From Microbulbifer thermotolerans (GTDB lineage: Bacteria > Pseudomonadota > Gammaproteobacteria > Pseudomonadales > Cellvibrionaceae): a stretch of 64,000 bases of DNA. The translations under genes and the position numbers were made by a program. This document shows, in pieces, positions 1 to 64,000 of this stretch. The stretch lies in assembly GCF_900112305.1 (NCBI RefSeq), contig NZ_FOKT01000006.1, forward strand, positions 310,001-374,000, read 5' to 3'. Positions within the stretch are counted from its first letter, which is position 1. Every line of letters starts with the position of its first letter. The notes beneath the pieces were generated by a model, which worked only from the letters and a program-made list of their open reading frames with translations, had not been told where the DNA came from and ran no database searches.

Positions 1-1127
1 AGTGTCTCGTGCGGCTTGGTTTTGGCGATTCCCTGAATAAATGGCAGCAGATTGACGCCGTCAATATCCTCCGGAAGGCTCTCCTTACCACCAGCGGCAT
101 AATAAAATGTTGGAAGTAGATCCAGGGTAATGATCGGGTGATTGTAGGATATGTTTTTCGGTAGTTTTTTCGGCCAACTCATCAGAAATGGGACGCGAAT
201 GCCTCCTTCCAGATGCGTTGCTTTAGTTCCGCTGAGCGGGTAGTTGTTGGAGGCATTGTGGTCAGTTGGACCTCCATTATCGTTAGTGAATACAAGCAGT
301 GTGTTTTCAGTTAGCTGTAATTCATCCAGAGTGGATAGTAATTTTCCCACTCCGCGGTCGAGAGCTCTGGTCATGGCCGCGACTTTTTGCCTATTTCCAC
401 TGAGGGTGGGGAAGGCCTGGATATCTTCCGGCAGGGCGTCCATAGGTGCATGCACTGCGTTAAAGGATAAATACAGAAAGAAAGGATTTGATCGGTTGCG
501 TTTAACGAATGCGACCGCTTCATCTGCTAGAGCATCGGTCAGATAGCGGCTTGTTTCTGCGTAACTGCCGAAATTTCGTTCGAGAAAGTTCTCTGTTAGA
601 TGATGATTGGGGTTGTTTTCAGAGAATGGAAAATATGAACGTGCGCCGCCGCGAAAACCATAGAATTCATCAAATCCGCGGTTTAATGGGTGAAACCGGT
701 CCGCATTACCCAGGTGCCATTTGCCTAGGATGGCAGTTCTATAGCCCAGGGGCTTCAGATAGTCGGCGATGGTTTTTTCATCGACAGGGAGGCCCATGTC
801 GTCTCCGGTTGTACCACTTTTACTCATGTAGCCGGGAACATTATTTTCTTCAAAACCGAATTTCTGCTGGTATTTCCCGGTGATCAAGCCAGCTCTAGAG
901 GGGCCGCATACAGCGGCACTTACGTATGCCTGCTGGAAGCGCACACCGGTTTCGGCAATACGGTCGATATTGGGTGTTTGGAATACTTGGCTACCTTGAA
1001 AGCTGAAATCGGCATATCCCGCATCGTCAGCCAAGATTAAAATGATGTTTGGTTTTTTAGGTGACTCTACGGCTGCGCTGACTGCGGAAATGAGTCCAAG
1101 CAGTAACAAAATGATTCTTATAAACAT
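1..1127 (-). CDS. Sulfatase, family S1 (C-terminus cut by window edge)
   Basis: Hydrolyses sulfate esters, presumably on carrageenan or agar oligosaccharides in the periplasm. About 375 residues are visible; the 3' end lies outside the window. A hydrophobic N-terminal signal (residues 3-19) is followed by the metal-binding [12 protein letters not shown] stretch, then C-G-P-S-R with Cys74 as the residue matured to formylglycine, and a GKWHLG motif. ATG at 1127 was chosen because it begins the signal peptide. It is a close paralogue of the sulfatase at 10412-11833, sharing long blocks around the active site and the [11 protein letters not shown] stretch. Its upstream region carries the TTGTTAACAA operator type seen in the agar-type locus rather than the palindrome of its neighbours. 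The regiospecificity of the sulfatase cannot be told from sequence. No formylglycine-generating enzyme is in the window. Confidence 0.93.
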
Positions 1128-1176
1128 GGCTTTAGCCCAGTGAGGAACACGGGCTTGCTTTATATCATATTGTATA

Positions 1177-1186
1177 TTGTTAACAA
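1177..1186. promoter_or_regulatory. TTGTTAACAA operator upstream of sulfatase
   Basis: Perfect 10-bp palindrome of the FadR/GntR type (t.GT..AC.a), 50 bp upstream of the sulfatase start. On the minus strand TTGTTA is followed after 16 bp by TATAAA, a plausible promoter in which the operator covers the -35. The same decamer occurs at 37400 and 43868 in the agar-type locus. Confidence 0.5.
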
Positions 1187-1340
1187 AGCTTGATGATGGC
1201 GAGCCAAGGAGCTCTGATTAACCCATGTGATTGCTGCGGCGGGCGCTCAAGCAATTGGTCGCGAAGTCTCTTTATGGCCAGGAAGTGCATTAATCATGGG
1301 CTCTCTAGCCTGTATTAAATCATTATCCGCAAACAGGGAA

Positions 1341-2384
1341 TCATTGCGCACTGGTATTTTGCGTTTTCTTTATATGGATTTGGAATGACCAGCTGCGAGA
1401 GGACTGTGGTGGTACTGTTGGGGCGGTTCCACGTTCGATCAGTGTTTTGAGGCTGTCGGCGTTACCGATAGCTGGCTCCAATACCAGGTTGAAATGAGGT
1501 CTTCCACCATCGCCCGCCCAGCTGCGATAGTTCAACCAAAGGGCGATATGGGGGATCTGTGTGATCGGTAGCTCAAACAGAAGTTGTTCATTAGTGTAGG
1601 GGTTGTGTAGCCCGGCCATCTTAAGGGCTCCCCCATTGCCGCAGTCGCTGAGGTCTGTGGCAGAAAGCAGCTTGGCTGCGAACGGCTTTTCTGCTTCAGG
1701 ATCTGGTATTAAGGAAAGGTCGTAGGCATTGGCAGTCTTTGGCCAAGTGACCACTTCATCCGTTGTTACAGGTGCATTTGGCGTGGCAAATGAGCAGTGT
1801 AGCCTGTGGTGTTTCGGCAATATGAGGCGCATACCTGGACGCAGTTGGAGTGCGGGGTGTAGGCACCAGCTGAAGGGAAAAGATAGGTCGCCGGGATTGT
1901 TCAGTTGGTATTCCAGCGAAACAGTACTTTGAGCGGGACTCAGTTTTAACGTTCTCTGAAATTCGCAGGACAGGGTGGAGCAGGATTGTTTTAGGGTGAT
2001 AAAAGCCGCACCATTGCTATCCACGCCCACCGACGTTTCCCGCCAGGGGCGCCCGTAGAGTTCCCCGTGATCCGGTAAGTGGAGGCCCGCAAGTGGGCCG
2101 GCATGGGATGGCAGGGTGCAGGCATCCACGCTGGGGAAGCACTCGTCAATTCCACCGGTATCGTGTTGTTCGGTGTAACTGTGTTGGATCGCGGCCTCTT
2201 TGTAGCTGATCCTCCCATTGTGCCAAAGCCACTCTGTCTGTTTTTCAACGCCCGAACATAAACTGACAATTTTCCCTCCCAGTTGGGGTACCACGATCAG
2301 GGATAAGCTGCGGTTCTGCATCTTATAGGCGGACAGGCCGCGGATATGGCAGGGTGTGATCGTTGCGGTGTCGGGTGTGGCCAT
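1341..2384 (-). CDS. Galactose mutarotase-like (aldose 1-epimerase superfamily) protein
   Basis: A 347-residue protein with the fold signature of the galactose mutarotase superfamily: an N-terminal PQLGGKIVSL stretch, a GGIDECFPSVDACTLP segment near residue 80, an L-P-D-H-G-E-L-G/Y segment with the histidine expected at the active site near residue 105, and a C-terminal beta-rich half ending in a W-x2-D-x-G-R-P-H-F-like run. It has no signal peptide, so it probably acts in the cytoplasm, interconverting anomers of galactose or anhydrogalactose before oxidation. It lies downstream of the GH16 gene on the same strand with a 274-bp gap containing an inverted repeat. Members of this superfamily are often annotated DUF4432 or generic aldose epimerase; the exact substrate is inferred from the neighbourhood only. 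Confidence 0.75.
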   Translation of the reverse strand: MATPDTATITPCHIRGLSAYKMQNRSLSLIVVPQLGGKIVSLCSGVEKQTEWLWHNGRISYKEAAIQHSYTEQHDTGGIDECFPSVDACTLPSHAGPLAGLHLPDHGELYGRPWRETSVGVDSNGAAFITLKQSCSTLSCEFQRTLKLSPAQSTVSLEYQLNNPGDLSFPFSWCLHPALQLRPGMRLILPKHHRLHCSFATPNAPVTTDEVVTWPKTANAYDLSLIPDPEAEKPFAAKLLSATDLSDCGNGGALKMAGLHNPYTNEQLLFELPITQIPHIALWLNYRSWAGDGGRPHFNLVLEPAIGNADSLKTLIERGTAPTVPPQSSRSWSFQIHIKKTQNTSAQ

Positions 2385-2610
2385 GTCTGAAGTTCGAAGA
2401 AAAATTTATGGAATTATAAAATAATAAGCGAGTCGTTGATGCTTTTTTCTTGACTACAAAGCGTCTTCTCGCCCAGCTAATAAGCCCTGGTGGTGGAATG
2501 GACATTGCCTCTTGCCCCGAGATCAACGGCCAGTCTCACGTAATGAATAACTGGGTTCACAGTTTTTTTCATCACAGAATTTACTGGTATGAAAGAGGGA
2601 AACTGAGGCA

Positions 2611-2644
2611 TTGGGTTGGTGCCCGGCAGGTGCCGGACACCCAA
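2611..2644. repeat. Imperfect inverted repeat between GH16 and mutarotase genes
   Basis: TTGGGT..GTGCCCGGCA GG TGCCGGACACCCAA forms a long, slightly imperfect hairpin in the 274-bp gap. No T-tract follows on the minus strand, so it looks more like an mRNA-processing or stability hairpin than a simple terminator. Confidence 0.5.
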
Positions 2645-2658
2645 GGGAGCTTCTATGG

Positions 2659-4545
2659 TTACGGGGTTACGGTAAGTGAATAAGTCGCTGTTTTTCCTTT
2701 ATTTTTTGTCTTCACGGTAATCTCTGCCGATCCTGCGCGTTTTGCGCTGACAACGCCGTCGGCATTCACGATAGCTACGGATGGATTGCTGCTGCTAAAC
2801 ACGACGCGCTTGTTACTGGCGCATGCCGGTGTGACTGTGGGTGTGATCCTTATGCTTTGCCCCACAGAAAGCTCGCCGCTGTCCGGTGTGACATGCACAC
2901 CGCTGACGGGCACCCAGCCCCCTGTGCAGCTTTCCCCATCGCCGCTGGAGGATACCACTGATAGTTTGGTCGAGGCTTTGTGTCCACCATCTTCTGTTGT
3001 AACCGTGATTTTTACATTGCCGACAGATTTGCCCTGCACCTGTCCCTGCTGGTCAACAGTGGCAACCTGCATGTTATTCGAGTGCCAGCTGACATCGGGG
3101 TTGTCCGCATTTGCCGGGAAAACCGTGGCTTCCAGGCGGGTTGTTTCACCAACTTGCAGCTCAGTGGTATCGGCTGAGACCGATACCCCGGTGACTGCCA
3201 CGGGCCCGGGGCTTTGGCGGTCAACCACCTTGATGGGCTGAAGTTCCCCCATTTGAAAAATGTCGCTGCCGTTGGAAGAGCGGAATACCGGTGCAAGGGC
3301 GTAGTAATGCCCCTGGGGCAATTGGTCAGCGGGGGTAACGCCACTGAGATCCAGGCGAAGTGTCGTTTGTCCACCGTACCGCTTTTCTTCACTGGTTACC
3401 GATGCATCGTTGGCGCTGGCAACAATTCTTACGAAGCCATCTGTATTTTTTTCCACAAGATTGACGGTGATGCCGTTGTATTTATCGCCAACTACATGGT
3501 GATTACTGCCGCCGTGGTAGTTGACCACGACTTCGAGTTTGCCACCGGTTTCATAGTCAGTGGTCAGGTATTTGTTTTTGTTATCGACCCAGATAGAGGG
3601 CAATACTTCCCAGGTCTTCACGTATTCCACCTGCATGGTGGCGTCTTCTGGGAAGCCCTCCGCAGTTACTGTGTCCGGATTGGGGTCTGCGCGATTGCAC
3701 GCATCGTTGTATTTGATGAGTTGGCGGCGAAGGCCCATCGAAAAGATGACGTGCATGGGACGGTGCCAGAACAGATTGGGTTTTTCTCCAATGAGTTCGC
3801 CGTCTACATACCAGCGAATGACATCCTTGCGGTTTTCTACCGCGTAGGTGTGGAAGTCCTTCGACGGATCAAAAGGTGCCTCGAATTTGAGCAGCTGGGC
3901 TTCCGGGTAGGGCTTCGGGCGCCGCCAGTAGGTTTTGCCGTCCTCGCCGACAATACGGGCGTGTAGGTTGTGATCCATAACATTGACAGGGTCCGCATCG
4001 TCTGGGCCGGGGCCATACCAGTCGGCCTGCTGCAGCTCGACCACATCAATTTCGCTGTAATCCACGCTGCCGGGAACATTGCGATCGGGATAGGGGTGGC
4101 CGTCGCTGTATAACCAGAAAGCGGGGCTCAGGCCGGGAAAGATTTTTACGCCTTTGATTCGCGCTTCGTAATAGCCGTAAACACCGTCGGCCGCCGACTT
4201 TACTGCCCCAGATTTATAGTAGAGCTCGCGTTGTACCGTCGCGCCGCCCTGGCAGCTGTCGCGAAATGGCCGGGTATGGGTTTCCTGGGTTGCGATGATA
4301 TTGAGTTTTCCATCCCGCACATAGGCGTTGTTTTCGTCGAATGTCCAGGCGCCGATCACTAAGTCACTTGGGGCATTGATCCATTTTGCGGTGTTAAGGC
4401 TATTGCCTTCGAAGTCATCGGTACGGTTACCGAGCTCCTTCCAGCGCATTTCACCTTCAACGGCACCCAGTGGCCGTATGTCTTGGGCTTGTACGGCGGT
4501 GCAGCTGGCGAGCAGCAGGACCGCCAGTGTATGCGTCGTTTTCAT
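2659..4545 (-). CDS. GH16 glycoside hydrolase, probable kappa-carrageenase, with two Big2 domains
   Basis: Endo-hydrolase of beta-1,4 linkages in a red-algal galactan, secreted. The 628-residue protein has a short signal peptide (cleavage after AQA at 20 fits; an L-A-S-C lipobox at Cys15 is the alternative). A GH16 domain spans roughly residues 30-320 with the catalytic S-E-I-D-V-V-E motif (Glu165 nucleophile, Asp167, Glu170 acid/base). Position and wording match my recollection of the characterised Pseudoalteromonas carrageenovora kappa-carrageenase better than agarases. A linker beta-domain follows (about 320-455), then two Ig-like Big2 domains (about 456-540 and 550-628), each with the V-x-V-x-x-x-x-x-x-L-x-V-G-x-x-x-x-x-x-x-x-V-x-P pattern; these may bind polysaccharide or the cell surface. 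Start is ATG at the signal peptide. A porphyranase or agarase activity cannot be excluded. Confidence 0.82.
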   Translation of the reverse strand: MKTTHTLAVLLLASCTAVQAQDIRPLGAVEGEMRWKELGNRTDDFEGNSLNTAKWINAPSDLVIGAWTFDENNAYVRDGKLNIIATQETHTRPFRDSCQGGATVQRELYYKSGAVKSAADGVYGYYEARIKGVKIFPGLSPAFWLYSDGHPYPDRNVPGSVDYSEIDVVELQQADWYGPGPDDADPVNVMDHNLHARIVGEDGKTYWRRPKPYPEAQLLKFEAPFDPSKDFHTYAVENRKDVIRWYVDGELIGEKPNLFWHRPMHVIFSMGLRRQLIKYNDACNRADPNPDTVTAEGFPEDATMQVEYVKTWEVLPSIWVDNKNKYLTTDYETGGKLEVVVNYHGGSNHHVVGDKYNGITVNLVEKNTDGFVRIVASANDASVTSEEKRYGGQTTLRLDLSGVTPADQLPQGHYYALAPVFRSSNGSDIFQMGELQPIKVVDRQSPGPVAVTGVSVSADTTELQVGETTRLEATVFPANADNPDVSWHSNNMQVATVDQQGQVQGKSVGNVKITVTTEDGGHKASTKLSVVSSSGDGESCTGGWVPVSGVHVTPDSGELSVGQSIRITPTVTPACASNKRVVFSSSNPSVAIVNADGVVSAKRAGSAEITVKTKNKGKTATYSLTVTP

Positions 4546-4627
4546 GTCGGACTCTCTTCGCTAGAAAAATTTATTGTTTTATCTCGCTACGCTGAGATGA
4601 TCGCTCAACGAGTGAGCGTACAAATCC

Positions 4628-4643
4628 AAACATCATACGAATG
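4628..4643. promoter_or_regulatory. Degenerate half-palindrome upstream of kappa-carrageenase-like gene
   Basis: AAACATCATACGAATG matches the left 10 bases of the TAAACAT-CAT-ATGTTTA operator used elsewhere in this locus, but the second arm has diverged. It sits 82 bp upstream of the GH16 start in an otherwise unremarkable 352-bp gap. It may be a weak or single-arm site. Confidence 0.25.
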
Positions 4644-4778
4644 CATTTGCAATATGTCATCTGTTTGTCGGAGTGAAAACGAGAGCTTTATTGCAGAATT
4701 GAGGTGACGGGGTTGATATGCGAAATAAACCTACGTTTACCCCAGTGACAAAGGCGCTTTATGTGGAGATGTGGATTC

Positions 4779-4816
4779 AAAAAAGAAAAGGCGTGAATTT
4801 TCGCGCAAGGGACGCC
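4779..4816 (-). terminator. Weak possible terminator after the cytochrome gene
   Basis: On the minus strand GGCGT...ACGCC (17-base loop) is followed by TTTTCTTTTTT. The stem is only 5 bp, so the call is tentative. Confidence 0.3.
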
Positions 4817-4897
4817 AGCGCGCGGTAACAACGCCGCTGCGCCCATCGCTGGGCGCCCCGGAAGCAACCTTAGTGCTGTCGCGAATGTGTTTGTGGC

Positions 4898-7204
4898 CTA
4901 TGTTTGGGGGGCTTGCGCCAAAAATTGCCGCAGCCGTAACAAAAGTGGGTGGTTTGGGTTGACCGACAGCGACTGTTTTATCAGTGTCCGGGCTTTCCGC
5001 CATTGTTTATTTTGCACATAAAAGCTCGCCAGTCCTTGAGTAAACTCGGGGTTACCCGGCGATAATTCCAGTGCCTGCAAATAGGCTTTCTCCGCATCCG
5101 CGCGCCCTTGTTGATGCCGCAGCACCGCGAGGTTATACCAAGCGCGCGGATTGGCACCAAGACGGGCCGCTGCTTCAAGTTCTGTTTCCGCTGCTGTCAA
5201 TTGCCCCAACTCCGCCAACAGAAGCCCAAGTGCGTAGTGCGGGGCTGCGGCATCCGGCTCCTGGCTGATGACTTTCCGATAGAGCGATTCCGCCGCTGTG
5301 ATGTCACCCTGGCGGTAGCGCAACTGGGCGAGGGACATTCGGGCGGCATTTTGGTGGTCGTCGATTTCCAGCGCGCGGACAAAGTGCCGGGCAGCATCTT
5401 CTTCGCGTCCGGATTTCAGGGCGTCGGTACCCTGTTGAATATGCGATGCGGCAAAATCGCTGTTTACCGTTAGTTGCGTTTGGTATTCCTCTGCCGCTTT
5501 GGCGAGTAAATTGTGTGTATCTCGGTTCAGGGTATGCCAGGCCGGGCTGTTGGGCTTAAGTTCCACTAAACTGCGCGCCGCGGCGATGCGCACTGCGGTC
5601 ACCGGGTCGTCAAGAAGTTGCAATAGATCCGGCAACTTTTGCTCCAGGGGCAGGTCGTACATGGCACGTGCGATGGTTGCCCGGATCAGCGCGTTGCTGT
5701 CGTCCAGGCCGTGCAGCAGCGCTTGGCGCACTGCCGGATCTGTTGGCATCAACTGGGCTAGATATTGTACCGTCGCCGCGCGGGCAATATGGGGTTGAGC
5801 TGGGTCTTGCAGCAGGGTAATCAAGGCTTGTCGGGTACCCAATGGGTCCACCGCTGCCCGGGTGAGGGTGTCCGAGTAGTGTGGCGCCCGGGTGTCTCCA
5901 AACCAGAGGCGCACCTGTTCCGCCGCCCATTCGGGAGAGCGGTCCCCGTGACAGTTGTTGCAGGCGTTGGGGGTTCCGAACTTGGCACTCAGATCGGGCC
6001 TGGGAACTCTCAGGCTGTGGTCCCGTCGGAAGTCATTGGTCATGTATACCTTGCCCGGCATATGGCAATCCACGCATTGATCCCCTGTACCCCTGTCATA
6101 GGCTGTGTTCTCGCGGCTCGCTCCGTCCGGGCTGTGATGATGGTGCGCCGGCGTCGCGTATTGGGCGGCGTGGCACCCGAGGCAGAGCGCGTTGCCTTCG
6201 CGTTTGACTTTTGCGCTGTGCGGATCGTGACAGTGGGTACAGGTGACGCCCAATTGATACATGCGGCTCTGTGTAAAGGACCCGTATACAAATACCTCTT
6301 GGTCTATCTGCCCGTCACTGTGGTAAAGCCCCTGAGATAGTGGATCGGGTAGGTAGTGATTCAGCATGGAATGCCCACCGTGTTCAAACGCTGGGGTCAG
6401 CTGTTCCCGGCGCGCGTGGCAGCGGCCGCATTTCTCCACGGTTTTTTGCGACGTTTCCCCGCGAATCATGTCCAGTAGTGCCCGGTTGATGGTGGTCCCG
6501 GCCTGCGCTTGTTTCACATGTGCCGCGCCGGGGCCGTGGCAGGCTTCACACCCCACGTCCAGCGCCTGCCAGCTTGTCTCGTAGCGGTCGTCCGCGGGGA
6601 CGTAGTTTTTTTTCAGGCCGGTGCTGTGACAGTCGGCACACATACTGTTCCAGTTCATGCCGCCGCCGGTCCAATGTATCCATTCCCCGGTTTTGGGCTT
6701 CAGGTCCTCCTGCAGGTGAAACCAGAGGGAGCGCTCCGTATCCCACGCCAAAGGAAGTGCCTGCAAACGCCCTTTTTCTGTTGCCACAAGGTACTGTTGG
6801 AGTGGTTCGGTGCCAAACGTATAGAGCACCTGATAGGACTTGGCCACGCCTTCCTCCCCCTGGGTTTCAACCCAGAAAGTGTCGCCTTTTGAATAGAAGC
6901 GATGCTCAAAACCGAGTGCGCTGAGGCGGGCACCCGAGAAATCTCCCTTGACGGAAACCTTGGTGGCCCGCTGCATCGATTCATCATGATGTGACCCCAA
7001 CCAAAGCATCGTTTCCCGTTGATGGCAGTCTGAGCAGACTGCGGAACCTATGTACTGGCTTTGGGCGGCTGATCGGGGGTGTTTTTCATTCGCGGGGAGT
7101 CCGGTTTGCCGGGCGGGCTGGGGAAAAAGCGCTAAATATCCCGCGAAAGTGAGCAACATCAGCGCAACTGCCAGCATTACAGGCAGGAGGGGCTTTTTGT
7201 ACAT
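4898..7204 (-). CDS. Octaheme c-type cytochrome fused to HEAT and TPR repeats
   Basis: A 768-residue exported electron-transfer protein of unknown partner. One N-terminal membrane segment (residues 8-27) is followed by eight C-x-x-C-H haem-binding motifs at Cys57, 189, 219, 259, 322, 341, 377 and 415, all in the first 420 residues. HEAT-like alpha repeats (about 435-530) come next, then a run of tetratricopeptide repeats (about 560-760). It should face the periplasm, anchored in the inner membrane. The gene sits inside the carrageenan-type locus and shares a divergent regulatory region with the TonB receptor: minus-strand TTGTCA-N16-TATGAT overlaps the locus operator. Haem count and TPR tail match a widespread but functionally undefined family of multihaem cytochromes. 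No catalytic activity can be assigned, and no cytochrome maturation genes or obvious redox partner lie nearby. Confidence 0.88.
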   Translation of the reverse strand: MYKKPLLPVMLAVALMLLTFAGYLALFPQPARQTGLPANEKHPRSAAQSQYIGSAVCSDCHQRETMLWLGSHHDESMQRATKVSVKGDFSGARLSALGFEHRFYSKGDTFWVETQGEEGVAKSYQVLYTFGTEPLQQYLVATEKGRLQALPLAWDTERSLWFHLQEDLKPKTGEWIHWTGGGMNWNSMCADCHSTGLKKNYVPADDRYETSWQALDVGCEACHGPGAAHVKQAQAGTTINRALLDMIRGETSQKTVEKCGRCHARREQLTPAFEHGGHSMLNHYLPDPLSQGLYHSDGQIDQEVFVYGSFTQSRMYQLGVTCTHCHDPHSAKVKREGNALCLGCHAAQYATPAHHHHSPDGASRENTAYDRGTGDQCVDCHMPGKVYMTNDFRRDHSLRVPRPDLSAKFGTPNACNNCHGDRSPEWAAEQVRLWFGDTRAPHYSDTLTRAAVDPLGTRQALITLLQDPAQPHIARAATVQYLAQLMPTDPAVRQALLHGLDDSNALIRATIARAMYDLPLEQKLPDLLQLLDDPVTAVRIAAARSLVELKPNSPAWHTLNRDTHNLLAKAAEEYQTQLTVNSDFAASHIQQGTDALKSGREEDAARHFVRALEIDDHQNAARMSLAQLRYRQGDITAAESLYRKVISQEPDAAAPHYALGLLLAELGQLTAAETELEAAARLGANPRAWYNLAVLRHQQGRADAEKAYLQALELSPGNPEFTQGLASFYVQNKQWRKARTLIKQSLSVNPNHPLLLRLRQFLAQAPQT

Positions 7205-7261
7205 ATTCGCTTTTCTTATGTCTTGTCGGCCATACAGGCGGGCCGTGTCACTAGCCCTCTC

Positions 7262-7311
7262 ATCATACTGGAATGTAATCTATTGACAAACATCATATGT
7301 TTACATGTATA
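7262..7311. promoter_or_regulatory. Divergent promoters with shared palindromic operator (receptor / cytochrome)
   Basis: The operator cAAACAT-CAT-ATGTTTA lies at 7287-7303. Forward promoter: TTGACA (7283-7288), 17-bp spacer, TGTATA (7306-7311). Reverse promoter: TTGTCA (7289-7284), 16-bp spacer, TATGAT (7267-7262). One bound dimer would cover the forward spacer and touch the reverse -35, so both genes are probably co-regulated by the GntR proteins at 23-24.7 kb. Confidence 0.7.
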
Positions 7312-7706
7312 TTATGAATCCATGATGTCTTGCTCCGTACGCAGCCCCTGTAAGGGGCAGGATGTCTAACCATTCGCTCGTTCTTTGTGCGCGAGCGAGC
7401 TATTGGGCGATCAGCTTTGCCGAGGCCGGTAGTGCTGGCTGGGGAGCTCTGATGAATTCGCACCTGAAGGTAAGGATATATTTCAGGTTAATGGGACTTT
7501 AAAGTGATGGGGTGGGCACTGCGCAACAGCTAGTTACAGAAAGGTGACCGGCGGCGATACAGGGAAGCACTTATGCCTTATGGTGTTCGCTCCACTGCCC
7601 CAGGCTCCGAAACGTATTACGGGGCGCATGCGAATTGTTCACAGGTTCCCTCGGGAAGGTGAGCGCCCGCCAAAATAATTCAATATAAAAAGATGAGAGG
7701 GAAGGC
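7312..7706 (+). other. Long 5' leader of the TonB receptor mRNA
   Basis: If transcription starts about 7 bases after the -10 element, the leader is about 390 nt. It holds a GCCCC-TGTAA-GGGGC hairpin (7344-7358) and a CGCTCG/CGAGCG-type repeat near 7375-7396, but no open reading frame or riboswitch that I recognise. GGGAAGG just before the start codon serves as ribosome binding site. Confidence 0.4.
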
Positions 7707-10235
7707 GTGAAAAATAAAAGTCAAAGCCCCATGCGCAGTGCGGTGTTGCTCGGATGTTGCTCGGTAGCCACACTATTCAATGTTGCCATTGCGGAAGAGA
7801 TTGCAGCCAAGACGAAAACCAGGCCGTCTGACGCCCTGGAGGAAGTGGTGGTAACCGCGCAGAAGCGCGAGCAATCCGTGCAGGATGTACCGGTTTCCAT
7901 GCAGGTGCTGTCGGGCGACGTGGTTGAAGAATTGGGTGTGGATACTGGATTCGATATTGTTAAGTATCTTCCAGGCTTCGGTATTGATGACAGCAACGAA
8001 ATTCGTACTACTACACTGAAAACCCGCGGTATAGGCACTTTCACCAATTCCATTGGGCTGCAGTCATCCAACCTGGTGGTTGTGGATGGCGAGGTGCTGC
8101 CGCGCCAGTCCATGATGAACCTTGCTATCGCCGATGTGGAGCGGGTTGAGGCATTGCGTGGCCCCCAGGGAACGCTGTTTGGCCAGAATACCTCTACAGG
8201 TGTTATCCACTATGTGACAAAACGTCCGGATTTCGACAGTTTTTACGGTAGTGTCAAGGCGGAAGTGACCGATTTTAACGGCCGCTCGGTAAGTGGCGCG
8301 ATCAATATGCCAATCAATGATCACTGGGCGACCCGTGTCAATATTCAGCACAAAGAACAGGATGGCTGGATTCGCAACGAGTATCCCGGCGGCGAAGATG
8401 TGGGGATGGAAGAAAGCAAGGGTCTGCGCGGACAGCTGGCTTATGATGACGGCAGTAATCTCAATGTACTGGTGCGTCTGGACTACTCCGAGCGGGATAC
8501 CAATTGCTGCTCCATGGTAAAAGCCGAGGCCGATCCGTATTACGGGCCCAAACCTGTGGTGCGTATTGAGGGCGGTGTTGTCACTGCCTCCGCTTATAAC
8601 GAAATAGATTCCGAACCAGGGTTTAATGATTATGGGGAACCGGCAACGGCGCGTAACCCGATTTCCAACTATGGCACTATCGAAAATTCCGGCCTCTCAA
8701 CCGAAGTGAATTATGACTTCGACAACGGCATATCACTGACTTATCTGGCCAGTTACCGGGACTTCGAATTGAATAACAGCTCCGGTTTCTTCACCTTCAA
8801 GTTTCCTGTACACCGTGAGCATTTTGGCGGTAACGAGTCGGTTGAAGTTATTCAACAGGAGCTGCGGATCAGTGACTTTGATAACGACACCTTAAATTGG
8901 GTTTTAGGAGCTTTCTTCCACGATACCTCCGGTCAGCGCAGTGAAATTACCGACGGTTGCGTCGGTGGTGGCGGCGCTAGTTCCAGAGGCGTCATCGAGG
9001 ACGGTGTCATGATCGGTTGTGTCAGCAATGCGTCCGCCTTGGCCTTTATCGATCATTACGAATCGACTGGTATGCAGGACAGGTCTTTGCTCCAGGCCGA
9101 CCGCAACCTATCCTCGGGTGACTTTACCGCAGACTTCACGAATACCGCGATCTTCGGACAGCTGGAATATCAGATTACCGACAACTTAGATGCTACACTC
9201 GGATTCCGTGCTCTGCACGAGAAAAGTTCCGCTTCCTTTGATGCTCTCTGGCTACGTCCGCCGGTCGATGGCACAGGTATGGAAACCTATGCTGAAGTGT
9301 TGGCGATGTCCAAAACAGATCCGTCTCTGGTGCGCAATGATCTCCCGGGATCAAAATTCTCTGATTCCAATTCAGACTTTATTTACAAGGCGGTGCTGGG
9401 ATACGACTTCAGTGAGAATATCCGGGCATATGTGAATTACTCCACCGGTTACAAGGGCCCGTCTTACTTTGTGACCAGTAATACCAATCCGGATGAGGCG
9501 GAGTATTTTCCGACCCGCCCTGAACAGTCGACTAATATTGAGTTCGGATTGCGCACACGGTTGCTCGACGACAGGTTGCACTTCAATCTGACGTACTTTG
9601 ACATGACCGTGGAAGACTACCAGGTGCGCGCGTCGCGTTTGATTGATGAAGCGTCAAATACCATTTTTTCCGGATATGTAAACGCGGACGAGGTTCGCTC
9701 TACCGGCATTGAAGCCGACATGGTGTACAAGCTCAGCTCTGATTTGAAGTTGATTGCAAGCTATGCCAATTATGAAGCAACCTACGAGGATTTTGCCGAT
9801 ACTCCGGTGGACTGCCCCGGGGGTAGCCTCGCGGACCGGTGCAGTTCACTCGGAGGAAAAATTGTCTTCGATCAGACTGGATTGCCATTCCCGAACAATG
9901 CGGAAGAGCAGGCATTGGTCACAATCAATTACAATCGCGAGATTGGCGAAACCGGCTGGGATACCAATGTCAATATGGTATGGCGCTATGAGGGTGATTT
10001 TTCTCCATCTGCCAACATGATTGCGCAGGGTATTGAGCCGAACGCAGATTACGATGTCCTGGACCTCTATATTGGTATCGGCAACGACAAACTGCGCGGA
10101 AATCTGTTTGTTAAAAACCTGCTGGATGAGAGCTACACTACCTTCAAGTACCTCGACCAGTATGGCAATCAGGCATTGTTCTACCCGAGAGACTATGAGC
10201 GCTACTATGGTGCCAGTGTGACTTATATGTTCTGA
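7707..10235 (+). CDS. TonB-dependent outer-membrane receptor
   Basis: Imports a large ligand, here most likely carrageenan-derived oligosaccharides, across the outer membrane using TonB energy. The 842-residue protein starts with GTG (good GGGAAGG site 6 bases upstream) and a signal peptide ending near residue 29. A TonB-box-like EEVVVTAQKR follows at residues 45-54, then a plug domain (about 55-170, with the VERVEALRGPQGTLFGQNT stretch typical of this class) and a beta-barrel ending in aromatic Y-M-F, the outer-membrane insertion signal. No SusD partner is present, as usual outside Bacteroidota. It is monocistronic, with a strong terminator after it, and its promoter carries the locus operator. 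The family also includes siderophore receptors; the sugar role rests on context. Confidence 0.9.
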   Translation: MKNKSQSPMRSAVLLGCCSVATLFNVAIAEEIAAKTKTRPSDALEEVVVTAQKREQSVQDVPVSMQVLSGDVVEELGVDTGFDIVKYLPGFGIDDSNEIRTTTLKTRGIGTFTNSIGLQSSNLVVVDGEVLPRQSMMNLAIADVERVEALRGPQGTLFGQNTSTGVIHYVTKRPDFDSFYGSVKAEVTDFNGRSVSGAINMPINDHWATRVNIQHKEQDGWIRNEYPGGEDVGMEESKGLRGQLAYDDGSNLNVLVRLDYSERDTNCCSMVKAEADPYYGPKPVVRIEGGVVTASAYNEIDSEPGFNDYGEPATARNPISNYGTIENSGLSTEVNYDFDNGISLTYLASYRDFELNNSSGFFTFKFPVHREHFGGNESVEVIQQELRISDFDNDTLNWVLGAFFHDTSGQRSEITDGCVGGGGASSRGVIEDGVMIGCVSNASALAFIDHYESTGMQDRSLLQADRNLSSGDFTADFTNTAIFGQLEYQITDNLDATLGFRALHEKSSASFDALWLRPPVDGTGMETYAEVLAMSKTDPSLVRNDLPGSKFSDSNSDFIYKAVLGYDFSENIRAYVNYSTGYKGPSYFVTSNTNPDEAEYFPTRPEQSTNIEFGLRTRLLDDRLHFNLTYFDMTVEDYQVRASRLIDEASNTIFSGYVNADEVRSTGIEADMVYKLSSDLKLIASYANYEATYEDFADTPVDCPGGSLADRCSSLGGKIVFDQTGLPFPNNAEEQALVTINYNREIGETGWDTNVNMVWRYEGDFSPSANMIAQGIEPNADYDVLDLYIGIGNDKLRGNLFVKNLLDESYTTFKYLDQYGNQALFYPRDYERYYGASVTYMF

Positions 10236-10262
10236 TGCCATTTTAGGATCGATGTTGTAATT

Positions 10263-10312
10263 AGCCCCTGATGCCTTTCTGGTTGTTTGTCCGGATGCTC
10301 AGGGGCTTTTTT
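10263..10312 (+). terminator. Rho-independent terminator after TonB receptor gene
   Basis: AGCCCCTGA (10263-10271) pairs perfectly with TCAGGGGCT (10299-10307), 27-nt loop, followed by a run of T. Confidence 0.8.
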
Positions 10313-10411
10313 CTGCGGAATTTATGGCCGTTTGATATTCGGGTTATAGGTGCCTGAAATCCGGCTGGGAAATAACCGGTATAACGGGAAAATACCTGTA
10401 TGGTTAGTGCA

Positions 10412-11833
10412 ATGAAAAAATTACTACTCATTTTATTGTCATTCATTTTTGTTCAATTAGCTTGTGCCGATGGCAAGGATAAAAACCGATTGCCCAACAT
10501 CGTTCTAATACTAGCCGATGATGCGGGTTATAACGATTTTGGTTTCCAGGGTAGCGAGGTGATGCAGACCCCCAATTTGGACAAGCTGGCGTCTGAGGGG
10601 ATCCGTTTTACCCAGGGTTATGTATCGGACGCCACTTGTGGTCCTTCGCGAGCCGGTCTGATGACTGGAAAATACCAGCAGAGGTTCGGTTACGAAGAGA
10701 TTAATGTACCGGGGTTCATGAGTGAAAATTCAGCGCTCAAGGGGGCGGAGATGGGTCTTCCTCTGGAACAGAAAACCATGGCGGAATACCTGAAAGATCG
10801 TGGATACAGAACCGCTATGATCGGAAAGTGGCACCTGGGAGACGCGGACCGCTACCACCCGTTAAAGCGGGGGTTTGATGAGTTTTATGGATTTCGCGGC
10901 GGCGACCGCAGTTATTTTAAATATGATGAGGCGAATCCGCTGGGCAATGTCGAGGCTGCCTTTGATAAAAAGTTAGAACGTGGATTTGGCCATTATGAAG
11001 AGCATGAAGGTTACCTGACCGATGTGCTGGCCGATGAAGCGGTAGATTTCATCGGCAAAAACCGCGATAAGCCTTTTTTCGTCTACCTGGCCTTTAACGC
11101 AGTACATACGCCAATGGAGGCGCTGGAGGAAGATATGCGTCGCTTCCCACAGCTTTCCGGTAAGCGCCGTGAGCTGGCGGCGATGACCTTGGCCATGGAC
11201 CGGGGAATCGGGCGCGTTATGGACCAGCTGGAACAATTGCGATTGACGGAAAATACGATCGTCGTTTTCTCCAATGACAATGGCGGCCCGTCGGATAAAA
11301 ACGGGTCCAGCAACTATCCTCTGGCTGGAACCAAATCCAATCACTTGGAGGGCGGACTGCGGGTTCCCTTCCTGATGCGCTGGCCGGAGAAGTTGGCTGG
11401 CGGCGTTGATTACGATTTTCCCGTATCCACCTTGGATCTGTTGCCGACCTTTTACGAAGCCGCGGGTGGAGAAAAGTATGCGTCGGTTCTAGATGGTGTC
11501 AATCTGATTCCCTATCTGACAGGGGAAAAGCGCGGACGTCCACACCAGACATTGTTCTGGAAAAAGGAGACCCGGGCTGTAATTCGTGACGGCGACTGGA
11601 AGCTGATCCGTTATCCAGACCGCCCGGCGGAACTCTATAACCTGGCAGAGGACATCGGCGAGCAGAATGACCTTGCGGCGGTGCATCCGCAGAGAGTGCG
11701 GAGCATGTTCAAGAAGCTCTTTGCCTGGGAGCTGACCCTGCAGCGCCCGCTTTGGCTGCTAAAGCGCAAGTATGAAAAATACGATATCGACCGCATGGAT
11801 CAATACCGTGTACCAAAAAAGCCGGATGCCTGA
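10412..11833 (+). CDS. Sulfatase, family S1
   Basis: Desulfates galactan oligosaccharides in the periplasm or at the surface. The 473-residue protein has a hydrophobic signal ([13 protein letters not shown]), the metal-binding [13 protein letters not shown] segment, C-G-P-S-R with Cys76 as formylglycine precursor, GKWHLG near residue 145 and an SNDNGG metal-site motif near 285. ATG at 10412 begins the signal peptide; another ATG four codons earlier is possible. It is paralogous to the sulfatase at 1-1127, suggesting a duplication that left one copy on each side of the receptor and cytochrome. It is followed after 16 bp by a galactonate-dehydratase-like gene, so the two are probably cotranscribed. 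Confidence 0.93.
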
Positions 11834-11849
11834 GCCTGAGGATAATGCT

Positions 11850-13013
11850 TTGAAAATTGAATCCATAGAAAGCTTATTTGGCGCAGTGGGCAGCAGAAAC
11901 CAGCTGCTGGTCAAGGTGGTTACCGAGAGCGGTCTGGTGGGCTGGGGCGAGTCTGGACTCTCCGGCCGCGAGCACGCGGTCATCGGTGCGGTGAAACACT
12001 TCGCGGCGTTTCTGCGCGGGAAGGACCCGCGGCAAATCGGCCGTCTGTGGCAGGAGATCTATCGCAGTCAGTACTTTGAGGGAGGTAGAGTGCTGACTGC
12101 GGCTATGTCCGCCATCGATATTGCCCTGTACGATATTGTCGGCAAGGCTCTGCAGGTTCCCGTCTATCAACTGCTTGGTGGAAAACAGCGGGAACGCATC
12201 CCCTGTTTTGCCTGCTGCTATACCGAAGCCGACCCCGATCACCTGGATGCGCTGGCCGAAGAAGTCAAAGCTCTGATCGACCTGGGGTGGACCTGTATCC
12301 GTGTTATTCCCGCCGGCTTTAATAATCCAGAATTTTTCCAGCCCGCTGAATCCATCGCCCGAACCGCCCAGTGTCTCGGTATGTTGCGGGAAATAATCGG
12401 CCCCGACATCACCCTCGGAATAGACTATCACCACCGTCTCAGTGTCGCCGAGGCGGCATCGTTTTGTCAGCGTTTGGCTCCGGGAACCCTGGACTTCCTG
12501 GAAGAGCCGATCCGCAATGAGTCGCCGGATGCCTATGCTGCTTTGCGCAGCATGACAGACGTGCCCTTTGCGATCGGCGAAGAATTCAGCTCCAAATGGG
12601 CTGCGGTGCCCTTTGTACAACGTGGCCTCACCCAATACCTGAGGGTGGATGTGTGCAATATTGGTGGCTTCACCGAGGCAATGAAAGCCGCCGCTTTGGC
12701 GGAGATGTATTATGTGGACGTAATGCCGCATAATCCGCTGGGTCCGGTTTGTACCGCCGCTTCAAACCACTTTGCGGCAGCGGTAGCCAACTTCAGCCTG
12801 ATGGAGACCCACCAGGGGCCTTTCTGTACTTTCGGCTTTCACGACCGGGCTCTGTTTCCTGTTCAGCACACATTGGATAAAACCGCATTTGTACTGCCGG
12901 ATTTGCCCGGGCTCGGTGTGGAAGTCAATGAAGCGGCATTTCGCGCATCGCCACCAGTTGCCGCAGAAGCGCCACATCTGCGGAAATCCGATGGTTCTGT
13001 CACCAATTGGTGA
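11850..13013 (+). CDS. dgoD: D-galactonate dehydratase-like enolase-superfamily protein (DgoD type)
   Basis: Predicted to dehydrate D-galactonate to 2-keto-3-deoxygalactonate in the cytoplasm. Metal ligands read as Asp192, Glu218 and Glu244 with bases His194 (in D-Y-H-H-R) and His294 (in P-H-N-P-L-G-P). The 26/26/50 spacing is that of E. coli DgoD as I recall it. The 388-residue length fits. TTG at 11850 is preferred: GAGGA lies about 8 bases upstream, the paralogue at 39925 begins at the equivalent MKI, and the sulfatase then ends cleanly upstream. An ATG at 11826 would overlap that gene by 8 bp. With the SMP-30 lactonase next door and the SDR at 16170 it forms an oxidative (De Ley-Doudoroff) D-galactose route feeding the same KDGal pool as anhydrogalactose. 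Related sugar-acid dehydratase activities are possible. Confidence 0.78.
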   Translation: MKIESIESLFGAVGSRNQLLVKVVTESGLVGWGESGLSGREHAVIGAVKHFAAFLRGKDPRQIGRLWQEIYRSQYFEGGRVLTAAMSAIDIALYDIVGKALQVPVYQLLGGKQRERIPCFACCYTEADPDHLDALAEEVKALIDLGWTCIRVIPAGFNNPEFFQPAESIARTAQCLGMLREIIGPDITLGIDYHHRLSVAEAASFCQRLAPGTLDFLEEPIRNESPDAYAALRSMTDVPFAIGEEFSSKWAAVPFVQRGLTQYLRVDVCNIGGFTEAMKAAALAEMYYVDVMPHNPLGPVCTAASNHFAAAVANFSLMETHQGPFCTFGFHDRALFPVQHTLDKTAFVLPDLPGLGVEVNEAAFRASPPVAAEAPHLRKSDGSVTNW

Positions 13014-13035
13014 TTCACATACCGCAGAGTGATTG

Positions 13036-14055
13036 ATGAAAAATATAAACCAACGACTTCCTATTTGTCGCAGACAGTTGTTGCTGAGTTTGCTGGCCTG
13101 TGGCCTGGGCTTATCTCGGCAAGGTATCGCCGCATCAAAGGAGAATCCAATCGTGACCAATCAAGTGTCCGGTGAGGCCGCGGCTATTCGGCCTGAAATA
13201 TTTGATGAGCGGGAGTGCAGCCTGGGTGAGGGTCCATTGTGGCATCCACAAAGGGAGACTCTGTACTGGGTGGATATCCTTAGTCGACGGCTGCTGGGCA
13301 AAGGGCCTGACGGGGCTCAGGCATGGGAATTGGGGGAAATGCCTACCGCCATTGGTTGGGTAGATCGAGAGCGTCTTTTGGTCGCCTGCGAGAGTGGACT
13401 CAATCTGTTTGACTTGGAATCCGGGCAGAAACAGCTTTTGTGTACACTGGAACCGGATATTCCTTCCAACCGCAGCAACGACGGCCGCGCCGACCCCTGG
13501 GGCGGATTCTGGATAGGAACCATGAGTAAAAACGGGGAGGCCGGTTGCGGGAATCTCTATCGTTGGTACCGGGGAACTTTGCGTAAACTGGTTGAGGGGC
13601 TCTCTGTACCCAATGGGCTCTGTTTCGATCGCAGGCGCAACTTGGGCTATTACGCGGACTCAGCGGAAAACCTTATTTATCGCCTGGCTCTGGATCCCGA
13701 TACGGGATGGCCTTCGGGGGCACCGGAAATATTTCTGGATTTTCGCGAACAGGGAATGATTCCCGACGGCGCAGTGCTGGACGTGGATGGAGGCCTGTGG
13801 ACATCCCTGTGGGACGGGGCGCGTACGGTTTGTTATGGACCTGACGGTAAAGAGCGCGGCGCATTGTTCGCGGCCACACCCCGCACGACGTGTCCGGCGT
13901 TTGGTGGGCCGGACTATACAGACCTGTATGTTACTACGGCGGCCGTCGGGGTAGAGAATGCGGCGGATACCCCGACGCCCGCGGGTGTTACCTTGGTTTT
14001 TAAAAATGCAGTGAAAGGGCGCCCTGAGCCTGCGGTTGTGCTGGAGGGGGCCTGA
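13036..14055 (+). CDS. SMP-30/gluconolactonase-family sugar lactonase (exported?)
   Basis: Predicted to open an aldonolactone, most likely D-galactono-lactone made by a galactose dehydrogenase. The 339-residue protein has the SMP-30/LRE six-bladed propeller signature: metal Glu in CSLGEGPLWHP, the R-S-N-D-G-R-A-D-P segment, the P-N-G-L-C-F-D segment and the D-G-A-V-L-D-V-D-G-G-L-W segment. Unlike the copy at 50691 it begins with a hydrophobic stretch (about residues 12-32) preceded by C-R-R-Q, so it may be exported, possibly by the Tat route. That would put the lactonase in the periplasm, which is odd for a cytoplasmic pathway. ATG at 13036 follows the dehydratase by 22 bp. Promoter and operator for the next operon lie just downstream. 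Confidence 0.8.
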   Translation: MKNINQRLPICRRQLLLSLLACGLGLSRQGIAASKENPIVTNQVSGEAAAIRPEIFDERECSLGEGPLWHPQRETLYWVDILSRRLLGKGPDGAQAWELGEMPTAIGWVDRERLLVACESGLNLFDLESGQKQLLCTLEPDIPSNRSNDGRADPWGGFWIGTMSKNGEAGCGNLYRWYRGTLRKLVEGLSVPNGLCFDRRRNLGYYADSAENLIYRLALDPDTGWPSGAPEIFLDFREQGMIPDGAVLDVDGGLWTSLWDGARTVCYGPDGKERGALFAATPRTTCPAFGGPDYTDLYVTTAAVGVENAADTPTPAGVTLVFKNAVKGRPEPAVVLEGA

Positions 14056-14262
14056 GAAGCCTGGTTCCGCACAAGATTTTTTCCGCGCGCAGGAAATTAT
14101 GGCGGCGGAGGGTGCCCGCCGGCTTTCTGCCGCGGGCCGCTACGCCGGACCCGCATTACACAATCGCGCGGATTGGTGCTCCACACCCCTGTGCAGTGCC
14201 TTTTCTTAAAAAAACAGCCCCAGGTGGCCGAGGTCGAATTGCCTGAGATGTAGACTTGGGTA

Positions 14263-14291
14263 TTGCTGATCTAAACATCATATGTTTAAAT
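14263..14291 (+). promoter_or_regulatory. Promoter with TAAACAT-CAT-ATGTTTA operator (sugar porter)
   Basis: TTGCTG (14263-14268), 17-bp spacer, TTAAAT (14286-14291). The perfect 7+3+7 palindrome at 14272-14288 fills the spacer and starts 9 bases after the first base of the -35. The gene begins 42 bases downstream. Confidence 0.72.
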
Positions 14292-14330
14292 ATATCGCAT
14301 AATTAATAACGGTTTTTCACCGGGTGTAAA

Positions 14331-16022
14331 ATGAATAACAACACAGCCGATGTCGGCACCATGGGTGTGGCCGGCGTCTCCCAGGTGGCGGGTAATGCCG
14401 GCAGCAGCGTCACCCGATTCGCATTGATCGCCGCATTTGGCAGTTTTGTATTTGGCCTCGATGCTGCAAATATTTCTGGTGCCGTGCGGTTTGTCAGCTC
14501 ACAATTTGAGCTCTCGGCCATGCAGGTGGGCACTTTGGTGGGATGTGCCATTGTCGGGGTGATTCTCGCCTTGTTTTTTACCGGCGGCTTTTGTGAACGG
14601 TTCGGGCGCAAAAAAATCCTGCTGGCCATTGCCGCAACCTACTCACTCTCCACATTAATTTCCGCTTTCGCCACCGGCTATACCATGCTGGTGATCGGTC
14701 GCTTTATCGGCGGTGTAGCCTTTGCCTCAATCACCGTCTCCGCCATGTATATCGGCGAAGTGGCTCCGCCGGATAAGCGCGGTAAGTTTGTCGCGATCAA
14801 TCAGTTGCTGATCACCATCGGCAGCTTGTTGGCGTTTATCGTTAATTTTTTTCTGGTTAAGGCTCTGGCGGAAAGCAGTTGGCTGAATAACGATAATGTC
14901 TGGCGCTTTATGCTGGGATTCGAACTACTGCCAAACATTATCTGGTTTTCCCTGCTGCTGACGATTCCAGAATCTCCCCGCTGGTTGGTGACCCAAGGGC
15001 GCATTGAAGAGGCTCGCGATGTGTTTTCCAGAGTGGGTCCGGCCTCCCACGCCGACCGTCTGGTTGCAAGCGTACGCGAAAGTATCGATAGGGATAGCCG
15101 AAATACCACAGTTGCACAGCTGAAATGTCTCTTCGGTAAACCGATGCGTCTGGTACTGGCATTGGCTGTATGCTACGCCGTGGTACAAGGCGCCACGGGC
15201 ATGAATGCGGTTCTTTTTTACGCGCCGACGGTTTTCGAGCAGGTCGGCATGAGCGTGGAAGACAGTTTTATGCAGACGGTTGTGCTGGGTGCGGTTGCGG
15301 TAATTTTTACCCTGGTGGCCATTACCTGCGTGGAAAAGCTGGGTCGCCGTTTCCTGACACTGGTGGGGCTGGCGTTGATCGCCGTTGCCCATGTTTCCAC
15401 CTGGTACGGTTTTGACTCGGCCCACTATACGCTGAGTGCGTCTGCACTGGAAACCCTACAGGCGCAACAGGTGGACACTGCACCGCTGCAGTCTTTTGTA
15501 GGCAAGGTGTATGAAGATGACGTGGCGTTGAAGCAGGATCTTGCAGCGGTTTACTCCAAGAAAGATCTCCCGCTTGTTAGCGGGGCGATTATTAACGCGA
15601 CAATCGATATCAATGGGATTTTTGTCCTGTTTGGTATCTTCGCCTTCCTCGCCGCATTCAATATGTCCATCGGACCGGTCATGTGGGTGATTTTTTCGGA
15701 GGTTTTCTCCAGCCGGGTGCGCAGCGTAGCGATGCCATTTGCCGCCTTGGTACAGAGTATTTCCAGTTATTTGATTCAGCAGTTCTTTCCCTGGCAGCTG
15801 GAGAACCTGGGGGCAGCCAATACCTTCCTGAACTATGGTGCCCTCGCGTTCGGGGGTTTAATAATCATGCTGTTTCTGCTGCCGGAGACAAAAAACAAAT
15901 CGATTGAGCAGATCGAAAAAGACCTAGTGTATTCTCGGGTTTCTGGCGCTTCCCAGGGAAGTTCTGATGAGATTGCTCCCTGCGATAGAGCGGATCCTGG
16001 GTCAGAGGGGAAGAGCGAATAA
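14331..16022 (+). CDS. MFS sugar porter (SP family), probable galactose/anhydrogalactose:H+ symporter
   Basis: Inner-membrane sugar uptake. The 563-residue protein has about 12 membrane segments and the hallmarks of the sugar-porter family: GLDAANISGA in TM1, R-F-I-G-G-V-A-F-A-S in TM4, PESPRWL at the end of the first half, a Q-G-A-T-G-M-N TM7 motif, and the terminal PETKNKS. A long external loop (about residues 365-420) separates TM9 and TM10. The second copy at 37508 shares this loop, so the two are paralogues serving the carrageenan-type and agar-type loci. An SDR gene follows in the same transcription unit, which ends at a terminator near 17.0 kb. The operator upstream places it under the tandem GntR regulators. 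Substrate is inferred from context. Confidence 0.85.
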   Translation: MNNNTADVGTMGVAGVSQVAGNAGSSVTRFALIAAFGSFVFGLDAANISGAVRFVSSQFELSAMQVGTLVGCAIVGVILALFFTGGFCERFGRKKILLAIAATYSLSTLISAFATGYTMLVIGRFIGGVAFASITVSAMYIGEVAPPDKRGKFVAINQLLITIGSLLAFIVNFFLVKALAESSWLNNDNVWRFMLGFELLPNIIWFSLLLTIPESPRWLVTQGRIEEARDVFSRVGPASHADRLVASVRESIDRDSRNTTVAQLKCLFGKPMRLVLALAVCYAVVQGATGMNAVLFYAPTVFEQVGMSVEDSFMQTVVLGAVAVIFTLVAITCVEKLGRRFLTLVGLALIAVAHVSTWYGFDSAHYTLSASALETLQAQQVDTAPLQSFVGKVYEDDVALKQDLAAVYSKKDLPLVSGAIINATIDINGIFVLFGIFAFLAAFNMSIGPVMWVIFSEVFSSRVRSVAMPFAALVQSISSYLIQQFFPWQLENLGAANTFLNYGALAFGGLIIMLFLLPETKNKSIEQIEKDLVYSRVSGASQGSSDEIAPCDRADPGSEGKSE

Positions 16023-16026
16023 TGAG

Positions 16027-16161
16027 ATGGGCAGTTCGATATCATTGGATATAGGGATTTGTTTGTACGTTTTCGCTATGTCCATCGTATTGCCTGAGTG
16101 CTCCGCAACCAATAACAACAGTTACGCGCCCAAAGCAGAAGTTCCCCAGTTGAGTTTGTGA
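16027..16161 (+). CDS. Possible small peptide gene
   Basis: A 44-codon frame fills the space between porter and SDR, starting 4 bases after the porter stop. The product would have a hydrophobic stretch (ICLYVFAMSIVL) and a hydrophilic tail, resembling a bare signal or membrane peptide. There is no clear ribosome binding site and no family match that I can name. It may be chance. Confidence 0.18.
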   Translation: MGSSISLDIGICLYVFAMSIVLPECSATNNNSYAPKAEVPQLSL

Positions 16162-16169
16162 GGTGGCAG

Positions 16170-16949
16170 ATGTCAGCGCGACTGAAAAATCAGATCGCAA
16201 TTATTACCGGTGCGGCAGACGGCATTGGCCGCGCCATCGCCGAGCGGTACCTGGCCGAAGGGGCAAAAGTTTGTATCGCAGATATTAATGCGGACTTGGG
16301 TCAGGAAGCGGCCGACCGCCTGAACAGGGAAGGGCCGGGAGCGACATTCGTGCATACGGATGTCGCGGATCCGGAGGCTGTACAGGCTATGGTAGCCGAG
16401 ACCTGCAGGCGCTTGGGGAATCCCTCAATTCTGGTGAACAACGCAGCGCTGATTGAGGTGGGGAAAGATGCGTTGTCTGTATCGGATGATGCCTGGAGGC
16501 GCAATTTTGCGGTAAATCTGGATGGTTATTGGCATTGTTGCCGCACAGTTTTGCCCCTGATGAAAGAAGCGGGTGGCGGGAGCATTATCAATATCGGTTC
16601 TGTACATGCCTTCCAAATCGTTCCGCAGTATTTTCCTTATGCAGTAACCAAGCATGCGATCATCGGATTGACCCGCAATCTTGCGGTGGAGTACGGCCCT
16701 TTCAATATTCGAGTGAACGCTCTCTGCCCGGGCATGGTGGAAACCCCAAATGCCTTCAAAGCCTGGGAGGCAACGGGTGACCCGGATGCCGCGCGGGCCG
16801 CCATCGCGACAATACATCCGCTCAGGCGCAATGCCAGTATGGAGGAAATTGCCTATCCGGCGGTGTTTTTGGCCAGTCATGAATCCAGCTTTATGACCGG
16901 ACAGAGTCTGATTGTAGACGGCGGCCGCTCGGTGGTTTACCACGATTAA
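16170..16949 (+). CDS. Short-chain dehydrogenase/reductase, candidate D-galactose 1-dehydrogenase
   Basis: NAD(P)-dependent oxidoreductase of the classical SDR family, 259 residues, cytoplasmic. Visible: glycine-rich T-G-A-A-D-G-I-G near the N-terminus, D-I-N after beta-2 (suggesting NAD preference), N-N-A near residue 90, catalytic Ser in I-G-S-V-H, and Tyr/Lys in Y-A-V-T-K. ATG at 16170 follows GAGGTGG. Cotranscribed with the sugar porter. In a locus that also has a lactonase and a galactonate dehydratase, oxidation of D-galactose to galactonolactone is the simplest role. SDRs are too diverse to fix this from sequence alone; an anhydrosugar or keto-sugar reductase role is the alternative. 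Confidence 0.82.
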   Translation: MSARLKNQIAIITGAADGIGRAIAERYLAEGAKVCIADINADLGQEAADRLNREGPGATFVHTDVADPEAVQAMVAETCRRLGNPSILVNNAALIEVGKDALSVSDDAWRRNFAVNLDGYWHCCRTVLPLMKEAGGGSIINIGSVHAFQIVPQYFPYAVTKHAIIGLTRNLAVEYGPFNIRVNALCPGMVETPNAFKAWEATGDPDAARAAIATIHPLRRNASMEEIAYPAVFLASHESSFMTGQSLIVDGGRSVVYHD

Positions 16950-16992
16950 TCACTTATCTCTTTACTTTGTACCTCGCGTGTAAAGTTTTTGC

Positions 16993-17021
16993 GCTGATCT
17001 CTCTTGCGGATCAGCTTTTTT
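16993..17021 (+). terminator. Rho-independent terminator after porter-SDR operon
   Basis: GCTGATC (16993-16999) pairs with GATCAGC (17009-17015), 9-nt loop, followed by TTTTTT and a further pyrimidine run. Confidence 0.85.
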
Positions 17022-17133
17022 CTTTTTTTCTTTTCTTTAGCTCGGACTCATTCGGTGTATCAGGGCTGCGGGTTGTTACACGGAGAATAGGATTCATTGC
17101 CGTGTGCCTGTATTGAGGTGTAGGCAAAACATC

Positions 17134-17162
17134 TTGTTTGTATAAACATCATATGTTTAAAT
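17134..17162 (+). promoter_or_regulatory. Promoter with TAAACAT-CAT-ATGTTTA operator (aldehyde dehydrogenase operon)
   Basis: TTGTTT (17134-17139), 17-bp spacer, TTAAAT (17157-17162), with the perfect palindrome at 17143-17159. The arrangement is base-for-base the same as at 14263 and 23030. The gene starts 124 bases after the operator. Confidence 0.72.
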
Positions 17163-17283
17163 TGTCGGCAACGGCAATAGCGGTTCTTGTCGCCTGACAG
17201 ATGCCAGATTGCCGCGAGACGAACACCGGGTATAGCACGATTTTGCCGCTGTACACGCTGGTGAGGGGCCTATAGGGGGATTT

Positions 17284-18717
17284 ATGACGCTTTCCAAGTG
17301 TATGTATATCGGTGGCGAATTATGTGAAGGTAATGCCACCATGGATGTGGTGAATCCCGCTACCGAACAGGTGGTAGGGCGGGTTGCCGAGGCGGGTGTT
17401 GCGGATGCCTGTTTAGCTCTGGAAGCGGCGGAGCGCGCTTTTCCGCTTTGGTCCGGAACCAGTATTGCAGAGCGAGTGGAGTGGATGCAGCGCTTGCGCC
17501 AGGCGGTGCTGGACACGGAAGAGCATTTACGGGAATGCGTTCATCTCGAAATGGGCAAGCCGTGGGCGTCCACCGAGGAAGATTTCCGCATGCTAGCCCA
17601 CAGTCTCGCCTATTACGCAGAAGAAATATCTCGTATACATGCGGAATCCCTTGTGGACAGAGATGGTACCCATGTACACCTGTTGTCCCGGCAACCCGTT
17701 GGTGTAGCGGCCGCGTTTTTGGCCTGGAATTTTCCTCTGTTGAATCTCGCCTACAAGCTCGGTCCGGCGATGGCCGCAGGCTGCCCGATAGTTATCAAGC
17801 CTTCATCGAAAACCCCTTTGTCCGCCTACGCCGTAGGCGAGCTCTGCGCGCATATCGGTCTTCCTGCGGGTGTGGTGAATATCATCTCCGGTGTGGACCA
17901 CGAAATTGGCGATGCAATTTCTTCATCCACTATTCCGGCGCTGATCACATTGATTGGCTCCACGCAGACCGGAATGCATGTGATGCGCAATGGCGCCACC
18001 TCGATCAAACGTTATTCCATGGAACTGGGTGGCAATGCCCCGGTGTTGATTTTCCCGGATGCCGATCTGGATCTGGCTGCGGATGTTGTGTGCGGGGTCA
18101 AGTTTGCCAATGCGGGACAAATCTGCGTTACCCCTAACCGGGTCTTTGTGCACAGCGAAGTCGTGGACAGCTTTCGGGAAAAAGTTTTGGCGCGCACGCA
18201 CGCGGTTAAAGTGGGCTATGACCGCCATGGCGATATCGATATGGGGCCAGTGATCGACGGTGCCGCCTGGGAGCGGATCCACGGGCTGGTGCGGGATGCC
18301 GTCGCAAATGGGGCGCGGCTGTTGACCGGTGGCGGCCGGCCCGAGGGTGTGGAGCGCGGAAGTTTTTACGCGCCGACAGTGATCGACGGAGTCAGTGAAA
18401 AGATGCGTATTTACCGGGAGGAGGTTTTTGGACCTGTGATCAGTCTTTTGACCTTCGATGACGACGAAGCCGTCATTGCCGCCGCCAACGACACTGAAGC
18501 CGGTCTCTCCTCATTTATTTTTACTCAAGACCGGAAAAAAGCGGACTGGTGTGCGGAAAAACTGCGCTTTGGCGAAGTGCAGATAAACGGTATCAAGTAC
18601 GCAATTGACCTGCCGCACTGCGGCGTCAAACAGTCCGGGATTGGTGTGGACTGTTCACCGTTGGCACTGGACGACTATTTGGCAATAAAACGTGTAACCC
18701 GGGCCATAGAACACTGA
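17284..18717 (+). CDS. Aldehyde dehydrogenase, candidate 3,6-anhydro-D-galactose dehydrogenase
   Basis: Predicted to oxidise 3,6-anhydro-D-galactose to anhydrogalactonate with NAD(P)+ in the cytoplasm. The 477-residue ALDH has the catalytic set in register: Asn149 (A-W-N-F-P), Glu247 (M-E-L-G-G-N-A-P), Cys281 (G-Q-I-C), and the E-E-V-F-G-P-V motif near residue 380. ATG follows AGGGGGA. It heads a run with a cycloisomerase-like enolase, dgoK and dgoA, in the order dehydrogenase, cycloisomerase, kinase, aldolase described for D-anhydrogalactose use in marine carrageenan degraders. It is only distantly related to the AldA-like enzymes at 29758 and 46934. The substrate is inferred from gene order. 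Confidence 0.82.
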   Translation: MTLSKCMYIGGELCEGNATMDVVNPATEQVVGRVAEAGVADACLALEAAERAFPLWSGTSIAERVEWMQRLRQAVLDTEEHLRECVHLEMGKPWASTEEDFRMLAHSLAYYAEEISRIHAESLVDRDGTHVHLLSRQPVGVAAAFLAWNFPLLNLAYKLGPAMAAGCPIVIKPSSKTPLSAYAVGELCAHIGLPAGVVNIISGVDHEIGDAISSSTIPALITLIGSTQTGMHVMRNGATSIKRYSMELGGNAPVLIFPDADLDLAADVVCGVKFANAGQICVTPNRVFVHSEVVDSFREKVLARTHAVKVGYDRHGDIDMGPVIDGAAWERIHGLVRDAVANGARLLTGGGRPEGVERGSFYAPTVIDGVSEKMRIYREEVFGPVISLLTFDDDEAVIAAANDTEAGLSSFIFTQDRKKADWCAEKLRFGEVQINGIKYAIDLPHCGVKQSGIGVDCSPLALDDYLAIKRVTRAIEH

Positions 18718-18731
18718 TTGAAGGAAGCGCC

Positions 18732-19895
18732 ATGGAAATCACAAAGATCGTCAGCCACGTTCTGCAGTATGACCTTGAGGAGGAGTTGGGGTACTCACAG
18801 CAATATTATCTAAAGCGCACCACGCACCTGGTGGAAGTGCAGACTGACGAAGGCATCACTGGATGGGGAGAATGTTTTGGTGGCGGGGATGTCGCTTTCG
18901 CCAATAAGGTTATTGTGGAAAAAGTGATTCAGCCCATGGTATTGGGGATGAATCCCATGGATCGGGAATTGATCTGGCACAAAGTGTACAACCTCCTGCG
19001 CGATCACGGCCAGAAAGGGATGCCCATTCAGTCGTTGTCCGGTGTGGATATTGCACTTTGGGATATCGCCGGAAAAGCGCTGGGTTTGCCGGTGTATCAA
19101 TTGCTTGGTGGCGCTTTTCGGGAACGGATACCGGCCTATGGCTACGGTATGATGTTGCAACGGGTGCCGGATTTGAAGCAGCGGTTCGAAATGGAAGCCG
19201 CGGCCATTCGCGAGATGGGCTTCAGAGCCATGAAAATGAAAGTTGGTTTAGGCCAGAAAAAGGATATCGAACTAGTGGAAGCCGTGCGCAGCGCTATTGG
19301 TTCGGATGTGGGACTTATGGTCGACGCAAATCACGCCTATACCACACGGGAAGCCATACCTATGGGGCGTGCGTTTGAACAGTTGGGCGTCGACTGGTTC
19401 GAAGAGCCGGTGGCTCCAGAAGATTATCAAGGGTATCGAACGCTTTGCGAGGCACTGGATATTAATATATCCGGGGGCGAATGCGAGTTCACCCGTTGGG
19501 GGCACCGAGAGCTGATTCGTAATCGCTGTGTTGACATTCTTCAACCTGAAGTCTGCGCGCTGGGTGGAATTACCGAATATCAAAAGGTGCTGGCTCTGGC
19601 GAGTGCGCATTTTATTCCTGTGGTTAATCACGTATGGGGTTCGGCGGTAGCCGTAGGGACAAATCTGCACCTTCTGGCCGCGCTGCCCGATATTCCCGGT
19701 GCCGCGCATCCGGTTCAGCCGATGCTGGAGTATGACACTACTCCAAACCGCTTCCGCGAAGAATTACTGACAGAGCCGCTGAATATTCTTGAACAGGTCC
19801 GGTCCAGTGGCGGAACTGTGGGTCTGCCCCAGGGGCCTGGATTGGGAATTGAGCCGGACCGGGCGTTTATCAAGCATTTTGAAGTAACAGCCTGA
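18732..19895 (+). CDS. Enolase-superfamily protein, candidate 3,6-anhydro-D-galactonate cycloisomerase
   Basis: Predicted to open the anhydro ring of anhydrogalactonate to give 2-keto-3-deoxygalactonate. The 387-residue protein has the mandelate racemase/muconate cycloisomerase active site: Lys168-x-Lys170, metal ligands Asp198, Glu224 and Glu250 (26-residue spacing) and His300 in V-N-H-V-W-G. This differs from the DgoD-type copy at 11850, which lacks the K-x-K pair, so the two do different chemistry. ATG follows GGAAG, 14 bp after the aldehyde dehydrogenase gene. The position between the dehydrogenase and the KDGal kinase supports the cycloisomerase role. A generic sugar-acid dehydratase is the alternative. 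Confidence 0.8.
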   Translation: MEITKIVSHVLQYDLEEELGYSQQYYLKRTTHLVEVQTDEGITGWGECFGGGDVAFANKVIVEKVIQPMVLGMNPMDRELIWHKVYNLLRDHGQKGMPIQSLSGVDIALWDIAGKALGLPVYQLLGGAFRERIPAYGYGMMLQRVPDLKQRFEMEAAAIREMGFRAMKMKVGLGQKKDIELVEAVRSAIGSDVGLMVDANHAYTTREAIPMGRAFEQLGVDWFEEPVAPEDYQGYRTLCEALDINISGGECEFTRWGHRELIRNRCVDILQPEVCALGGITEYQKVLALASAHFIPVVNHVWGSAVAVGTNLHLLAALPDIPGAAHPVQPMLEYDTTPNRFREELLTEPLNILEQVRSSGGTVGLPQGPGLGIEPDRAFIKHFEVTA

Positions 19896-20115
19896 AAAAC
19901 CGGGTGTCTCGGGAAATTTGTATAGCGCTGTGGTTCATGTGCGGGAAGGGTAGACGATAAAATATTTTTTACGGGTGTGAATGTGCCTCTTTCGTTTCAA
20001 TTTCCACATTCAGCGGTAATGCCCTCTCTACCTGCTACATGTGTTTTTCTTTGACGGTGCTTGGTTATTCACGGTTTTATTCCATACGGGGCGCGACCCC
20101 CTTATAGATTTCTCA

Positions 20116-21162
20116 ATGCCAAATACAGATACAGACATTCCAGCGATTATTGCGGTCGATTGGGGCAGCTCAAACTTTCGCGCCTTTCTACTGGATCGGG
20201 AGGGGCGGGTGCTTGCCGAGCGTTTGCAGCCCCAGGGTATGCTGACACTAGCACCGTCTGAATTTGAAACCTTTTTGCTGGGGCAGATCACTGCCTGGCT
20301 GCAGGAGAGACCTATGCCGGTATTGATGGCCGGTATGGTAGGAAGCGCACAGGGGTGGAGGGATGCGGGGTATGTGGATTGCCCTTTGCCCTTGTCTGAG
20401 CTGGGGAGAAAGTTGTGTAAGGTCGACAATAGCGTCGGACTGCCAATGGCTATAGTGCCGGGAATCAGAGGTGTCTCTTTTAACGGCTTGCCCGATGTGA
20501 TGCGCGGTGAAGAAGTTCAGCTCCTCGGCGCCGTGCGTATGTCGTTGAAAGATGAAGAGACGGACCCCGCCTGCACGGAATTTCCCATCTATTGCCTGCC
20601 GGGTACCCACTCGAAATGGGTGCGTCTTTCAAAGCTTGAAGGGGGGCGTGACAAATCAGAAACCGGTATCAGTGATTTCACCACTTTTATGACGGGTGAA
20701 CTTTTCAGCCTTTTGGTTGAAAAAAGTATCATCGGGCGTGCTATCCCCCAGGAGTCTCCAGTGTCACCTACCGACACTTTTAGCCGTCATGTGTTTGAGC
20801 GTGGCGTTGATACCGCAAGCGCGTACCCGGATTTATTGCATACATTGTTCAGTGCGCGCAGCGCTGTGATTTCCGCTGTTACGAACAGCAGCCTGACACT
20901 CGCACCGGAGGAAGTGCGCAGTTACCTATCCGGTTTGTTAATCGGCACTGAGATTCATACCGTGGTAAACAGTATCGGAATGCCTGCCCGCGTCACCCTT
21001 GTGGGGGGCGGTAATTTAACCGAGCTTTACCGTTTTGCCCTGGAGCGACGCGGCATTCATTGTCGATGTTTGGATGGTAGCGATACAGTGCGCAATGGTT
21101 TGTTTGCTATTGCGACACAGGCGGGAATGATTGATACCTGCACTAAAGGAGTGCAACCGTGA
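20116..21162 (+). CDS. dgoK: 2-dehydro-3-deoxygalactonokinase
   Basis: Phosphorylates 2-keto-3-deoxygalactonate at O6 with ATP. About 348 residues, beginning with the actin/hexokinase-fold phosphate-binding I-A-V-D-W-G-S-S-N-F-R-A-F. Other DgoK signatures are the M-V-G-S-A-Q-G-W segment, P-D-V-M-R-G-E-E-V-Q, P-G-T-H-S-K-W and T-G-E-L-F-S-L-L. ATG at 20116 is chosen because the conserved domain begins just after it. An upstream ATG at 20041 would add a hydrophobic tail foreign to the family. No good ribosome binding site precedes either. A 220-bp gap separates it from the enolase gene. The stop overlaps the next start by 4 bp (GTGA), so kinase and aldolase are translationally coupled. Confidence 0.93.
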   Translation: MPNTDTDIPAIIAVDWGSSNFRAFLLDREGRVLAERLQPQGMLTLAPSEFETFLLGQITAWLQERPMPVLMAGMVGSAQGWRDAGYVDCPLPLSELGRKLCKVDNSVGLPMAIVPGIRGVSFNGLPDVMRGEEVQLLGAVRMSLKDEETDPACTEFPIYCLPGTHSKWVRLSKLEGGRDKSETGISDFTTFMTGELFSLLVEKSIIGRAIPQESPVSPTDTFSRHVFERGVDTASAYPDLLHTLFSARSAVISAVTNSSLTLAPEEVRSYLSGLLIGTEIHTVVNSIGMPARVTLVGGGNLTELYRFALERRGIHCRCLDGSDTVRNGLFAIATQAGMIDTCTKGVQP

Positions 21163-21812
21163 GTGTGAAAACATTAGCCTCTGAATTTGCCACCTATATT
21201 GCGGACTTGCCAATGGTCGCGATTTTGCGGGGAGTGACGCCGGATGAAGTCATCGGCATTGGTGAAGCCGTGCGGAGTGCCGGCTTTCAGGTGATCGAAG
21301 TTCCGCTTAACTCCCCAGATCCCTACTCGAGTATTCGGATGCTGGCGCAGACTGTTGGTAAGGAAGTGTTGGTAGGTGCGGGTACCGTACTAACAGTGGA
21401 GGAAGTGCGGGCCGTTGCCGATGTGGGCGGGAGGGTGATTATCTCTCCGAATACCAATGTGGCGGTAATACGGGAAACCAAGCGTCTGGGTCTGGTGTCG
21501 GTACCGGGATTCTGCACTCCTACGGAAGCCTTGGCTGCCGCCGACGCCGGCGCAGACGCTTTGAAGATTTTTCCGGCCAGTAGTTTGGGGCCTGAAGGCT
21601 TTAAAGTGATTGCCGCAGTAATGCCGGATCTGCCGGTGCTTGCGGTGGGTGGCATAGCACCAGCGGCAATGCCAGAGTACCTGGATGCGGGGATCTCCGG
21701 TTTTGGGTTGGGCTCGGGTTTGTACCGGGCGGGAATGGATTGCGCTCAAGTGTGCGAGAACGCTGAACGCTATGTGGGGATATACCGGGAGTATGTGCGG
21801 AGCGTAAAATAG
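21159..21812 (+). CDS. dgoA: 2-dehydro-3-deoxy-6-phosphogalactonate aldolase
   Basis: Cleaves KDPGal to pyruvate and D-glyceraldehyde 3-phosphate. The 217-residue class I aldolase of the KDPG/KDPGal family has an A-I-L-R-G-V-T-P-D-E N-terminus, Glu47 in V-I-E-V-P-L-N-S (the E-V-P-L form is characteristic of the galactonate branch), G-A-G-T-V-L, and Schiff-base Lys136 in L-K-I-F-P-A. GTG start at 21159 is preceded by AAGGAG at good spacing and overlaps the kinase stop. A paralogue lies at 36661. Confidence 0.95.
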   Translation: MSVKTLASEFATYIADLPMVAILRGVTPDEVIGIGEAVRSAGFQVIEVPLNSPDPYSSIRMLAQTVGKEVLVGAGTVLTVEEVRAVADVGGRVIISPNTNVAVIRETKRLGLVSVPGFCTPTEALAAADAGADALKIFPASSLGPEGFKVIAAVMPDLPVLAVGGIAPAAMPEYLDAGISGFGLGSGLYRAGMDCAQVCENAERYVGIYREYVRSVK

Positions 21813-22024
21813 GGCACCTCTGATTACGTCGCTTTTTGGTGCTTTAGATACATTGATGCCAGACGGGAAGGTTGTCCGACTGGCTGAGTACGGCGGGGAC
21901 AATCCACCATTGGAACGCGCCGCCCGGAAGTGGCCCTGCTGGAAACTCCAGGAGCGAATTCATCAGAGGTCTTATTGCGGTCTGCCTTTTACCGACAGCA
22001 ACCTGCTTCAGGAGCTCTGGATTT

Positions 22025-23005
22025 ATGAAATATATTCTTGCGGCCTATGCGACGGCGCCGGTCACCGAAACCTGGCAGCCGGAGCTGCAGGCCCGGTATC
22101 TCAACGGCATTAAGCAACTGGGTAATATTCGCGGGATCGAGCACCCGTTTACCGGCCATCTTCATCCTCATGATGATCAGTGGTTTTTAGAGAACATTGA
22201 TCCCGGATGGGATTTCGTGTTCACCGGTGTCCCCGGAATTATGCTGCGCCTTGGCGATCACGCTGCTTTTGGCATCGCTTCCGACGATGCGATCGGCCGG
22301 GCAGAAGGTATCGCTTTTTATCGACAGATGCGCGAGGCGGTGCTGAAACTGAATCAGTCACTGGGGCGCAAGGCGGTGGATTTTATTCAATTGCACACCA
22401 GTCCGAACCGGGCTCGTGCGGCCTCTTCCACAGCCTCATTGATCGCGTCCCTGGAGGAGATCCAGTCCTGGGACTGGGACGGTGCGCAGTTGGTCATTGA
22501 GCACTGCGATGCTCACATTGAAGGCGCAGCGGCTGAGAAGGGATTTCTGACCTTGGAAGAGGAGATACAAGCCGTACAGTCCGTCAACCAACGCTGCGGT
22601 TGTGATATCGGCCTGTCTATCAATTGGGGGCGTTCCGCTCTCGAAGCCCGCAGTGTGGAGGGCCCTCTGTCGCATCTGCGCCAGGCAAGGGAAGCCGGAC
22701 TTCTGCGCGGCCTCATGTTCTCCGGGGTTTCTCCGGAGGAAACGCCCTATGGTGCGTGGTGCGACACACATATGCCGCCGGCCCCTGTTTTTGCAGAAGG
22801 GCATTTTGCAGAGACGTCTCTGCTTACCGCCGAGCAGATAGCGAAGAGCCTGGAAGTGGCGGACTGGCGCCGACTGGACTTTCTGGGGATCAAGATAGGG
22901 GTGCGTCCGCGGGAGCTAAATGCGGAAGAGCGGGTAGCATACAATCGCGATGCTCTGGCCGCGCTGGATATGTGCACGGAGCGGGAGCTGAGCGGTGTGA
23001 TCTGA
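22025..23005 (+). CDS. DUF4862-like protein, putative sugar isomerase/epimerase fold
   Basis: A 326-residue cytoplasmic protein that I match, with moderate certainty, to the DUF4862 family of uncharacterised TIM-barrel proteins distantly like xylose isomerases and epimerases. Visible: N-terminal ILAAYATAP, a H-P-F-T-G-H-L-H-P-H-D histidine-rich segment near residue 40, an I-E-H-C-D-A-H segment near residue 160, a D-I-G-L-S-I-N-W-G-R segment near residue 195 and a C-terminal L-G-I-K-I-G-V-R-P. Histidine and acidic residues could form a metal site. ATG at 22025 has AGGAG 10 bases upstream; an in-frame start further upstream lacks one. It follows dgoA and precedes the autoregulated gntR gene. 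Function unknown; an isomerase step on a galactan-derived sugar is a guess. Confidence 0.72.
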   Translation: MKYILAAYATAPVTETWQPELQARYLNGIKQLGNIRGIEHPFTGHLHPHDDQWFLENIDPGWDFVFTGVPGIMLRLGDHAAFGIASDDAIGRAEGIAFYRQMREAVLKLNQSLGRKAVDFIQLHTSPNRARAASSTASLIASLEEIQSWDWDGAQLVIEHCDAHIEGAAAEKGFLTLEEEIQAVQSVNQRCGCDIGLSINWGRSALEARSVEGPLSHLRQAREAGLLRGLMFSGVSPEETPYGAWCDTHMPPAPVFAEGHFAETSLLTAEQIAKSLEVADWRRLDFLGIKIGVRPRELNAEERVAYNRDALAALDMCTERELSGVI

Positions 23006-23029
23006 CGGTCCCGGGAAAGGCATTTTCAA

Positions 23030-23058
23030 TTGTGGGTTTAAACATATTATGTTTAAAT
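23030..23058 (+). promoter_or_regulatory. Autoregulatory promoter with 21-bp perfect palindrome (first gntR)
   Basis: TTGTGG (23030-23035), 17-bp spacer, TTAAAT (23053-23058). TTTAAACATA-T-TATGTTTAAA at 23037-23057 is a perfect palindrome containing the 7+3+7 core at 23039-23055. The GTG start follows the -10 by only 7 bases, so the transcript is probably leaderless. Confidence 0.72.
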
Positions 23059-23065
23059 TGGTGCC

Positions 23066-23803
23066 GTGAGTGAGCTAATTTTTTACGACCTGAAGCGTGC
23101 CCCGACCATGTCCCCAAGCCTCTCTGTGCAGGTGGCCAGAGAGCTGGGGCGAAGGATTGTGTCCGGTGCTATAGAGCCCGGGCGCCTGCTTGATGACGAG
23201 AACGCGCTGGCCGAGCGCTACCGGGTCAGCCGTGTGGTGATCCGCGATGCGGTAAAAATTCTGGTGGGCAAAGGTCTGTTGGATGTGCGCCGCGGCATTG
23301 GTACCAGGGTCCGTCCGCGCAGCCAGTGGATACTGCTCGACGATGATGTACTCGCCTGGCATCTCTCCGCACCGCCAAATCCTGCGTTTCTGAAACAGTT
23401 GATGGAAATTCGCCTGGCGTTCGAGCCCAAGGCCGCGCGTTGGGCTGCTGAGCGTGCGACAGCGGAGGATTTGGCTGAAATTGAGGCAGCCTGTACGCGT
23501 ATGGCTGAGGAGGGGGGCGCCGCGGAGGATTTTGTGATCGCCGACTCCATGTTTCACCGTGCCATTATCAAGGCTGCGCGGAACAGTATTCTTACCGCCA
23601 TGGAAGGGGTGATCTACTCCGCGCTCCTGGTCAGTATCCGGGTCACTAACAAAGATCCGCGGGAAAACGGCGCCTCGGTTACGTTTCATCGGGAAGTGTA
23701 TGAAGCGATAGCGGCTGGCGACGGGGATATGGCGGAGACGCTCACTGAAAAGCTCTTGAATGACGCGAGTTGCCGTCTCCGCCTGGAAACAATTGAAACT
23801 TGA
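23066..23803 (+). CDS. GntR-family regulator, FCD subgroup (copy 1)
   Basis: Transcription regulator expected to respond to a pathway sugar acid such as KDGal. The 245-residue protein has an N-terminal winged helix (about 20-85: L-G-R-R-I-V-S-G-A-I-E-P-G, then F/Y-R-V-S-R-V-V-I-R-D-A-V-K-I-L) and a C-terminal FCD ligand/metal domain (about 105-240) with D-x3-H (D-S-M-F-H) and later histidines. The GTG start matches the start of the neighbouring paralogue. A perfect form of the locus operator overlaps its promoter, so it is probably autoregulated and controls the other sites at 7287, 14272, 17143 and 24842. Closest known function class is the uxuR/dgoR type of sugar-acid repressor. Confidence 0.93.
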   Translation: MSELIFYDLKRAPTMSPSLSVQVARELGRRIVSGAIEPGRLLDDENALAERYRVSRVVIRDAVKILVGKGLLDVRRGIGTRVRPRSQWILLDDDVLAWHLSAPPNPAFLKQLMEIRLAFEPKAARWAAERATAEDLAEIEAACTRMAEEGGAAEDFVIADSMFHRAIIKAARNSILTAMEGVIYSALLVSIRVTNKDPRENGASVTFHREVYEAIAAGDGDMAETLTEKLLNDASCRLRLETIET

Positions 23804-23910
23804 TTGCGCTGTTGTCCGTTTTTTATTTGATTCCGCGGAGGATTGCCCAAAGGTGGTGGTCGTTGATACCGCTGGGGAAATTGCCGTTTGAACCCGGGTG
23901 GAATAAACGC

Positions 23911-23939
23911 TTGGCAAGTTGAAGATGCTATGTTTAGAT
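23911..23939 (+). promoter_or_regulatory. Duplicated, diverged copy of the gntR promoter (second gntR)
   Basis: TTGGCA (23911-23916), 17-bp spacer, TTAGAT (23934-23939), with TGAAGAT-GCT-ATGTTTA at 23920-23936 in the same register as the other operators. The right arm is intact and the left arm matches 5 of 7. The ATG at 23947 again follows the -10 by 7 bases. Confidence 0.55.
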
Positions 23940-23946
23940 GCATGTC

Positions 23947-24687
23947 ATGAGCGAACTTGTCTACTACGATCTAAAACGTTCGGCGTCTATGTCGCCGAGC
24001 CTTTCCGTACAGGTGGCCCGCGAACTGGGACGCCGTATCGTTGCCGGTGCCATTGAAACCGGTACGCTTCTCGATGAAGAAAATGCGCTGGCGGAGCGTT
24101 TTAAAGTCAGCCGGGTGGTTATACGGGATGCGGTCAAGATTCTGGTCAGCAAGGGAATGCTGGATGTGCGGCGCGGAATTGGGACACGGGTACGCCCCAG
24201 AACGGATTGGATTCTGTTGGATGACGATGTGCTCGCGTGGCACTTGTCTGCGCCGCCCAATCACGAATTCCTGAAGCAACTGCTGGAAATTCGGATTGCC
24301 TTTGAACCGAAGGCTGCCCGCTGGGCCGCGGAGCGCGGTACAGAGGAAGACATCGCCACGATACGCGCCGCCTGCGATCAGATGGAAGCGTCCGTCGGTT
24401 CGTCGGAAGGTTTTGTGGTCGCCGATGCGCTGTTCCACAAGGCCATACTCAGTGCCGCGCACAACGATATACTCACTGCCATAGAAGGTGTCATCTACTC
24501 GGCGCTGTTGGTCAGCATCAAAATCACTAACCAGACCAGGGAAAGCAATCTCCAGTCTGTGCCTTTTCACCGTGAAGTGCTGGAAGCGATTGCCGCCCGC
24601 GACGGCGATTTGGCGGAGCAGCTTACCAGCAAGCTATTGGAAGACGCTGCTGAGCGCCTTTACAGAGAAATGGCGTCCTGCACATAG
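23947..24687 (+). CDS. GntR-family regulator, FCD subgroup (copy 2)
   Basis: A 246-residue tandem paralogue of the preceding regulator, collinear over the whole length. The recognition-helix segment V-S-R-V-V-I-R-D-A-V-K-I-L-V is identical in both, so both should read the same DNA. Differences concentrate in the FCD domain, which binds effector, and in the C-terminal tail, suggesting divergence in ligand response. ATG at 23947 is chosen by alignment to copy 1; another ATG lies three codons upstream. It ends just before a strong terminator. It could act as a second sensor, a heterodimer partner or a backup. Confidence 0.92.
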   Translation: MSELVYYDLKRSASMSPSLSVQVARELGRRIVAGAIETGTLLDEENALAERFKVSRVVIRDAVKILVSKGMLDVRRGIGTRVRPRTDWILLDDDVLAWHLSAPPNHEFLKQLLEIRIAFEPKAARWAAERGTEEDIATIRAACDQMEASVGSSEGFVVADALFHKAILSAAHNDILTAIEGVIYSALLVSIKITNQTRESNLQSVPFHREVLEAIAARDGDLAEQLTSKLLEDAAERLYREMASCT

Positions 24688-24713
24688 CAGTTGCCAATCC
24701 GGGTACCGGACAG

Positions 24714-24746
24714 CGCCGTGTTGCTGTAACTCCAACACGGCGTTTT
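24714..24746 (+). terminator. Rho-independent terminator after second gntR
   Basis: CGCCGTGTTG (24714-24723) pairs perfectly with CAACACGGCG (24733-24742), followed by TTTTC. Confidence 0.85.
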
Positions 24747-24834
24747 CTTACTGTTTTTCTCTTTTCGACACACCTATCCCCCCTCCTCGCTAACTCCATC
24801 CTCTAAAAATCTCTGTAAGCGGCAAAATCATGTC

Positions 24835-24862
24835 TTGCCTTTAAACATCATATGTTTATATT
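24835..24862 (+). promoter_or_regulatory. Promoter with TAAACAT-CAT-ATGTTTA operator (second GH16 operon)
   Basis: TTGCCT (24835-24840), 16-bp spacer, TATATT (24857-24862), with the perfect palindrome at 24842-24858 in the spacer. The GTG start lies 124 bases after the operator, the same distance as at the aldehyde dehydrogenase gene. Confidence 0.7.
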
Positions 24863-24982
24863 ATTTCTATCTTGTGAGGTGGCGCTGTCGGTTTGTCGGC
24901 ATGAGCGTGTTCAATCAAAAAATAATCAGCGCTGTGCTTCACCAGCGCGTGACAATAGTGATGAGGCTGAGGGAAAGACCAA

Positions 24983-26440
24983 GTGAGCAAGCAAATCAAA
25001 CTACTGCCACTTAGTGTACTCGCTGCGGGTGTACTGATGGCCACAGGGTGCGACGGTGCCAGCCGGCCAACAGCACCGGAATCCGCAACAATGGAACCAC
25101 AGCGAAAGCAACTGCTTCTTCCAGCATCGGACCCGACCAATACCGGTAACTGGGTACTCAATCAGGATATCAGTGACGAATTCAGCGGTGATTCACTCGA
25201 CCGCAGTAAGTGGTTCGTGCAAGGCGAGAACGGCGATTACTACATCTGGAAAGGGCGCGCACCTTCGCAGTTTGCGCCTCACAATGTCTATGTTGAAGGC
25301 GGAATGCTGAAGATTACTTCCCGCTGGGAGCCGGACTATAGCTTTGCCGTTGGCGAAGGGCACGAGGGAAATTTCTACGGTGTTCACGAAGGGCAGAAGG
25401 TCCCCGTGACAACCGGTGCCGTGGTAAGTAAAAAGCGTTTTCTGAACGGCTATATGGAAGTGCGATCAAAAGCCGCCGATGCGGCGATGACCAGCTCTTT
25501 CTGGGCCATTGGTTATCAGCAGGAACTCGATATATACGAACAAATGGGCCGGCCGACCCTGAAAGGGGATGTCGATATCAAAGGCAATACCTTGAAAGCC
25601 TCTGTGCATGACTGGCAACCGCCCGCAGTACGGCCGACACGAAAATTCGGCCATAAAACGGATTTGTCCTTTAATGTGGCAGAGGAGTTCCACGTATATG
25701 GTGCGGAATGGGGAGAGGACTACTTAAAGTTTTATTTGGATGGAAAGTTGGTGCACGAGGTGACTCAGGAAGAAGTCGGTGAACACTGGGTGCTAACGAA
25801 TCCAATGGAGATATGGCTGGACTCAGAAATATTTGTATGGCAAGGCTTACCGACCGAAGATCAGTTACCGGCGACCTATGAAATAGACTATGTTCGTGTA
25901 TGGCAAAAACCTGAGTCCAATTTGTTGGACCGGGCGTTCTTTGGCTTCGAAGGCCCAATTCTGTATGAGCAAGAAAACCGCCCGTTAAATCTAGTTCCGG
26001 AGAATTCGGAAAACAATAAGTATCAAAAGTTCTGGCTTATAGATGAGCAGTCTGCACAGAGCCTGCAACGGGTGCGCAACGAAAGATTTGCCAAAGGTAC
26101 CTGGAGCTTGAAGTACACGGGCGGAAAAAACACAAAGGCTACAGCAATCGCACCGGAAAACTCTGTCAACCTATTAAAAGGAAATTACCGGCTATCGGCA
26201 AAAATTTGGGTGGAGCCCTATTCTACTGCCGATAAGGTATCTATATCACTTAACAGCACGGATACGCCCATTGCTGAATTTGATCTGCAGAGTTTAGCGC
26301 GCGGAGAGTGGATCAAGGTTTATAAGGAATTTGATTACCCGCAAAGTCTCAGCGGAGACTTTATGAAAATTTCCATTACTGATCAGGAAAACGGGAGCGG
26401 AGTTCTGTATATCGATGATATTGCCATCGAAAAAGAATAA
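24983..26440 (+). CDS. GH16 lipoprotein, probable beta-carrageenase/furcellaranase or related galactanase
   Basis: Endo-acting red-algal galactan hydrolase anchored in a membrane. The 485-residue protein has a lipoprotein signal with lipobox M-A-T-G-C (Cys23), then a GH16 domain (about 55-305) with catalytic E-L-D-I-Y-E (Glu181, Asp183, Glu186). A C-terminal beta-domain (about 310-485) looks like a carbohydrate-binding module. The catalytic wording differs from the E-I-D-V-V-E of the first GH16, so it belongs to a different GH16 subfamily and probably attacks a less-sulfated or differently sulfated motif. GTG start at 24983 has GAGGGA upstream. It heads an operon with two sulfatases ending in a terminator at 29.57 kb. 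Agarase or porphyranase activity remains possible. Confidence 0.85.
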   Translation: MSKQIKLLPLSVLAAGVLMATGCDGASRPTAPESATMEPQRKQLLLPASDPTNTGNWVLNQDISDEFSGDSLDRSKWFVQGENGDYYIWKGRAPSQFAPHNVYVEGGMLKITSRWEPDYSFAVGEGHEGNFYGVHEGQKVPVTTGAVVSKKRFLNGYMEVRSKAADAAMTSSFWAIGYQQELDIYEQMGRPTLKGDVDIKGNTLKASVHDWQPPAVRPTRKFGHKTDLSFNVAEEFHVYGAEWGEDYLKFYLDGKLVHEVTQEEVGEHWVLTNPMEIWLDSEIFVWQGLPTEDQLPATYEIDYVRVWQKPESNLLDRAFFGFEGPILYEQENRPLNLVPENSENNKYQKFWLIDEQSAQSLQRVRNERFAKGTWSLKYTGGKNTKATAIAPENSVNLLKGNYRLSAKIWVEPYSTADKVSISLNSTDTPIAEFDLQSLARGEWIKVYKEFDYPQSLSGDFMKISITDQENGSGVLYIDDIAIEKE

Positions 26441-26452
26441 AAGAGGCATAAA

Positions 26453-28030
26453 ATGATCAGGTTACGCGCAATTCTGATAATGGCGATTACTTGTATCGCC
26501 ATATCAAAAAATGCTTTGGCAGTGCAGGAAGCCAGAGAAAAAGAAAATGTGAAGCGTGAAAATGTCCTTATTTTAATGTTTGACGATATGCGCTTTGATA
26601 CTTTTTCTTACCGCGGAGGTCCGGTGGCCACGCCCAACATTGATCAACTGGCGGAGCAGAGTGTCCGATTCGACAATGCCATGACCACGACAGGATTATG
26701 TTCTCCGTCCCGGGCGGCATTATTTACCGGGCGGTGGGGGCATAGGACTGGACTTGATGACAACGTCGGCTTGTATCACTCGCGCCTTTCCGAACTGTCT
26801 CTGTCGGAGCAGGGGCTAATTGGACGTGCTAAAAAGGCCGGGTACTTTGTTGGTTATGTGGGCAAATGGCATCTGGGGCCACAGGGTGTCAAGCTCCGCG
26901 GAGCGGATTATGTTGCCGAAGTGAAGGAGTCAAAATGGTCGCGCGCTATGCGTCCACTTACACCCTATGGCATCGCAGCAAATATCGATCGCTATAATGC
27001 TTACCGTCTAAACACAGATAGGGGGCAAGTGGACTACTTTCAAGAGAAGGTTGAGTACTATCAGACGCTGCCAGGTTCCTATGAAGATACGCCCACTTAC
27101 GCGAAAGTCCGTGCCGCTCGGGAAATGCTGCGCATAGCCGCGAAGGAAGAACGTCCGTTTTTCGGTGTTATCAGTTTTGACCAGCCCCATCCTCCATATC
27201 GAGTGCCGGAACCATATGCGAGCATGTTTGATCCGGAAAAACTGGAATTGCCAGCGAATCACCTCGCTAAACGGGTCAATAAGCCAATGTCACAGGAGGA
27301 TGCGTTCTGGCCCTGGCATGATGTAGGCCATATGACCGATAAAGATTGGTTGAAAATGCGCACCTATTATTATGGCGCCATGGCCATGATTGATCGGGCT
27401 GTCGGTGAGGTGCTGGACACCGCTAAAGAGGTGGGCGTCTACGACGACCTGCATATTGTATTCCTCGGTGATCAGGGGAGCATGTTGGGTGAGCATGGCT
27501 TATATGACAAAGGGCCTTATGCCTACGATGAGCTGATGCGAATGCCATTGATGATACGGAATCCGGAAGTAGAGCCGAAATCCGTTCTTCGTCAAGTATC
27601 CATGCTCGATATTGCTCCGACCCTGGCTGAAATTATGGCGCTGCCCGATGACGGAGTACAAGACGGTCGATCCCTGAATCCTTTGATTGAGCAGGGAGAT
27701 AATGCGGAGAAAGGCCGCAAAGATATCGCTCTATATGCCTATGAATGGTACAACGGAGCCTGGTTTGGAATACGCGCCCTGCGCACGCCGGAACTGAAGT
27801 TTGTCTGGAATCCCGGAGATATCCGCGATGAGCTGTATGATCTGAGCAAGGATCCGGTTGAAATCAACAACCAGGTAGACAATCCAAAATACCGCAAAAA
27901 ACTTCTGCACATGGTGTCCCTCATGCGCGAACAGCTGGAAGCCAGTCAGGACCCAATGTTGGAGAAGTTTAATGCGCAAATGAATCACTATTCCGAATTG
28001 GAAGGCAGAGAAAACTCTGTGATGAACTAA
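26453..28030 (+). CDS. Sulfatase, family S1 (choline/iduronate-sulfatase-like branch)
   Basis: Removes sulfate from algal oligosaccharides in the periplasm. The 525-residue protein has a signal peptide (to about residue 23), V-L-I-L-M-F-D-D-M-R metal-site segment, C-S-P-S-R with Cys83 as formylglycine precursor, G-K-W-H-L-G near residue 140 and a D-Q-G-S-M-L-G-E-H-G-L motif near residue 342. That last motif (H-G-x-Y/L-D-K form) separates it from the other three sulfatases, which carry S-N/D-D-N-G-G, so it should attack a different position or sugar. It starts 12 bp after the GH16 gene and is 39 bp upstream of the next sulfatase start. Confidence 0.92.
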   Translation: MIRLRAILIMAITCIAISKNALAVQEAREKENVKRENVLILMFDDMRFDTFSYRGGPVATPNIDQLAEQSVRFDNAMTTTGLCSPSRAALFTGRWGHRTGLDDNVGLYHSRLSELSLSEQGLIGRAKKAGYFVGYVGKWHLGPQGVKLRGADYVAEVKESKWSRAMRPLTPYGIAANIDRYNAYRLNTDRGQVDYFQEKVEYYQTLPGSYEDTPTYAKVRAAREMLRIAAKEERPFFGVISFDQPHPPYRVPEPYASMFDPEKLELPANHLAKRVNKPMSQEDAFWPWHDVGHMTDKDWLKMRTYYYGAMAMIDRAVGEVLDTAKEVGVYDDLHIVFLGDQGSMLGEHGLYDKGPYAYDELMRMPLMIRNPEVEPKSVLRQVSMLDIAPTLAEIMALPDDGVQDGRSLNPLIEQGDNAEKGRKDIALYAYEWYNGAWFGIRALRTPELKFVWNPGDIRDELYDLSKDPVEINNQVDNPKYRKKLLHMVSLMREQLEASQDPMLEKFNAQMNHYSELEGRENSVMN

Positions 28031-28069
28031 ATAATAGTCAAGTTGTTTTCTTTTTATATAGTATTAAAA

Positions 28070-29509
28070 ATGACAATAAAAAAGTTTATAGGATTTATAT
28101 CAATTTTTCTTGTCTCGCTAAGTGTCACAGCGCTTTCCCCAGAAGATAGCGACAGGCCAAATATTGTTGTTATTTTGGCGGATGATCTGGGCTATGCCGA
28201 TGTGGGTTTTAATGGATCTAAAGACATTTTCACCCCGAATCTTGATAAGCTCGCCAGTGAGGGCATGGTTTTTGACGCGGCATATACAGCGCATCCGTTT
28301 TGCGGGCCCAGCCGGGCAGGGCTTATGACGGGGCGCTACCCGCACAAAATAGGCGCGCAGTTTAATCTTCCGGTACGCGGTTCCTTCGTTGGCGTGCCTA
28401 CAGAGGAAAAGTTTATTAGTAAGCTACTTAATGAAAATGGGTACTACACGGGTGCAGTGGGGAAGTGGCATCTAGGCGAAGCTCCGGAGTATCATCCAAA
28501 TCGTCGCGGGTTCGATGAGTTCTACGGGTTCCTGGGGGGAGGTCATAAATATTTTCCTGAGGAGTTTAAGAAAGCCTATGCTGATCAGCTGGCGCAGGGG
28601 GTGACCAATATTGATCACTATCTATTGCCTCTGGAGTACAATGGCAAAGCGGTCGACGAAAGCGAGTATATAACCGATGCGCTTTCCAGAGAGGCGGTAA
28701 GATTTGTGGAAAAGGCGGCGGGCAAAGAAAATCCTTTCTTCCTTTACTTGGCGTACAATGCTCCCCATGTGCCGCTGGAGGCGAAGCGGGAAGATATGGA
28801 GAAATTTTCTCATATTAAAGACAAGAAGAGAAAAACATACGCTGGGATGGTCTATGCACTGGATCGCGGAGTTGGGAGACTGGTCGACGCATTGAGCAAA
28901 ACCGATCAACTGGACAATACACTTATTATTTTTCTGAGCGATAATGGCGGCAAGTTAACGCAAGGAGCGAGCAATTTCCCACTGAGAGAAGGGAAGGGAA
29001 GCGTCTATGAGGGTGGATTTCGTTCTCCGATGTTGATGTACTGGCCTGGAAAGATAACCCCGGGGAGTCGTTTCAAATATCCCGTCAAGGCATTGGATTT
29101 CTACCCAACCTTTGCTGCTTTGGCGGGCGCGGAAATTCCATCGGAAAAGAAATTAGATGGAAAAAATATATGGCCATCAATTCAGTCTGGATCTGACCCA
29201 CATAAAGATGAATTGATATTTGCGTTGCGTCACTATACCGGCTATAGCAATGCCGCAGTGCGACGTAATCAATGGAAGGCGGTTAAATACGGGCAGGAAA
29301 AATGGAAGCTGTTTAATATTGCCGAGGATGTGGGTGAGAAAAAAGATCTGTCTAAAAATTATCCTGTCCTGCTTCGGGATATGGTAAGAGAAATGGAAAA
29401 GTGGTCTTGGGATAACGCACAGCCACGCTGGTTTCATATCTCTGAAGAAGGGGCAGGTTGGCGTCAGGCAGGCATGCCTCGATTTGACAAAACATTTTCT
29501 ATTGATTAG
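28070..29509 (+). CDS. Sulfatase, family S1
   Basis: Third member of the GH16-sulfatase-sulfatase operon, 479 residues, exported (signal about residues 5-22). Motifs: PNIVVILADDLGYADVG metal site, C-G-P-S-R with Cys78, G-K-W-H-L-G near 137, L-S-D-N-G-G near 293. ATG at 28070 begins the signal peptide. The gene is visibly richer in A+T than the core genes and than much of the locus, which may reflect later acquisition. A clear terminator follows. It resembles the sulfatases at 1 and 10412 in overall plan but is more diverged, and the substrate position is unknown. Confidence 0.92.
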   Translation: MTIKKFIGFISIFLVSLSVTALSPEDSDRPNIVVILADDLGYADVGFNGSKDIFTPNLDKLASEGMVFDAAYTAHPFCGPSRAGLMTGRYPHKIGAQFNLPVRGSFVGVPTEEKFISKLLNENGYYTGAVGKWHLGEAPEYHPNRRGFDEFYGFLGGGHKYFPEEFKKAYADQLAQGVTNIDHYLLPLEYNGKAVDESEYITDALSREAVRFVEKAAGKENPFFLYLAYNAPHVPLEAKREDMEKFSHIKDKKRKTYAGMVYALDRGVGRLVDALSKTDQLDNTLIIFLSDNGGKLTQGASNFPLREGKGSVYEGGFRSPMLMYWPGKITPGSRFKYPVKALDFYPTFAALAGAEIPSEKKLDGKNIWPSIQSGSDPHKDELIFALRHYTGYSNAAVRRNQWKAVKYGQEKWKLFNIAEDVGEKKDLSKNYPVLLRDMVREMEKWSWDNAQPRWFHISEEGAGWRQAGMPRFDKTFSID

Positions 29510-29542
29510 TGCCGGCACTGCTTCGCCTGAAGAGTTAAACTT

Positions 29543-29568
29543 GCCGCCAAATAAAAGGCGGCTTTTTT
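29543..29568 (+). terminator. Rho-independent terminator after sulfatase operon
   Basis: GCCGCC (29543-29548), 8-nt loop, GGCGGC (29557-29562), then six T. Confidence 0.88.
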
Positions 29569-29757
29569 GTATCTGGTAAGTAGCCTCTGATGAATATACA
29601 GGATATTTCTATCAGGGATGGAAGGGTGAACATGTATTGGGGCGGTTTTTGAAATATACATATCTTTGGTGGGATATAGATTCTGCGATGGGAGGCGGGG
29701 CGTTGTTCCTAAGGCGGCATCTGTCTGCCGCCCTATAGACACATAGGTCGAGACAGC

Positions 29758-31188
29758 TCAATTACTGTCAAGGTAAACCGTGCGTTTTTGAAGATATCCT
29801 TCGATACCGTAAACCCCATCTTCGCCACCGATACCGCTGCGCTTATGCCCAGAGTGGTAGCCCTGGATATAGCCCACAATCTGTTTATTCACAAAGACAG
29901 TGCCAACTTCCAGGCGCGAAATTCCGTCCATAATGGTGCGGTAGTCGTTCGTCCATAAGTAGCAGCTGAGTCCGTCTTCACGGCGATTGTTGATTGCCAC
30001 TGCATCATCGTAGGATTTAATTTTGACGATTGGTAATACCGGGCCAAATATCTCCTCCCGGGCGGCTGCCATATCCGGTGTGACCTCAGTGAGTACGGTG
30101 GGTAGATACCAGTTTCCTTTCTCAAATTGAGCACCCTGGGGGCGCTCGCCGCCGCACGCAAGTTTGGCTCCGGATTCTATGGTGTCACGCACAATGGTTT
30201 CTACCCGGTTAAGATTCTGTGCGGTGACGGATGGCCCCATATCCGGGTTGTCCATTGGGTCGCCGACTTTGAGCTGCTTCACTTTCTCTACAACTTTGCG
30301 GGTAAACTCTTCTGCGACTTTTTCGTGGACCAGAACAAGCTCTGCACAAATACAGACCTGGCCGCAGTTGGCATAACGGGAGGTAACTACAGCATCGGCG
30401 GCTTTGTCGATATCTGCATCTTCGAGAACGATAAAGGATGCTTTTCCCCCCAACTCCAGGGAAACAGCAGTGATGTTTTCCGCCACCGCACGGCAGATTG
30501 CCTGGCCCGCGCGTATACTGCCAGTTAGAGTGACAAGCTGGGTGATAGGGCTTTTGACCAGGTGCTCTCCGACCGCAATTCCGCTGCCGCTAATGACATT
30601 GATGACGCCTTGCGGGATTCCGGCTTCCTCTACGGCTTTGGCGAATTCCATTGCAGTAACCGGAGTTGCTTCGTGAGGTTTCACAATTATTGTATTTCCG
30701 GTAACCAGTGCGGGGCCGACTTTGCGTCCAATCAAGGCAAGTGGATAGTTGAAAGCACACAGGCCGATGGTAACGCCATAGGGCACTTTTTGTATCCAAA
30801 GTTGCTCTCCGGCGTTATCGGACGGAAATATCTTTCCTTCCAGTCTTCGTGCCGCTTCTGCGGAGTAGGTGAGATACGTCAGTGTATCGTCAAATTCACC
30901 ATAGGCTTCGTTCAGGGTTTTTCCCTGTTCTAGCACTAAGAGCCGGGCAAAATGGTCTCGTTTTGGCTTTAGAGTTTCAATTAAGCGGAAGATGTGTCGG
31001 CCTCGTTCGATTGCGGGGAGCATTTTCCAGCTTTGCAAGGCCTGCTGTGAAGAGGCCAAGGCCTCATCCGCGTGTTCAGTGGTGCAATCGGGAACCCTGG
31101 CGAAGATTTCTCCGGTCGCCGGGTTTTCCACGGCGATATGTTGTTCGCTATCTATCCATTTTCCATCGATATAGCATTGATAGCTCAT
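29758..31188 (-). CDS. AldA-like aldehyde dehydrogenase
   Basis: NAD-dependent aldehyde oxidation, cytoplasmic. About 476 residues, with Asn147 (A-F-N-Y-P), Glu245 (L-E-L-G-G-K) and Cys279 (G-Q-V-C-I-C-A-E). The C-x-C-A-E ending and terminal G-I-G-G-E-D-G resemble E. coli lactaldehyde dehydrogenase AldA and the copy at 46934. An ATG at 31188 starts the domain; an ATG five codons upstream is equally usable. It is the last gene of a minus-strand run that includes two CoA-transferases and an enoyl-CoA hydratase, 168 bp after the hydratase gene. In that setting it could produce the acid that is activated by CoA transfer, or oxidise an aldehyde released from the CoA thioester. Substrate unknown. 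Confidence 0.85.
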
Positions 31189-31356
31189 TTCTCCGGTAGT
31201 CATTTTTCCCTCACTTTTTATCGTTCTGTTAGTGGTATTTGCTAAAGTAGGATGGTGTTTCCATCGGGGGCTCTGGTCACTGCCAATGGCTTAGCCTGGA
31301 CACGGGTTGGATAATCCGTGTGTCTTTCGGCAGTGAGATCCTTAAGGTAGAATCAC

Positions 31357-32151
31357 TTACTGATTGAACACCGGTTTGCGCTTCTCCAGAAAGGCACTGA
31401 GCCCTTCCTTGGCGTCCGCTGTTTCATAGAGTGAATCCGCCAGTTCGGATTCCAGAGCCAAGGCCCGATCCAGTGGCAGCGAGCACCCTTCCCGCAATGC
31501 GCGTTTAATTGCGGTGGATGCGCGACCAGGACCTTGTGCCAGCTCTTCGGCAAAGTTCTGTGTGCCTTCGCGCAATCCCGTACGGCTGTAGAGGCCGTCC
31601 AGCAGGCCAAGTTCGTTTGCTTGCGCCACACCGAAAGTATCACCGGTAAGCAGTATTTCTAGTGCGGCTCGGAATCCGATGCGGCGCAAAAGCCTTTGTG
31701 TACCGCCGTTTCCAGGGATCAGGCCTAGCTTGATTTCCGGTAAACCGAAGCGGTAATCGCCCTCCGATGCGAATATAAAGTCACACGCCAATGCGATTTC
31801 CAGTCCGCCTCCCAAGCAGTGGCCTGCGATCTGAGCGATATAAATTTTACTGCTGTTCTCGATCTCTAACGCATTGGTTCTTGCCTGTGAGACAAGGGCA
31901 AGATTTTCCTGCACTGTGTTGTTTGCAAATACCTTGATGTCGGCTCCCGCACAGAAAAATTTTTCAAGGGCGCTTTCGATAATTACAACCCGTATTGCGT
32001 CATTTTTTTCCAGGGTATCTACAGCATCGCCAATTTCGCGTAAAAACGCTTCATAATATGCGTTCGCGGGCGGAAGGTTCAGGGTGATACGCGCCACTCC
32101 AGTGGGTGATGTCTGTATCGATATAGCGTTATGCGTTCTGTTCTCTCTCAT
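31357..32151 (-). CDS. Enoyl-CoA hydratase/isomerase (crotonase family)
   Basis: Acts on an acyl-CoA in the cytoplasm. 264 residues with the crotonase fold: A-G-A-D-I-K-V-F oxyanion segment, H-C-L-G-G-G-L-E-I-A-L-A-C-D and P-E-I-K-L-G-L-I-P-G-N-G-G-T-Q-R. Both glutamates used by hydratases (in G-G-L-E and P-E-I) are present, so true hydration of a 2-enoyl-CoA is likely rather than isomerisation. ATG at 32151 is chosen at the domain start; it overlaps the upstream CoA-transferase by 23 bp, implying translational coupling. Acrylate-using AcuN/AcuK pairs combine the same two families, one possible precedent; the substrate here is unknown. Confidence 0.87.
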   Translation of the reverse strand: MRENRTHNAISIQTSPTGVARITLNLPPANAYYEAFLREIGDAVDTLEKNDAIRVVIIESALEKFFCAGADIKVFANNTVQENLALVSQARTNALEIENSSKIYIAQIAGHCLGGGLEIALACDFIFASEGDYRFGLPEIKLGLIPGNGGTQRLLRRIGFRAALEILLTGDTFGVAQANELGLLDGLYSRTGLREGTQNFAEELAQGPGRASTAIKRALREGCSLPLDRALALESELADSLYETADAKEGLSAFLEKRKPVFNQ

Positions 32152-33316
32152 TGTAGGCCCCGTTATTATTGATCTCGTTTTGAATGGCTGCTTGGTTTTG
32201 CCCGAGTTTAGGCGCTGGTTTGCTGCCCCAGAGCCGTTCGTCATCGATGCGAATTGGACAACGACTTGTGATGATTTCAGTGCCCTTCTGCATTGGTAGA
32301 GACTGCAACATATCGAGCTGAATAAATCCCTGGTGATCCAAGAGTTGGTCCCAGTTGAGAACCTCGGCACACCAGATATCTTCGGGTTCCAGCTTTGATA
32401 GCCAGTAGGCGGTTGGTTGCGTCGGCAGGTGATCTGCGAGAATTGCCTTTATCGCGTCGCGTTCACTGTAGGCTATTGAGGGGTTGGTGTACGGCAGTAA
32501 TGCGGGACAGTCCAGTAGCCTGGCCAGGTCCTTTATCTGCCCCATGGAGAGTGCAATGTAGCCGTCACTGGTTCGGTAAAAACCATAAGCACCAGCAACC
32601 AGCGTATGGGCGCCATTTACTTTTGCGCGCTCGATTTTCTGGCTTGGGTCGTGGAGCAGTATGGTCAGGGGTTCAAACTGGAAGTCGAGCATGGCTTCCA
32701 GCATACTGATTTCTACATAAGCGCCTTCTCCGGAAAGTTCGCGGGCAAAAAGCGCGGCGAGAATGCCCTGTACCAAGAGCGCGCCAGTGAAGATATCCGC
32801 AACGGGTACTCCCATGGCAACGGGGCCATCGTTTGCGCTGCCGGAAAGCCATGTGATACCGGATAGCGCTTGCAGAAGCAGGTCTTGCCCCGGTCGGTTT
32901 TTCCACGGCCCTTCTTTTCCGTAGCCGGTGATTTCCCCATAGACGATACGCGGATTGATGGCTTTAACGGAGTCGTAGTTCAATTCCAGCCGGTCCATAA
33001 CGCCGGGGCGAAAGTTGCTGATAATGACGTCCGCTTTGCGTATGAGTGCGTGGATATTCTGCCGCTGTGCGGCGTCTTTCAGGTCGGCACAGAAACTTTC
33101 TTTGTCCCTATTAATGGCGTGAAATAGTGTGGATTCGCCTTCAATAGTGCAGTCGGACAGGTACAGTTTGCGGCAGTCATCGCCTCCGTCCGGTCGTTCG
33201 ATTTTTATGACTCTCGCCCCCAAGTCAGCCAGTCTGAGTGCGGCGGATGGGCCCGAGAGGTACTGGGAAAAGTCCAGAACCAGACAGCCGTCCAAGGGTT
33301 TACTCGGGAAACTCAT
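32129..33316 (-). CDS. Class III (CaiB/BaiF) CoA-transferase, copy 2
   Basis: Transfers CoA between carboxylates. 395 residues with the family III N-terminus ([24 protein letters not shown]), [19 protein letters not shown] and V-A-D-I-F-T-G, whose Asp174 sits where formyl-CoA transferase has its catalytic aspartate. Start ATG at 33316 overlaps the stop of copy 1 by 4 bp (ATGA). It is paralogous to copy 1 throughout. Two adjacent copies suggest a heteromeric enzyme (the family forms interlocked dimers) or two acids needing activation. A two-domain family III protein, DddD, acts on DMSP; a relation is speculative. Confidence 0.88.
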
Positions 33317-34467
33317 TGCAATTCCTCTAGAATGCTTGCTGTATCGGCGCCCAGTGTCGGGGCCGCCCTGGGACTTGACAGTGTTCTTCCATTGATGCGA
33401 ATCGGACACCGGGTTGTGGTGACGTTGACGGGATTTCCAGTGCCGTTGTTACTTTCGCGGCTCACTGTCAGTGGGATTGACAGTGCTTTAAACGCGGGGT
33501 GTTGCAGGAGCTGGTCGTAGTTCAGAACTTCTGAGGCCCACAGGTGATGGCTGTTCATTCGCTCTAGCCAGTGGGCGGTGGTGTTTGTTTTCAGGTGCTC
33601 TGCCAGTTTCTTTTTTATCTGGTCGCGTTTAACAAAGGCTTCACTTATGGATACATTAAGCTCGGGCAGTGCCAGGGCTTCGGACAGTTGCCCGGGTTCG
33701 CCCATCGAAATAGCGATCCAGTGATCCCGGGTCTGATATATACCGTAAGGAGCTCCGAGCAGTGCGTGTGCATTGGCAATTTCGCTGCGGCTGGGCATTT
33801 GGCGGCCATTGTTGAGGTAAGTTGTAAGGCCTTCAAACTGCAGATCAATCATGCTTTCAAGCAGGCTGACTTGCACTTTGGCTCCGATATTTTTTTTCTT
33901 GCGCCGGATCAGTGCCGAGAGAATGCCTTGGGCAAGATGGGTGCCGCATAGCATGTCCGCGATGGCCAGTCCTAGGGGAACCGGGTCCTGATTTTTATTG
34001 CCACTTAGCCAGCCAATTCCGGAGACGGCTTGTGCGAGGAGGTCTTGACCGGGTTTATGCGCCCAGGGGCCTTTGTCTCCGTAGCCACTGACTTCGCCGT
34101 ATATAATGCGCGGGTTTATGGATTGGACACCCTGGTAGTCCAACCCGATTTTTTCCATCACGCCGGGGCGGAAATTGTGTGTCAGGACATCTGCCTTTTG
34201 AATCAGTTTGCGTACTGTGGCGAGATCTTCACTGTCTTTCAGGTTTGCGCAGAAAGACTCTTTATTCCGGTTTATGGTATGAAAGAGCAGGCTGTCGCCA
34301 TCGACGGTCAGATCTTTAGTGGTCAGTTTTCTGCAGGCGTCGCCACTGCCGGGACGCTCTATTTTTATCACCCGCGCGCCGAGATCCGCCAAACGCAGGC
34401 CCGCATAGGGGCCTGCCAGGTATTGGCTGAATTCAAGGACAGTGATTCCTTTAAGTGGTAACAGCAT
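33313..34467 (-). CDS. Class III (CaiB/BaiF) CoA-transferase, copy 1
   Basis: 384 residues. Family III signatures: [40 protein letters not shown] and I-A-D-M-L-C-G with candidate catalytic Asp171. It aligns end to end with copy 2 at roughly half identity by eye, including the terminal R-C-P-I-R-I stretch, so the pair arose by tandem duplication. It begins 3 bp after the stop of the solute-binding-like gene. Substrate unknown; family members act on carnitine, oxalate, bile acids, benzylsuccinate, acrylate and mesaconate. Confidence 0.9.
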
Positions 34468-34470
34468 TAA

Positions 34471-35637
34471 TCAACCTTGCCGTGACTTTATATAGAGTTT
34501 ATTGAGATCTTGAAGCAGTGCCTGTGCATCTCCGCCGTGCATGAGGTAGTCGCGAATGGGGGCACCGGCGTTGTCTTGGAAATACATATGCCCATGATAG
34601 CGCGGGCGCAGGAAGGCGCGATCCAGCGTCGGCAGCGTATTGACAAAATAGTTGTTGGTCATTCGGTTGGCGGTTTCGTTGATCCAGGCGCGACGATGGC
34701 CCGGCTGTCCTCCATACTGGATATAAAAGGAGGCCTGGAAGTCCGGATCTCCGGTAAACGCAACAAATTGTGCGGCTATTTCCGGGTGACGCGTGTGGGC
34801 GGAGATGGCGAGTCCGGTGCCACCCAGGGTGGTTTTCAGATGTTCACCATTGGGCCCTGCGGTCACGGTATCGCGAAACTCCAGGGTTTTGCGCGCGTAG
34901 CCCGGTTGGGCGTAGTTGGCGTATCCGTAGGCGAAGGGGCAGTAGGCGAAGTCGTCAGTTAAGGTCATCGCCTCGTAAACTTTGATCGGATTCCAGTCAA
35001 AACAGCGCCTATCCAGCTGATCTGATAGTGCTTTCAGCATGGCCAGCGCTTCGACTCCTACTGAATTGCTCACCACTTCTTCTTCTCTTGTGCACGGGTC
35101 TTCGCCCATCGCGGAACACAGCATGTAGAAATTCATGAGGGTGTCCTGGGGAATACTGGGTACCGCGACCAGCCCACGCTCCGCCAGGGACATCAGGTCT
35201 TCCCAGGTTTTCGGCTCGTCGACGCCGGCTTTTTGCAGCAGATCGGGACGCAGAGAGGCAACGGGAGTGGCGGCATCCAATGCCAGTGCCCACTGTTGTC
35301 CGTCGTAGTGGTAAGAGTTGTGGGATTCACCCACCGCATTGTCTGCCTGGTCTTGGAGAAATTCCCGCGGCAGATGTTCGTCCAGCGGCAGGATGACTTT
35401 TTCCTTGGCCGCAAAGCCCGTCCAGGGGTGGTCGATCACCAGCAGGTCGTAGCGGGCGGCCAGGTCATCGATAGGATGATCGGCAAACGCCTGTAGTGAG
35501 CGCTTGTCCCAGCGAATGCTGATATTGGGATTCAGTTCTTCAAATCGCTGCGCTGCCGCTACCAAAGGGGTATAGCCGCGCGTGTGGTCCCAGGTCATGC
35601 CGTGCAGGGTGATTTTCTTGCTATCGGAGCTGCTCAT
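34471..35637 (-). CDS. Solute-binding-protein-fold protein (family 1) lacking a signal peptide
   Basis: A 388-residue protein with the look of ABC extracellular solute-binding proteins for sugars: L-V-A-A-A-Q-R-F-E-E-L-N-P-N-I-S-I, G-Q-Q-W-A-L-A-L-D-A-A-T-P, T-W-E-D-L-M-S-L-A-E-R, G-G-T-G-L-A-I-S-A-H-T-R-H-P-E-I-A-A-Q-F-V. There is no export signal: the N-terminus is MSSSDSKKITLHG and the domain begins at once. No ABC permease or ATPase gene is in the window. It is the first gene of the CoA-transferase operon. ATG at 35637 follows AAGAGAG; an ATG ten codons upstream adds only polar residues. A cytoplasmic ligand-binding or chaperone-like role, or recruitment of the fold as an enzyme, has to be considered. 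Misannotation as an ABC component is likely in databases. Confidence 0.8.
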   Translation of the reverse strand: MSSSDSKKITLHGMTWDHTRGYTPLVAAAQRFEELNPNISIRWDKRSLQAFADHPIDDLAARYDLLVIDHPWTGFAAKEKVILPLDEHLPREFLQDQADNAVGESHNSYHYDGQQWALALDAATPVASLRPDLLQKAGVDEPKTWEDLMSLAERGLVAVPSIPQDTLMNFYMLCSAMGEDPCTREEEVVSNSVGVEALAMLKALSDQLDRRCFDWNPIKVYEAMTLTDDFAYCPFAYGYANYAQPGYARKTLEFRDTVTAGPNGEHLKTTLGGTGLAISAHTRHPEIAAQFVAFTGDPDFQASFYIQYGGQPGHRRAWINETANRMTNNYFVNTLPTLDRAFLRPRYHGHMYFQDNAGAPIRDYLMHGGDAQALLQDLNKLYIKSRQG

Positions 35638-35713
35638 AAGTCTCTCTTGGGAAGCAGTGGCGGGCATTGGTTTGCTCCGCAGTTTGACGGCTCATCAGGA
35701 TATTTTTTATATA

Positions 35714-35728
35714 TGAATTATTGATTCA
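35714..35728. promoter_or_regulatory. Palindrome between solute-binding-like gene and iclR
   Basis: TGAAT-TATTG-ATTCA, 5+5+5, set in an AT-rich stretch in the divergent intergenic region. This is a likely IclR operator controlling the CoA-transferase operon and perhaps iclR itself. Confidence 0.45.
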
Positions 35729-35830
35729 AGTATAAAAATCGTTTTTCGGCGCTGTCAACCTGTGCTTAAATGCGCTTTTGCGCGAGCTGAGCGCCGGTTT
35801 GCCGGCAGGGCGTGGAATTGGGGGGGAGCT

Positions 35831-36583
35831 TTGCCCAGCAAGATCAAAAAATATGCGGTGCCTGCGTTGGACAAGGCACTGGAAATCCTGGAGTTTCTGG
35901 CGGCGGAGTCGCTGCCACTGTCGCAGTCGGAGATTGCACAGGGCATTGGCCGTACGAGCAGTGAGATATACAGGGTGTTGGTGGGACTCGAGGCGCGGGG
36001 TTATCTGCTGCGGGATGATGTTTCCGGCAAGTACCGGATGTCTCTCAAGCTGCTGGAGCTGACCCGAACGCTTTCACCGGTCTCGCAGCTGCGCTTCGCC
36101 GCGCAGCCGGAGATGGAGTTCCTGGCGGCCCGGCTCGGCCAGTCCTGTCACCTGAGTGTGATTCACCAGGGACAGTTGATGGTGATATTGCAGGTGCAGA
36201 GTCCCGGTCCGGTGTCTCTTTCGTTCAACGAGGGGACACTATTTCCGCTTCTGCAAACGGTGTCTGGAAGGGTGTTGCTGGCAAATTGTGCCAGTGACCG
36301 CAGGGCCAGGCTGTTGCAGGTGCTGCCCGAGCCGTCACAGAGAGCGGCGCAGGAGGAGGCGTTGCTGGCAGTTCGGGAAGCGGGCTATGAGCTGTGCAAC
36401 AGTGAATTGACCGATGGAGTAACCGATTGTGCCGCGTTGGTGGGGCGCCCCGATGGCGAGACCATTGCCGCGTTGGCGGTTTCGAGTTTGACTTCGGTGC
36501 TGGGAAAGCAGTTGGGGCGCGAAGAGCTGGTGTGCGCAGTGCGGGATTCCGCCGCCAAAATCAGTACGGCGCTGGGGTTGTAA
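35831..36583 (+). CDS. IclR-family transcription regulator
   Basis: DNA-binding regulator, 250 residues. N-terminal winged helix (about 5-75: P-A-L-D-K-A-L-E-I-L-E-F-L, S-Q-S-E-I-A-Q-G-I-G-R-T-S-S-E-I-Y-R-V-L) and a C-terminal GAF-like effector domain with G-Q-S-C-H-L-S-V and F-P-L-L-Q-T-V-S-G-R-V-L-L-A. TTG at 35831 is preferred as start because GGGGGGAG lies 3-9 bases upstream and the family domain begins right after; an in-frame GTG at 35762 would add 23 atypical residues. It is divergent from the solute-binding/CoA-transferase operon and is its probable regulator. Confidence 0.9.
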   Translation: MPSKIKKYAVPALDKALEILEFLAAESLPLSQSEIAQGIGRTSSEIYRVLVGLEARGYLLRDDVSGKYRMSLKLLELTRTLSPVSQLRFAAQPEMEFLAARLGQSCHLSVIHQGQLMVILQVQSPGPVSLSFNEGTLFPLLQTVSGRVLLANCASDRRARLLQVLPEPSQRAAQEEALLAVREAGYELCNSELTDGVTDCAALVGRPDGETIAALAVSSLTSVLGKQLGREELVCAVRDSAAKISTALGL

Positions 36584-36660
36584 GCCGAGTTTTGCAATTG
36601 GGATCGGAGAAAAGAGGTGCCCGGCTACTGGAACCGGGCAGATAGAGAAGGGGGCTGCAT

Positions 36661-37317
36661 TCAGTCTCCGAGTGCCCGGACGCGCCTGGCCGCTTCCACC
36701 ATGATTCGCGCCTTGTCCGCCACTTGGCTGGCGGTGTCACCTGCGGCGTAGATGTTGGAGCCCAGGCCGAAACCCCGGGCGCCGGCCTTCCAGTAGGTTT
36801 CCATATTGGCGTCGGTTATTCCCCCCACGGCGAGGGTGAGTATCTCTTTCGGTACGACGGCGCCCAGGGATTCCAGGTACTGTGGCGGGAAGTCGGCAAC
36901 GGGGAACATTTTGAGTACCTTGGCGCCGGCTTTGAGAGCGCGGAAGGCTTCGGTAGGGGTCAGGCAGCCCGGCACTGATACCAGGCCTCTCGACAGGGTT
37001 TCAGAGATGACTTCTGGATCACAATTTGGTGAAACAATGATCTCTCCGCCTGCATTTTGTACACTTTCCACCTGTTCTGGCGCCAGAACGGTGCCTGCGC
37101 CGCAGATGGTGGGCGCGTCGTACCCGTCCATAATCTTTGCCAGGCGTTCGATGCTCCTGAGGGGCTCTACCGGGGAGTTGAGAGGGACCTCGATAGCGCG
37201 GACACCCGCCTCCAGTAGAGTGTTGGCCACTATATCGATTTCATCCGGGGTGACGCCGCGGATAATGGCGATCAGGGGGCAGGCCTCAAGTGCTTGATGG
37301 AAGCGCTGATTCCGCAT
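36661..37317 (-). CDS. dgoA: 2-dehydro-3-deoxy-6-phosphogalactonate aldolase (second copy)
   Basis: Same reaction class as the copy at 21159. 218 residues with A-I-I-R-G-V-T-P-D-E, Glu43 in A-I-E-V-P-L-N-S, G-A-G-T-V-L and Schiff-base Lys136 in L-K-M-F-P-V. ATG at 37317 follows ACAGGAT; an in-frame TTG 11 codons upstream has no site. It is divergent from the MFS porter at 37508, sharing a TTGTTAACAA site, and lies apart from its presumed kinase partner at 49691. If the kinase product in this locus is KDPG from the L-anhydrogalactose route, the enzyme would need to accept KDPG. The E-V-P-L form favours the galactonate branch. Confidence 0.93.
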   Translation of the reverse strand: MRNQRFHQALEACPLIAIIRGVTPDEIDIVANTLLEAGVRAIEVPLNSPVEPLRSIERLAKIMDGYDAPTICGAGTVLAPEQVESVQNAGGEIIVSPNCDPEVISETLSRGLVSVPGCLTPTEAFRALKAGAKVLKMFPVADFPPQYLESLGAVVPKEILTLAVGGITDANMETYWKAGARGFGLGSNIYAAGDTASQVADKARIMVEAARRVRALGD

Positions 37318-37399
37318 GGCTTTATCCTGTTTCTCGTTCTTAAATTGCAATCAGTGGGAAAAAGTATAAAGGGTGGGGAGTTGATATGTATACAGTAAA

Positions 37400-37409
37400 T
37401 TGTTAACAA
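37400..37409. promoter_or_regulatory. TTGTTAACAA operator between aldolase and porter genes
   Basis: Perfect decamer in the 190-bp divergent region, 83 bp before the aldolase start and 98 bp before the porter start. Flanks (taAATTGTTAACAAAATT) extend the symmetry imperfectly. Confidence 0.55.
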
Positions 37410-37507
37410 AATTGGAGTGAGGTTGTATGATGGGTGGAATTACGCGGTGCCCTGTCTGCAACATCAGCCAAGAGCACCAATAACAATAAATGTCGAGGTG
37501 CGATCCG

Positions 37508-39073
37508 ATGAGAGAGTTCCAGCTGAACGCCTTTAAGTTTGCTGCCATAGTGGCGTTTGGTGGTTTCATTTTTGGTCTTGATGCCGCTCTGATCTCCGGT
37601 ACCGTTCGTTTTATTACCGCCGAGTTTGCGCTTTCCGATCTTCAGGTGGGTACCGTTGTCAGTGCCCCCGGTTTTGGGGTGATCTTCGCCCTGATGGTCA
37701 CGGGACGTATCTGTGACGCCTGGGGACGCAAGATCGCTTTGTTGATTATCGCTTCGCTCTATCTTCTTTCCGCGGTTGCGTCGGTGCTGGCCCCTAATTT
37801 CGAGATGCTGGTGGTGGCGCGGTTTTTGGGTGGCCTAGCGTTTACATCACTGTCTCTCGCTTCCATGTATATCGGCGAGATTGCCCCGCCGGAAATGCGC
37901 GGAAAGCTGGTTTCGGTAAATCAGATTACCACCGTGGTGGGGCTATCTGCCGCCTATTTTGCCAATTACCTGATTTTGATGGCATCCAATGCGGATGCGG
38001 CCTGGGTGACAGCGCTGGGGATTGACCGTTTCACTTGGCGCTGGATGTTGGGTGTGGAGGTGCTACCCGCGCTTGTCTGGCTGTTGATGCTGCTGGCCAT
38101 CCCGGAAAGCCCCCGCTGGCTTGTGTTAAAAGGGCGCCTGCATGATGCCCGCGGGGTGTTGACCCGCCTGCTGCCGGAAGGGCAGATAGAAGGGCAGATT
38201 CGCGAGATTCAGGCAAGCGCCGCGTCGACGCCTGTCGGTTCCTTTCGCCAGCAGGTGGCAGAGGTATTCAAGCCGCGTCTGCGCACGGCTTTTTGGGTGG
38301 GGCTGGTGATCGCTGTTGCCCAACCGATCACCGGGATCAATGCCATCATGTTCTACGCACCCACCGTATTTGAGCAGGTGGGGATTGGTACTGATGCCGC
38401 CTTTCTACAGGCGGTGGTAGTGGGCGTGATCAGCGTATTGTTCACGGCTCTGGCGCTGCTGTTGATTGATCGGGTTGGTCGTCGCCCGCTGGTATTGTTC
38501 GGGCTTGCCTGGGGTGGTGCCAGTCTGTTTCTGTGCAGTTGGGCTTTCTCCCACGCGTCCTATGCACTGAGTGCTGCGTCTTTGCAGTCTCTGACGGCGG
38601 CGGGTATCGATATATCCGGTCTGCAAACTTTGGTAGGTACAGTGTTTGCGGATGATGTTGCGTTTAAACAGGCGATGTACCAAGTGCTCGGTGAAGCAGT
38701 TGCGCGGGCCAATGAAGGCATCCTTATCCAGGAGGCGATAAATATCGATGCCACTTTGGTGCTCGGGGGCATCATGTGTTTTATCGCCTCGTTCAATATG
38801 TCTATCGGCCCGGTTATGTGGGTGCTCTTTTCCGAGATTTTTCCCACCCGCGTGCGCGGCATCGCAATTCCCTTCTTTGCGTTGATCGTGAGCACCGTCA
38901 GCTATTTCGTGCAGCAGTTTTTCCCGTGGCAGTTGAACAATATGGGTGCGACGGAGATTTTCCTCTTTTACGCCGTCTGCATCACTGTATGTTTGGCGTT
39001 GTTGTTCTATCTGTTGCCGGAAACCAAGAATAAATCCATCGAAGAGATAGAGGCTTCCCTGGTGCGGGCTTGA
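37508..39073 (+). CDS. MFS sugar porter (SP family), second copy
   Basis: Inner-membrane sugar symporter, 521 residues. Hallmarks: G-G-F-I-F-G-L-D-A-A-L-I-S-G in TM1, R-F-L-G-G-L-A-F-T-S in TM4, P-E-S-P-R-W-L, Q-P-I-T-G-I-N in TM7, P-E-T-K-N-K-S at the end. It shares with the copy at 14331 an unusual long loop before TM10 (the L-S-A-A-S-L-Q-S-L-T segment onward) and is clearly its paralogue. ATG at 37508 follows GAGGTG; the ATG six codons upstream has none. It leads a run with SDR, DgoD-type dehydratase and GH50 genes, so D-galactose or anhydro-L-galactose from agar is the likely substrate. Confidence 0.86.
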   Translation: MREFQLNAFKFAAIVAFGGFIFGLDAALISGTVRFITAEFALSDLQVGTVVSAPGFGVIFALMVTGRICDAWGRKIALLIIASLYLLSAVASVLAPNFEMLVVARFLGGLAFTSLSLASMYIGEIAPPEMRGKLVSVNQITTVVGLSAAYFANYLILMASNADAAWVTALGIDRFTWRWMLGVEVLPALVWLLMLLAIPESPRWLVLKGRLHDARGVLTRLLPEGQIEGQIREIQASAASTPVGSFRQQVAEVFKPRLRTAFWVGLVIAVAQPITGINAIMFYAPTVFEQVGIGTDAAFLQAVVVGVISVLFTALALLLIDRVGRRPLVLFGLAWGGASLFLCSWAFSHASYALSAASLQSLTAAGIDISGLQTLVGTVFADDVAFKQAMYQVLGEAVARANEGILIQEAINIDATLVLGGIMCFIASFNMSIGPVMWVLFSEIFPTRVRGIAIPFFALIVSTVSYFVQQFFPWQLNNMGATEIFLFYAVCITVCLALLFYLLPETKNKSIEEIEASLVRA

Positions 39074-39115
39074 GCCCGTGCCCTGAAGTGGATTGTGAAA
39101 AAGTGAGATGTCTCG

Positions 39116-39889
39116 ATGTTGAGAGTGGGTCTGGAACAGAAAGTTGTAGTGGTAACCGGTGCCGCAGCGGGAATCGGCTGGGGCATTGCCCGGGTGTGCG
39201 CAGAGTGGGGCGCCACGGTCGTATTGGCGGATATCAATGACGCCAGTGGCCGTGCGGAAAGCTTGTGCGCACAGGGGACAGAAAGTATTTATCTGCCGCT
39301 GGATGTGTCAGATGCCGGTGCCATTGAACCATTTATGGAGGAAGTTGCCGGCAGGTTCGGCCGAATTGACGGGCTGGTGAATAATGCCGGCGTGACAATA
39401 GAGGGGGATTTTCTCGATTTTGACCTGGGGAATCTCGAGCGCCTCTGGCAAGTGAATCAGCGCTCCGTATTCCTGATGTGTCAGGCCGCCGCGCGCCTAA
39501 TGGAACCTGGGTCCGCGATCGTGAATATTGCGTCCAACCATGCAGGTGCCAGTGTGGCGGGTTATGAAATGTATGCCGCCACCAAGGGGGCTATTGTGGC
39601 CATGACGCGCGCCATGGCCTGGAGTCTTGGCGATAGGGGGATCCGCGTTAATAGCCTATGTCCCGGATTGACCAAAACAGAGGCGGTGGCCAAGGTTGCG
39701 GAAGAAAACCCTTCTCTGGCGAAATCTTTCAATAAGATGCATGCGGATAATCAATACAACACGGTAGAAGAGGTGGGCTATATTTCCGCATTCCTCTTGT
39801 CCGGTTGTTCCGGCGCCCTGACGGGTTCCAATATCACCGCTGACCACGGGCTCAGCGCCAGTTTGTGTCCCACTGACGATTTGAAGTAA
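39116..39889 (+). CDS. Short-chain dehydrogenase/reductase, second galactose-dehydrogenase candidate
   Basis: Classical SDR, 257 residues, cytoplasmic. T-G-A-A-A-G-I-G-W-G-I-A cofactor loop, A-D-I-N after beta-2 (NAD-type), N-N-A-G-V, catalytic Ser in N-I-A-S-N and Tyr/Lys in Y-A-A-T-K. It sits between the porter and a DgoD-type dehydratase, mirroring the porter-SDR pair at 14331-16949, which suggests the same step (D-galactose to galactonolactone) in the agar-type locus. The sequence is not especially close to the first SDR, so the roles may differ. Confidence 0.82.
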   Translation: MLRVGLEQKVVVVTGAAAGIGWGIARVCAEWGATVVLADINDASGRAESLCAQGTESIYLPLDVSDAGAIEPFMEEVAGRFGRIDGLVNNAGVTIEGDFLDFDLGNLERLWQVNQRSVFLMCQAAARLMEPGSAIVNIASNHAGASVAGYEMYAATKGAIVAMTRAMAWSLGDRGIRVNSLCPGLTKTEAVAKVAEENPSLAKSFNKMHADNQYNTVEEVGYISAFLLSGCSGALTGSNITADHGLSASLCPTDDLK

Positions 39890-39924
39890 GTGGCCTGAAA
39901 CCGCACGAAATAGAAAGCTGACCG

Positions 39925-41079
39925 ATGAAAATATCTGACATCAAGGCGTACCCTGTATGGGTGGGGCACAGAAATCTGTGCCTGGTAAAAGTAGAGACCG
40001 ACGAGGGAATCTACGGTTGGGGGGAGTCCGGTCTCTCCAGTCGTGAGTTGGCGGTGGCAGGAGCAGTAAAGCATTTCCGGGAGTTTTTGCTGGGGCGCGA
40101 CGCGCGCAATATTGGAGCGCTGTGGCAGGAAATGTACCGCAGTCAGTATTTCGAAGGTGGGCGGGTATTAACCGCGGCGATTTCCGCAATCGATATCGCC
40201 TTGTGGGACATCGCCGGTAAGGCACTGAATGTGCCGACTTATCAACTGTTAGGTGGAAAACAGCGAGATGTCATTCCTCTATTCGTGACTTCCACAAAAC
40301 CCATGGGCAGTGCGTTGCTGGATGATATCCGCGCACTGGCTGATCAAGGGTGGGAGGTGATTCGGGCCACAACAGGCGAGCACGGTTCTGCAGTTCAGCC
40401 CACCACTTTCGATGTACGCCGTTCCATTGCCGCCACCTCAGGCAGTCTGAGGGAAATTCGGCAAGAGCTGGGTGAAGCGACAGTTTTGGGGATCGATTAT
40501 CACCACCGCTTGTCGGTGGCGGAGGCCGCAAGCTTCTGCCAGAAGCTTGGTGAAGGCGTGCTGGATTTTATCGAAGAGCCGATCCGAGATCAGTCTCCTT
40601 CCGCATACCAGGGATTGCGGCGCATGGTCGATGTTCCCTTTGCCATCGGCGAAGAGTTCGCCAGTAAATGGGACTTCATGCCTTATATTGAGCAGGACAT
40701 CACCAATTTTGCCCGCATTGATGTCTGCAATGTTGGGGGGCTGACAGAAGCTATGAAAGTCGCCGCCATGGCCGAGTCTCACTATATCGATATTATGCCG
40801 CATGACCCTCTGGGGCCGATCTGTACCGCAGCCACAATACAAATGTGTGCGGCGGTACCGAATCTCTCCTGGTGCGAAATAGCACCTTACGACAGTGATA
40901 CCTCTGACCACGATAAGTTTTTTATCAATCGTCCCAAAGAAGTCAACCGGGCATATCCCGTAGGTGATGCGCCAGGTCTCGGTATTGACGTGAATGAAGC
41001 GTTGATCGCGGAACAATCATTCAAGTACTGGGAAGCGCCGCGCCTGTATAAACCGGATGGCAGCTATACCAACTGGTAG
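39925..41079 (+). CDS. dgoD: D-galactonate dehydratase-like enolase-superfamily protein, second copy
   Basis: 384 residues, paralogous to the protein at 11850 along its whole length. Active-site set: Asp191 and His193 (D-Y-H-H-R), Glu217, Glu243, and the later P-H-D-P-L-G-P histidine, in the spacing of E. coli DgoD. Predicted product is 2-keto-3-deoxygalactonate from D-galactonate. It differs from the first copy mainly between residues 118 and 165, the part that lines the substrate pocket in this superfamily, so substrates may differ slightly. It follows the SDR gene by 35 bp and precedes the GH50 gene by 28 bp, all on one strand. Confidence 0.78.
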   Translation: MKISDIKAYPVWVGHRNLCLVKVETDEGIYGWGESGLSSRELAVAGAVKHFREFLLGRDARNIGALWQEMYRSQYFEGGRVLTAAISAIDIALWDIAGKALNVPTYQLLGGKQRDVIPLFVTSTKPMGSALLDDIRALADQGWEVIRATTGEHGSAVQPTTFDVRRSIAATSGSLREIRQELGEATVLGIDYHHRLSVAEAASFCQKLGEGVLDFIEEPIRDQSPSAYQGLRRMVDVPFAIGEEFASKWDFMPYIEQDITNFARIDVCNVGGLTEAMKVAAMAESHYIDIMPHDPLGPICTAATIQMCAAVPNLSWCEIAPYDSDTSDHDKFFINRPKEVNRAYPVGDAPGLGIDVNEALIAEQSFKYWEAPRLYKPDGSYTNW

Positions 41080-41107
41080 ACAAAATATAGAAAAATGGTA
41101 AAAAAAA

Positions 41108-43549
41108 ATGAAATCAACGTCTATGAGTTTGCATACATTTGCACCTTTGGCTGTATCCCGTTCAAGCAGGTCTTTTGTCTTTGCAGCGTTATTCAGTCTG
41201 ACCGCGTGTGGCGGTGCCTCCGATCCATCTGTACCGAAGGTGCAAGCCGCTTCTACATCCGGGCAGTTATCTGAAGATTTAGTGCTCGAAAGTTTTGACA
41301 AGACGGCTATTCCCGCAACTGTAAAAGTCAATAATGGCGCAGTCTCACTGGTAGATAGTGCGCGAGGGGATAAAGCACTGCTGGTTAAGTTGGATCTCAA
41401 AGAAAACAACAGTGCAGCACTTGTGATTGCACCAGAAGAACCTTGGGACTGGAGTGAATTTTCCGATTTCAATCTGGCTTTTGATGTGGCCAATAAGGGC
41501 ACTGAATCAGTGCAAATAGACGTCACAATGACGGACAAAAACGGAGACTCCTATACCCGGGGCATGGTGGTTCCGGCGGACGGTGTTTGGCGTACATACT
41601 ATGCCAAACTGCACGGACACGATCAGCAGGATCCAGACAGTGCGGCCAAAAATGAATTCAATTTCTCTTCGGGATTGCGTTCCAACCCTCCAACATGGCA
41701 ATCCGATGACGTTATGCTCCACTCTTTTTGGGGGAAAAAGTTACTGGATTTAAGTGGTATAACAAAAATTTCCTTCGGCTCAGATGGGAGTCTTAGCAAT
41801 CGTCAGTACACGATCGATAACATCCGTCTGCGTGCCAATCCGGAGATGGATAAAAATTTCCTGACTGGTCTGTTGGATAAGTACGGGCAGAATGCCAAAG
41901 TGGACTACGAGGGCAAAATTCACTCGGACGAAGAACTAAGGGCCGTTGTAGCGGAAGAGCTGGCGGGGCTTTCAGGAAAACTTAATGAGGGGCGCTCCAA
42001 GTACAGCGGATGGAAGGATGGTCCCCGTTTTAAATCCACTGGCTACTTCCGTACGCAAAAGGTAAACGGAAAGTGGGCGCTAATTGATCCGGAAGGCTAT
42101 CTATATTTTTCTACTGGTATCGATATTATCCGTCTTTCGAATTCATCAACAATTACTGGCTACGACTACGATCAGGCACTGATTCCCGCGCGCAGCGATG
42201 ATGAAGTTATAGCCGAAGACGATCAGCCGCTGAATCGTGTGAATGAAAAAGCCTGGGCCACCCGGCATTTGGTTTCGGAGACCCGTGCGAAAATGTTCAC
42301 CTGGCTGCCCGACTATAATGACCCTCTGGGCAACCACTACGGTTATCGCCGTGAAACCCAGTCTGGCCCACTCAAACACGGCGAGACATTCAGCTTCTAT
42401 AGCGCCAACCTTGAGCGCCGCTATGGAGAGAGTTACCCGGAATCCTATCTGGATACTTGGCGCAAGGTGACAGTTGATCGCATGCTGGACTGGGGGTTCA
42501 CTTCTCTCGGTAACTGGGCCGACGCGTCTTTTTACCAGGAGGAGAGGATTCCTTTCGTCGCCTTCGCGGATATTATCGGTGACTTCGGAACCCTTTCCAG
42601 CGGTTTTGATTTTTGGCATCCGGTGCCAGACCCCTTTGATCCTAGATTTTACCAGCGCGCCCTTGTCGCGGCCGAATCCGTCAATCAGCAGATTAACGGC
42701 AGCCCGTGGTGTATGGGGGTGTTCTTCGATAATGAGCAAAGCTTCGGCCGGCTGGAGTCCGATGAACTGCACTACGGTATAGTCATCAACGCCTTGTCGA
42801 GAGATGCAGCGGATACACCGGCCAAAAGCGCTTTTACCGAAATTTTAAAGAAAAAATATGGTTCAATTGAGGCCTTGAATAAGGCTTGGAACAAACAGGT
42901 TGCGTCCTGGGAGGCATTTGCAGCGGGCATGGATTCCAGTATCAGTACGGATGCGCAGTTGGAAGACTACGCCAGCCTGCTGTTTGCATATGGAGACCAG
43001 TATTTTGGCACTATCAACCGGGCCATGAAATCCATTATGCCAAATCACCTTTACCTCGGTTCCCGGCTGCCCAGCTGGGGAATGCCGGATGAGATCGTAA
43101 AGGCCGCGGCCAAGAACGTCGATATTATCAGTTACAACTTGTACGAAGAAGGTCTGGTGCCGTCCAAGTGGGAGTTTCTTGCTGAAATAGACAAACCCAG
43201 CCTGATCGGTGAATTCAGCTTCGGTGCTGATGATCAGGGACATTTCCACCCGGGTATTGTTATTTCGGCGGATCAAAAAGACCGCGGTCGTATGTTTAGG
43301 AACTATATGTACTCCTTTATCGACAATCCGTACTTCGTCGGTGTACACATGTTCCAATATATGGATTCCCCGATAACTGGCCGTGCCTATGACGGTGAGA
43401 ACTATGCCAATGGGTTTGTTTCCGTAACCGACGTACCTTACATAGAGCTGGTCAAAGCGGCCAAAGAAGTCAATGGCAGTCTCTATAAGCGCCGGTATGG
43501 TGATGTACAGTTGCGCGCTCGCTCCGCTAGCGAAAGGGGCTCTGATTAA
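41108..43549 (+). CDS. GH50 beta-agarase, lipoprotein
   Basis: Hydrolyses agarose or neoagarooligosaccharides, typically releasing neoagarobiose. The 813-residue protein has a signal with lipobox L-T-A-C (Cys about residue 35), an N-terminal beta-sandwich like a carbohydrate-binding module (about 55-250), and a TIM-barrel GH50 domain (about 300-800). Candidate catalytic glutamates are Glu543 in F-D-N-E-Q-S-F-G (acid/base) and Glu702 in I-G-E-F-S-F-G-A (nucleophile), both in the wording of the family. It is the clearest marker that this second locus is for agar rather than carrageenan. No GH117 or other alpha-neoagarobiose hydrolase is in the window. Confidence 0.9.
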   Translation: MKSTSMSLHTFAPLAVSRSSRSFVFAALFSLTACGGASDPSVPKVQAASTSGQLSEDLVLESFDKTAIPATVKVNNGAVSLVDSARGDKALLVKLDLKENNSAALVIAPEEPWDWSEFSDFNLAFDVANKGTESVQIDVTMTDKNGDSYTRGMVVPADGVWRTYYAKLHGHDQQDPDSAAKNEFNFSSGLRSNPPTWQSDDVMLHSFWGKKLLDLSGITKISFGSDGSLSNRQYTIDNIRLRANPEMDKNFLTGLLDKYGQNAKVDYEGKIHSDEELRAVVAEELAGLSGKLNEGRSKYSGWKDGPRFKSTGYFRTQKVNGKWALIDPEGYLYFSTGIDIIRLSNSSTITGYDYDQALIPARSDDEVIAEDDQPLNRVNEKAWATRHLVSETRAKMFTWLPDYNDPLGNHYGYRRETQSGPLKHGETFSFYSANLERRYGESYPESYLDTWRKVTVDRMLDWGFTSLGNWADASFYQEERIPFVAFADIIGDFGTLSSGFDFWHPVPDPFDPRFYQRALVAAESVNQQINGSPWCMGVFFDNEQSFGRLESDELHYGIVINALSRDAADTPAKSAFTEILKKKYGSIEALNKAWNKQVASWEAFAAGMDSSISTDAQLEDYASLLFAYGDQYFGTINRAMKSIMPNHLYLGSRLPSWGMPDEIVKAAAKNVDIISYNLYEEGLVPSKWEFLAEIDKPSLIGEFSFGADDQGHFHPGIVISADQKDRGRMFRNYMYSFIDNPYFVGVHMFQYMDSPITGRAYDGENYANGFVSVTDVPYIELVKAAKEVNGSLYKRRYGDVQLRARSASERGSD

Positions 43550-43804
43550 TTCAGGGGCCACTGATGTCTTCACACGGGAGCTGCAGTGGACTTCGGGCGC
43601 TCAGTCCATGAGATGAGCGTTTCGTACATGTATGGGTATTTTCCTCGTGAGTAGGTTTCTATAGTTCTACAGGATATCGTCCTTCTTTATCCGACGATTT
43701 CGAAATGCCCGTTCCACTATCTGGCTTCAAATATCTTTAGCGGGAGAAGGCTGCGGAATCATAGGTGCCTTCGCTTCATCTTCCCACGTTGTGCCTTAGC
43801 CGTG

Positions 43805-43825
43805 CGCGCCCCATTTTGGGGCGCG
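43805..43825. repeat. Perfect hairpin in the gap after the GH50 gene
   Basis: CGCGCCCC-ATTTT-GGGGCGCG, 8-bp perfect stem. No T-tract follows, so it is not a textbook terminator, though it could stop or protect the GH50 transcript. Apart from this and the promoter at 43858, the 394-bp gap (43550-43943) shows no gene. Confidence 0.5.
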
Positions 43826-43857
43826 GTATTGCCTGTGCAGTTCCATGCATAAAGTGA

Positions 43858-43885
43858 TTGACGCCAATTGTTAACAATTTACAAT
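43858..43885 (+). promoter_or_regulatory. Promoter with AATTGTTAACAATT operator (anhydro-L-galactose operon)
   Basis: TTGACG (43858-43863), 16-bp spacer, TACAAT (43880-43885). A perfect 14-bp palindrome (43866-43879) fills the spacer. The design parallels the first locus but the operator is of the TTGT-N2-ACAA type. Confidence 0.65.
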
Positions 43886-43943
43886 AGGGGCGGTAAGACG
43901 CTTTTGCGGGACTGTATGCACAGTAAAGAAATTGGGTTCCACC

Positions 43944-45083
43944 ATGTTGACCGAAGTACAAGAACAGGCTCCCCGTCAGATGGCCCCCGGCACTATCGCG
44001 GCAACCAAGGTCGAGTATTACCAGATTCCGCTAGCCGAAGTGCTTTCAGATGCTCGTCACGGTGATCACACGCATTTCGAGCTGCTGGTGTTCCGGATAC
44101 GCTGCAGCGATGGCTTGGAAGGTGTGGGGTATACCTACACCGGCGGGCGCGGGGGGCGCGCTATTTATTCTCTGCTGAAGGATGATATTCAGCCCTTGCT
44201 GGAAGGCCGGGATTCCTCGGAGATTGCCGCCATCTGGGAAGATATCCAGTCACACCTGCATTATGTGGGGCGGGGAGGGCTTTTGAGCTTTGCAGTCTCT
44301 GCGGTGGATATCGCGTTATGGGATCTGCGCTGCAAGCGCCTCAATCTGCCGTTGTGGAAGGTGGCTGGCGGCGCTGGCAATACCACAAAGTGCTATGCCG
44401 GCGGTATTGATCTGAATTTCTCCGAGTCAAAGCTGCTTGACAACATCTCCGGCTATTTGTCCCGCGGCTTCAATGCGGTAAAGATCAAAGTGGGTAAGGA
44501 AGATTACCGCGAGGACGTGGCCCGGGTGGAGGCCGTGCGCCAATTGATCGGTGATGATGTCACTTTCATGGTGGATGCCAATTACTCAATGACGATTGAA
44601 CAGGCAGTGCGCTTTGGCCGAGCGGTTGATCACTGTGCTATCACCTGGTTTGAAGAGCCCACCATTCCCGATGACTATACTGGCTACGGCCGTATCGCTG
44701 ATGCCATTAACATTCCCCTGGCGATGGGTGAAAACCTGCACACTGTGCACGAGTTTACCTACGCCATTGCGCAGGCAAAACTCGGATTTCTTCAGCCGGA
44801 TGCTTCTAATATCGGTGGTGTAACCGGCTGGTTGAAAGTGGCGGAGTTGGCTTATGCGTACAACCTTCCGGTGTGCAGTCACGGTATGCACGAACTGCAC
44901 GTTTCCCTTATGGCGAGCCAGCCTCACGCGGGTTATCTGGAAGTTCACAGCTTCCCCATAGATGAATATACAACCCGCCCCATCGTGCTGGAAAACGGTC
45001 GCGCCCAGGCTTCCAATGAGCCAGGCACTGGCGTGACTTTCGATGAAACCCTGCTCAGACCGCATTTGGTCATGCACACTTGA
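43944..45083 (+). CDS. Enolase-superfamily protein, candidate 3,6-anhydro-L-galactonate cycloisomerase
   Basis: Predicted to convert anhydro-L-galactonate to 2-keto-3-deoxy-L-galactonate. 379 residues with a mandelate-racemase-type site: Lys180-x-Lys182, metal ligands Asp211, Glu237, Glu263 and His313 (C-S-H-G-M-H). ATG at 43944; an in-frame TTG four codons upstream is less likely. It is the first gene of the five-step set 43.9-48.4 kb. It is neither close to the DgoD-type copies (no K-x-K there) nor to the cycloisomerase candidate at 18732, consistent with the opposite stereochemistry of the agar sugar. A galactarate/talarate or fuconate dehydratase is the alternative. Confidence 0.78.
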   Translation: MLTEVQEQAPRQMAPGTIAATKVEYYQIPLAEVLSDARHGDHTHFELLVFRIRCSDGLEGVGYTYTGGRGGRAIYSLLKDDIQPLLEGRDSSEIAAIWEDIQSHLHYVGRGGLLSFAVSAVDIALWDLRCKRLNLPLWKVAGGAGNTTKCYAGGIDLNFSESKLLDNISGYLSRGFNAVKIKVGKEDYREDVARVEAVRQLIGDDVTFMVDANYSMTIEQAVRFGRAVDHCAITWFEEPTIPDDYTGYGRIADAINIPLAMGENLHTVHEFTYAIAQAKLGFLQPDASNIGGVTGWLKVAELAYAYNLPVCSHGMHELHVSLMASQPHAGYLEVHSFPIDEYTTRPIVLENGRAQASNEPGTGVTFDETLLRPHLVMHT

Positions 45084-45095
45084 TAGGTGGAGATA

Positions 45096-46127
45096 ATGCA
45101 AGCTCTAGCAGCTCAATACGTCGGTAACCGGTCTTTTGAAATACTTGAGGGACGTGTTGATGCGCCCTCGGCGGGTGAGGTGCGCCTGAGAGTCGGCTAT
45201 GTCGGTATCTGTGGTACCGATATGCACATCTACCATGGCCTTATGGATTACCGCGTGCAGCCGCCGCAAGTGGTGGGGCACGAGATGTCCGGTGTAGTGG
45301 ATGCGGTGGGTGCAGATGTTACCGGTTTTAGCGTCGGCGATCGGGTAGTGGTTCGTCCGCTGGATTACTGTGGAGACTGTCCGGCGTGCCGGGAAGGATA
45401 CAGTCACATCTGTCATAACCTGAAATTCATGGGGGTGGACTCTGAAGGCGCATTCCAGAGTTACTGGAACGTCAAAGCCAGAACGTTACACAAGCTGCCG
45501 GAGCATGTGTCCCTTAAACAGGGCGCTCTGATCGAGCCGCTGGCCGTGGCCTGTCACGATGTGTCGCGTGCCCGCTTAAAAGCCGGTGAGAAGGCAGTGA
45601 TTCTTGGTGGTGGACCCATTGGTCAGCTGATTGCGCAGGTGGCGATCGGCATCGGCGCCGAAGTCATGATATCCGAGCCGAGTCCGGAACGCAGAAGCTT
45701 CGCCACAAGTAACGGCGTGTTAGCGGTGAATCCCGTCGAGCAGGATTTAAAGTCTGCGGTAGACGAATGGACCGGCGGCAAAGGTGCCGATGTAGTATTC
45801 GAAGTTTCCGGTGTTCAACCCGCTGTGGACGTTATGACTGAAATTGCCGCTGTGCGCGGCCGTATCTGCATGGTGGCCATTCATTCGAGCAAGCCGCAGG
45901 TAGATGTGTTTAAGTTTTTTTGGCGCGAGCTGGAGCTGGTGGGCGCCCGAGTCTATGAAGCGGAGGACTTCGAGCGGGCGATTGATATGGTGGCGGACGG
46001 TAAGATCGACCTGGAGCCTTTTATCAGCAAGGTGGCGCAGCTGGATCAAATCGATAGTGCCTTCTCCAGCATGGATGGAAACCCCTCCGGTATGAAGGCT
46101 TTGGTGTCCTGTGGCGCCGATGGCTAA
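45096..46127 (+). CDS. Zinc-dependent alcohol dehydrogenase, candidate KDGal 5-dehydrogenase
   Basis: Medium-chain NAD-dependent alcohol dehydrogenase, 343 residues. Catalytic zinc site: Cys near residue 35 (G-I-C-G-T-D) and G-H-E; structural zinc: C-G-D-C-P-A-C-x7-C; cofactor loop G-G-G-P-I-G. ATG at 45096 follows AGGTGGAG; the stop of the enolase gene is 13 bp upstream. In known anhydro-L-galactose pathways 2-keto-3-deoxy-L-galactonate is oxidised at C5 and then reduced with inverted configuration to KDG. Together with the KduD next door this enzyme would supply the oxidation. Substrate assignment rests on that pairing. Confidence 0.85.
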   Translation: MQALAAQYVGNRSFEILEGRVDAPSAGEVRLRVGYVGICGTDMHIYHGLMDYRVQPPQVVGHEMSGVVDAVGADVTGFSVGDRVVVRPLDYCGDCPACREGYSHICHNLKFMGVDSEGAFQSYWNVKARTLHKLPEHVSLKQGALIEPLAVACHDVSRARLKAGEKAVILGGGPIGQLIAQVAIGIGAEVMISEPSPERRSFATSNGVLAVNPVEQDLKSAVDEWTGGKGADVVFEVSGVQPAVDVMTEIAAVRGRICMVAIHSSKPQVDVFKFFWRELELVGARVYEAEDFERAIDMVADGKIDLEPFISKVAQLDQIDSAFSSMDGNPSGMKALVSCGADG

Positions 46128-46164
46128 GTGAGTCAGTCAAATAATATTTTAAGGGGTGAAATTT

Positions 46165-46929
46165 ATGTTGGATCAATTCAGTCTTGAGGGAAAAAAAGCC
46201 TTGGTTACTGGGTGCAACCGAGGTATCGGTAAGGCGATGGCTGTTGCATTGGCGGAAGCTGGTGCCGACGTGATCGGTGTATCGGCCAACTTGAGCCTGA
46301 CTGAGTCTGAGGTGGCGAGTGAGGTAGCGGCTACTGGAAAACATTTTTTTCCCTATCAGTGCGATTTTTCCGACCGCAATTCTCTCTATGCATTTATCGA
46401 TAAAGTGAAAACGGAACATCCACGAATCGATATTCTCGTCAATAACGCCGGCACAATTTTGCGAGCCCCTGTCGTGGAGCACGGGGATGATTTGTGGGAT
46501 AAGGTGATTGAGGTCAATCTCAATGCCCAGTTTATCCTGAGCCGTGAAATCGGTAAGGAGATGGTTGGCCGGGGATCTGGAAAAATTATTTTTACAGCCT
46601 CTCTGCTGACTTTCCAGGGAGGAATTACAGTTCCTGGATACGCCGCCAGTAAAGGTGCCATTGGGCAGATTACAATGGCGCTGTCCAACGAGTGGGCCAG
46701 CAAAGGGGTGAACGTCAACGCGATAGCACCAGGCTATATTGCTACCGATAATACGCAGGCGCTGAGAGAAGATAGTGAGCGAGCGGCCAGTATCCTAGCG
46801 CGGATACCCCAGGGGCGCTGGGGGGTTCCGGAAGATTTTAAAGGCCCTGTGGTTTTCCTTGCATCCGAGGCTTCCAATTATATGAACGGTAGTATCCTTC
46901 TGGTGGATGGCGGTTGGATGGGGAGATAG
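46165..46929 (+). CDS. kduD: 2-dehydro-3-deoxy-D-gluconate 5-dehydrogenase (KduD)
   Basis: NAD(P)H-dependent SDR that reduces 2,5-diketo-3-deoxygluconate to 2-keto-3-deoxygluconate. 254 residues, strongly like E. coli KduD: F-S-L-E-G-K start, V-T-G-C-x-x-G-I-G, N-N-A-G, L-x-F-Q-G-G-I-x-V-P-x-Y-x-A-S-K, [14 protein letters not shown]-x-G-R-W-G, and V-D-G-G-W at the end. ATG at 46165 follows AAGGGG. Here it would complete the C5 epimerisation of L-KDGal to D-KDG begun by the alcohol dehydrogenase upstream. Pectin and alginate loci use the same enzyme, but nothing else of those pathways is in the window. Confidence 0.9.
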
Positions 46930-46933
46930 TCTG

Positions 46934-48382
46934 ATGGCGCTAAAAAACAATGTGAATTTTATCAACGGTGACTATGTTGCTTCCCACTCGGAAGGAATTA
47001 TTGAAGTGCTTAACCCCAGTACCGGAGAAGTTCTGGGGGCTATTCCCAAAGGGTGCGTAGAGGATGCGGAGGTGGCGCTCAATGCCGCAAAGCAAGCGCA
47101 AAAAGCCTGGGCGAAACGGACAGCCCGGGATCGCGCGGCGCTGCTGCGTAAATTTGCCGCGGCTATTCGGGCGGAAACAGAAATTCTTGCCGAGCTGCTG
47201 GTAAAAGAGCAGGGCAAATTAATTGGTGTTGCTCGCGACGAAGTCAATGCAACCGCCACTTTTATCGAGTATGCCTGCGACAATGCGTTGACACTGGAAG
47301 GAGATATTTTGCCTTCAGATAACGAAGGCGAAAAAATTTATATCCACAAAGTGCCGCGTGGTGTGGTGGTGGCAATTACAGCTTGGAATTTCCCCTTGGC
47401 ATTGGCTGGCCGCAAGATCGGTCCGGCGTTGATCACAGGCAATACCATTGTGGTGAAGCCCACCCAGGAAACGCCGCTTGCGACCATGGAGTTGGGGCGC
47501 ATTGCCAACGAAGTGGGGATTCCCGCTGGTGTTTTGAATATCGTCAATGGCGAGGGATCCGTGGTTGGTCAGGCGCTTTGCGAAAGCCCGCTTACCGCCA
47601 TGATTACAATGACCGGCAGTACTCGCGCAGGCCAGATTATCCATCAGGCCAGCGGCAAGCACATGATTCCGGTGATGCTGGAGCTTGGGGGTAAGGCGCC
47701 GTTTATCGTGATGGAGGACGCAGATCTGGACAAGGCAGTTGAGGCGGCGCTCTGGACTCGTTTTGCCAATTGCGGCCAGGTTTGTACTTGTGCTGAACGC
47801 CTGTACGTCCACGAAGACGTCTATGACGCTTTTATGGATAAGTTTGTGCCCAAAGTGAAAGCGCTGAAAGTCGGGAATCCGATGGATGCAAGCGTGCAGG
47901 TAGGCCCGAAGGTGAACGCCCGCGAAATTGAGCATATTCACGCGCTCGTGCAAAAGAGTATCGAGCAGGGGGCTGAGCTCGTCTGTGGTGGCAAGCGCGC
48001 ATCGGTGGAAGGCTTTGAGGGGGGCAACTGGTACGAGCCTACGGTTCTGACCAATGTTCGGCAGGATAATATTTTGGTGCACGAAGAAACCTTTGGCCCG
48101 GTCCTGCCCGTGGTGAAAATTTCCAGCATTGATCAGGCGATTGAGTATACCAATGACAGCGAGTACGGCCTTTCTGCCTATCTGTTCAGTGCGAATCTGA
48201 AGTATATACACCGTGCTATTGCCGAAATGGAAGTTGGGGAGGTATATGTGAACCGGGGTATCGGGGAGCAGCACCAGGGATTCCACAACGGGTGGAAGAA
48301 AAGTGGTATTGGTGGTGAGGACGGACGTTACGGCCTGGAACAGTACGTGGATAAGAAAACGATTTATTTCAATGAACTCTGA
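46934..48382 (+). CDS. AldA-like aldehyde dehydrogenase, candidate 3,6-anhydro-L-galactose dehydrogenase
   Basis: 482 residues with Asn152 (A-W-N-F-P), Glu250 (L-E-L-G-G-K-A-P) and Cys284 (G-Q-V-C-T-C-A-E), and the terminal G-I-G-G-E-D-G shared with E. coli AldA and with the protein at 29758. Predicted to oxidise anhydro-L-galactose released from agar, the first committed step; the cycloisomerase at 43944 then acts. It begins 4 bp after the kduD stop and is followed by a strong terminator, so it is the last gene of the operon. Lactaldehyde or glycolaldehyde oxidation is the alternative. Confidence 0.85.
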
Positions 48383-48424
48383 CTGATCGACTCTTTTCTT
48401 TCATCTCATCAGGATGAATTTTTG

Positions 48425-48448
48425 CGGGGATTATTCCCCGTTTTTTTT
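48425..48448 (+). terminator. Rho-independent terminator after anhydro-L-galactose operon
   Basis: CGGGG (48425-48429), ATTATT loop, CCCCG (48436-48440), then eight T. The rest of the 381-bp gap up to 48763 holds no gene that I can support. Confidence 0.88.
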
Positions 48449-48714
48449 GCCTGCGAAAGTGCTTCTGAGGCGTCAACGCGCGTGTTTCAGCCGGTTTCGG
48501 GGCACACTATCTACTTGGCTCTCTTGGCCAAGAAGTATCGTTGTTTTCAGGGAGTGAAAGCATTGCAGGTGCCCTGTCTAGTCGCCGTCGTTTTTCTTCC
48601 AGGTACGGAGTGCCCCTAATGCTCTCGGCTAAGAGAATCAGGGGGTTCCCAAGTGGGCAGGGGGTAATGCGCCCAAATTGTGTGTCTTGCGATACAGGGC
48701 TGGGTCAGACGGAT

Positions 48715-48735
48715 AGCCCGGCAATCGGCCGGGCT
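48715..48735 (-). repeat. Hairpin downstream of third gntR
   Basis: AGCCCGGC-AATCG-GCCGGGCT, 8-bp perfect stem 29 bp past the gntR stop on the minus strand. It lacks a T-tract; possible terminator or end-protecting structure. Confidence 0.45.
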
Positions 48736-48763
48736 CTAGGCTGTCGTTATTAAGAGGCTTATG

Positions 48764-49372
48764 CTATTTGATGTTGGCGCGCAGCGCCGTGGTGGCCACA
48801 TTGATCTTGTTGGCCTTAAGTGCGTCGAGAATCGCACGGTGCTCGTCAACGCAATCTTTGGGGTCGGAAATGCGCTTGTAGTTCATGCGCATACGTAACA
48901 CGATCGGATACCAAAGGTTGACCAGCTCATCACCGCCAGCGGCGCGGATCAGGTACATATGAAAATCGATATCTGCCTTGGTGACTTCGTGGAATTCCTG
49001 CGCGTCGAAGGCATCTTGCAGCCGCTCAAGAATGTCTTCCAGTTCGGCAAAATCCATTTCGGTCAATTTGCCTTTTAGGTTTCGTATTGCGTGTACCTCG
49101 ATTCTGCGGCGGATGTCGATCATCAATTCCTGCATCGAGGGGTCCAGCACGCTGTTGACTGAGACTCCGCAATTGTTCTTCGCTACCAACAGGCCTTCCT
49201 TGGTAAGCTGCAACAATACGTCGCGCACCGGCCCCCGGGAAACGCCGAATCGGTTGGCGAGCTGTTGTTCATTCAGTTTGGTATTGGGAGCAAGTTTGCC
49301 CGAAATGATATCGGAGCGCAGTTGATCCGCGATCTGTTCGCGGACGGGAATAATCTTATTGGCCTCACGCAT
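48764..49372 (-). CDS. GntR-family regulator, FCD subgroup (third, unlike the tandem pair)
   Basis: Transcription regulator of about 202 residues. Winged helix near residues 10-75 (R-E-Q-I-A-D-Q-L-R-S-D-I-I-S-G-K-L-A-P, F-G-V-S-R-G-P-V-R-D-V-L-L-Q-L) and FCD domain with D-I-D-F-H and C-terminal D-E-H. The recognition helix differs from the pair at 23-24.7 kb (S-R-G-P-V-R-D rather than S-R-V-V-I-R-D), so it should read another operator. TTGT-N2-ACAA, a normal FadR/GntR site, recurs at the promoters of this locus and fits. ATG at 49372; an in-frame GTG 16 codons upstream is possible. It is divergent from dgoK. Confidence 0.9.
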   Translation of the reverse strand: MREANKIIPVREQIADQLRSDIISGKLAPNTKLNEQQLANRFGVSRGPVRDVLLQLTKEGLLVAKNNCGVSVNSVLDPSMQELMIDIRRRIEVHAIRNLKGKLTEMDFAELEDILERLQDAFDAQEFHEVTKADIDFHMYLIRAAGGDELVNLWYPIVLRMRMNYKRISDPKDCVDEHRAILDALKANKINVATTALRANIK

Positions 49373-49480
49373 ATTCGTATCTGCTGACCAGTTAATCTTG
49401 GGGTGGGAGCGTATCGCCACCGCGGTATTTCGTCGAAAGACCCCTAGTGGGGTATGCCGGGATTTCTAGTCCCAGACCAC

Positions 49481-49499
49481 TTTGTAACAAATTTACAAA
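49481..49499. promoter_or_regulatory. TTTGTAA-N5-TTACAAA palindrome upstream of third gntR
   Basis: 7+5+7 inverted repeat in the divergent gntR/dgoK region, containing TTGT...ACAA halves at wider spacing than the other sites. It probably serves autoregulation. Confidence 0.45.
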
Positions 49500-49558
49500 T
49501 TTTATCAAACTGCAGATAGCGCTGCAGGGAATAGGTATAATCCCACTCAAAATGTTAA

Positions 49559-49568
49559 ATGTCTACAA
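49559..49568. promoter_or_regulatory. ATGTCTACAA, candidate operator upstream of dgoK
   Basis: Matches the TTGT-N2-ACAA pattern at 7 of its 8 fixed positions, 122 bp before the second dgoK. Confidence 0.35.
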
Positions 49569-49690
49569 TTTGTGGGTGTTTGCAGAGTTTTCGTACAGGG
49601 GGGCGCAGTCCCGGCCTGATCTAAGCGCAAAAATGAACCGCGGTAGTCGTTTGTCCGTGCAGGAGGGAATACCGGAGTGGGGAATAATCA

Positions 49691-50605
49691 ATGAGTGAAA
49701 TTCTGGTTTGTGACTGGGGAACCAGCAGTTTTCGCCTGATGCGGCTGAGCGCCGAGGGGGAGATTGTTGGGCAGATTGCCTCTCAAGCGGGAATAAAATC
49801 CCTGCAAAATAAAGAAATCGAGGCCTACTTGCTCGATCAATGCCATCAGTTGGATGAGTCTGGAGCACTGCCGGTCATTTTGTGCGGGATGGTGGGCTCC
49901 GGTATCGGCTGGTATGAGGTGCCCTATGTGGATTGCCCGGTATCGATCGCTTCCCTGGCAGGGGCAATTCAGTCCATGCCGTCCGGGGCCGTGAACGCCT
50001 ATTGTGTGCCGGGGGTAAAAAAATTGACCGGCGCGGAGGCCGACGTTATGCGGGGGGAAGAAACCCAGGCAATCGGGTGGTTGAGCGGTGCCAGCGAGGC
50101 CGAATGGGCGCAGAGCCTGCTCTGTCTGCCGGGTACCCACAGCAAGTGGATGTCAGTGGTGGACGGAGCGATTCGGGATTTCAGTACAGCTTTCACCGGT
50201 GAACTCTATTCCTTATTAAAGGAGCACAGTGTGCTGGTGCAGGGAGAGCAAGAGGATAGTGCGGCGGCCTTTGACACAGGGCTCGAGGACAGCCGCTCGG
50301 GCACCGCTCTGATTCATCAATTGTTCAACAGCCGCAGCCGGGCGGTGTTGGGCGTTTTGGATTCTGCCCACAGTGCCAGCTACCTTTCCGGGCTGCTGCT
50401 GGGCTGTGAAGTGCGGGCTATGGCAGAGAAGCTGAGCGCGGGGGCGGAGGGCAAATCACTGGTTCATCTTATTTGCGGTGATCATTTGGCGAAGCCGTAT
50501 TGCCGCGCCCTGGCGTTTTATGGCATGGATTGCCGCCACTACTCCGGCGATACCTATTCCGCCCGCGGACTGCTGGCTATCGCCAGAGCGAGTGTATTGG
50601 TATAG
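49691..50605 (+). CDS. dgoK: 2-dehydro-3-deoxygalactonokinase (second copy)
   Basis: 304 residues, shorter than the first copy but with the same signatures: V-C-D-W-G-T-S-S-F-R phosphate loop, C-G-M-V-G-S-G-I-G-W, A-D-V-M-R-G-E-E-T-Q, P-G-T-H-S-K-W and T-G-E-L-Y-S-L-L. Phosphorylates 2-keto-3-deoxygalactonate, and perhaps 2-keto-3-deoxygluconate if the L-anhydrogalactose route ends in KDG. ATG at 49691 after a GGAGTGGGGAA stretch. It is separated from the aldolase gene at 36661 but shares the operator type. Confidence 0.92.
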   Translation: MSEILVCDWGTSSFRLMRLSAEGEIVGQIASQAGIKSLQNKEIEAYLLDQCHQLDESGALPVILCGMVGSGIGWYEVPYVDCPVSIASLAGAIQSMPSGAVNAYCVPGVKKLTGAEADVMRGEETQAIGWLSGASEAEWAQSLLCLPGTHSKWMSVVDGAIRDFSTAFTGELYSLLKEHSVLVQGEQEDSAAAFDTGLEDSRSGTALIHQLFNSRSRAVLGVLDSAHSASYLSGLLLGCEVRAMAEKLSAGAEGKSLVHLICGDHLAKPYCRALAFYGMDCRHYSGDTYSARGLLAIARASVLV

Positions 50606-50690
50606 CGCGTTCTGATGGTGGCCCCCGGCAATCGCTAATGGATACATGCCGGGAGCGTGCAAACATGCGCCCGCAGCCGCGGCGGTGGTA

Positions 50691-51581
50691 TCAGCCCGGG
50701 TAGAATTTCTCTTCCATGCCTCTGGTGTCGGTTGCGTAAATAAAGAGGTGGCCGGCCTGCGGTTGTCGGCGCAGGGCGTCGGCGTCTAGCCCGAATTTGG
50801 CGGTGTTTACAAACAGTAGATTGCGTTCCGGGCCGCCAAAGCCGACGCAGGTAGCCTGCTGAACCGGTAGGTGGATTTCTCCAGCCACGCTGCCGTCCGG
50901 GGCGTAGCGAACCACCTTGCCATTGCCCCACTGCGCATTCCAGACATGTCCCTCTATATCCACGGTGGAGCCATCCGCGTGCACACCCTCCTCGGTAGTG
51001 GCGAACAGGCGGCGGTTGCTTAGCTGGCCCGACTCCGGGGCAAAATCAAATGCGTATATCGCGTAGCGGGGAGAGTCCGCAAAATACATGGTACGGCTGT
51101 CTGGAGACCAGCCGAGCCCATTGCTGATACGGATGTCGTCCAGGTGCTCGGTGACATTGCCATCGGTATCCAGGCAATAGAGTTTCCCGCGCTGCGCCGG
51201 ATCTTCTGCCCACAAATCCGGCGTATCGATCAGAGATCCGACCCAAAATCGCCCCTGGCGGTCCATGCGGCCGTCGTTCAAGCGTACTTTGAGGTTTTGC
51301 GGCAGCCGGAAGATCCATTCCAGAGCCTGTGTTTCTGGCTGAAAACGGGCGATGCCGCTTTGAAACGCACACAGCAGCCAGTCACTGTTTTCGATAAAGG
51401 CAAATGAGCAGAGGTTTTCCGCAGTAGGGAATACTTCCTTGCGGCCATTTTCAGGAAAATAGCGGATTAGTTGATTGTTTGGCATGTCTGTCCAGTAGAT
51501 GGCCTGGTGCTCAGAATGCCACAGCGTGCTCTCCCCCAGTCCGCAGGCGGTGGGTAGGGTGTCGATCAGTTCGAACTGCAT
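50691..51581 (-). CDS. SMP-30/gluconolactonase-family sugar lactonase (cytoplasmic)
   Basis: 296-residue six-bladed propeller lactonase: metal Glu in C-G-L-G-E-S-T-L-W-H, R-L-N-D-G-R-M-D, I-S-N-G-L-G-W-S-P-D and H-A-D-G-S-T-V-D-I-E-G (Asn and Asp metal ligands). It has no signal peptide, unlike the copy at 13036. ATG at 51581 follows TAGGAG. Likely opens galactono-lactone in the agar-type locus. It is the last accessory gene before the core block and has a TTGTTGACAT operator-like site 21 bp upstream. Confidence 0.87.
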   Translation of the reverse strand: MQFELIDTLPTACGLGESTLWHSEHQAIYWTDMPNNQLIRYFPENGRKEVFPTAENLCSFAFIENSDWLLCAFQSGIARFQPETQALEWIFRLPQNLKVRLNDGRMDRQGRFWVGSLIDTPDLWAEDPAQRGKLYCLDTDGNVTEHLDDIRISNGLGWSPDSRTMYFADSPRYAIYAFDFAPESGQLSNRRLFATTEEGVHADGSTVDIEGHVWNAQWGNGKVVRYAPDGSVAGEIHLPVQQATCVGFGGPERNLLFVNTAKFGLDADALRRQPQAGHLFIYATDTRGMEEKFYPG

Positions 51582-51602
51582 TTGCGCTCCTATTTTTGTT
51601 AA

Positions 51603-51612
51603 TTGTTGACAT
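51603..51612. promoter_or_regulatory. TTGTTGACAT, candidate operator upstream of lactonase
   Basis: Matches TTGTTAACAA at 8 of 10, just upstream of the minus-strand lactonase start, inside a T-rich stretch. Confidence 0.35.
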
Positions 51613-51832
51613 TATGCCGGGTGGAAGGCGGGCGGGGAAGCGTATAGGGTTGATCATGCGCGGAGCGGCCTGTGGGATCGGTAGTAGCATGTGGCGCAGG
51701 GCCTGGCGCCTCAAACGGCTGGCGTCGTTGGACAGGCATTTCCCATAATTTTGCCGGCGGCGGTACACCCAGTCCCTTTTGCGCGCTCGGCGTCACTTAT
51801 TAGGTGCCGTCGAGCGTGTTATTGGCGGAACA

Positions 51833-52366
51833 ATGAAAGAGAAAAGGCAGATGACGGAAAACATGGAGATTTTTGAGTTGGCTCAGGCCCTCGGCGAGGC
51901 ATTGAAAAAACGGGGCTGGCGTGCCACCGCGGCTGAGTCTTGTACCGGTGGCGGCATAGCGGATGCCATGACTTCCGTGCCGGGAGCCTCCGAATGGTTT
52001 GAGGGCGCGCTGGTCAGTTACGCCAACCGAATCAAGCGTGACATGCTGTTTGTGTCGGAGGATGACCTGGAGACTTTCGGGGCGGTCAGTGAACCTGTGG
52101 TACGGCAGATGGCCAGCGGTGTGTTGGCGATGATGGATGCCAATGTCGCTACGGCTGTAAGCGGTATCGCCGGCCCGGAAGGGGGCACTGAAGAAAAACC
52201 GGTTGGCACTGTGTGGATTGCGTGGGCACACTCCGAGGGGCAGGAGCCGGTGACGATTGAGGCCAGGTGCTACCATTTCGACGGCGACCGCGCGGCGATT
52301 CGGCGGCAGTCAGTCATCGCGGCCTTGCGGGGTATGTTGGAGCTGGTGCGGGCACACCCTGAGTAA
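51833..52366 (+). CDS. pncC: Nicotinamide-nucleotide amidohydrolase (CinA C-terminal domain)
   Basis: Deamidates nicotinamide mononucleotide to nicotinate mononucleotide in pyridine-nucleotide salvage. About 177 residues of the stand-alone CinA-C family: A-A-E-S-C-T-G-G-G-I-A, S-Y-A-N-R-I-K, G-A-V-S-E-P-V-V-R-Q-M-A and S-G-I-A-G-P-E-G-G. ATG at 51833 follows GGCGGA; in-frame ATGs at 51851 and 51863 are alternatives. Lies upstream of recA, the standard gammaproteobacterial order, and marks the start of the core genome segment. Confidence 0.93.
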   Translation: MKEKRQMTENMEIFELAQALGEALKKRGWRATAAESCTGGGIADAMTSVPGASEWFEGALVSYANRIKRDMLFVSEDDLETFGAVSEPVVRQMASGVLAMMDANVATAVSGIAGPEGGTEEKPVGTVWIAWAHSEGQEPVTIEARCYHFDGDRAAIRRQSVIAALRGMLELVRAHPE

Positions 52367-52482
52367 CACCGGAGGTTGCCGCTGGTATCACCGTGGTGGC
52401 AAGCTCAGGTTTTTCGGTCGGGGTGACGCTGCCGTGGACCGCTCCCACAGGCGCGCTCCAAGTCCGCGGCCTCTTCGAATTA

Positions 52483-52498
52483 CTGGTTGCTTATACAG
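52483..52498. promoter_or_regulatory. LexA (SOS) box upstream of recA
   Basis: CTG-N10-CAG at 52483-52498 within the longer near-palindrome TACTG...CAGTA, 56 bp before the recA start. This fits SOS repression by LexA. Confidence 0.75.
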
Positions 52499-52554
52499 TA
52501 ATCCTTCGCTAAGCTTGCCCCCATTCGACAACGTTTCAACACACGGGAAGACTC

Positions 52555-53592
52555 ATGGATTCCAACAAAAACAAGGCGCTGCAGGCGGCTCTGGCGCAGA
52601 TCGAGCGCCAGTTCGGCAAGGGCACAGTGATGCGGATGGGCGACAAGGGGCGCGAACGCATCCCCGCGATTTCCACCGGCTCCTTGGGCCTGGATGTGGC
52701 ACTGGGTATCGGCGGTTTACCCCGTGGCCGTATCGTCGAGATCTATGGACCCGAGTCCTCTGGTAAGACCACCCTGACCCTGCAGGTGATCGCCGAGGCT
52801 CAGCGCCAAGGGGGCACTTGTGCCTTCGTCGATGCCGAGCACGCGCTCGACCCCATATACGCGGAGAAGCTGGGGGTCAATGTGGACGAGCTGATCGTGT
52901 CCCAGCCGGACACCGGCGAGCAGGCCCTGGAAGTGGCCGACATGCTGGTGCGCTCCGGGGCGGTGGATGTGCTGGTGGTCGACTCTGTGGCGGCGCTGAC
53001 GCCGCGTGCGGAGATCGAGGGTGAAATGGGAGACTCCCATGTAGGGCTGCAGGCGCGCCTGATGTCTCAGGCTCTGCGCAAGCTGACCGGCAACATCAAG
53101 AACACCAATACCCTGTGCATTTTCATCAACCAGATCCGCATGAAGATCGGCGTGATGTTCGGTTCACCGGAGACCACTACCGGCGGTAACGCGCTCAAAT
53201 TCTATTCCTCCGTGCGTCTGGACATACGCCGTATCGGTTCGGTGAAAGAGGGCGACGAGGTAGTAGGTAACGAGACCCGTGTGAAGGTGGTTAAGAACAA
53301 GGTGGCGCCGCCATTCAAGCAGACCGAGTTCCAGATCATGTACGGCGAGGGTATCAACCTGCTGGGAGAGATCGTCGATTATGGCGTCAAGCTGGGGTTG
53401 GTCGACAAGGCCGGTGCTTGGTACAGCTATAAGGGAGAGAAAATCGGGCAGGGCAAGGCCAACGCGGTGAAATTCCTGAAAGAAAACCCGGATATCCGCG
53501 ATGAGATCGAAGGGCAGCTGCGCGCTCAGATGCTGGGCGATTTGGCGCCGGCCTCTCCTGAAGAAGTGGTGGCGGACACTTCGGACGAGTAA
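52555..53592 (+). CDS. recA: RecA recombinase
   Basis: ATP-dependent strand exchange in recombination and co-protease for LexA cleavage. 345 residues: N-terminal helix with [12 protein letters not shown], Walker A G-P-E-S-S-G-K-T at about residues 66-73, V-D-S-V-A-A-L-T-P Walker B region, [10 protein letters not shown] loop L1, and G-G-N-A-L-K-F-Y. Full normal length. recX begins at the base after its stop. Confidence 0.99.
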
Positions 53593-54105
53593 ATGCCCGC
53601 CACCACTGGAACCGAGGCGGCCAATTCGGCTCGGGCGCTCTTCGATGCGGCGCTCGAGCTGTTATCCCGTCGCGAACACTCCCGCCTTGAGATCAGGCAG
53701 AAACTCTCGGGCCGCTTTCCTGAGGCCGACTTCGATGCGCTATTCGAGCGCCTACACCAGCTTAATTATCAGTCCGATCGGCGTTTCGCCGAGGTGTTCA
53801 CTCGCTCCAAGATACAACGCGGTTATGGGCCACTGCGTATCCGCCGCGAACTGCAGCAACGCGGTATCCACAGAGACCTGATCGGCGATGCCCTGGAGGG
53901 AGTCCAGGTAGACTGGTTTGCGCTGGCCGCTGAGCAATTGCAGCGTCGCTTCCACACCCCGGTCAGCCGTGCGCTGCCCCGAGAGCAGCAATGGAAAGAG
54001 CGCGCTCGGCGCCAGCGTTTTCTCGCTAACCGGGGTTTTTCCGCCGAGGCAATTCAATGGAGCCTGGATGCGGAAGGGATCGACCTGGGTGATTCAACGC
54101 GCTAA
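53593..54105 (+). CDS. recX: Regulatory protein RecX
   Basis: Modulator that binds RecA filaments. 170 residues of helical three-repeat architecture, with S-R-R-E-H-S-R-L-E-I-R-Q-K-L, D-R-R-F-A-E-V-F-T-R and G-Y-G-P-L-R-I-R-R-E-L motifs. ATG directly abuts the recA stop, so expression is coupled to recA. Confidence 0.95.
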   Translation: MPATTGTEAANSARALFDAALELLSRREHSRLEIRQKLSGRFPEADFDALFERLHQLNYQSDRRFAEVFTRSKIQRGYGPLRIRRELQQRGIHRDLIGDALEGVQVDWFALAAEQLQRRFHTPVSRALPREQQWKERARRQRFLANRGFSAEAIQWSLDAEGIDLGDSTR

Positions 54106-54242
54106 TTGCCCGAGGTCACGGATGTGCCGTCCCGCAGGCGCTAATATTTCCGTGCAGCCCTGACCGCTTGCATATACTTTCGGTGGTTGCAGGCTGCTCC
54201 CTTGGAGCGATAAACCCAAAATAATAAGAGCGAGGTGTCCCC

Positions 54243-55721
54243 ATGATTCTTTCCATAGACCAGGGCACCACTGGCACCACTGCCTTTGTCTTCGATACCC
54301 GTGGCACTTTGATCGGCCGCAGCTACACGGAACTTCCCAACTACTATCCGCGGCCGGGATGGGTGGAACAGAAGGCCGATGCCATTTGGTGGGTCACCCG
54401 GCGAGTCTGCGCCGCCGCATTGGAGCGCGCGGGTATCAGCGCCTCCGACCTGATGGCCGTGGGCATCACTAACCAGCGGGAAACCACTTTGCTATGGGAC
54501 CGCCAGAGCGGGGAGCCGGTCAGCCCGGCCATCGTCTGGCAGTGCCGCCGCTCGGCGGATATTTGCGACACGCTCAACGTCGCAGGCAAGGCCGAGTTGC
54601 TACGGGAAAAAACGGGCTTGGTTCTGGATGCCTACTTCTCTGCCAGCAAGCTGCTTTGGCTGTTCCGCGCCCAACCGGAGTTGCTGGCGAGAGCCCGGTG
54701 CGGAGAGCTTTGCTTCGGTACCGTAGACAGTTGGCTAATCTGGAAGATGACCGGTAACCGCGACCATTTCACTGACCACAGTAACGCCAGCCGCACGCTG
54801 CTGTATAACCTGGACAACAAATGCTGGGACCCGGAGTTGCTGGACCTGTTTGGTATCCCGGAATCTCTGTTGCCGGAAATCCGGCCATCCGCGGGGCATT
54901 TTGCGGATACAGATCCCGAGGCATTTCTGGGTGCATCAGTACCAATCTGTGGTGTGGCGGGTGACCAACAGGCGTCACTATTTGGGCAGGGCTGCACCAA
55001 TCCCGGGGATGTCAAAAATACCTACGGCACAGGCTGCTTTATGCTCGCCTATGCCGGTCCTGAGCGCCCACGGCAACCGGAGGGCTTGTTGGCGACGATT
55101 GCCTGCGACCCAGCCGGGCAGCCCGCCTATGCGGTAGAGGGGGCGGTGTTTACCGCGGGTTCCGCGGTGCAATGGCTGAGGGACGAAATGGGCCTGATAC
55201 AAGAGGCCGCGGAGACAGAAATGATCGCCCAGAGCGTGCCGGATACCCGCGGAGTCTATCTGGTGCCGGCCTTCAGCGGTCTTGGGGCGCCACATTGGCG
55301 CGCTTCGGCCCGGGGGACCATTTGTGGACTCACACGGGGCTCAGGTCGGGCTGAATTGGTGCGCGCAACCCTGGAGTCCATTGCCTACCAGAGCGACGAA
55401 CTGGCGCGGTTGATGGGCGAGGCGCTGGGGCTCCCAATCCGGCATATGCGTGTCGATGGCGGTGCCAGTGCCAACAATTTTCTGATGCAATTTCAGGCAG
55501 ATATTTCCGCACTGCGAGTGGAAAGACCGAAGCAGATTGAATCCACTGCTGTGGGCGCCGCCTTACTGGCGGGAATTGGCGCCGGAATTTGGTCTGCTGA
55601 CAAACTGCCGCCACGTCTGCTGGATATAGAGCGGGATTTCCTGCCGGCGATGGCGGAGGAAGAACGCAACCGATTGCTCGCCGGTTGGCGGCGGGCTGTT
55701 GCGGCCTGCTGCGCATTTTGA
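54243..55721 (+). CDS. glpK: Glycerol kinase
   Basis: Phosphorylates glycerol to sn-glycerol 3-phosphate. 492 residues of the FGGY family: S-I-D-Q-G-T-T-G-T-T-A N-terminus, G-W-V-E-Q segment, N-Q-R-E-T, F-G-T-V-D-S-W-L-I-W, G-V-A-G-D-Q-Q-A-S-L-F-G and R-V-D-G-G-A-S-A-N-N. ATG follows GAGGTG. No glpF or glpD is next to it; instead a class I FBP aldolase and a monoacylglycerol-lipase-like hydrolase follow. Together these form a small glycerolipid-to-triose set inserted between recX and alaS. Confidence 0.95.
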   Translation: MILSIDQGTTGTTAFVFDTRGTLIGRSYTELPNYYPRPGWVEQKADAIWWVTRRVCAAALERAGISASDLMAVGITNQRETTLLWDRQSGEPVSPAIVWQCRRSADICDTLNVAGKAELLREKTGLVLDAYFSASKLLWLFRAQPELLARARCGELCFGTVDSWLIWKMTGNRDHFTDHSNASRTLLYNLDNKCWDPELLDLFGIPESLLPEIRPSAGHFADTDPEAFLGASVPICGVAGDQQASLFGQGCTNPGDVKNTYGTGCFMLAYAGPERPRQPEGLLATIACDPAGQPAYAVEGAVFTAGSAVQWLRDEMGLIQEAAETEMIAQSVPDTRGVYLVPAFSGLGAPHWRASARGTICGLTRGSGRAELVRATLESIAYQSDELARLMGEALGLPIRHMRVDGGASANNFLMQFQADISALRVERPKQIESTAVGAALLAGIGAGIWSADKLPPRLLDIERDFLPAMAEEERNRLLAGWRRAVAACCAF

Positions 55722-55757
55722 GTGGGCCGCCTATCCTCAGGGAAGGAGGTGACAATC

Positions 55758-56774
55758 ATGTCTGTACACGACGAGTTACAGAAGACTATTGCCGATATGG
55801 TGGACGGGAGCCGGGGTATTCTGGCGGCCGATGAGAGCAGCGGCACTATCGCAAAACGGTTTGCTGCCATCGGTGTTGAATCTACGGAGGAAAATCGACG
55901 CTTCTATCGCGCCTCGCTGCTGTCCGCTGAGGGACTGGGCGACTATATCAGTGGCGTTATTCTATTTGAGGAAACGCTCGGCCAGGTGGATGATCGGGGC
56001 GTCCCATTACCGGATGTGGCAGCGGCGCAAAACATTGTTCCCGGCATCAAGGTAGACAAAGGGAAGGGGGCATTGCCGGGTGCCCCTGGCGATCTGATCA
56101 CATATGGTCTTGACGGCCTCGCGGAGCGTCTGGCCGGTTACAAAGAACAGGGTGCCCGCTTCGCCAAGTGGCGGGAGGTCTATCCCATAAGCCCGGGTAA
56201 TCCCACTCGGTTGGGGCTCACTGCCAATGCGGAAATGCTGGCGCGCTACGCCGCTGTGTGCCAGTCTGTCGGCGTGGTGCCGATCGTGGAGCCGGAAGTG
56301 CTGATGGATGGCAATCATGATATTGAGCGCGATGCCGAAGTGAACGAATGGGTGTGGCACGAGGTCTTCCACGCCCTGTACCGCCACGGAGTTGTGTTGG
56401 AGCTGATGATTTTGAAGCCAAGTATGGTGACGCCTGGCAAAGAATCCACCAGGGCGGTACCGGAGCAGGTGGCCGAATACACCATGCGCAGCCTGCGCCG
56501 GGCGGTACCCGCAGCGGTGCCGAGTATTAATTTTCTCTCCGGTGGCCAGGGCCCGGAGGAGGCCACTGCCAACCTGAACGCACTCAATCAGCTGTGGCAG
56601 GCGCCCTGGCAGCTCAGCTTTTCCTATGGCCGCGCGCTACAAGAGCCGGCGCTCAAAGCCTGGGCGGGCAGATCCGAAAACGGTCCCGCATTGCAGCGGG
56701 CGCTGTTGAAACGGGCTCGCCTCAATCATCTGGCAATGCGAGGGGAGTACCGGGAAAGCCTGGAACTGGAATGA
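55758..56774 (+). CDS. Fructose-bisphosphate aldolase, class I
   Basis: Cleaves or forms fructose 1,6-bisphosphate by a Schiff-base mechanism without metal. 338 residues with the eukaryote-like class I signatures G-I-L-A-A-D-E-S-S-G-T-I-A-K-R-F, L-F-E-E-T-L, V-P-I-V-E-P-E-V, L-I-L-K-P-S-M-V (Schiff-base Lys) and I-N-F-L-S-G-G-Q. ATG at 55758 has a very strong GGAAGGAGGT site. It lies 36 bp after glpK. Confidence 0.94.
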   Translation: MSVHDELQKTIADMVDGSRGILAADESSGTIAKRFAAIGVESTEENRRFYRASLLSAEGLGDYISGVILFEETLGQVDDRGVPLPDVAAAQNIVPGIKVDKGKGALPGAPGDLITYGLDGLAERLAGYKEQGARFAKWREVYPISPGNPTRLGLTANAEMLARYAAVCQSVGVVPIVEPEVLMDGNHDIERDAEVNEWVWHEVFHALYRHGVVLELMILKPSMVTPGKESTRAVPEQVAEYTMRSLRRAVPAAVPSINFLSGGQGPEEATANLNALNQLWQAPWQLSFSYGRALQEPALKAWAGRSENGPALQRALLKRARLNHLAMRGEYRESLELE

Positions 56775-56809
56775 TATGACAATTACAAGAAAACAGAGCG
56801 AGGAGAGAA

Positions 56810-57649
56810 ATGGAGTTTGTCACCCGTGGAAACCGCCTCCACTACCGGTGCTGGTGGGTTGAGGGGGCACTGGGTGTCGTAGTCATTGCCCACGGCCTCG
56901 GCGAGCACGGAGGCCGCTACCGGCAGTTGGCGCAGTTTTTAAACAGTGCTGGGTTCAGCGTGTACGCGCTGGATCACTACGGGCACGGCCTGTCCGAAGG
57001 CAGAAGGGGACATATCGAGGACTTTGCATTCTACAGCGAGGATCTGCACCACTTTATCCGCCTGGTCAAAAAGGACAATAGCGGGCGCACCCTGCATTTA
57101 CTGGGGCATAGCATGGGTGGTGTAATTGCCTGTGGTACTGCTATCCGCTTCGGTGGTATTGATAGTCTGATACTATCGGCGCCGGGTATTCGCGGGTGCG
57201 AAGAGCCGGCAGGGGTTGAACTGTGGCTGGTGCGGCGGCTGGTCAGTTTGCTTCCCCGCCTGGCCCTGCCCAATCGGGTGGACCCACGCTGGTTGAGTCA
57301 CGACGAATCTGTGGTTGAGTCCTACAATACGGACGACCTGGTATACGGGCGGATCTCGCTGCAGTGGTTCGATGCTTTTCTGCGGGAACGGGAATACCTC
57401 TATCCACGTCTCGCGCAAATTACCGAACCCTGTTTGATGCTGCTCCCGGACTCAGACCGCATAGTGGATAGTGCCACCAGTCGTGATTGGTTCGCCCATT
57501 TGGGGAGCAAATCCAAGGTGCTGGAACTTTTCCCGAACGCATATCACGAGGTGTTCAATGAGCCAGAAGATGGGCCTCGTGCGCGAGAACTTCTGCTGGA
57601 ACACTTGAAGGCGGTGGCGCCGATGGCCGCTTCGGCGGTTGCCGGCTGA
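56810..57649 (+). CDS. Alpha/beta hydrolase, monoacylglycerol-lipase-like
   Basis: Esterase or lipase of the serine-aminopeptidase/Hydrolase_4 family, 279 residues, no signal peptide. Visible: A-H-G-L-G-E-H-G-G-R-Y oxyanion region, D-H-Y-G-H-G-L-S-E-G, nucleophile elbow G-H-S-M-G-G, a late D-S-D-R-I-V-D (acid) and A-Y-H-E-V-F-N-E (His). These are typical of bacterial monoglyceride lipases. Beside glycerol kinase this suggests release and use of glycerol from monoacylglycerols. ATG follows GAGGAG, 35 bp after the aldolase. Confidence 0.87.
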   Translation: MEFVTRGNRLHYRCWWVEGALGVVVIAHGLGEHGGRYRQLAQFLNSAGFSVYALDHYGHGLSEGRRGHIEDFAFYSEDLHHFIRLVKKDNSGRTLHLLGHSMGGVIACGTAIRFGGIDSLILSAPGIRGCEEPAGVELWLVRRLVSLLPRLALPNRVDPRWLSHDESVVESYNTDDLVYGRISLQWFDAFLREREYLYPRLAQITEPCLMLLPDSDRIVDSATSRDWFAHLGSKSKVLELFPNAYHEVFNEPEDGPRARELLLEHLKAVAPMAASAVAG

Positions 57650-57939
57650 CAGCGCGGCTGTGGAACTCCCGTCGAGTCCGTGCTGTTGAGGGTTTAGGCG
57701 GCTTAAAGGGGGAAGCGGTTTTCAAAATGCGCGCATACCTCCTTCACGCCTCCGTAGTTCCGACGTATGCCTCCCTGTAAGCGCCGTCAGCTCCACGAGC
57801 GGCGTCTCCAATTCTTGGGGTTGCGCTAAAACCGGGAGCCCCGCCGTTACACAGTGAAAAACCCCACTAACCGTTGTACTATACGCGGTCATTTTTGCCC
57901 CCCTGAGCGCGGGGCCTCGGGAAATCTGTAGGGTGGAAC

Positions 57940-58125
57940 ATGGATAAAAAGTTGTTGAGTCTGCTGGTGTGCCCGGTGAGTAAGGCGCCACTTGAGTATC
58001 GCGAGGAGGCTCAAGAGCTGGTGTGCAAAGCCAGCGGTCTGGCTTATCCGGTACGCGACGGTATCCCGGTCATGCTGGAGTCCGAGGCGCGTCAGCTGAC
58101 CGCCGAGGAAAAACTGGAAAAGTAG
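57940..58125 (+). CDS. Trm112-family (YcaR-like) small protein
   Basis: 61 residues: L-L-x-L-L-V-C-P-V start, a second C-K segment and G-I-P-V-M-L near the end, as in the UPF0434/YcaR family. In this copy the zinc-type cysteines are reduced to two, as in many bacterial members. The family is related to the methyltransferase activator Trm112, but its bacterial role is unclear. ATG follows GTAGGGTGG. The upstream 290-bp gap holds no gene that I can support. Confidence 0.88.
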
Positions 58126-58128
58126 AGC

Positions 58129-58479
58129 ATGGCCGAACCGAGTGTATTCAGCAAGATTATCGCCGGAGAACTCAGTGCCGAGCGAATCTACGAGGACGAG
58201 CAATGCATCGTAATCCCGGATCGTTCTCCACAGGCGCCGACCCATCTGCTGATTATCCCGCGCAAACCTTTGATCAACCTCTCCGATGCGGAAACCGAGG
58301 ATAAACCGTTGCTCGGCCACTTAATGTGGGTGGCGGCGGAAGTGGGCAGGAAGCTGGGTTTGGACGGTTTCCGCCTGGTGGTCAACAATGGCCACTCAGC
58401 CGGGCAGACAGTCTTTCACCTCCATATCCACCTGTTGGCTCAGAAGAAATTATCGGAGCAGGGACTGGCCGTCTCTTGA
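58129..58479 (+). CDS. hinT: HIT-family nucleotide hydrolase (HinT-like)
   Basis: Purine-nucleoside phosphoramidase family, 116 residues. F-S-K-I-I-A-G-E-L-S-A start, H-L-L-I-I-P-R-K-P, V-V-N-N-G-x-x-A-G-Q-T-V-F-H, and the catalytic histidine triad H-L-H-I-H-L-L. It begins 3 bp after the preceding stop, so the two are cotranscribed. Confidence 0.94.
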   Translation: MAEPSVFSKIIAGELSAERIYEDEQCIVIPDRSPQAPTHLLIIPRKPLINLSDAETEDKPLLGHLMWVAAEVGRKLGLDGFRLVVNNGHSAGQTVFHLHIHLLAQKKLSEQGLAVS

Positions 58480-58631
58480 TTGGGCGGCTTGGTAACGGGT
58501 GACTTCCGGAATGACTGGCCGGGGAGCAAATAGGCCCCGCCAGCGGCACGGAGAGTTACGGGAAGCATTTTGCCCGCACAACTGGCATTATTAACCAATT
58601 AAATTTAACTAGTGAAGTGGAATTACGCCGG

Positions 58632-61244
58632 ATGAAAAGCGCACAGATTCGCGACGCCTTTCTGAAGTACTTTGCCGAGCAGGGCCACACGGTGGTGCCC
58701 TCCAGCTCCCTGGTGCCGGGCAATGATCCGACCCTGCTGTTTACCAACGCCGGTATGGTGCAGTTCAAGGACACCTTCCTCGGGCAGGAGCAGCGCCCGT
58801 ATAGCCGCGCAGTCAGCGCTCAGCGCTGCGTGCGCGCCGGCGGCAAGCACAACGATCTGGAAAACGTCGGCTATACGGCCCGCCATCACACCTTTTTTGA
58901 AATGTTGGGCAATTTCAGCTTTGGCGACTACTTCAAGCGCGAAGCGATCCAATTCGCCTGGGAATTCCTCACTAAAGTATTGAAGTTGCCCGAAGAGCGC
59001 CTCTGGGTAACCGTCCATATCAGCGATGACGAAGCGGCGGACATCTGGCTGAAGGAGGTCGGTGTCAGTGCCGAGCGCTTCTCTCGCCTGGATGAGGACA
59101 ACTTCTGGCAAATGGGGGACACGGGGCCCTGTGGCCCCTGTTCTGAAATCTTTTATGATCACGGCCCCGAGGTGCCCGGAGGTCCGCCCGGCTCCGACAA
59201 CGACGACCTGGATCGCTATATTGAGATCTGGAATTTGGTGTTCATGCAGTATGAGCGCACAGCCGACGGAGAGCTGCATCCGCTGCCCAAGCCCTCAGTG
59301 GATACCGGCATGGGGCTGGAACGCATTGCTGCGGTGATGCAGGGTGTGCATTCCAACTACGAGATAGACCTTTTCCAGGCTTTGCTCAAAGCCGCTGGTG
59401 ACATTGTCGGCTGCAGCGATATGGAGGAAAAATCCCTGCGTGTTATCGCTGACCATATCCGCTCCTGCTCCTTCCTGATTGCCGACGGTGTCATGCCCTC
59501 TAACGAGGGACGGGGGTTTGTGCTGCGCCGCATTATCCGCCGCGCTGTTCGCCACGGCCATAAGCTGGGCCACAAGGAAATTTTCTTCTACAGACTGGTC
59601 GAAGCCCTGGTAGAGCAAATGGGCGATGCCTATCCGGAGCTGCGCGAGCGGCGCGAGACTATTGAGTCTGCATTGCGCAAGGAGGAAGAGCAGTTTGCCA
59701 GAACCCTCGACAAGGGAATGGCGCTGCTTGAAGAGGCCCTCGAATCCCTGCAGGGAGATGAAATTCCCGGTGAGCTGGTATTCACACTGCACGATACCTA
59801 CGGCTTCCCTACGGATCTGACCCAGGATATTGCCCGTGAGCGAGGCCTGACTCTGGACATGGCCGGCTACGAGGCGGCGATGGAAGCACAGCGGGAGCGC
59901 GCGCGGGCCGCGGGCAAATTCAAACAGGATTACAGCGGCGCTCTGGAACTGGAGGGTGCTACCGAATTTTTGGGTTACGAAACCACGCGGGCGGAGGGCA
60001 AAGTCATTGCCCTCGTCAAAGGTGGTGAGCAGGTGGAGCGGCTTGAAGAGGGAGACGAGGGCACAGTTGTGCTGGACCGCACCCCGTTCTATGCGGAATC
60101 CGGTGGCCAGGTTGGCGACTGCGGTTATCTGAATAACGGGAGCAGCCGTTTCGAAGTGCGTGACTGCGCCAAGCAGGGGGCACATCACTTGCATGAGGGG
60201 CGGGTGTTGGCCGGTGCCATCGCCGTGGGCGACAGTGTCAGTGCGGAAGTATCCGCCGATGTTCGTCAGGCGACGGCCTTGAATCATTCCGCAACCCACC
60301 TGTTGCACGCCGCGCTGCGCAAAGTGCTCGGTGAACATGTTACCCAGAAGGGGTCGCTGGTGGATTCCGAGCGGCTGCGTTTCGATTTCTCCCACCCAGA
60401 GGCGGTTACAGCCAAACAGCTGCACGCCATCGAATCGTTGGTGAATAAGCAAATACGCGCCAACACCGCGGTGCACGTTGAGGAAACCGATTTGGAAAGC
60501 GCCAAACGCAAGGGAGCAATGGCGTTGTTCGGCGAAAAATACGGTGACAAGGTGCGGGTGTTGTCGATGGGGGCAATCGATGACGGTAGCGCTTTCTCCG
60601 TGGAACTTTGTGGCGGCACTCACGTTCGGCGTACCGGCGACATCGGCCTACTGCGCATTGTCAGCGAGAGCGGTATTGCCTCCGGACAGCGGCGCATAGA
60701 AGCGGTTACCGGCGCCCATGCACTCGCACTCTTCGATGAGACCCAGCAGCGTCTGGAGCATGTCGCTGCGCTGTTGAAAACACGTCCCGACAAGCTGGCG
60801 GATAAGGTTGAGCAGCTGCTGGCTAACAATCGCAAATTGGAAAAGGAAGTCGCCCAACTGAAGACCAAGTTGATTAGTGGCTCAGGCGGGGACCTCTCCA
60901 GTCAGGCAGTGGAGGTGGCCGGGATCAAGTTGCTGGCGGCTTCTGTGGATGGCGCCGACCCTAAATCGCTGCGCGATCTGGCGGATCAGATGAAAAGCAA
61001 ACTGGGGTCAGCCGTGGTGCTACTGGCGGCGCCTGCCGAGGAAAAAGTGGCCCTGGTGGCGGCTGTTACCAAGGATCTGACCGCGCGGATCTCCGCCGGT
61101 GATCTGATGCGCTTTGCTGCGGCCAAATTGGGGGGCAAGGGCGGTGGCCGCCCAGATATGGCTCAGGGTGGCGGTACCGATGTGGCGGCGTTGCCGGCGG
61201 TGTTGAAAGAAGTGCCGGGCTGGGTCGAGGGCCAGCTCAACTAG
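58632..61244 (+). CDS. alaS: Alanyl-tRNA synthetase
   Basis: Charges tRNA-Ala. 870 residues: R-D-A-F-L-K-Y-F and class II motifs in the N-terminal catalytic domain ([19 protein letters not shown]), editing domain with zinc-site H-S-A-T-H-L-L-H and C-G-G-T-H-V, and the C-terminal C-Ala domain with [17 protein letters not shown] at 58632 begins the conserved [10 protein letters not shown]. Confidence 0.98.
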
Positions 61245-61379
61245 TTAATTTCGGCCAAATTGCGTTTGGTGCCCGTGTGCCAAGTTGATTTCACTGAAGT
61301 TTGGTGATTTAGTGCGCGCCTTGCGCGAATTGGTGCTGCGAGCGCATTAATAGGCAGTAGTAAGGAAACACTACATCTT

Positions 61380-62618
61380 ATGAGTTTGTTCGTGCAGAAA
61401 TACGGCGGCACCTCGGTGGGTTCTATCGAACGCATTGAGGCCGTGGCTGACAAAGTGGCGGCGTTTCGCGCCCAGGGACACGAAATGGTGGTGGTGCTCT
61501 CAGCCATGAGCGGGGAGACCAACCGTCTGATTGGCCTTGCTCATCAGATCCAGGAAAACCCGGATCCCCGCGAGATGGATGTACTGGTGTCCACTGGCGA
61601 GCAAGTCACCATCGCTTTGCTCAGCATGGCGCTGAAGAAGCGTGGCTATGACGCCTGTTCCTATACCGGTGGCCAGGTCAAGATACTGACCGATAACGCA
61701 CACACCAAAGCGCGTATCCAGCGCATTGACGTCGAGCGTATGCGACGCGACTTGGATGCGGGCAAGGTGGTTGTGGTCGCCGGGTTTCAAGGAGTGGATG
61801 AAGAGGGAAATATCACCACGCTTGGCCGGGGCGGTTCAGATACCACCGGCGTGGCTCTTGCCGCTGCCCTGAATGCAACCGAGTGCCAGATCTATACCGA
61901 CGTGGACGGCGTTTACACCACTGACCCGCGGGTAGTGGACAGCGCTCGCCGTCTTAAGCGCATCACCTTCGAAGAGATGCTGGAAATGGCCAGCCTCGGC
62001 TCCAAGGTGTTGCAGATACGTGCGGTAGAGTTTGCTGGTAAATACAAGGTGCCGCTGCGCGTGCTCTCAACTTTTGAAGAAGGTGAGGGCACACTGATCA
62101 GTCTGGATGAGGAAGACAACGAGATGGAACAGCCTATTGTTTCCGGCATAGCTTTCAACCGCGATGAGGCCAAACTGACCATTCGCGGTGTGCCGGATAC
62201 GCCCGGCGTGGCTTGCCGGATACTCGCGCCGATCGGCGCCGAAAACATAGAAGTGGATGTGATCGTACAGAATATCAGTGCTGTCGATGGCACCACTGAC
62301 TTCACCTTCACGGTGCACCGCAATGACCTGGCCAAGGCACGCAGAGTACTGGAGAGGGTGGCAGAGGAATTAGGTGCCAGGGAGGTGATTACCGACGACA
62401 AGATCGCAAAGGTCTCCATCGTCGGTGTAGGGATGCGATCTCATGCCAACGTGGCAAGTCGCATGTTCAGCGCTCTGGGCGAGGACAATATCAATATCCA
62501 GATGATTACCACCTCGGAGATCAAGATCTCGGTGATCATTGACGAGCGCTACCTGGAGCTGGCAGTACGCGCGCTGCACAGTGAATTTGAGCTTTCGAAG
62601 CCCCGGGAAGCCAGCTAA
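61380..62618 (+). CDS. lysC: Aspartate kinase
   Basis: First step of the lysine/threonine/methionine pathway. 412 residues: K-Y-G-G-T-S-V nucleotide-binding start, S-T-G-E-Q-V, F-Q-G-V-D-E-E-G-N-I-T-T-L-G-R-G-G-S-D-T-T kinase motif, then two C-terminal ACT domains (from about residue 260) that should bind feedback inhibitors. The normal single-function length and the place between alaS and csrA are typical of this phylum. Confidence 0.97.
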   Translation: MSLFVQKYGGTSVGSIERIEAVADKVAAFRAQGHEMVVVLSAMSGETNRLIGLAHQIQENPDPREMDVLVSTGEQVTIALLSMALKKRGYDACSYTGGQVKILTDNAHTKARIQRIDVERMRRDLDAGKVVVVAGFQGVDEEGNITTLGRGGSDTTGVALAAALNATECQIYTDVDGVYTTDPRVVDSARRLKRITFEEMLEMASLGSKVLQIRAVEFAGKYKVPLRVLSTFEEGEGTLISLDEEDNEMEQPIVSGIAFNRDEAKLTIRGVPDTPGVACRILAPIGAENIEVDVIVQNISAVDGTTDFTFTVHRNDLAKARRVLERVAEELGAREVITDDKIAKVSIVGVGMRSHANVASRMFSALGEDNINIQMITTSEIKISVIIDERYLELAVRALHSEFELSKPREAS

Positions 62619-62953
62619 AGCTCCTGTCAGGATAGGCCTGTCGCGGGTGCCCTGTGCAGGCCATCGGTAAAGTGCAGGAGATTGCTCCACCCAGATATGG
62701 GGCCTGCCGCGCAAGTAATATGAGTCTATGGGCTGAGAAGGCTTGCCGTGGCCCTATCCCCTGGAGGGAATAGTTGGCAAGAAGCTATAACCAGAGTTTT
62801 GGCGGTTGCGAACCATCTATAGCGATTCGGTCATTGGCGCGGAGTCCGACCTGTTGAGATTTTGATCGACTAGGCAATACTGAATAGTGTGATGGGCAGT
62901 ATTCGACCTTTTGCGCCGCCGTCCGGTTATTATGATGACTATAAGCGTAGCTT

Positions 62954-62995
62954 CAGGAGTATCCCGCTGCGCTATATCACAGGATGATCAAGGAG
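62954..62995 (+). promoter_or_regulatory. Three A-x-GGA motifs in the csrA leader
   Basis: CAGGA (62954), ACAGGA (62979) and AAGGAG (62990-62995, the ribosome binding site) are typical CsrA-binding cores and suggest translational autoregulation. The rest of the 386-bp lysC-csrA gap shows no gene. Confidence 0.45.
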
Positions 62996-63004
62996 AAGTA
63001 GGTA

Positions 63005-63205
63005 ATGTTGATTTTAACCCGCCGGATTGGCGAAACGCTGATGGTAGGTGACAATGTGACGGTTACCGTGCTCGGAGTAAAGGGCAATCAGGTGCGTATC
63101 GGCGTCAATGCCCCCAAAGAAGTCGCTGTACACCGGGAAGAGATTTACCAGCGTATCCAGCGCGAGAAGCAATCCACAGAGGAGGGTGGCGGCGGCAACG
63201 AGTAA
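63005..63205 (+). CDS. csrA: Carbon storage regulator CsrA
   Basis: RNA-binding global regulator that blocks or stabilises mRNAs at GGA motifs. 66 residues: [32 protein letters not shown]-x-R-I-Q, with the conserved Arg44-type residue in V-H-R-E-E. ATG follows AAGGAG. Terminator 17 bp downstream. Confidence 0.97.
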
Positions 63206-63222
63206 GCTGCGCTACCCCGAAG

Positions 63223-63245
63223 AGGCCGGTGCTGCCGGCCTTTTT
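63223..63245 (+). terminator. Rho-independent terminator after csrA
   Basis: GGCCGG (63223-63228), 5-nt loop, CCGGCC (63234-63239), then six T. Confidence 0.9.
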
Positions 63246-63342
63246 TGTTGTTGATTCTACAATCCGGCTCCGCGAAGTGAACAATCGCTGTACAATTGGA
63301 GTGATGTGGAGTCTGAAGTGCTAAAAAGTTATTGATTCCCCA

Positions 63343-63370
63343 TTGATTTTTGCCTCGCTGTTGGTATGAT
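63343..63370 (+). promoter_or_regulatory. Promoter of tRNA-Ser with GC-rich discriminator
   Basis: TTGATT (63343-63348), 16-bp spacer, TATGAT (63365-63370), followed by GCCGCCC, the discriminator type of stringently controlled stable-RNA promoters. Confidence 0.65.
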
Positions 63371-63450
63371 GCCGCCCACTTTCAGCGGTTACCGAGCAGT
63401 AGCGGATCAGCGTTGAAAGTAGTCTCCTCTTTAAAAGGGGGAGGATACAA

Positions 63451-63540
63451 GGTGAGATGGCCGAGTGGCTGAAGGCGCGCCCCTGCTAAGGGCGTATGGG
63501 TTAACGCTCATCGAGGGTTCGAATCCCTCTCTCACCGCCA
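63451..63540 (+). tRNA. tRNA-Ser (anticodon GCU)
   Basis: 90 nt including encoded CCA. Acceptor GGTGAGA pairs with TCTCACC, discriminator G, T-arm GGGTTCGAATCCC, anticodon loop CTGCTAA with anticodon GCT, and a long variable arm as in class II tRNAs. The lysC-csrA-tRNA-Ser order is conserved in gammaproteobacteria. Confidence 0.97.
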
Positions 63541-63576
63541 TATAGAAAGGGCCCTGCAAGGTAGGGCCCTTAAAAA

Positions 63577-63606
63577 AACACCCTCTTTTGAGAGGGTGTT
63601 TTTTTT
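63577..63606 (+). terminator. Terminator after tRNA-Ser
   Basis: AACACCCTCT-TTTG-AGAGGGTGTT perfect stem (63577-63600) with T-run to 63606. An A-run on the left makes it usable in both directions. A second hairpin (AGGGCCCT...AGGGCCCT) lies just upstream. Confidence 0.88.
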
Positions 63607-63696
63607 GACTCCGTGTACGGCTGAGTTGGTGTGGCCGGTGGGAAGCGCACTGGTAACCCTTTTCTTAGCGCTGAAAAAAAGCACATAAAAATGTGC

Positions 63697-63724
63697 TTGC
63701 GGAGAAAAAATTGGCCGCTATAAT
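63697..63724 (+). promoter_or_regulatory. Stable-RNA-type promoter 1 of 3
   Basis: TTGCGG (63697-63702), 16-bp spacer, TATAAT (63719-63724), discriminator GCGCGCC, upstream A-tracts (GAAAAAAAGCAC) like an UP element. Confidence 0.75.
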
Positions 63725-63806
63725 GCGCGCCACCTCAGGCGAAACCCTTGCTGGATTCGCGGCTTCAAAAAAAATTTTTGAAGCAAAAAGCTCTGAAAAA
63801 AAGAGC

Positions 63807-63834
63807 TTGCCAAGGTCGGAGAGGTCGCTATAAT
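63807..63834 (+). promoter_or_regulatory. Stable-RNA-type promoter 2 of 3
   Basis: TTGCCA (63807-63812), 16-bp spacer, TATAAT (63829-63834), the same GCGCGCCAC after the -10 as promoter 1, and A-tracts upstream. Confidence 0.75.
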
Positions 63835-63932
63835 GCGCGCCACTTCGAACGGAGCCGGAAGGGGCTTCGGGAGGTTTTAAGAGCGGCGTTGGCCGCGAAT
63901 TGAAGCCTCAAAAAAGTCTGCAAAAAAAGCAC

Positions 63933-63960
63933 TTGCTTAAGCAGATCGGATGTGTAGAAT
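63933..63960 (+). promoter_or_regulatory. Stable-RNA-type promoter 3 of 3
   Basis: TTGCTT (63933-63938), 16-bp spacer, TAGAAT (63955-63960), followed by ACGCGTCCC and preceded by A-tracts. It is the last element before the window edge; the RNA gene it drives lies outside. Confidence 0.65.
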
Positions 63961-64000
63961 ACGCGTCCCACGGTTAAGGCCAGGCGCCTAACCGAGTTGT

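Follow-up and report, generated by a model that had tools for sequence, protein, structure and literature searches.

The operon considered here lies on the minus strand of a 64,000-nucleotide stretch of Microbulbifer thermotolerans DNA (the window, to which all coordinates refer). It comprises genes for a leaderless protein of the family-1 solute-binding fold (SBP, 398 aa, 34471..35667, Pfam SBP_bac_8/SBP_bac_1), two class III CoA-transferases, CaiB1 (33313..34467) and CaiB2 (32129..33316), a crotonase of the enoyl-CoA hydratase type (31357..32151, ECH_1) and an AldA-like aldehyde dehydrogenase (ALDH, 29758..31203, Aldedh), in this order. A divergent IclR regulator gene precedes it on the plus strand (35762..36583, IclR_C and HTH_IclR). 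All six genes were found as open reading frames, and a check of the start codons of the five operon genes confirmed the spacing given in the initial annotation: a 3-bp gap between SBP and CaiB1, a 4-bp overlap of CaiB1 with CaiB2 and a 23-bp overlap of CaiB2 with the crotonase gene. The same annotation called all five genes tightly packed, which is true from SBP to the crotonase gene; ALDH is 153 bp downstream and is thus packed less tightly than the other four. SBP has a second ATG at 35637. None of the six ORFs encodes a CaiC-type or AMP-binding CoA ligase, and no RNA element reached the gathering score in the interval 24000–44000. A viral or phage origin was rejected, as no relative was found in viral contigs, searched with six peptide patterns of the window SBP, or in phage records.

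Both the Pfam family and the predicted fold of SBP are those of ABC sugar-binding proteins. Unlike the family-1 (CUT1) binding proteins 1eu8 (trehalose/maltose) and SmoF, with which it shares 14–16% identity, it has no signal peptide, no ABC partner was seen, and its genetic partner is a CoA-transferase. The motif TWDH begins at residue 25, and over residues 1–40 the 15-residue hydropathy mean peaks at −0.19, compared with 1.8–2.1 in three ABC-linked control SBPs. Among 92 SBP relatives, 65 have a single possible start codon upstream of the motif; over all 92 the first start lies a median of 10 residues from it, and 90 lack a hydrophobic segment even when the frame is extended to its full length. 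Neither an export signal nor a lipobox was found by hydropathy and start-codon analysis. The window ORFs had no match to cluster models of ABC permeases and ATPases, built from few loci. Hence two early observations, the missing signal peptide and the missing ABC partners, were both upheld. No Bacteroidota locus is among those with modelled sugar permeases, and the Roseibium and Shinella loci have another SBP for their ABC genes, one whose N-terminus is hydrophobic. Judged by its sequence, the window SBP looks cytosolic, and of its first description as a cytoplasmic carrier, sensor or enzyme, the location is supported. The SBP alignment has 29 invariant columns over 50 rows, including His28, Arg30, Asp74, Asp79 and Arg354; the residues of 1eu8 aligned to Asp79 and Arg354 are likewise Asp and Arg, and we take them to be sugar-ligand positions.

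CoA_transf_3 spans the full length of CaiB1 and CaiB2. Two tandem class III CoA-transferases with an intact Asp had been proposed, and indeed the PGQD motif, whose Asp is presumably catalytic, is present in both and in every one of the 161 CaiB alignment rows, which represent 159 genes, with both window CaiBs entered twice. In the tree, built from every second of 72 two-CaiB loci and ten single CaiBs, the proteins form two groups by position, Cai1 and Cai2 (SH-aLRT 98 for the latter), with fixed order; CaiB1 belongs to the former and CaiB2, with its 4-bp-overlap start, to the latter. In four Hymenobacter the two are fused as one gene with the Asp motif in both halves, and in an alignment with the fused proteins all single CaiBs are placed on the second half. 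The carnitine, oxalate, formyl, succinate-glutarate and mesaconate CoA-transferase models were rejected, none of them reaching its NCBIfam cut-off with the window CaiBs; the scores against PRK03525 (carnitine CoA-transferase) are 69.1 and 85.9 bits, the cut-off being 413. Heteromeric class III CoA-transferases, such as benzylsuccinate CoA-transferase, have two different subunits encoded side by side. The benzylsuccinate type acts on another substrate and is not known to involve a binding protein. CaiB1 and CaiB2 may likewise act together as one enzyme.

The co-occurrence of the five families was checked in other genomes. The five-gene order is kept at 12 other distinct fetched loci from the Gammaproteobacteria and Bacteroidota, and SBP, CaiB, crotonase and ALDH occur together in the fetched span at 19 other distinct loci (L021 and L030, from the same genome, are counted once here and both counted in the adjacency, alignment and cluster tallies). 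Such recurrence excludes a chance meeting of the five families; the first refuting condition set in the initial annotation, a lack of conservation in other genomes, does not apply. Class III CoA-transferases accompanied by a leaderless SBP of family 1, the core of the operon, were found in several phyla, as assigned from sequence-record annotation or taxonomy.

In two genome samples, formed by non-independent lineages and with presence called by an E-value cut-off that may miss divergent copies (only part of the initial candidates being scored in some genomes), SBP and its CaiB subfamily occur in one identical set of 22 genomes out of 357, and other CaiBs score far lower. In the family sample, SBP is present in 6 of 61 genomes and a CaiB scoring at least 463 bits in the same six, the next best score being 245 bits; the corresponding values for the Bacteroidota sample, whose centre genome was chosen for having SBP, are 16 of 296, at least 523 bits in the same 16, and 242 bits.

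A same-strand CaiB gene adjoins 80 of the 94 called SBPs, 44 times with a 4-bp overlap, the six of 99 loci with an uncalled SBP (L009, L010, L011, L015, L017, L018) being excluded from this count. Among the other 14 called SBPs, four are followed by a fused CaiB-CaiB gene, two (L019 and L020) proved to adjoin CaiB on re-inspection, one (L008) is separated from CaiB by the crotonase gene, and three (L016, L096, L101) have CaiB elsewhere in the span. At five of the six excluded loci (L009, L010, L011, L015, L017) SBP adjoins CaiB by annotation or sequence, and at L018 CaiB is about 2.6 kb away. Four of the 99 loci, which make up the rest of the 14 (L014, L088, L092, L093), have SBP without CaiB in the fetched span, which is incomplete for L088. 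No SBP–CaiB gene fusion was seen, the long frames (e.g. at L009) being open frames only. The SBP family and its CaiB subfamily are near-obligate partners, a well-supported pairing which speaks against the initial annotation, where the families of the operon were said normally not to meet. The literature search yielded no published description of the SBP–CaiB pairing and, as had been supposed, no system of the same make-up.

Two conserved Glu residues of the crotonase, which we take to be catalytic and which had been noted in the window gene, are present in 24 of 24 cluster members. The ALDH does resemble AldA, as first described, with 478.9 bits against PRK10090 (AldA) and 381.5 bits against 2hg2, but the former score is below the cut-off of 500. 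Its three closest relatives in the fetched loci, 67–69% identical, all have the same gene set. The IclR cluster is present in 47 of 99 other loci.

In the sister operons, denoted type B, MaoC (motif D..P.H in 51 of 54) replaces the crotonase, and there is a second leaderless SBP. Four complete type-B operons additionally hold a zinc alcohol dehydrogenase (ADH) and a KduD-like SDR, the kind acting on 2-keto-3-deoxy-hexonates; the SDR of the Persicobacter type-B operon reaches 326.6 bits against TIGR01832 (KduD), with the cut-off at 338.85. The window has an ADH (45087..46127) and a KduD-like SDR (46156..46929) on the plus strand, assigned by identity to the operon-linked enzymes as putative steps 1 and 2 of the L-KDGal arm. 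The ADH is 56–57% identical to those at the type-B loci L048 and L052 and 66% identical to its counterpart in the vicinity of the AOL6 operon, and the SDR is 74–77% identical to those at L034 and L048 (type B) and L031 (AOL6), its best solved match being 4z9y, 2-deoxy-D-gluconate 3-dehydrogenase. In the family sample, ADH and SDR are found in all 6 operon-positive genomes versus 5 of the 55 operon-negative ones (Fisher 8e-6), a co-occurrence confounded with agar degradation, since 3,6-anhydro-L-galactose is degraded through the L-KDGal arm as well. The agar pathway for this sugar is present in the window too and has the L-KDGal to KDG arm in common with the proposed route. The tentative Paraglaciecola hydrolytica pathway contains the arm and relies on a cycloisomerase, and a search of the paper's text found no mention of CoA (PMC5943477).

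Agarase_CBM proteins occur in the window and at L042, a porphyranase at L046, and sulfatases at L021 and L047. Neighbours at SBP loci include 2-keto-3-deoxy-hexonate-type enzymes, lactonase-like genes, rhamnose mutarotase, agarases and rhamnosidases. CoA activation of an acid or aldehyde from red algae had been suggested, and a sugar-derived acid is the best fit; acrylate, DMSP, floridoside and halogenated acids are not supported as substrates, as no corresponding neighbouring gene was seen and the neighbours indicate sugars or sugar acids. The fetched Pedobacter operons have rhamnosidases, and ADH and SDR were not seen there, hence a single substrate for all operon types is unlikely. The alphaproteobacterial loci, which may be L-fucose loci, also carry an enolase-superfamily gene, a possible alternative for the same dehydration step. 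Their lactonase-like neighbour had no solved relative at 1e-20, and a further structure search matched only generic Gfo/Idh/MocA structures.

Co-inheritance and the apparently cytosolic SBP suggest an undescribed route of sugar-acid breakdown. We propose, with rather less than even confidence, that the operon serves to dehydrate sugar acids in a CoA-dependent manner, with SBP as the substrate-capturing partner of CaiB. ALDH would oxidise a sugar to the aldonic acid, a step perhaps performed by Gfo/Idh/MocA or SDR enzymes in the sister operons; the CaiB1/CaiB2 pair would transfer CoA from the product thioester to a new acid; and the crotonase, or MaoC in the sister operons, would remove the substituent in the position beta to the thioester and yield a 2-keto-3-deoxy acid, with CoA passed to the next substrate by analogy with CaiB/CaiD and carnitine. 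The most probable substrate in the window would be L-galactonate, derived from agar or porphyran; its dehydration would give L-2-keto-3-deoxygalactonate, and the ADH and SDR encoded at 45087–46929 may convert this to KDG. SBP is best read as a cytosolic partner of the transferase, which would retain the sugar pocket and capture the substrate for it. The general form of the proposal is more tentative still: a hitherto undescribed but widespread type of enzyme complex in several phyla, in which a heteromeric class III CoA-transferase receives a sugar acid captured by a cytosolic protein of the sugar-binding fold, with dehydration taking place on the CoA thioester. If true, it would mean CoA activation of sugar acids, a chemistry seldom tied to sugar catabolism, a CoA-dependent counterpart of metal-dependent aldonate dehydratases across several phyla, a candidate five-gene route for L-galactose of porphyran and related plant sugars, and a transport receptor recruited as an intracellular enzyme partner.

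The E. coli carnitine system likewise has a class III CoA-transferase and a crotonase in one operon, where CaiB and CaiD cycle CoA between product and substrate (PMC2131755). Unlike that system, the present operon has two transferases, a solute-binding-fold partner and no CaiC-type ligase. The lack of a ligase for priming argues against the CoA cycle, a 2-keto-3-deoxy acyl-CoA would be an unusual intermediate, and the four loci with SBP and no CaiB in the fetched span also count against the proposal. One of them is L014 of Microvirga, where SBP follows two mannonate dehydratase-like genes.

The latter locus would suit a different and somewhat unlikely reading, in which SBP would have catalytic activity of its own on a sugar acid, as an isomerase, lyase or lactonase, and CaiB and the hydratase would act before or after it. 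Binding proteins are known to turn enzyme, and cyclohexadienyl dehydratase is a precedent for a binding fold departing from transport (PMC7683729), although it derives from amino-acid binding proteins and has no known CoA partner; catalysis by SBP is hypothetical here. The invariant columns also favour an enzyme. However, the kept 1eu8-type positions, whose role we assume, equally fit plain binding, and a free-standing enzyme would not need near-perfect pairing with CaiB.

A role of SBP as a cytosolic sensor or allosteric effector, with sugar binding switching CaiB or IclR, is improbable. In the window, and also in several relatives, IclR and SBP are divergently arranged, and SBPs act in signalling elsewhere (PMC7683729), but the SBP gene commonly has a 4-bp overlap with CaiB, and there are loci with SBP and no IclR of the same cluster in the span. 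Similarly low is the probability that a small sugar-cleavage aldehyde of the lactaldehyde or glyceraldehyde type is oxidised by ALDH, activated by CaiB and hydrated or dehydrated by the crotonase. The resemblance of ALDH to AldA/lactaldehyde dehydrogenase is consistent with such a substrate, but the ALDH cluster is present in 0 of 51 type-B rows, the KduD-like SDR and ADH present in four type-B operons suggest 2-keto-3-deoxy acids with six carbons, and a sugar-binding fold is better suited to a sugar.

Finally, an exported ABC-importer protein with a mis-annotated signal peptide, as the fold and Pfam family might imply, is very improbable given the starts and hydropathy of the relatives and the separate SBPs of Roseibium and Shinella; ordinary ABC import was rejected for the absence of a leader, the lack of permeases seen and the Bacteroidota context. 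Annotated plasmid records call SBP an extracellular or ABC solute-binding protein. Should its place of action be the cytosol, as many as several hundred copies (at least 586 confirmed stretches among the matches listed, 80 of them kept) have been mis-assigned to transport.

The SBP–CaiB1–CaiB2–crotonase–ALDH operon lies on the minus strand at 29758..35667, with a divergent IclR gene at 35762..36583. The gene coordinates place all six genes where the initial annotation put them and reproduce its 3-bp gap and its 4-bp and 23-bp overlaps; its gene families agree with the Pfam assignments. The ALDH gene starts 153 bp downstream of the preceding operon gene. The SBP, a family-1 solute-binding-fold protein of 398 residues, has no apparent leader, with the conserved TWDH motif from residue 25 and an N-terminus that is not hydrophobic. 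In 65 of 92 relatives a single possible start codon precedes this motif. Even when the frame is read at its longest, a hydrophobic stretch shows up in just two of the 92, at loci L097 and L099, and is missing from the other 90. The finding is real, and it extends wider than the initial annotation knew.

There is good support for a near-obligate partnership of this cytosolic sugar-binding-fold protein with class III CoA-transferases. CaiB is present somewhere in the fetched span of 96 of 100 loci (99 loci with SBP relatives and the window); it is absent from the span in L014, L088, L092 and L093, of which L088 is cut by the contig end. In the Microvirga locus L014 (6994-9179), the SBP gene overlaps by 4 bp a gene annotated as mannonate dehydratase. 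CaiB directly adjoins SBP in 16 of 20 Pseudomonadota stretches around SBP hits (own genome and G057 left out); crotonase stands between them in L137, and CaiB is about 6 kb away in L147-L149. The genes are adjacent in 15 of 16 Bacteroidota, the exception being genome G998, with the CaiB genes about 61 kb from SBP on the same contig. We also searched in reverse for CaiB genes close to CaiB1. The family sample yielded 12 genes at 463-682 bits, exactly in the six SBP genomes (next gene, 245), and the Bacteroidota sample 32 genes at 523-635 bits, exactly in the 16 SBP genomes (next, 242). A CaiB of this kind is thus present in 22/22 genomes with SBP versus 0/335 without it (Fisher 1.5e-35). This test treats as independent genomes that are not, and G708, the centre genome, was chosen because it carries SBP.

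In the tree, CaiB1 and CaiB2 split into two groups by position. A branch with SH-aLRT 98 sets the Cai2 group apart, and the Cai1 group (SH-aLRT 100) holds one single-copy CaiB. The catalytic Asp is kept in 161/161 CaiB rows. Natural CaiB-CaiB fusions, each a single frame of 792-818 residues with the Asp motif in both halves, occur in four Hymenobacter loci (L038:11336-13714, L051:11289-13745, L055:11278-13659, L080:11281-13728). These sequence features suggest that CaiB1 and CaiB2 may form one heteromeric enzyme.

Clustering of neighbours in the 99 loci and the window gave three layouts. Type A, that of the window, is usually IclR, then SBP, CaiB, CaiB, crotonase and ALDH, often with GH2. Besides the window, 13 locus rows have the five genes contiguous and in this order; they stand for 12 distinct loci, since L021 and L030 belong to the same genome. 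Rows with SBP, CaiB, crotonase and ALDH together, again not counting the window, number 20 (19 distinct). In several Gammaproteobacteria, the neighbours of the type-A operon include a DUF6786 protein and one of 151 residues that has no Pfam match (L030:7839-9029 and L030:18062-18517). Type B (51 loci) is SBP, CaiB, CaiB, a second SBP, Gfo/Idh/MocA, then MaoC, often with a transporter. The second SBP, after CaiB2 (L054:13618-14856 and other type-B loci), is a distinct leaderless solute-binding-fold family with an FRIAVRKFxPFE-type N-terminus. The AVRxFxxFE motif is found in 52 of 60 cluster members, others being ordinary ABC-linked SBPs; in 46 of the 52 it lies at most 15 residues from the first start of the frame, so there is no room for a leader. 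Type C, in the Alphaproteobacteria, has mostly one CaiB adjoining SBP, mostly with MaoC or crotonase; often its neighbours are IclR and a sugar ABC transporter that has a separate SBP.

The best 80 of at least 586 confirmed genome-contig stretches include Gammaproteobacteria (among them the agar-named Agaribacterium, Marinimicrobium agarilyticum, Gilvimarinus agarilyticus and Agaribacter), many Bacteroidota, Paenibacillus, Rhodopirellula and Anaerolineae. Among plasmids, 145 records hold a relative that covers no less than 80% of the query, and 90 of these are from Sinorhizobium; the Streptomyces relatives come from plasmid records. In genome samples chosen otherwise than by similarity rank, SBP is present in 18/398 Pseudomonadota, 16/296 Bacteroidota, 1/249 genomes of the Paenibacillus phylum (the sole positive being the sample centre), 6/61 of the window's family and, by single-sequence search, 2/293 of its order.

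The type-A operon shares CaiB and crotonase with the carnitine system, of which they form the core and in which CoA is passed between product and substrate in a cycle (PMC2131755). Both catalytic Glu are kept in 24/24 crotonases, and the D..P.H motif in 51/54 MaoC. Four complete type-B operons (Persicobacter L004, L034, L048, L052) have ADH and SDR between Gfo/Idh/MocA and MaoC; the L004 SDR scores 326.6 against the KduD model, below the cut-off of 338.85. The window ADH (45087..46127, plus strand) is 56-57% identical to its homologues at L048 and L052, and the window SDR (46156..46929, plus strand) 74-76% to those at L034 and L048. Both occur in 6/6 operon-positive versus 5/55 operon-negative family genomes. 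The operon-positive G300 has them about 8-10 kb from SBP and has no close relative of the window enolase-family gene 39925, which is found in 5/6 positive versus 3/55 negative genomes. A tentative Paraglaciecola agar pathway takes L-KDGal to KDG (PMC5943477); the assignment of the ADH and SDR families to these steps is our own and putative. Based on the type-B ADH and SDR, their window homologues, the co-occurrence and G300, we propose that the CoA system would yield a 2-keto-3-deoxy hexonate, a pathway to which we give somewhat less than an even chance.

Several observations count against this pathway: no ligase to prime the CoA cycle is seen in the operon, the alphaproteobacterial loci also carry enolase-family genes, rhamnosidases in soil type-B loci point to other sugars, and four loci have SBP with no CaiB in the span. 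Moreover, the link of ADH and SDR to the operon is confounded, since the L-KDGal arm also serves anhydrogalactose. The window region 43932-49420, with an enolase-family gene, ADH, KduD-like SDR, AldA-like ALDH (541.9 bits to PRK10090, cut-off 500) and then a GntR regulator, is probably the shared arm of the L-anhydrogalactose pathway.

As the substrate in the window we favour L-galactonate, because type A lies near agarase-type and porphyranase genes at the loci examined and L-galactose is a constituent of agar-type polymers and porphyran, according to PMC5613140. Such genes accompany type A in the window, L042 and L046 (scan of 10 neighbours at six type-A loci). The window protein at 41108-43549 has an Agarase_CBM domain and is probably a GH86-type agarase or porphyranase. 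Enolase-superfamily paralogues, 56% identical, flank the operon on either side (11772-13013 and 39925-41079).
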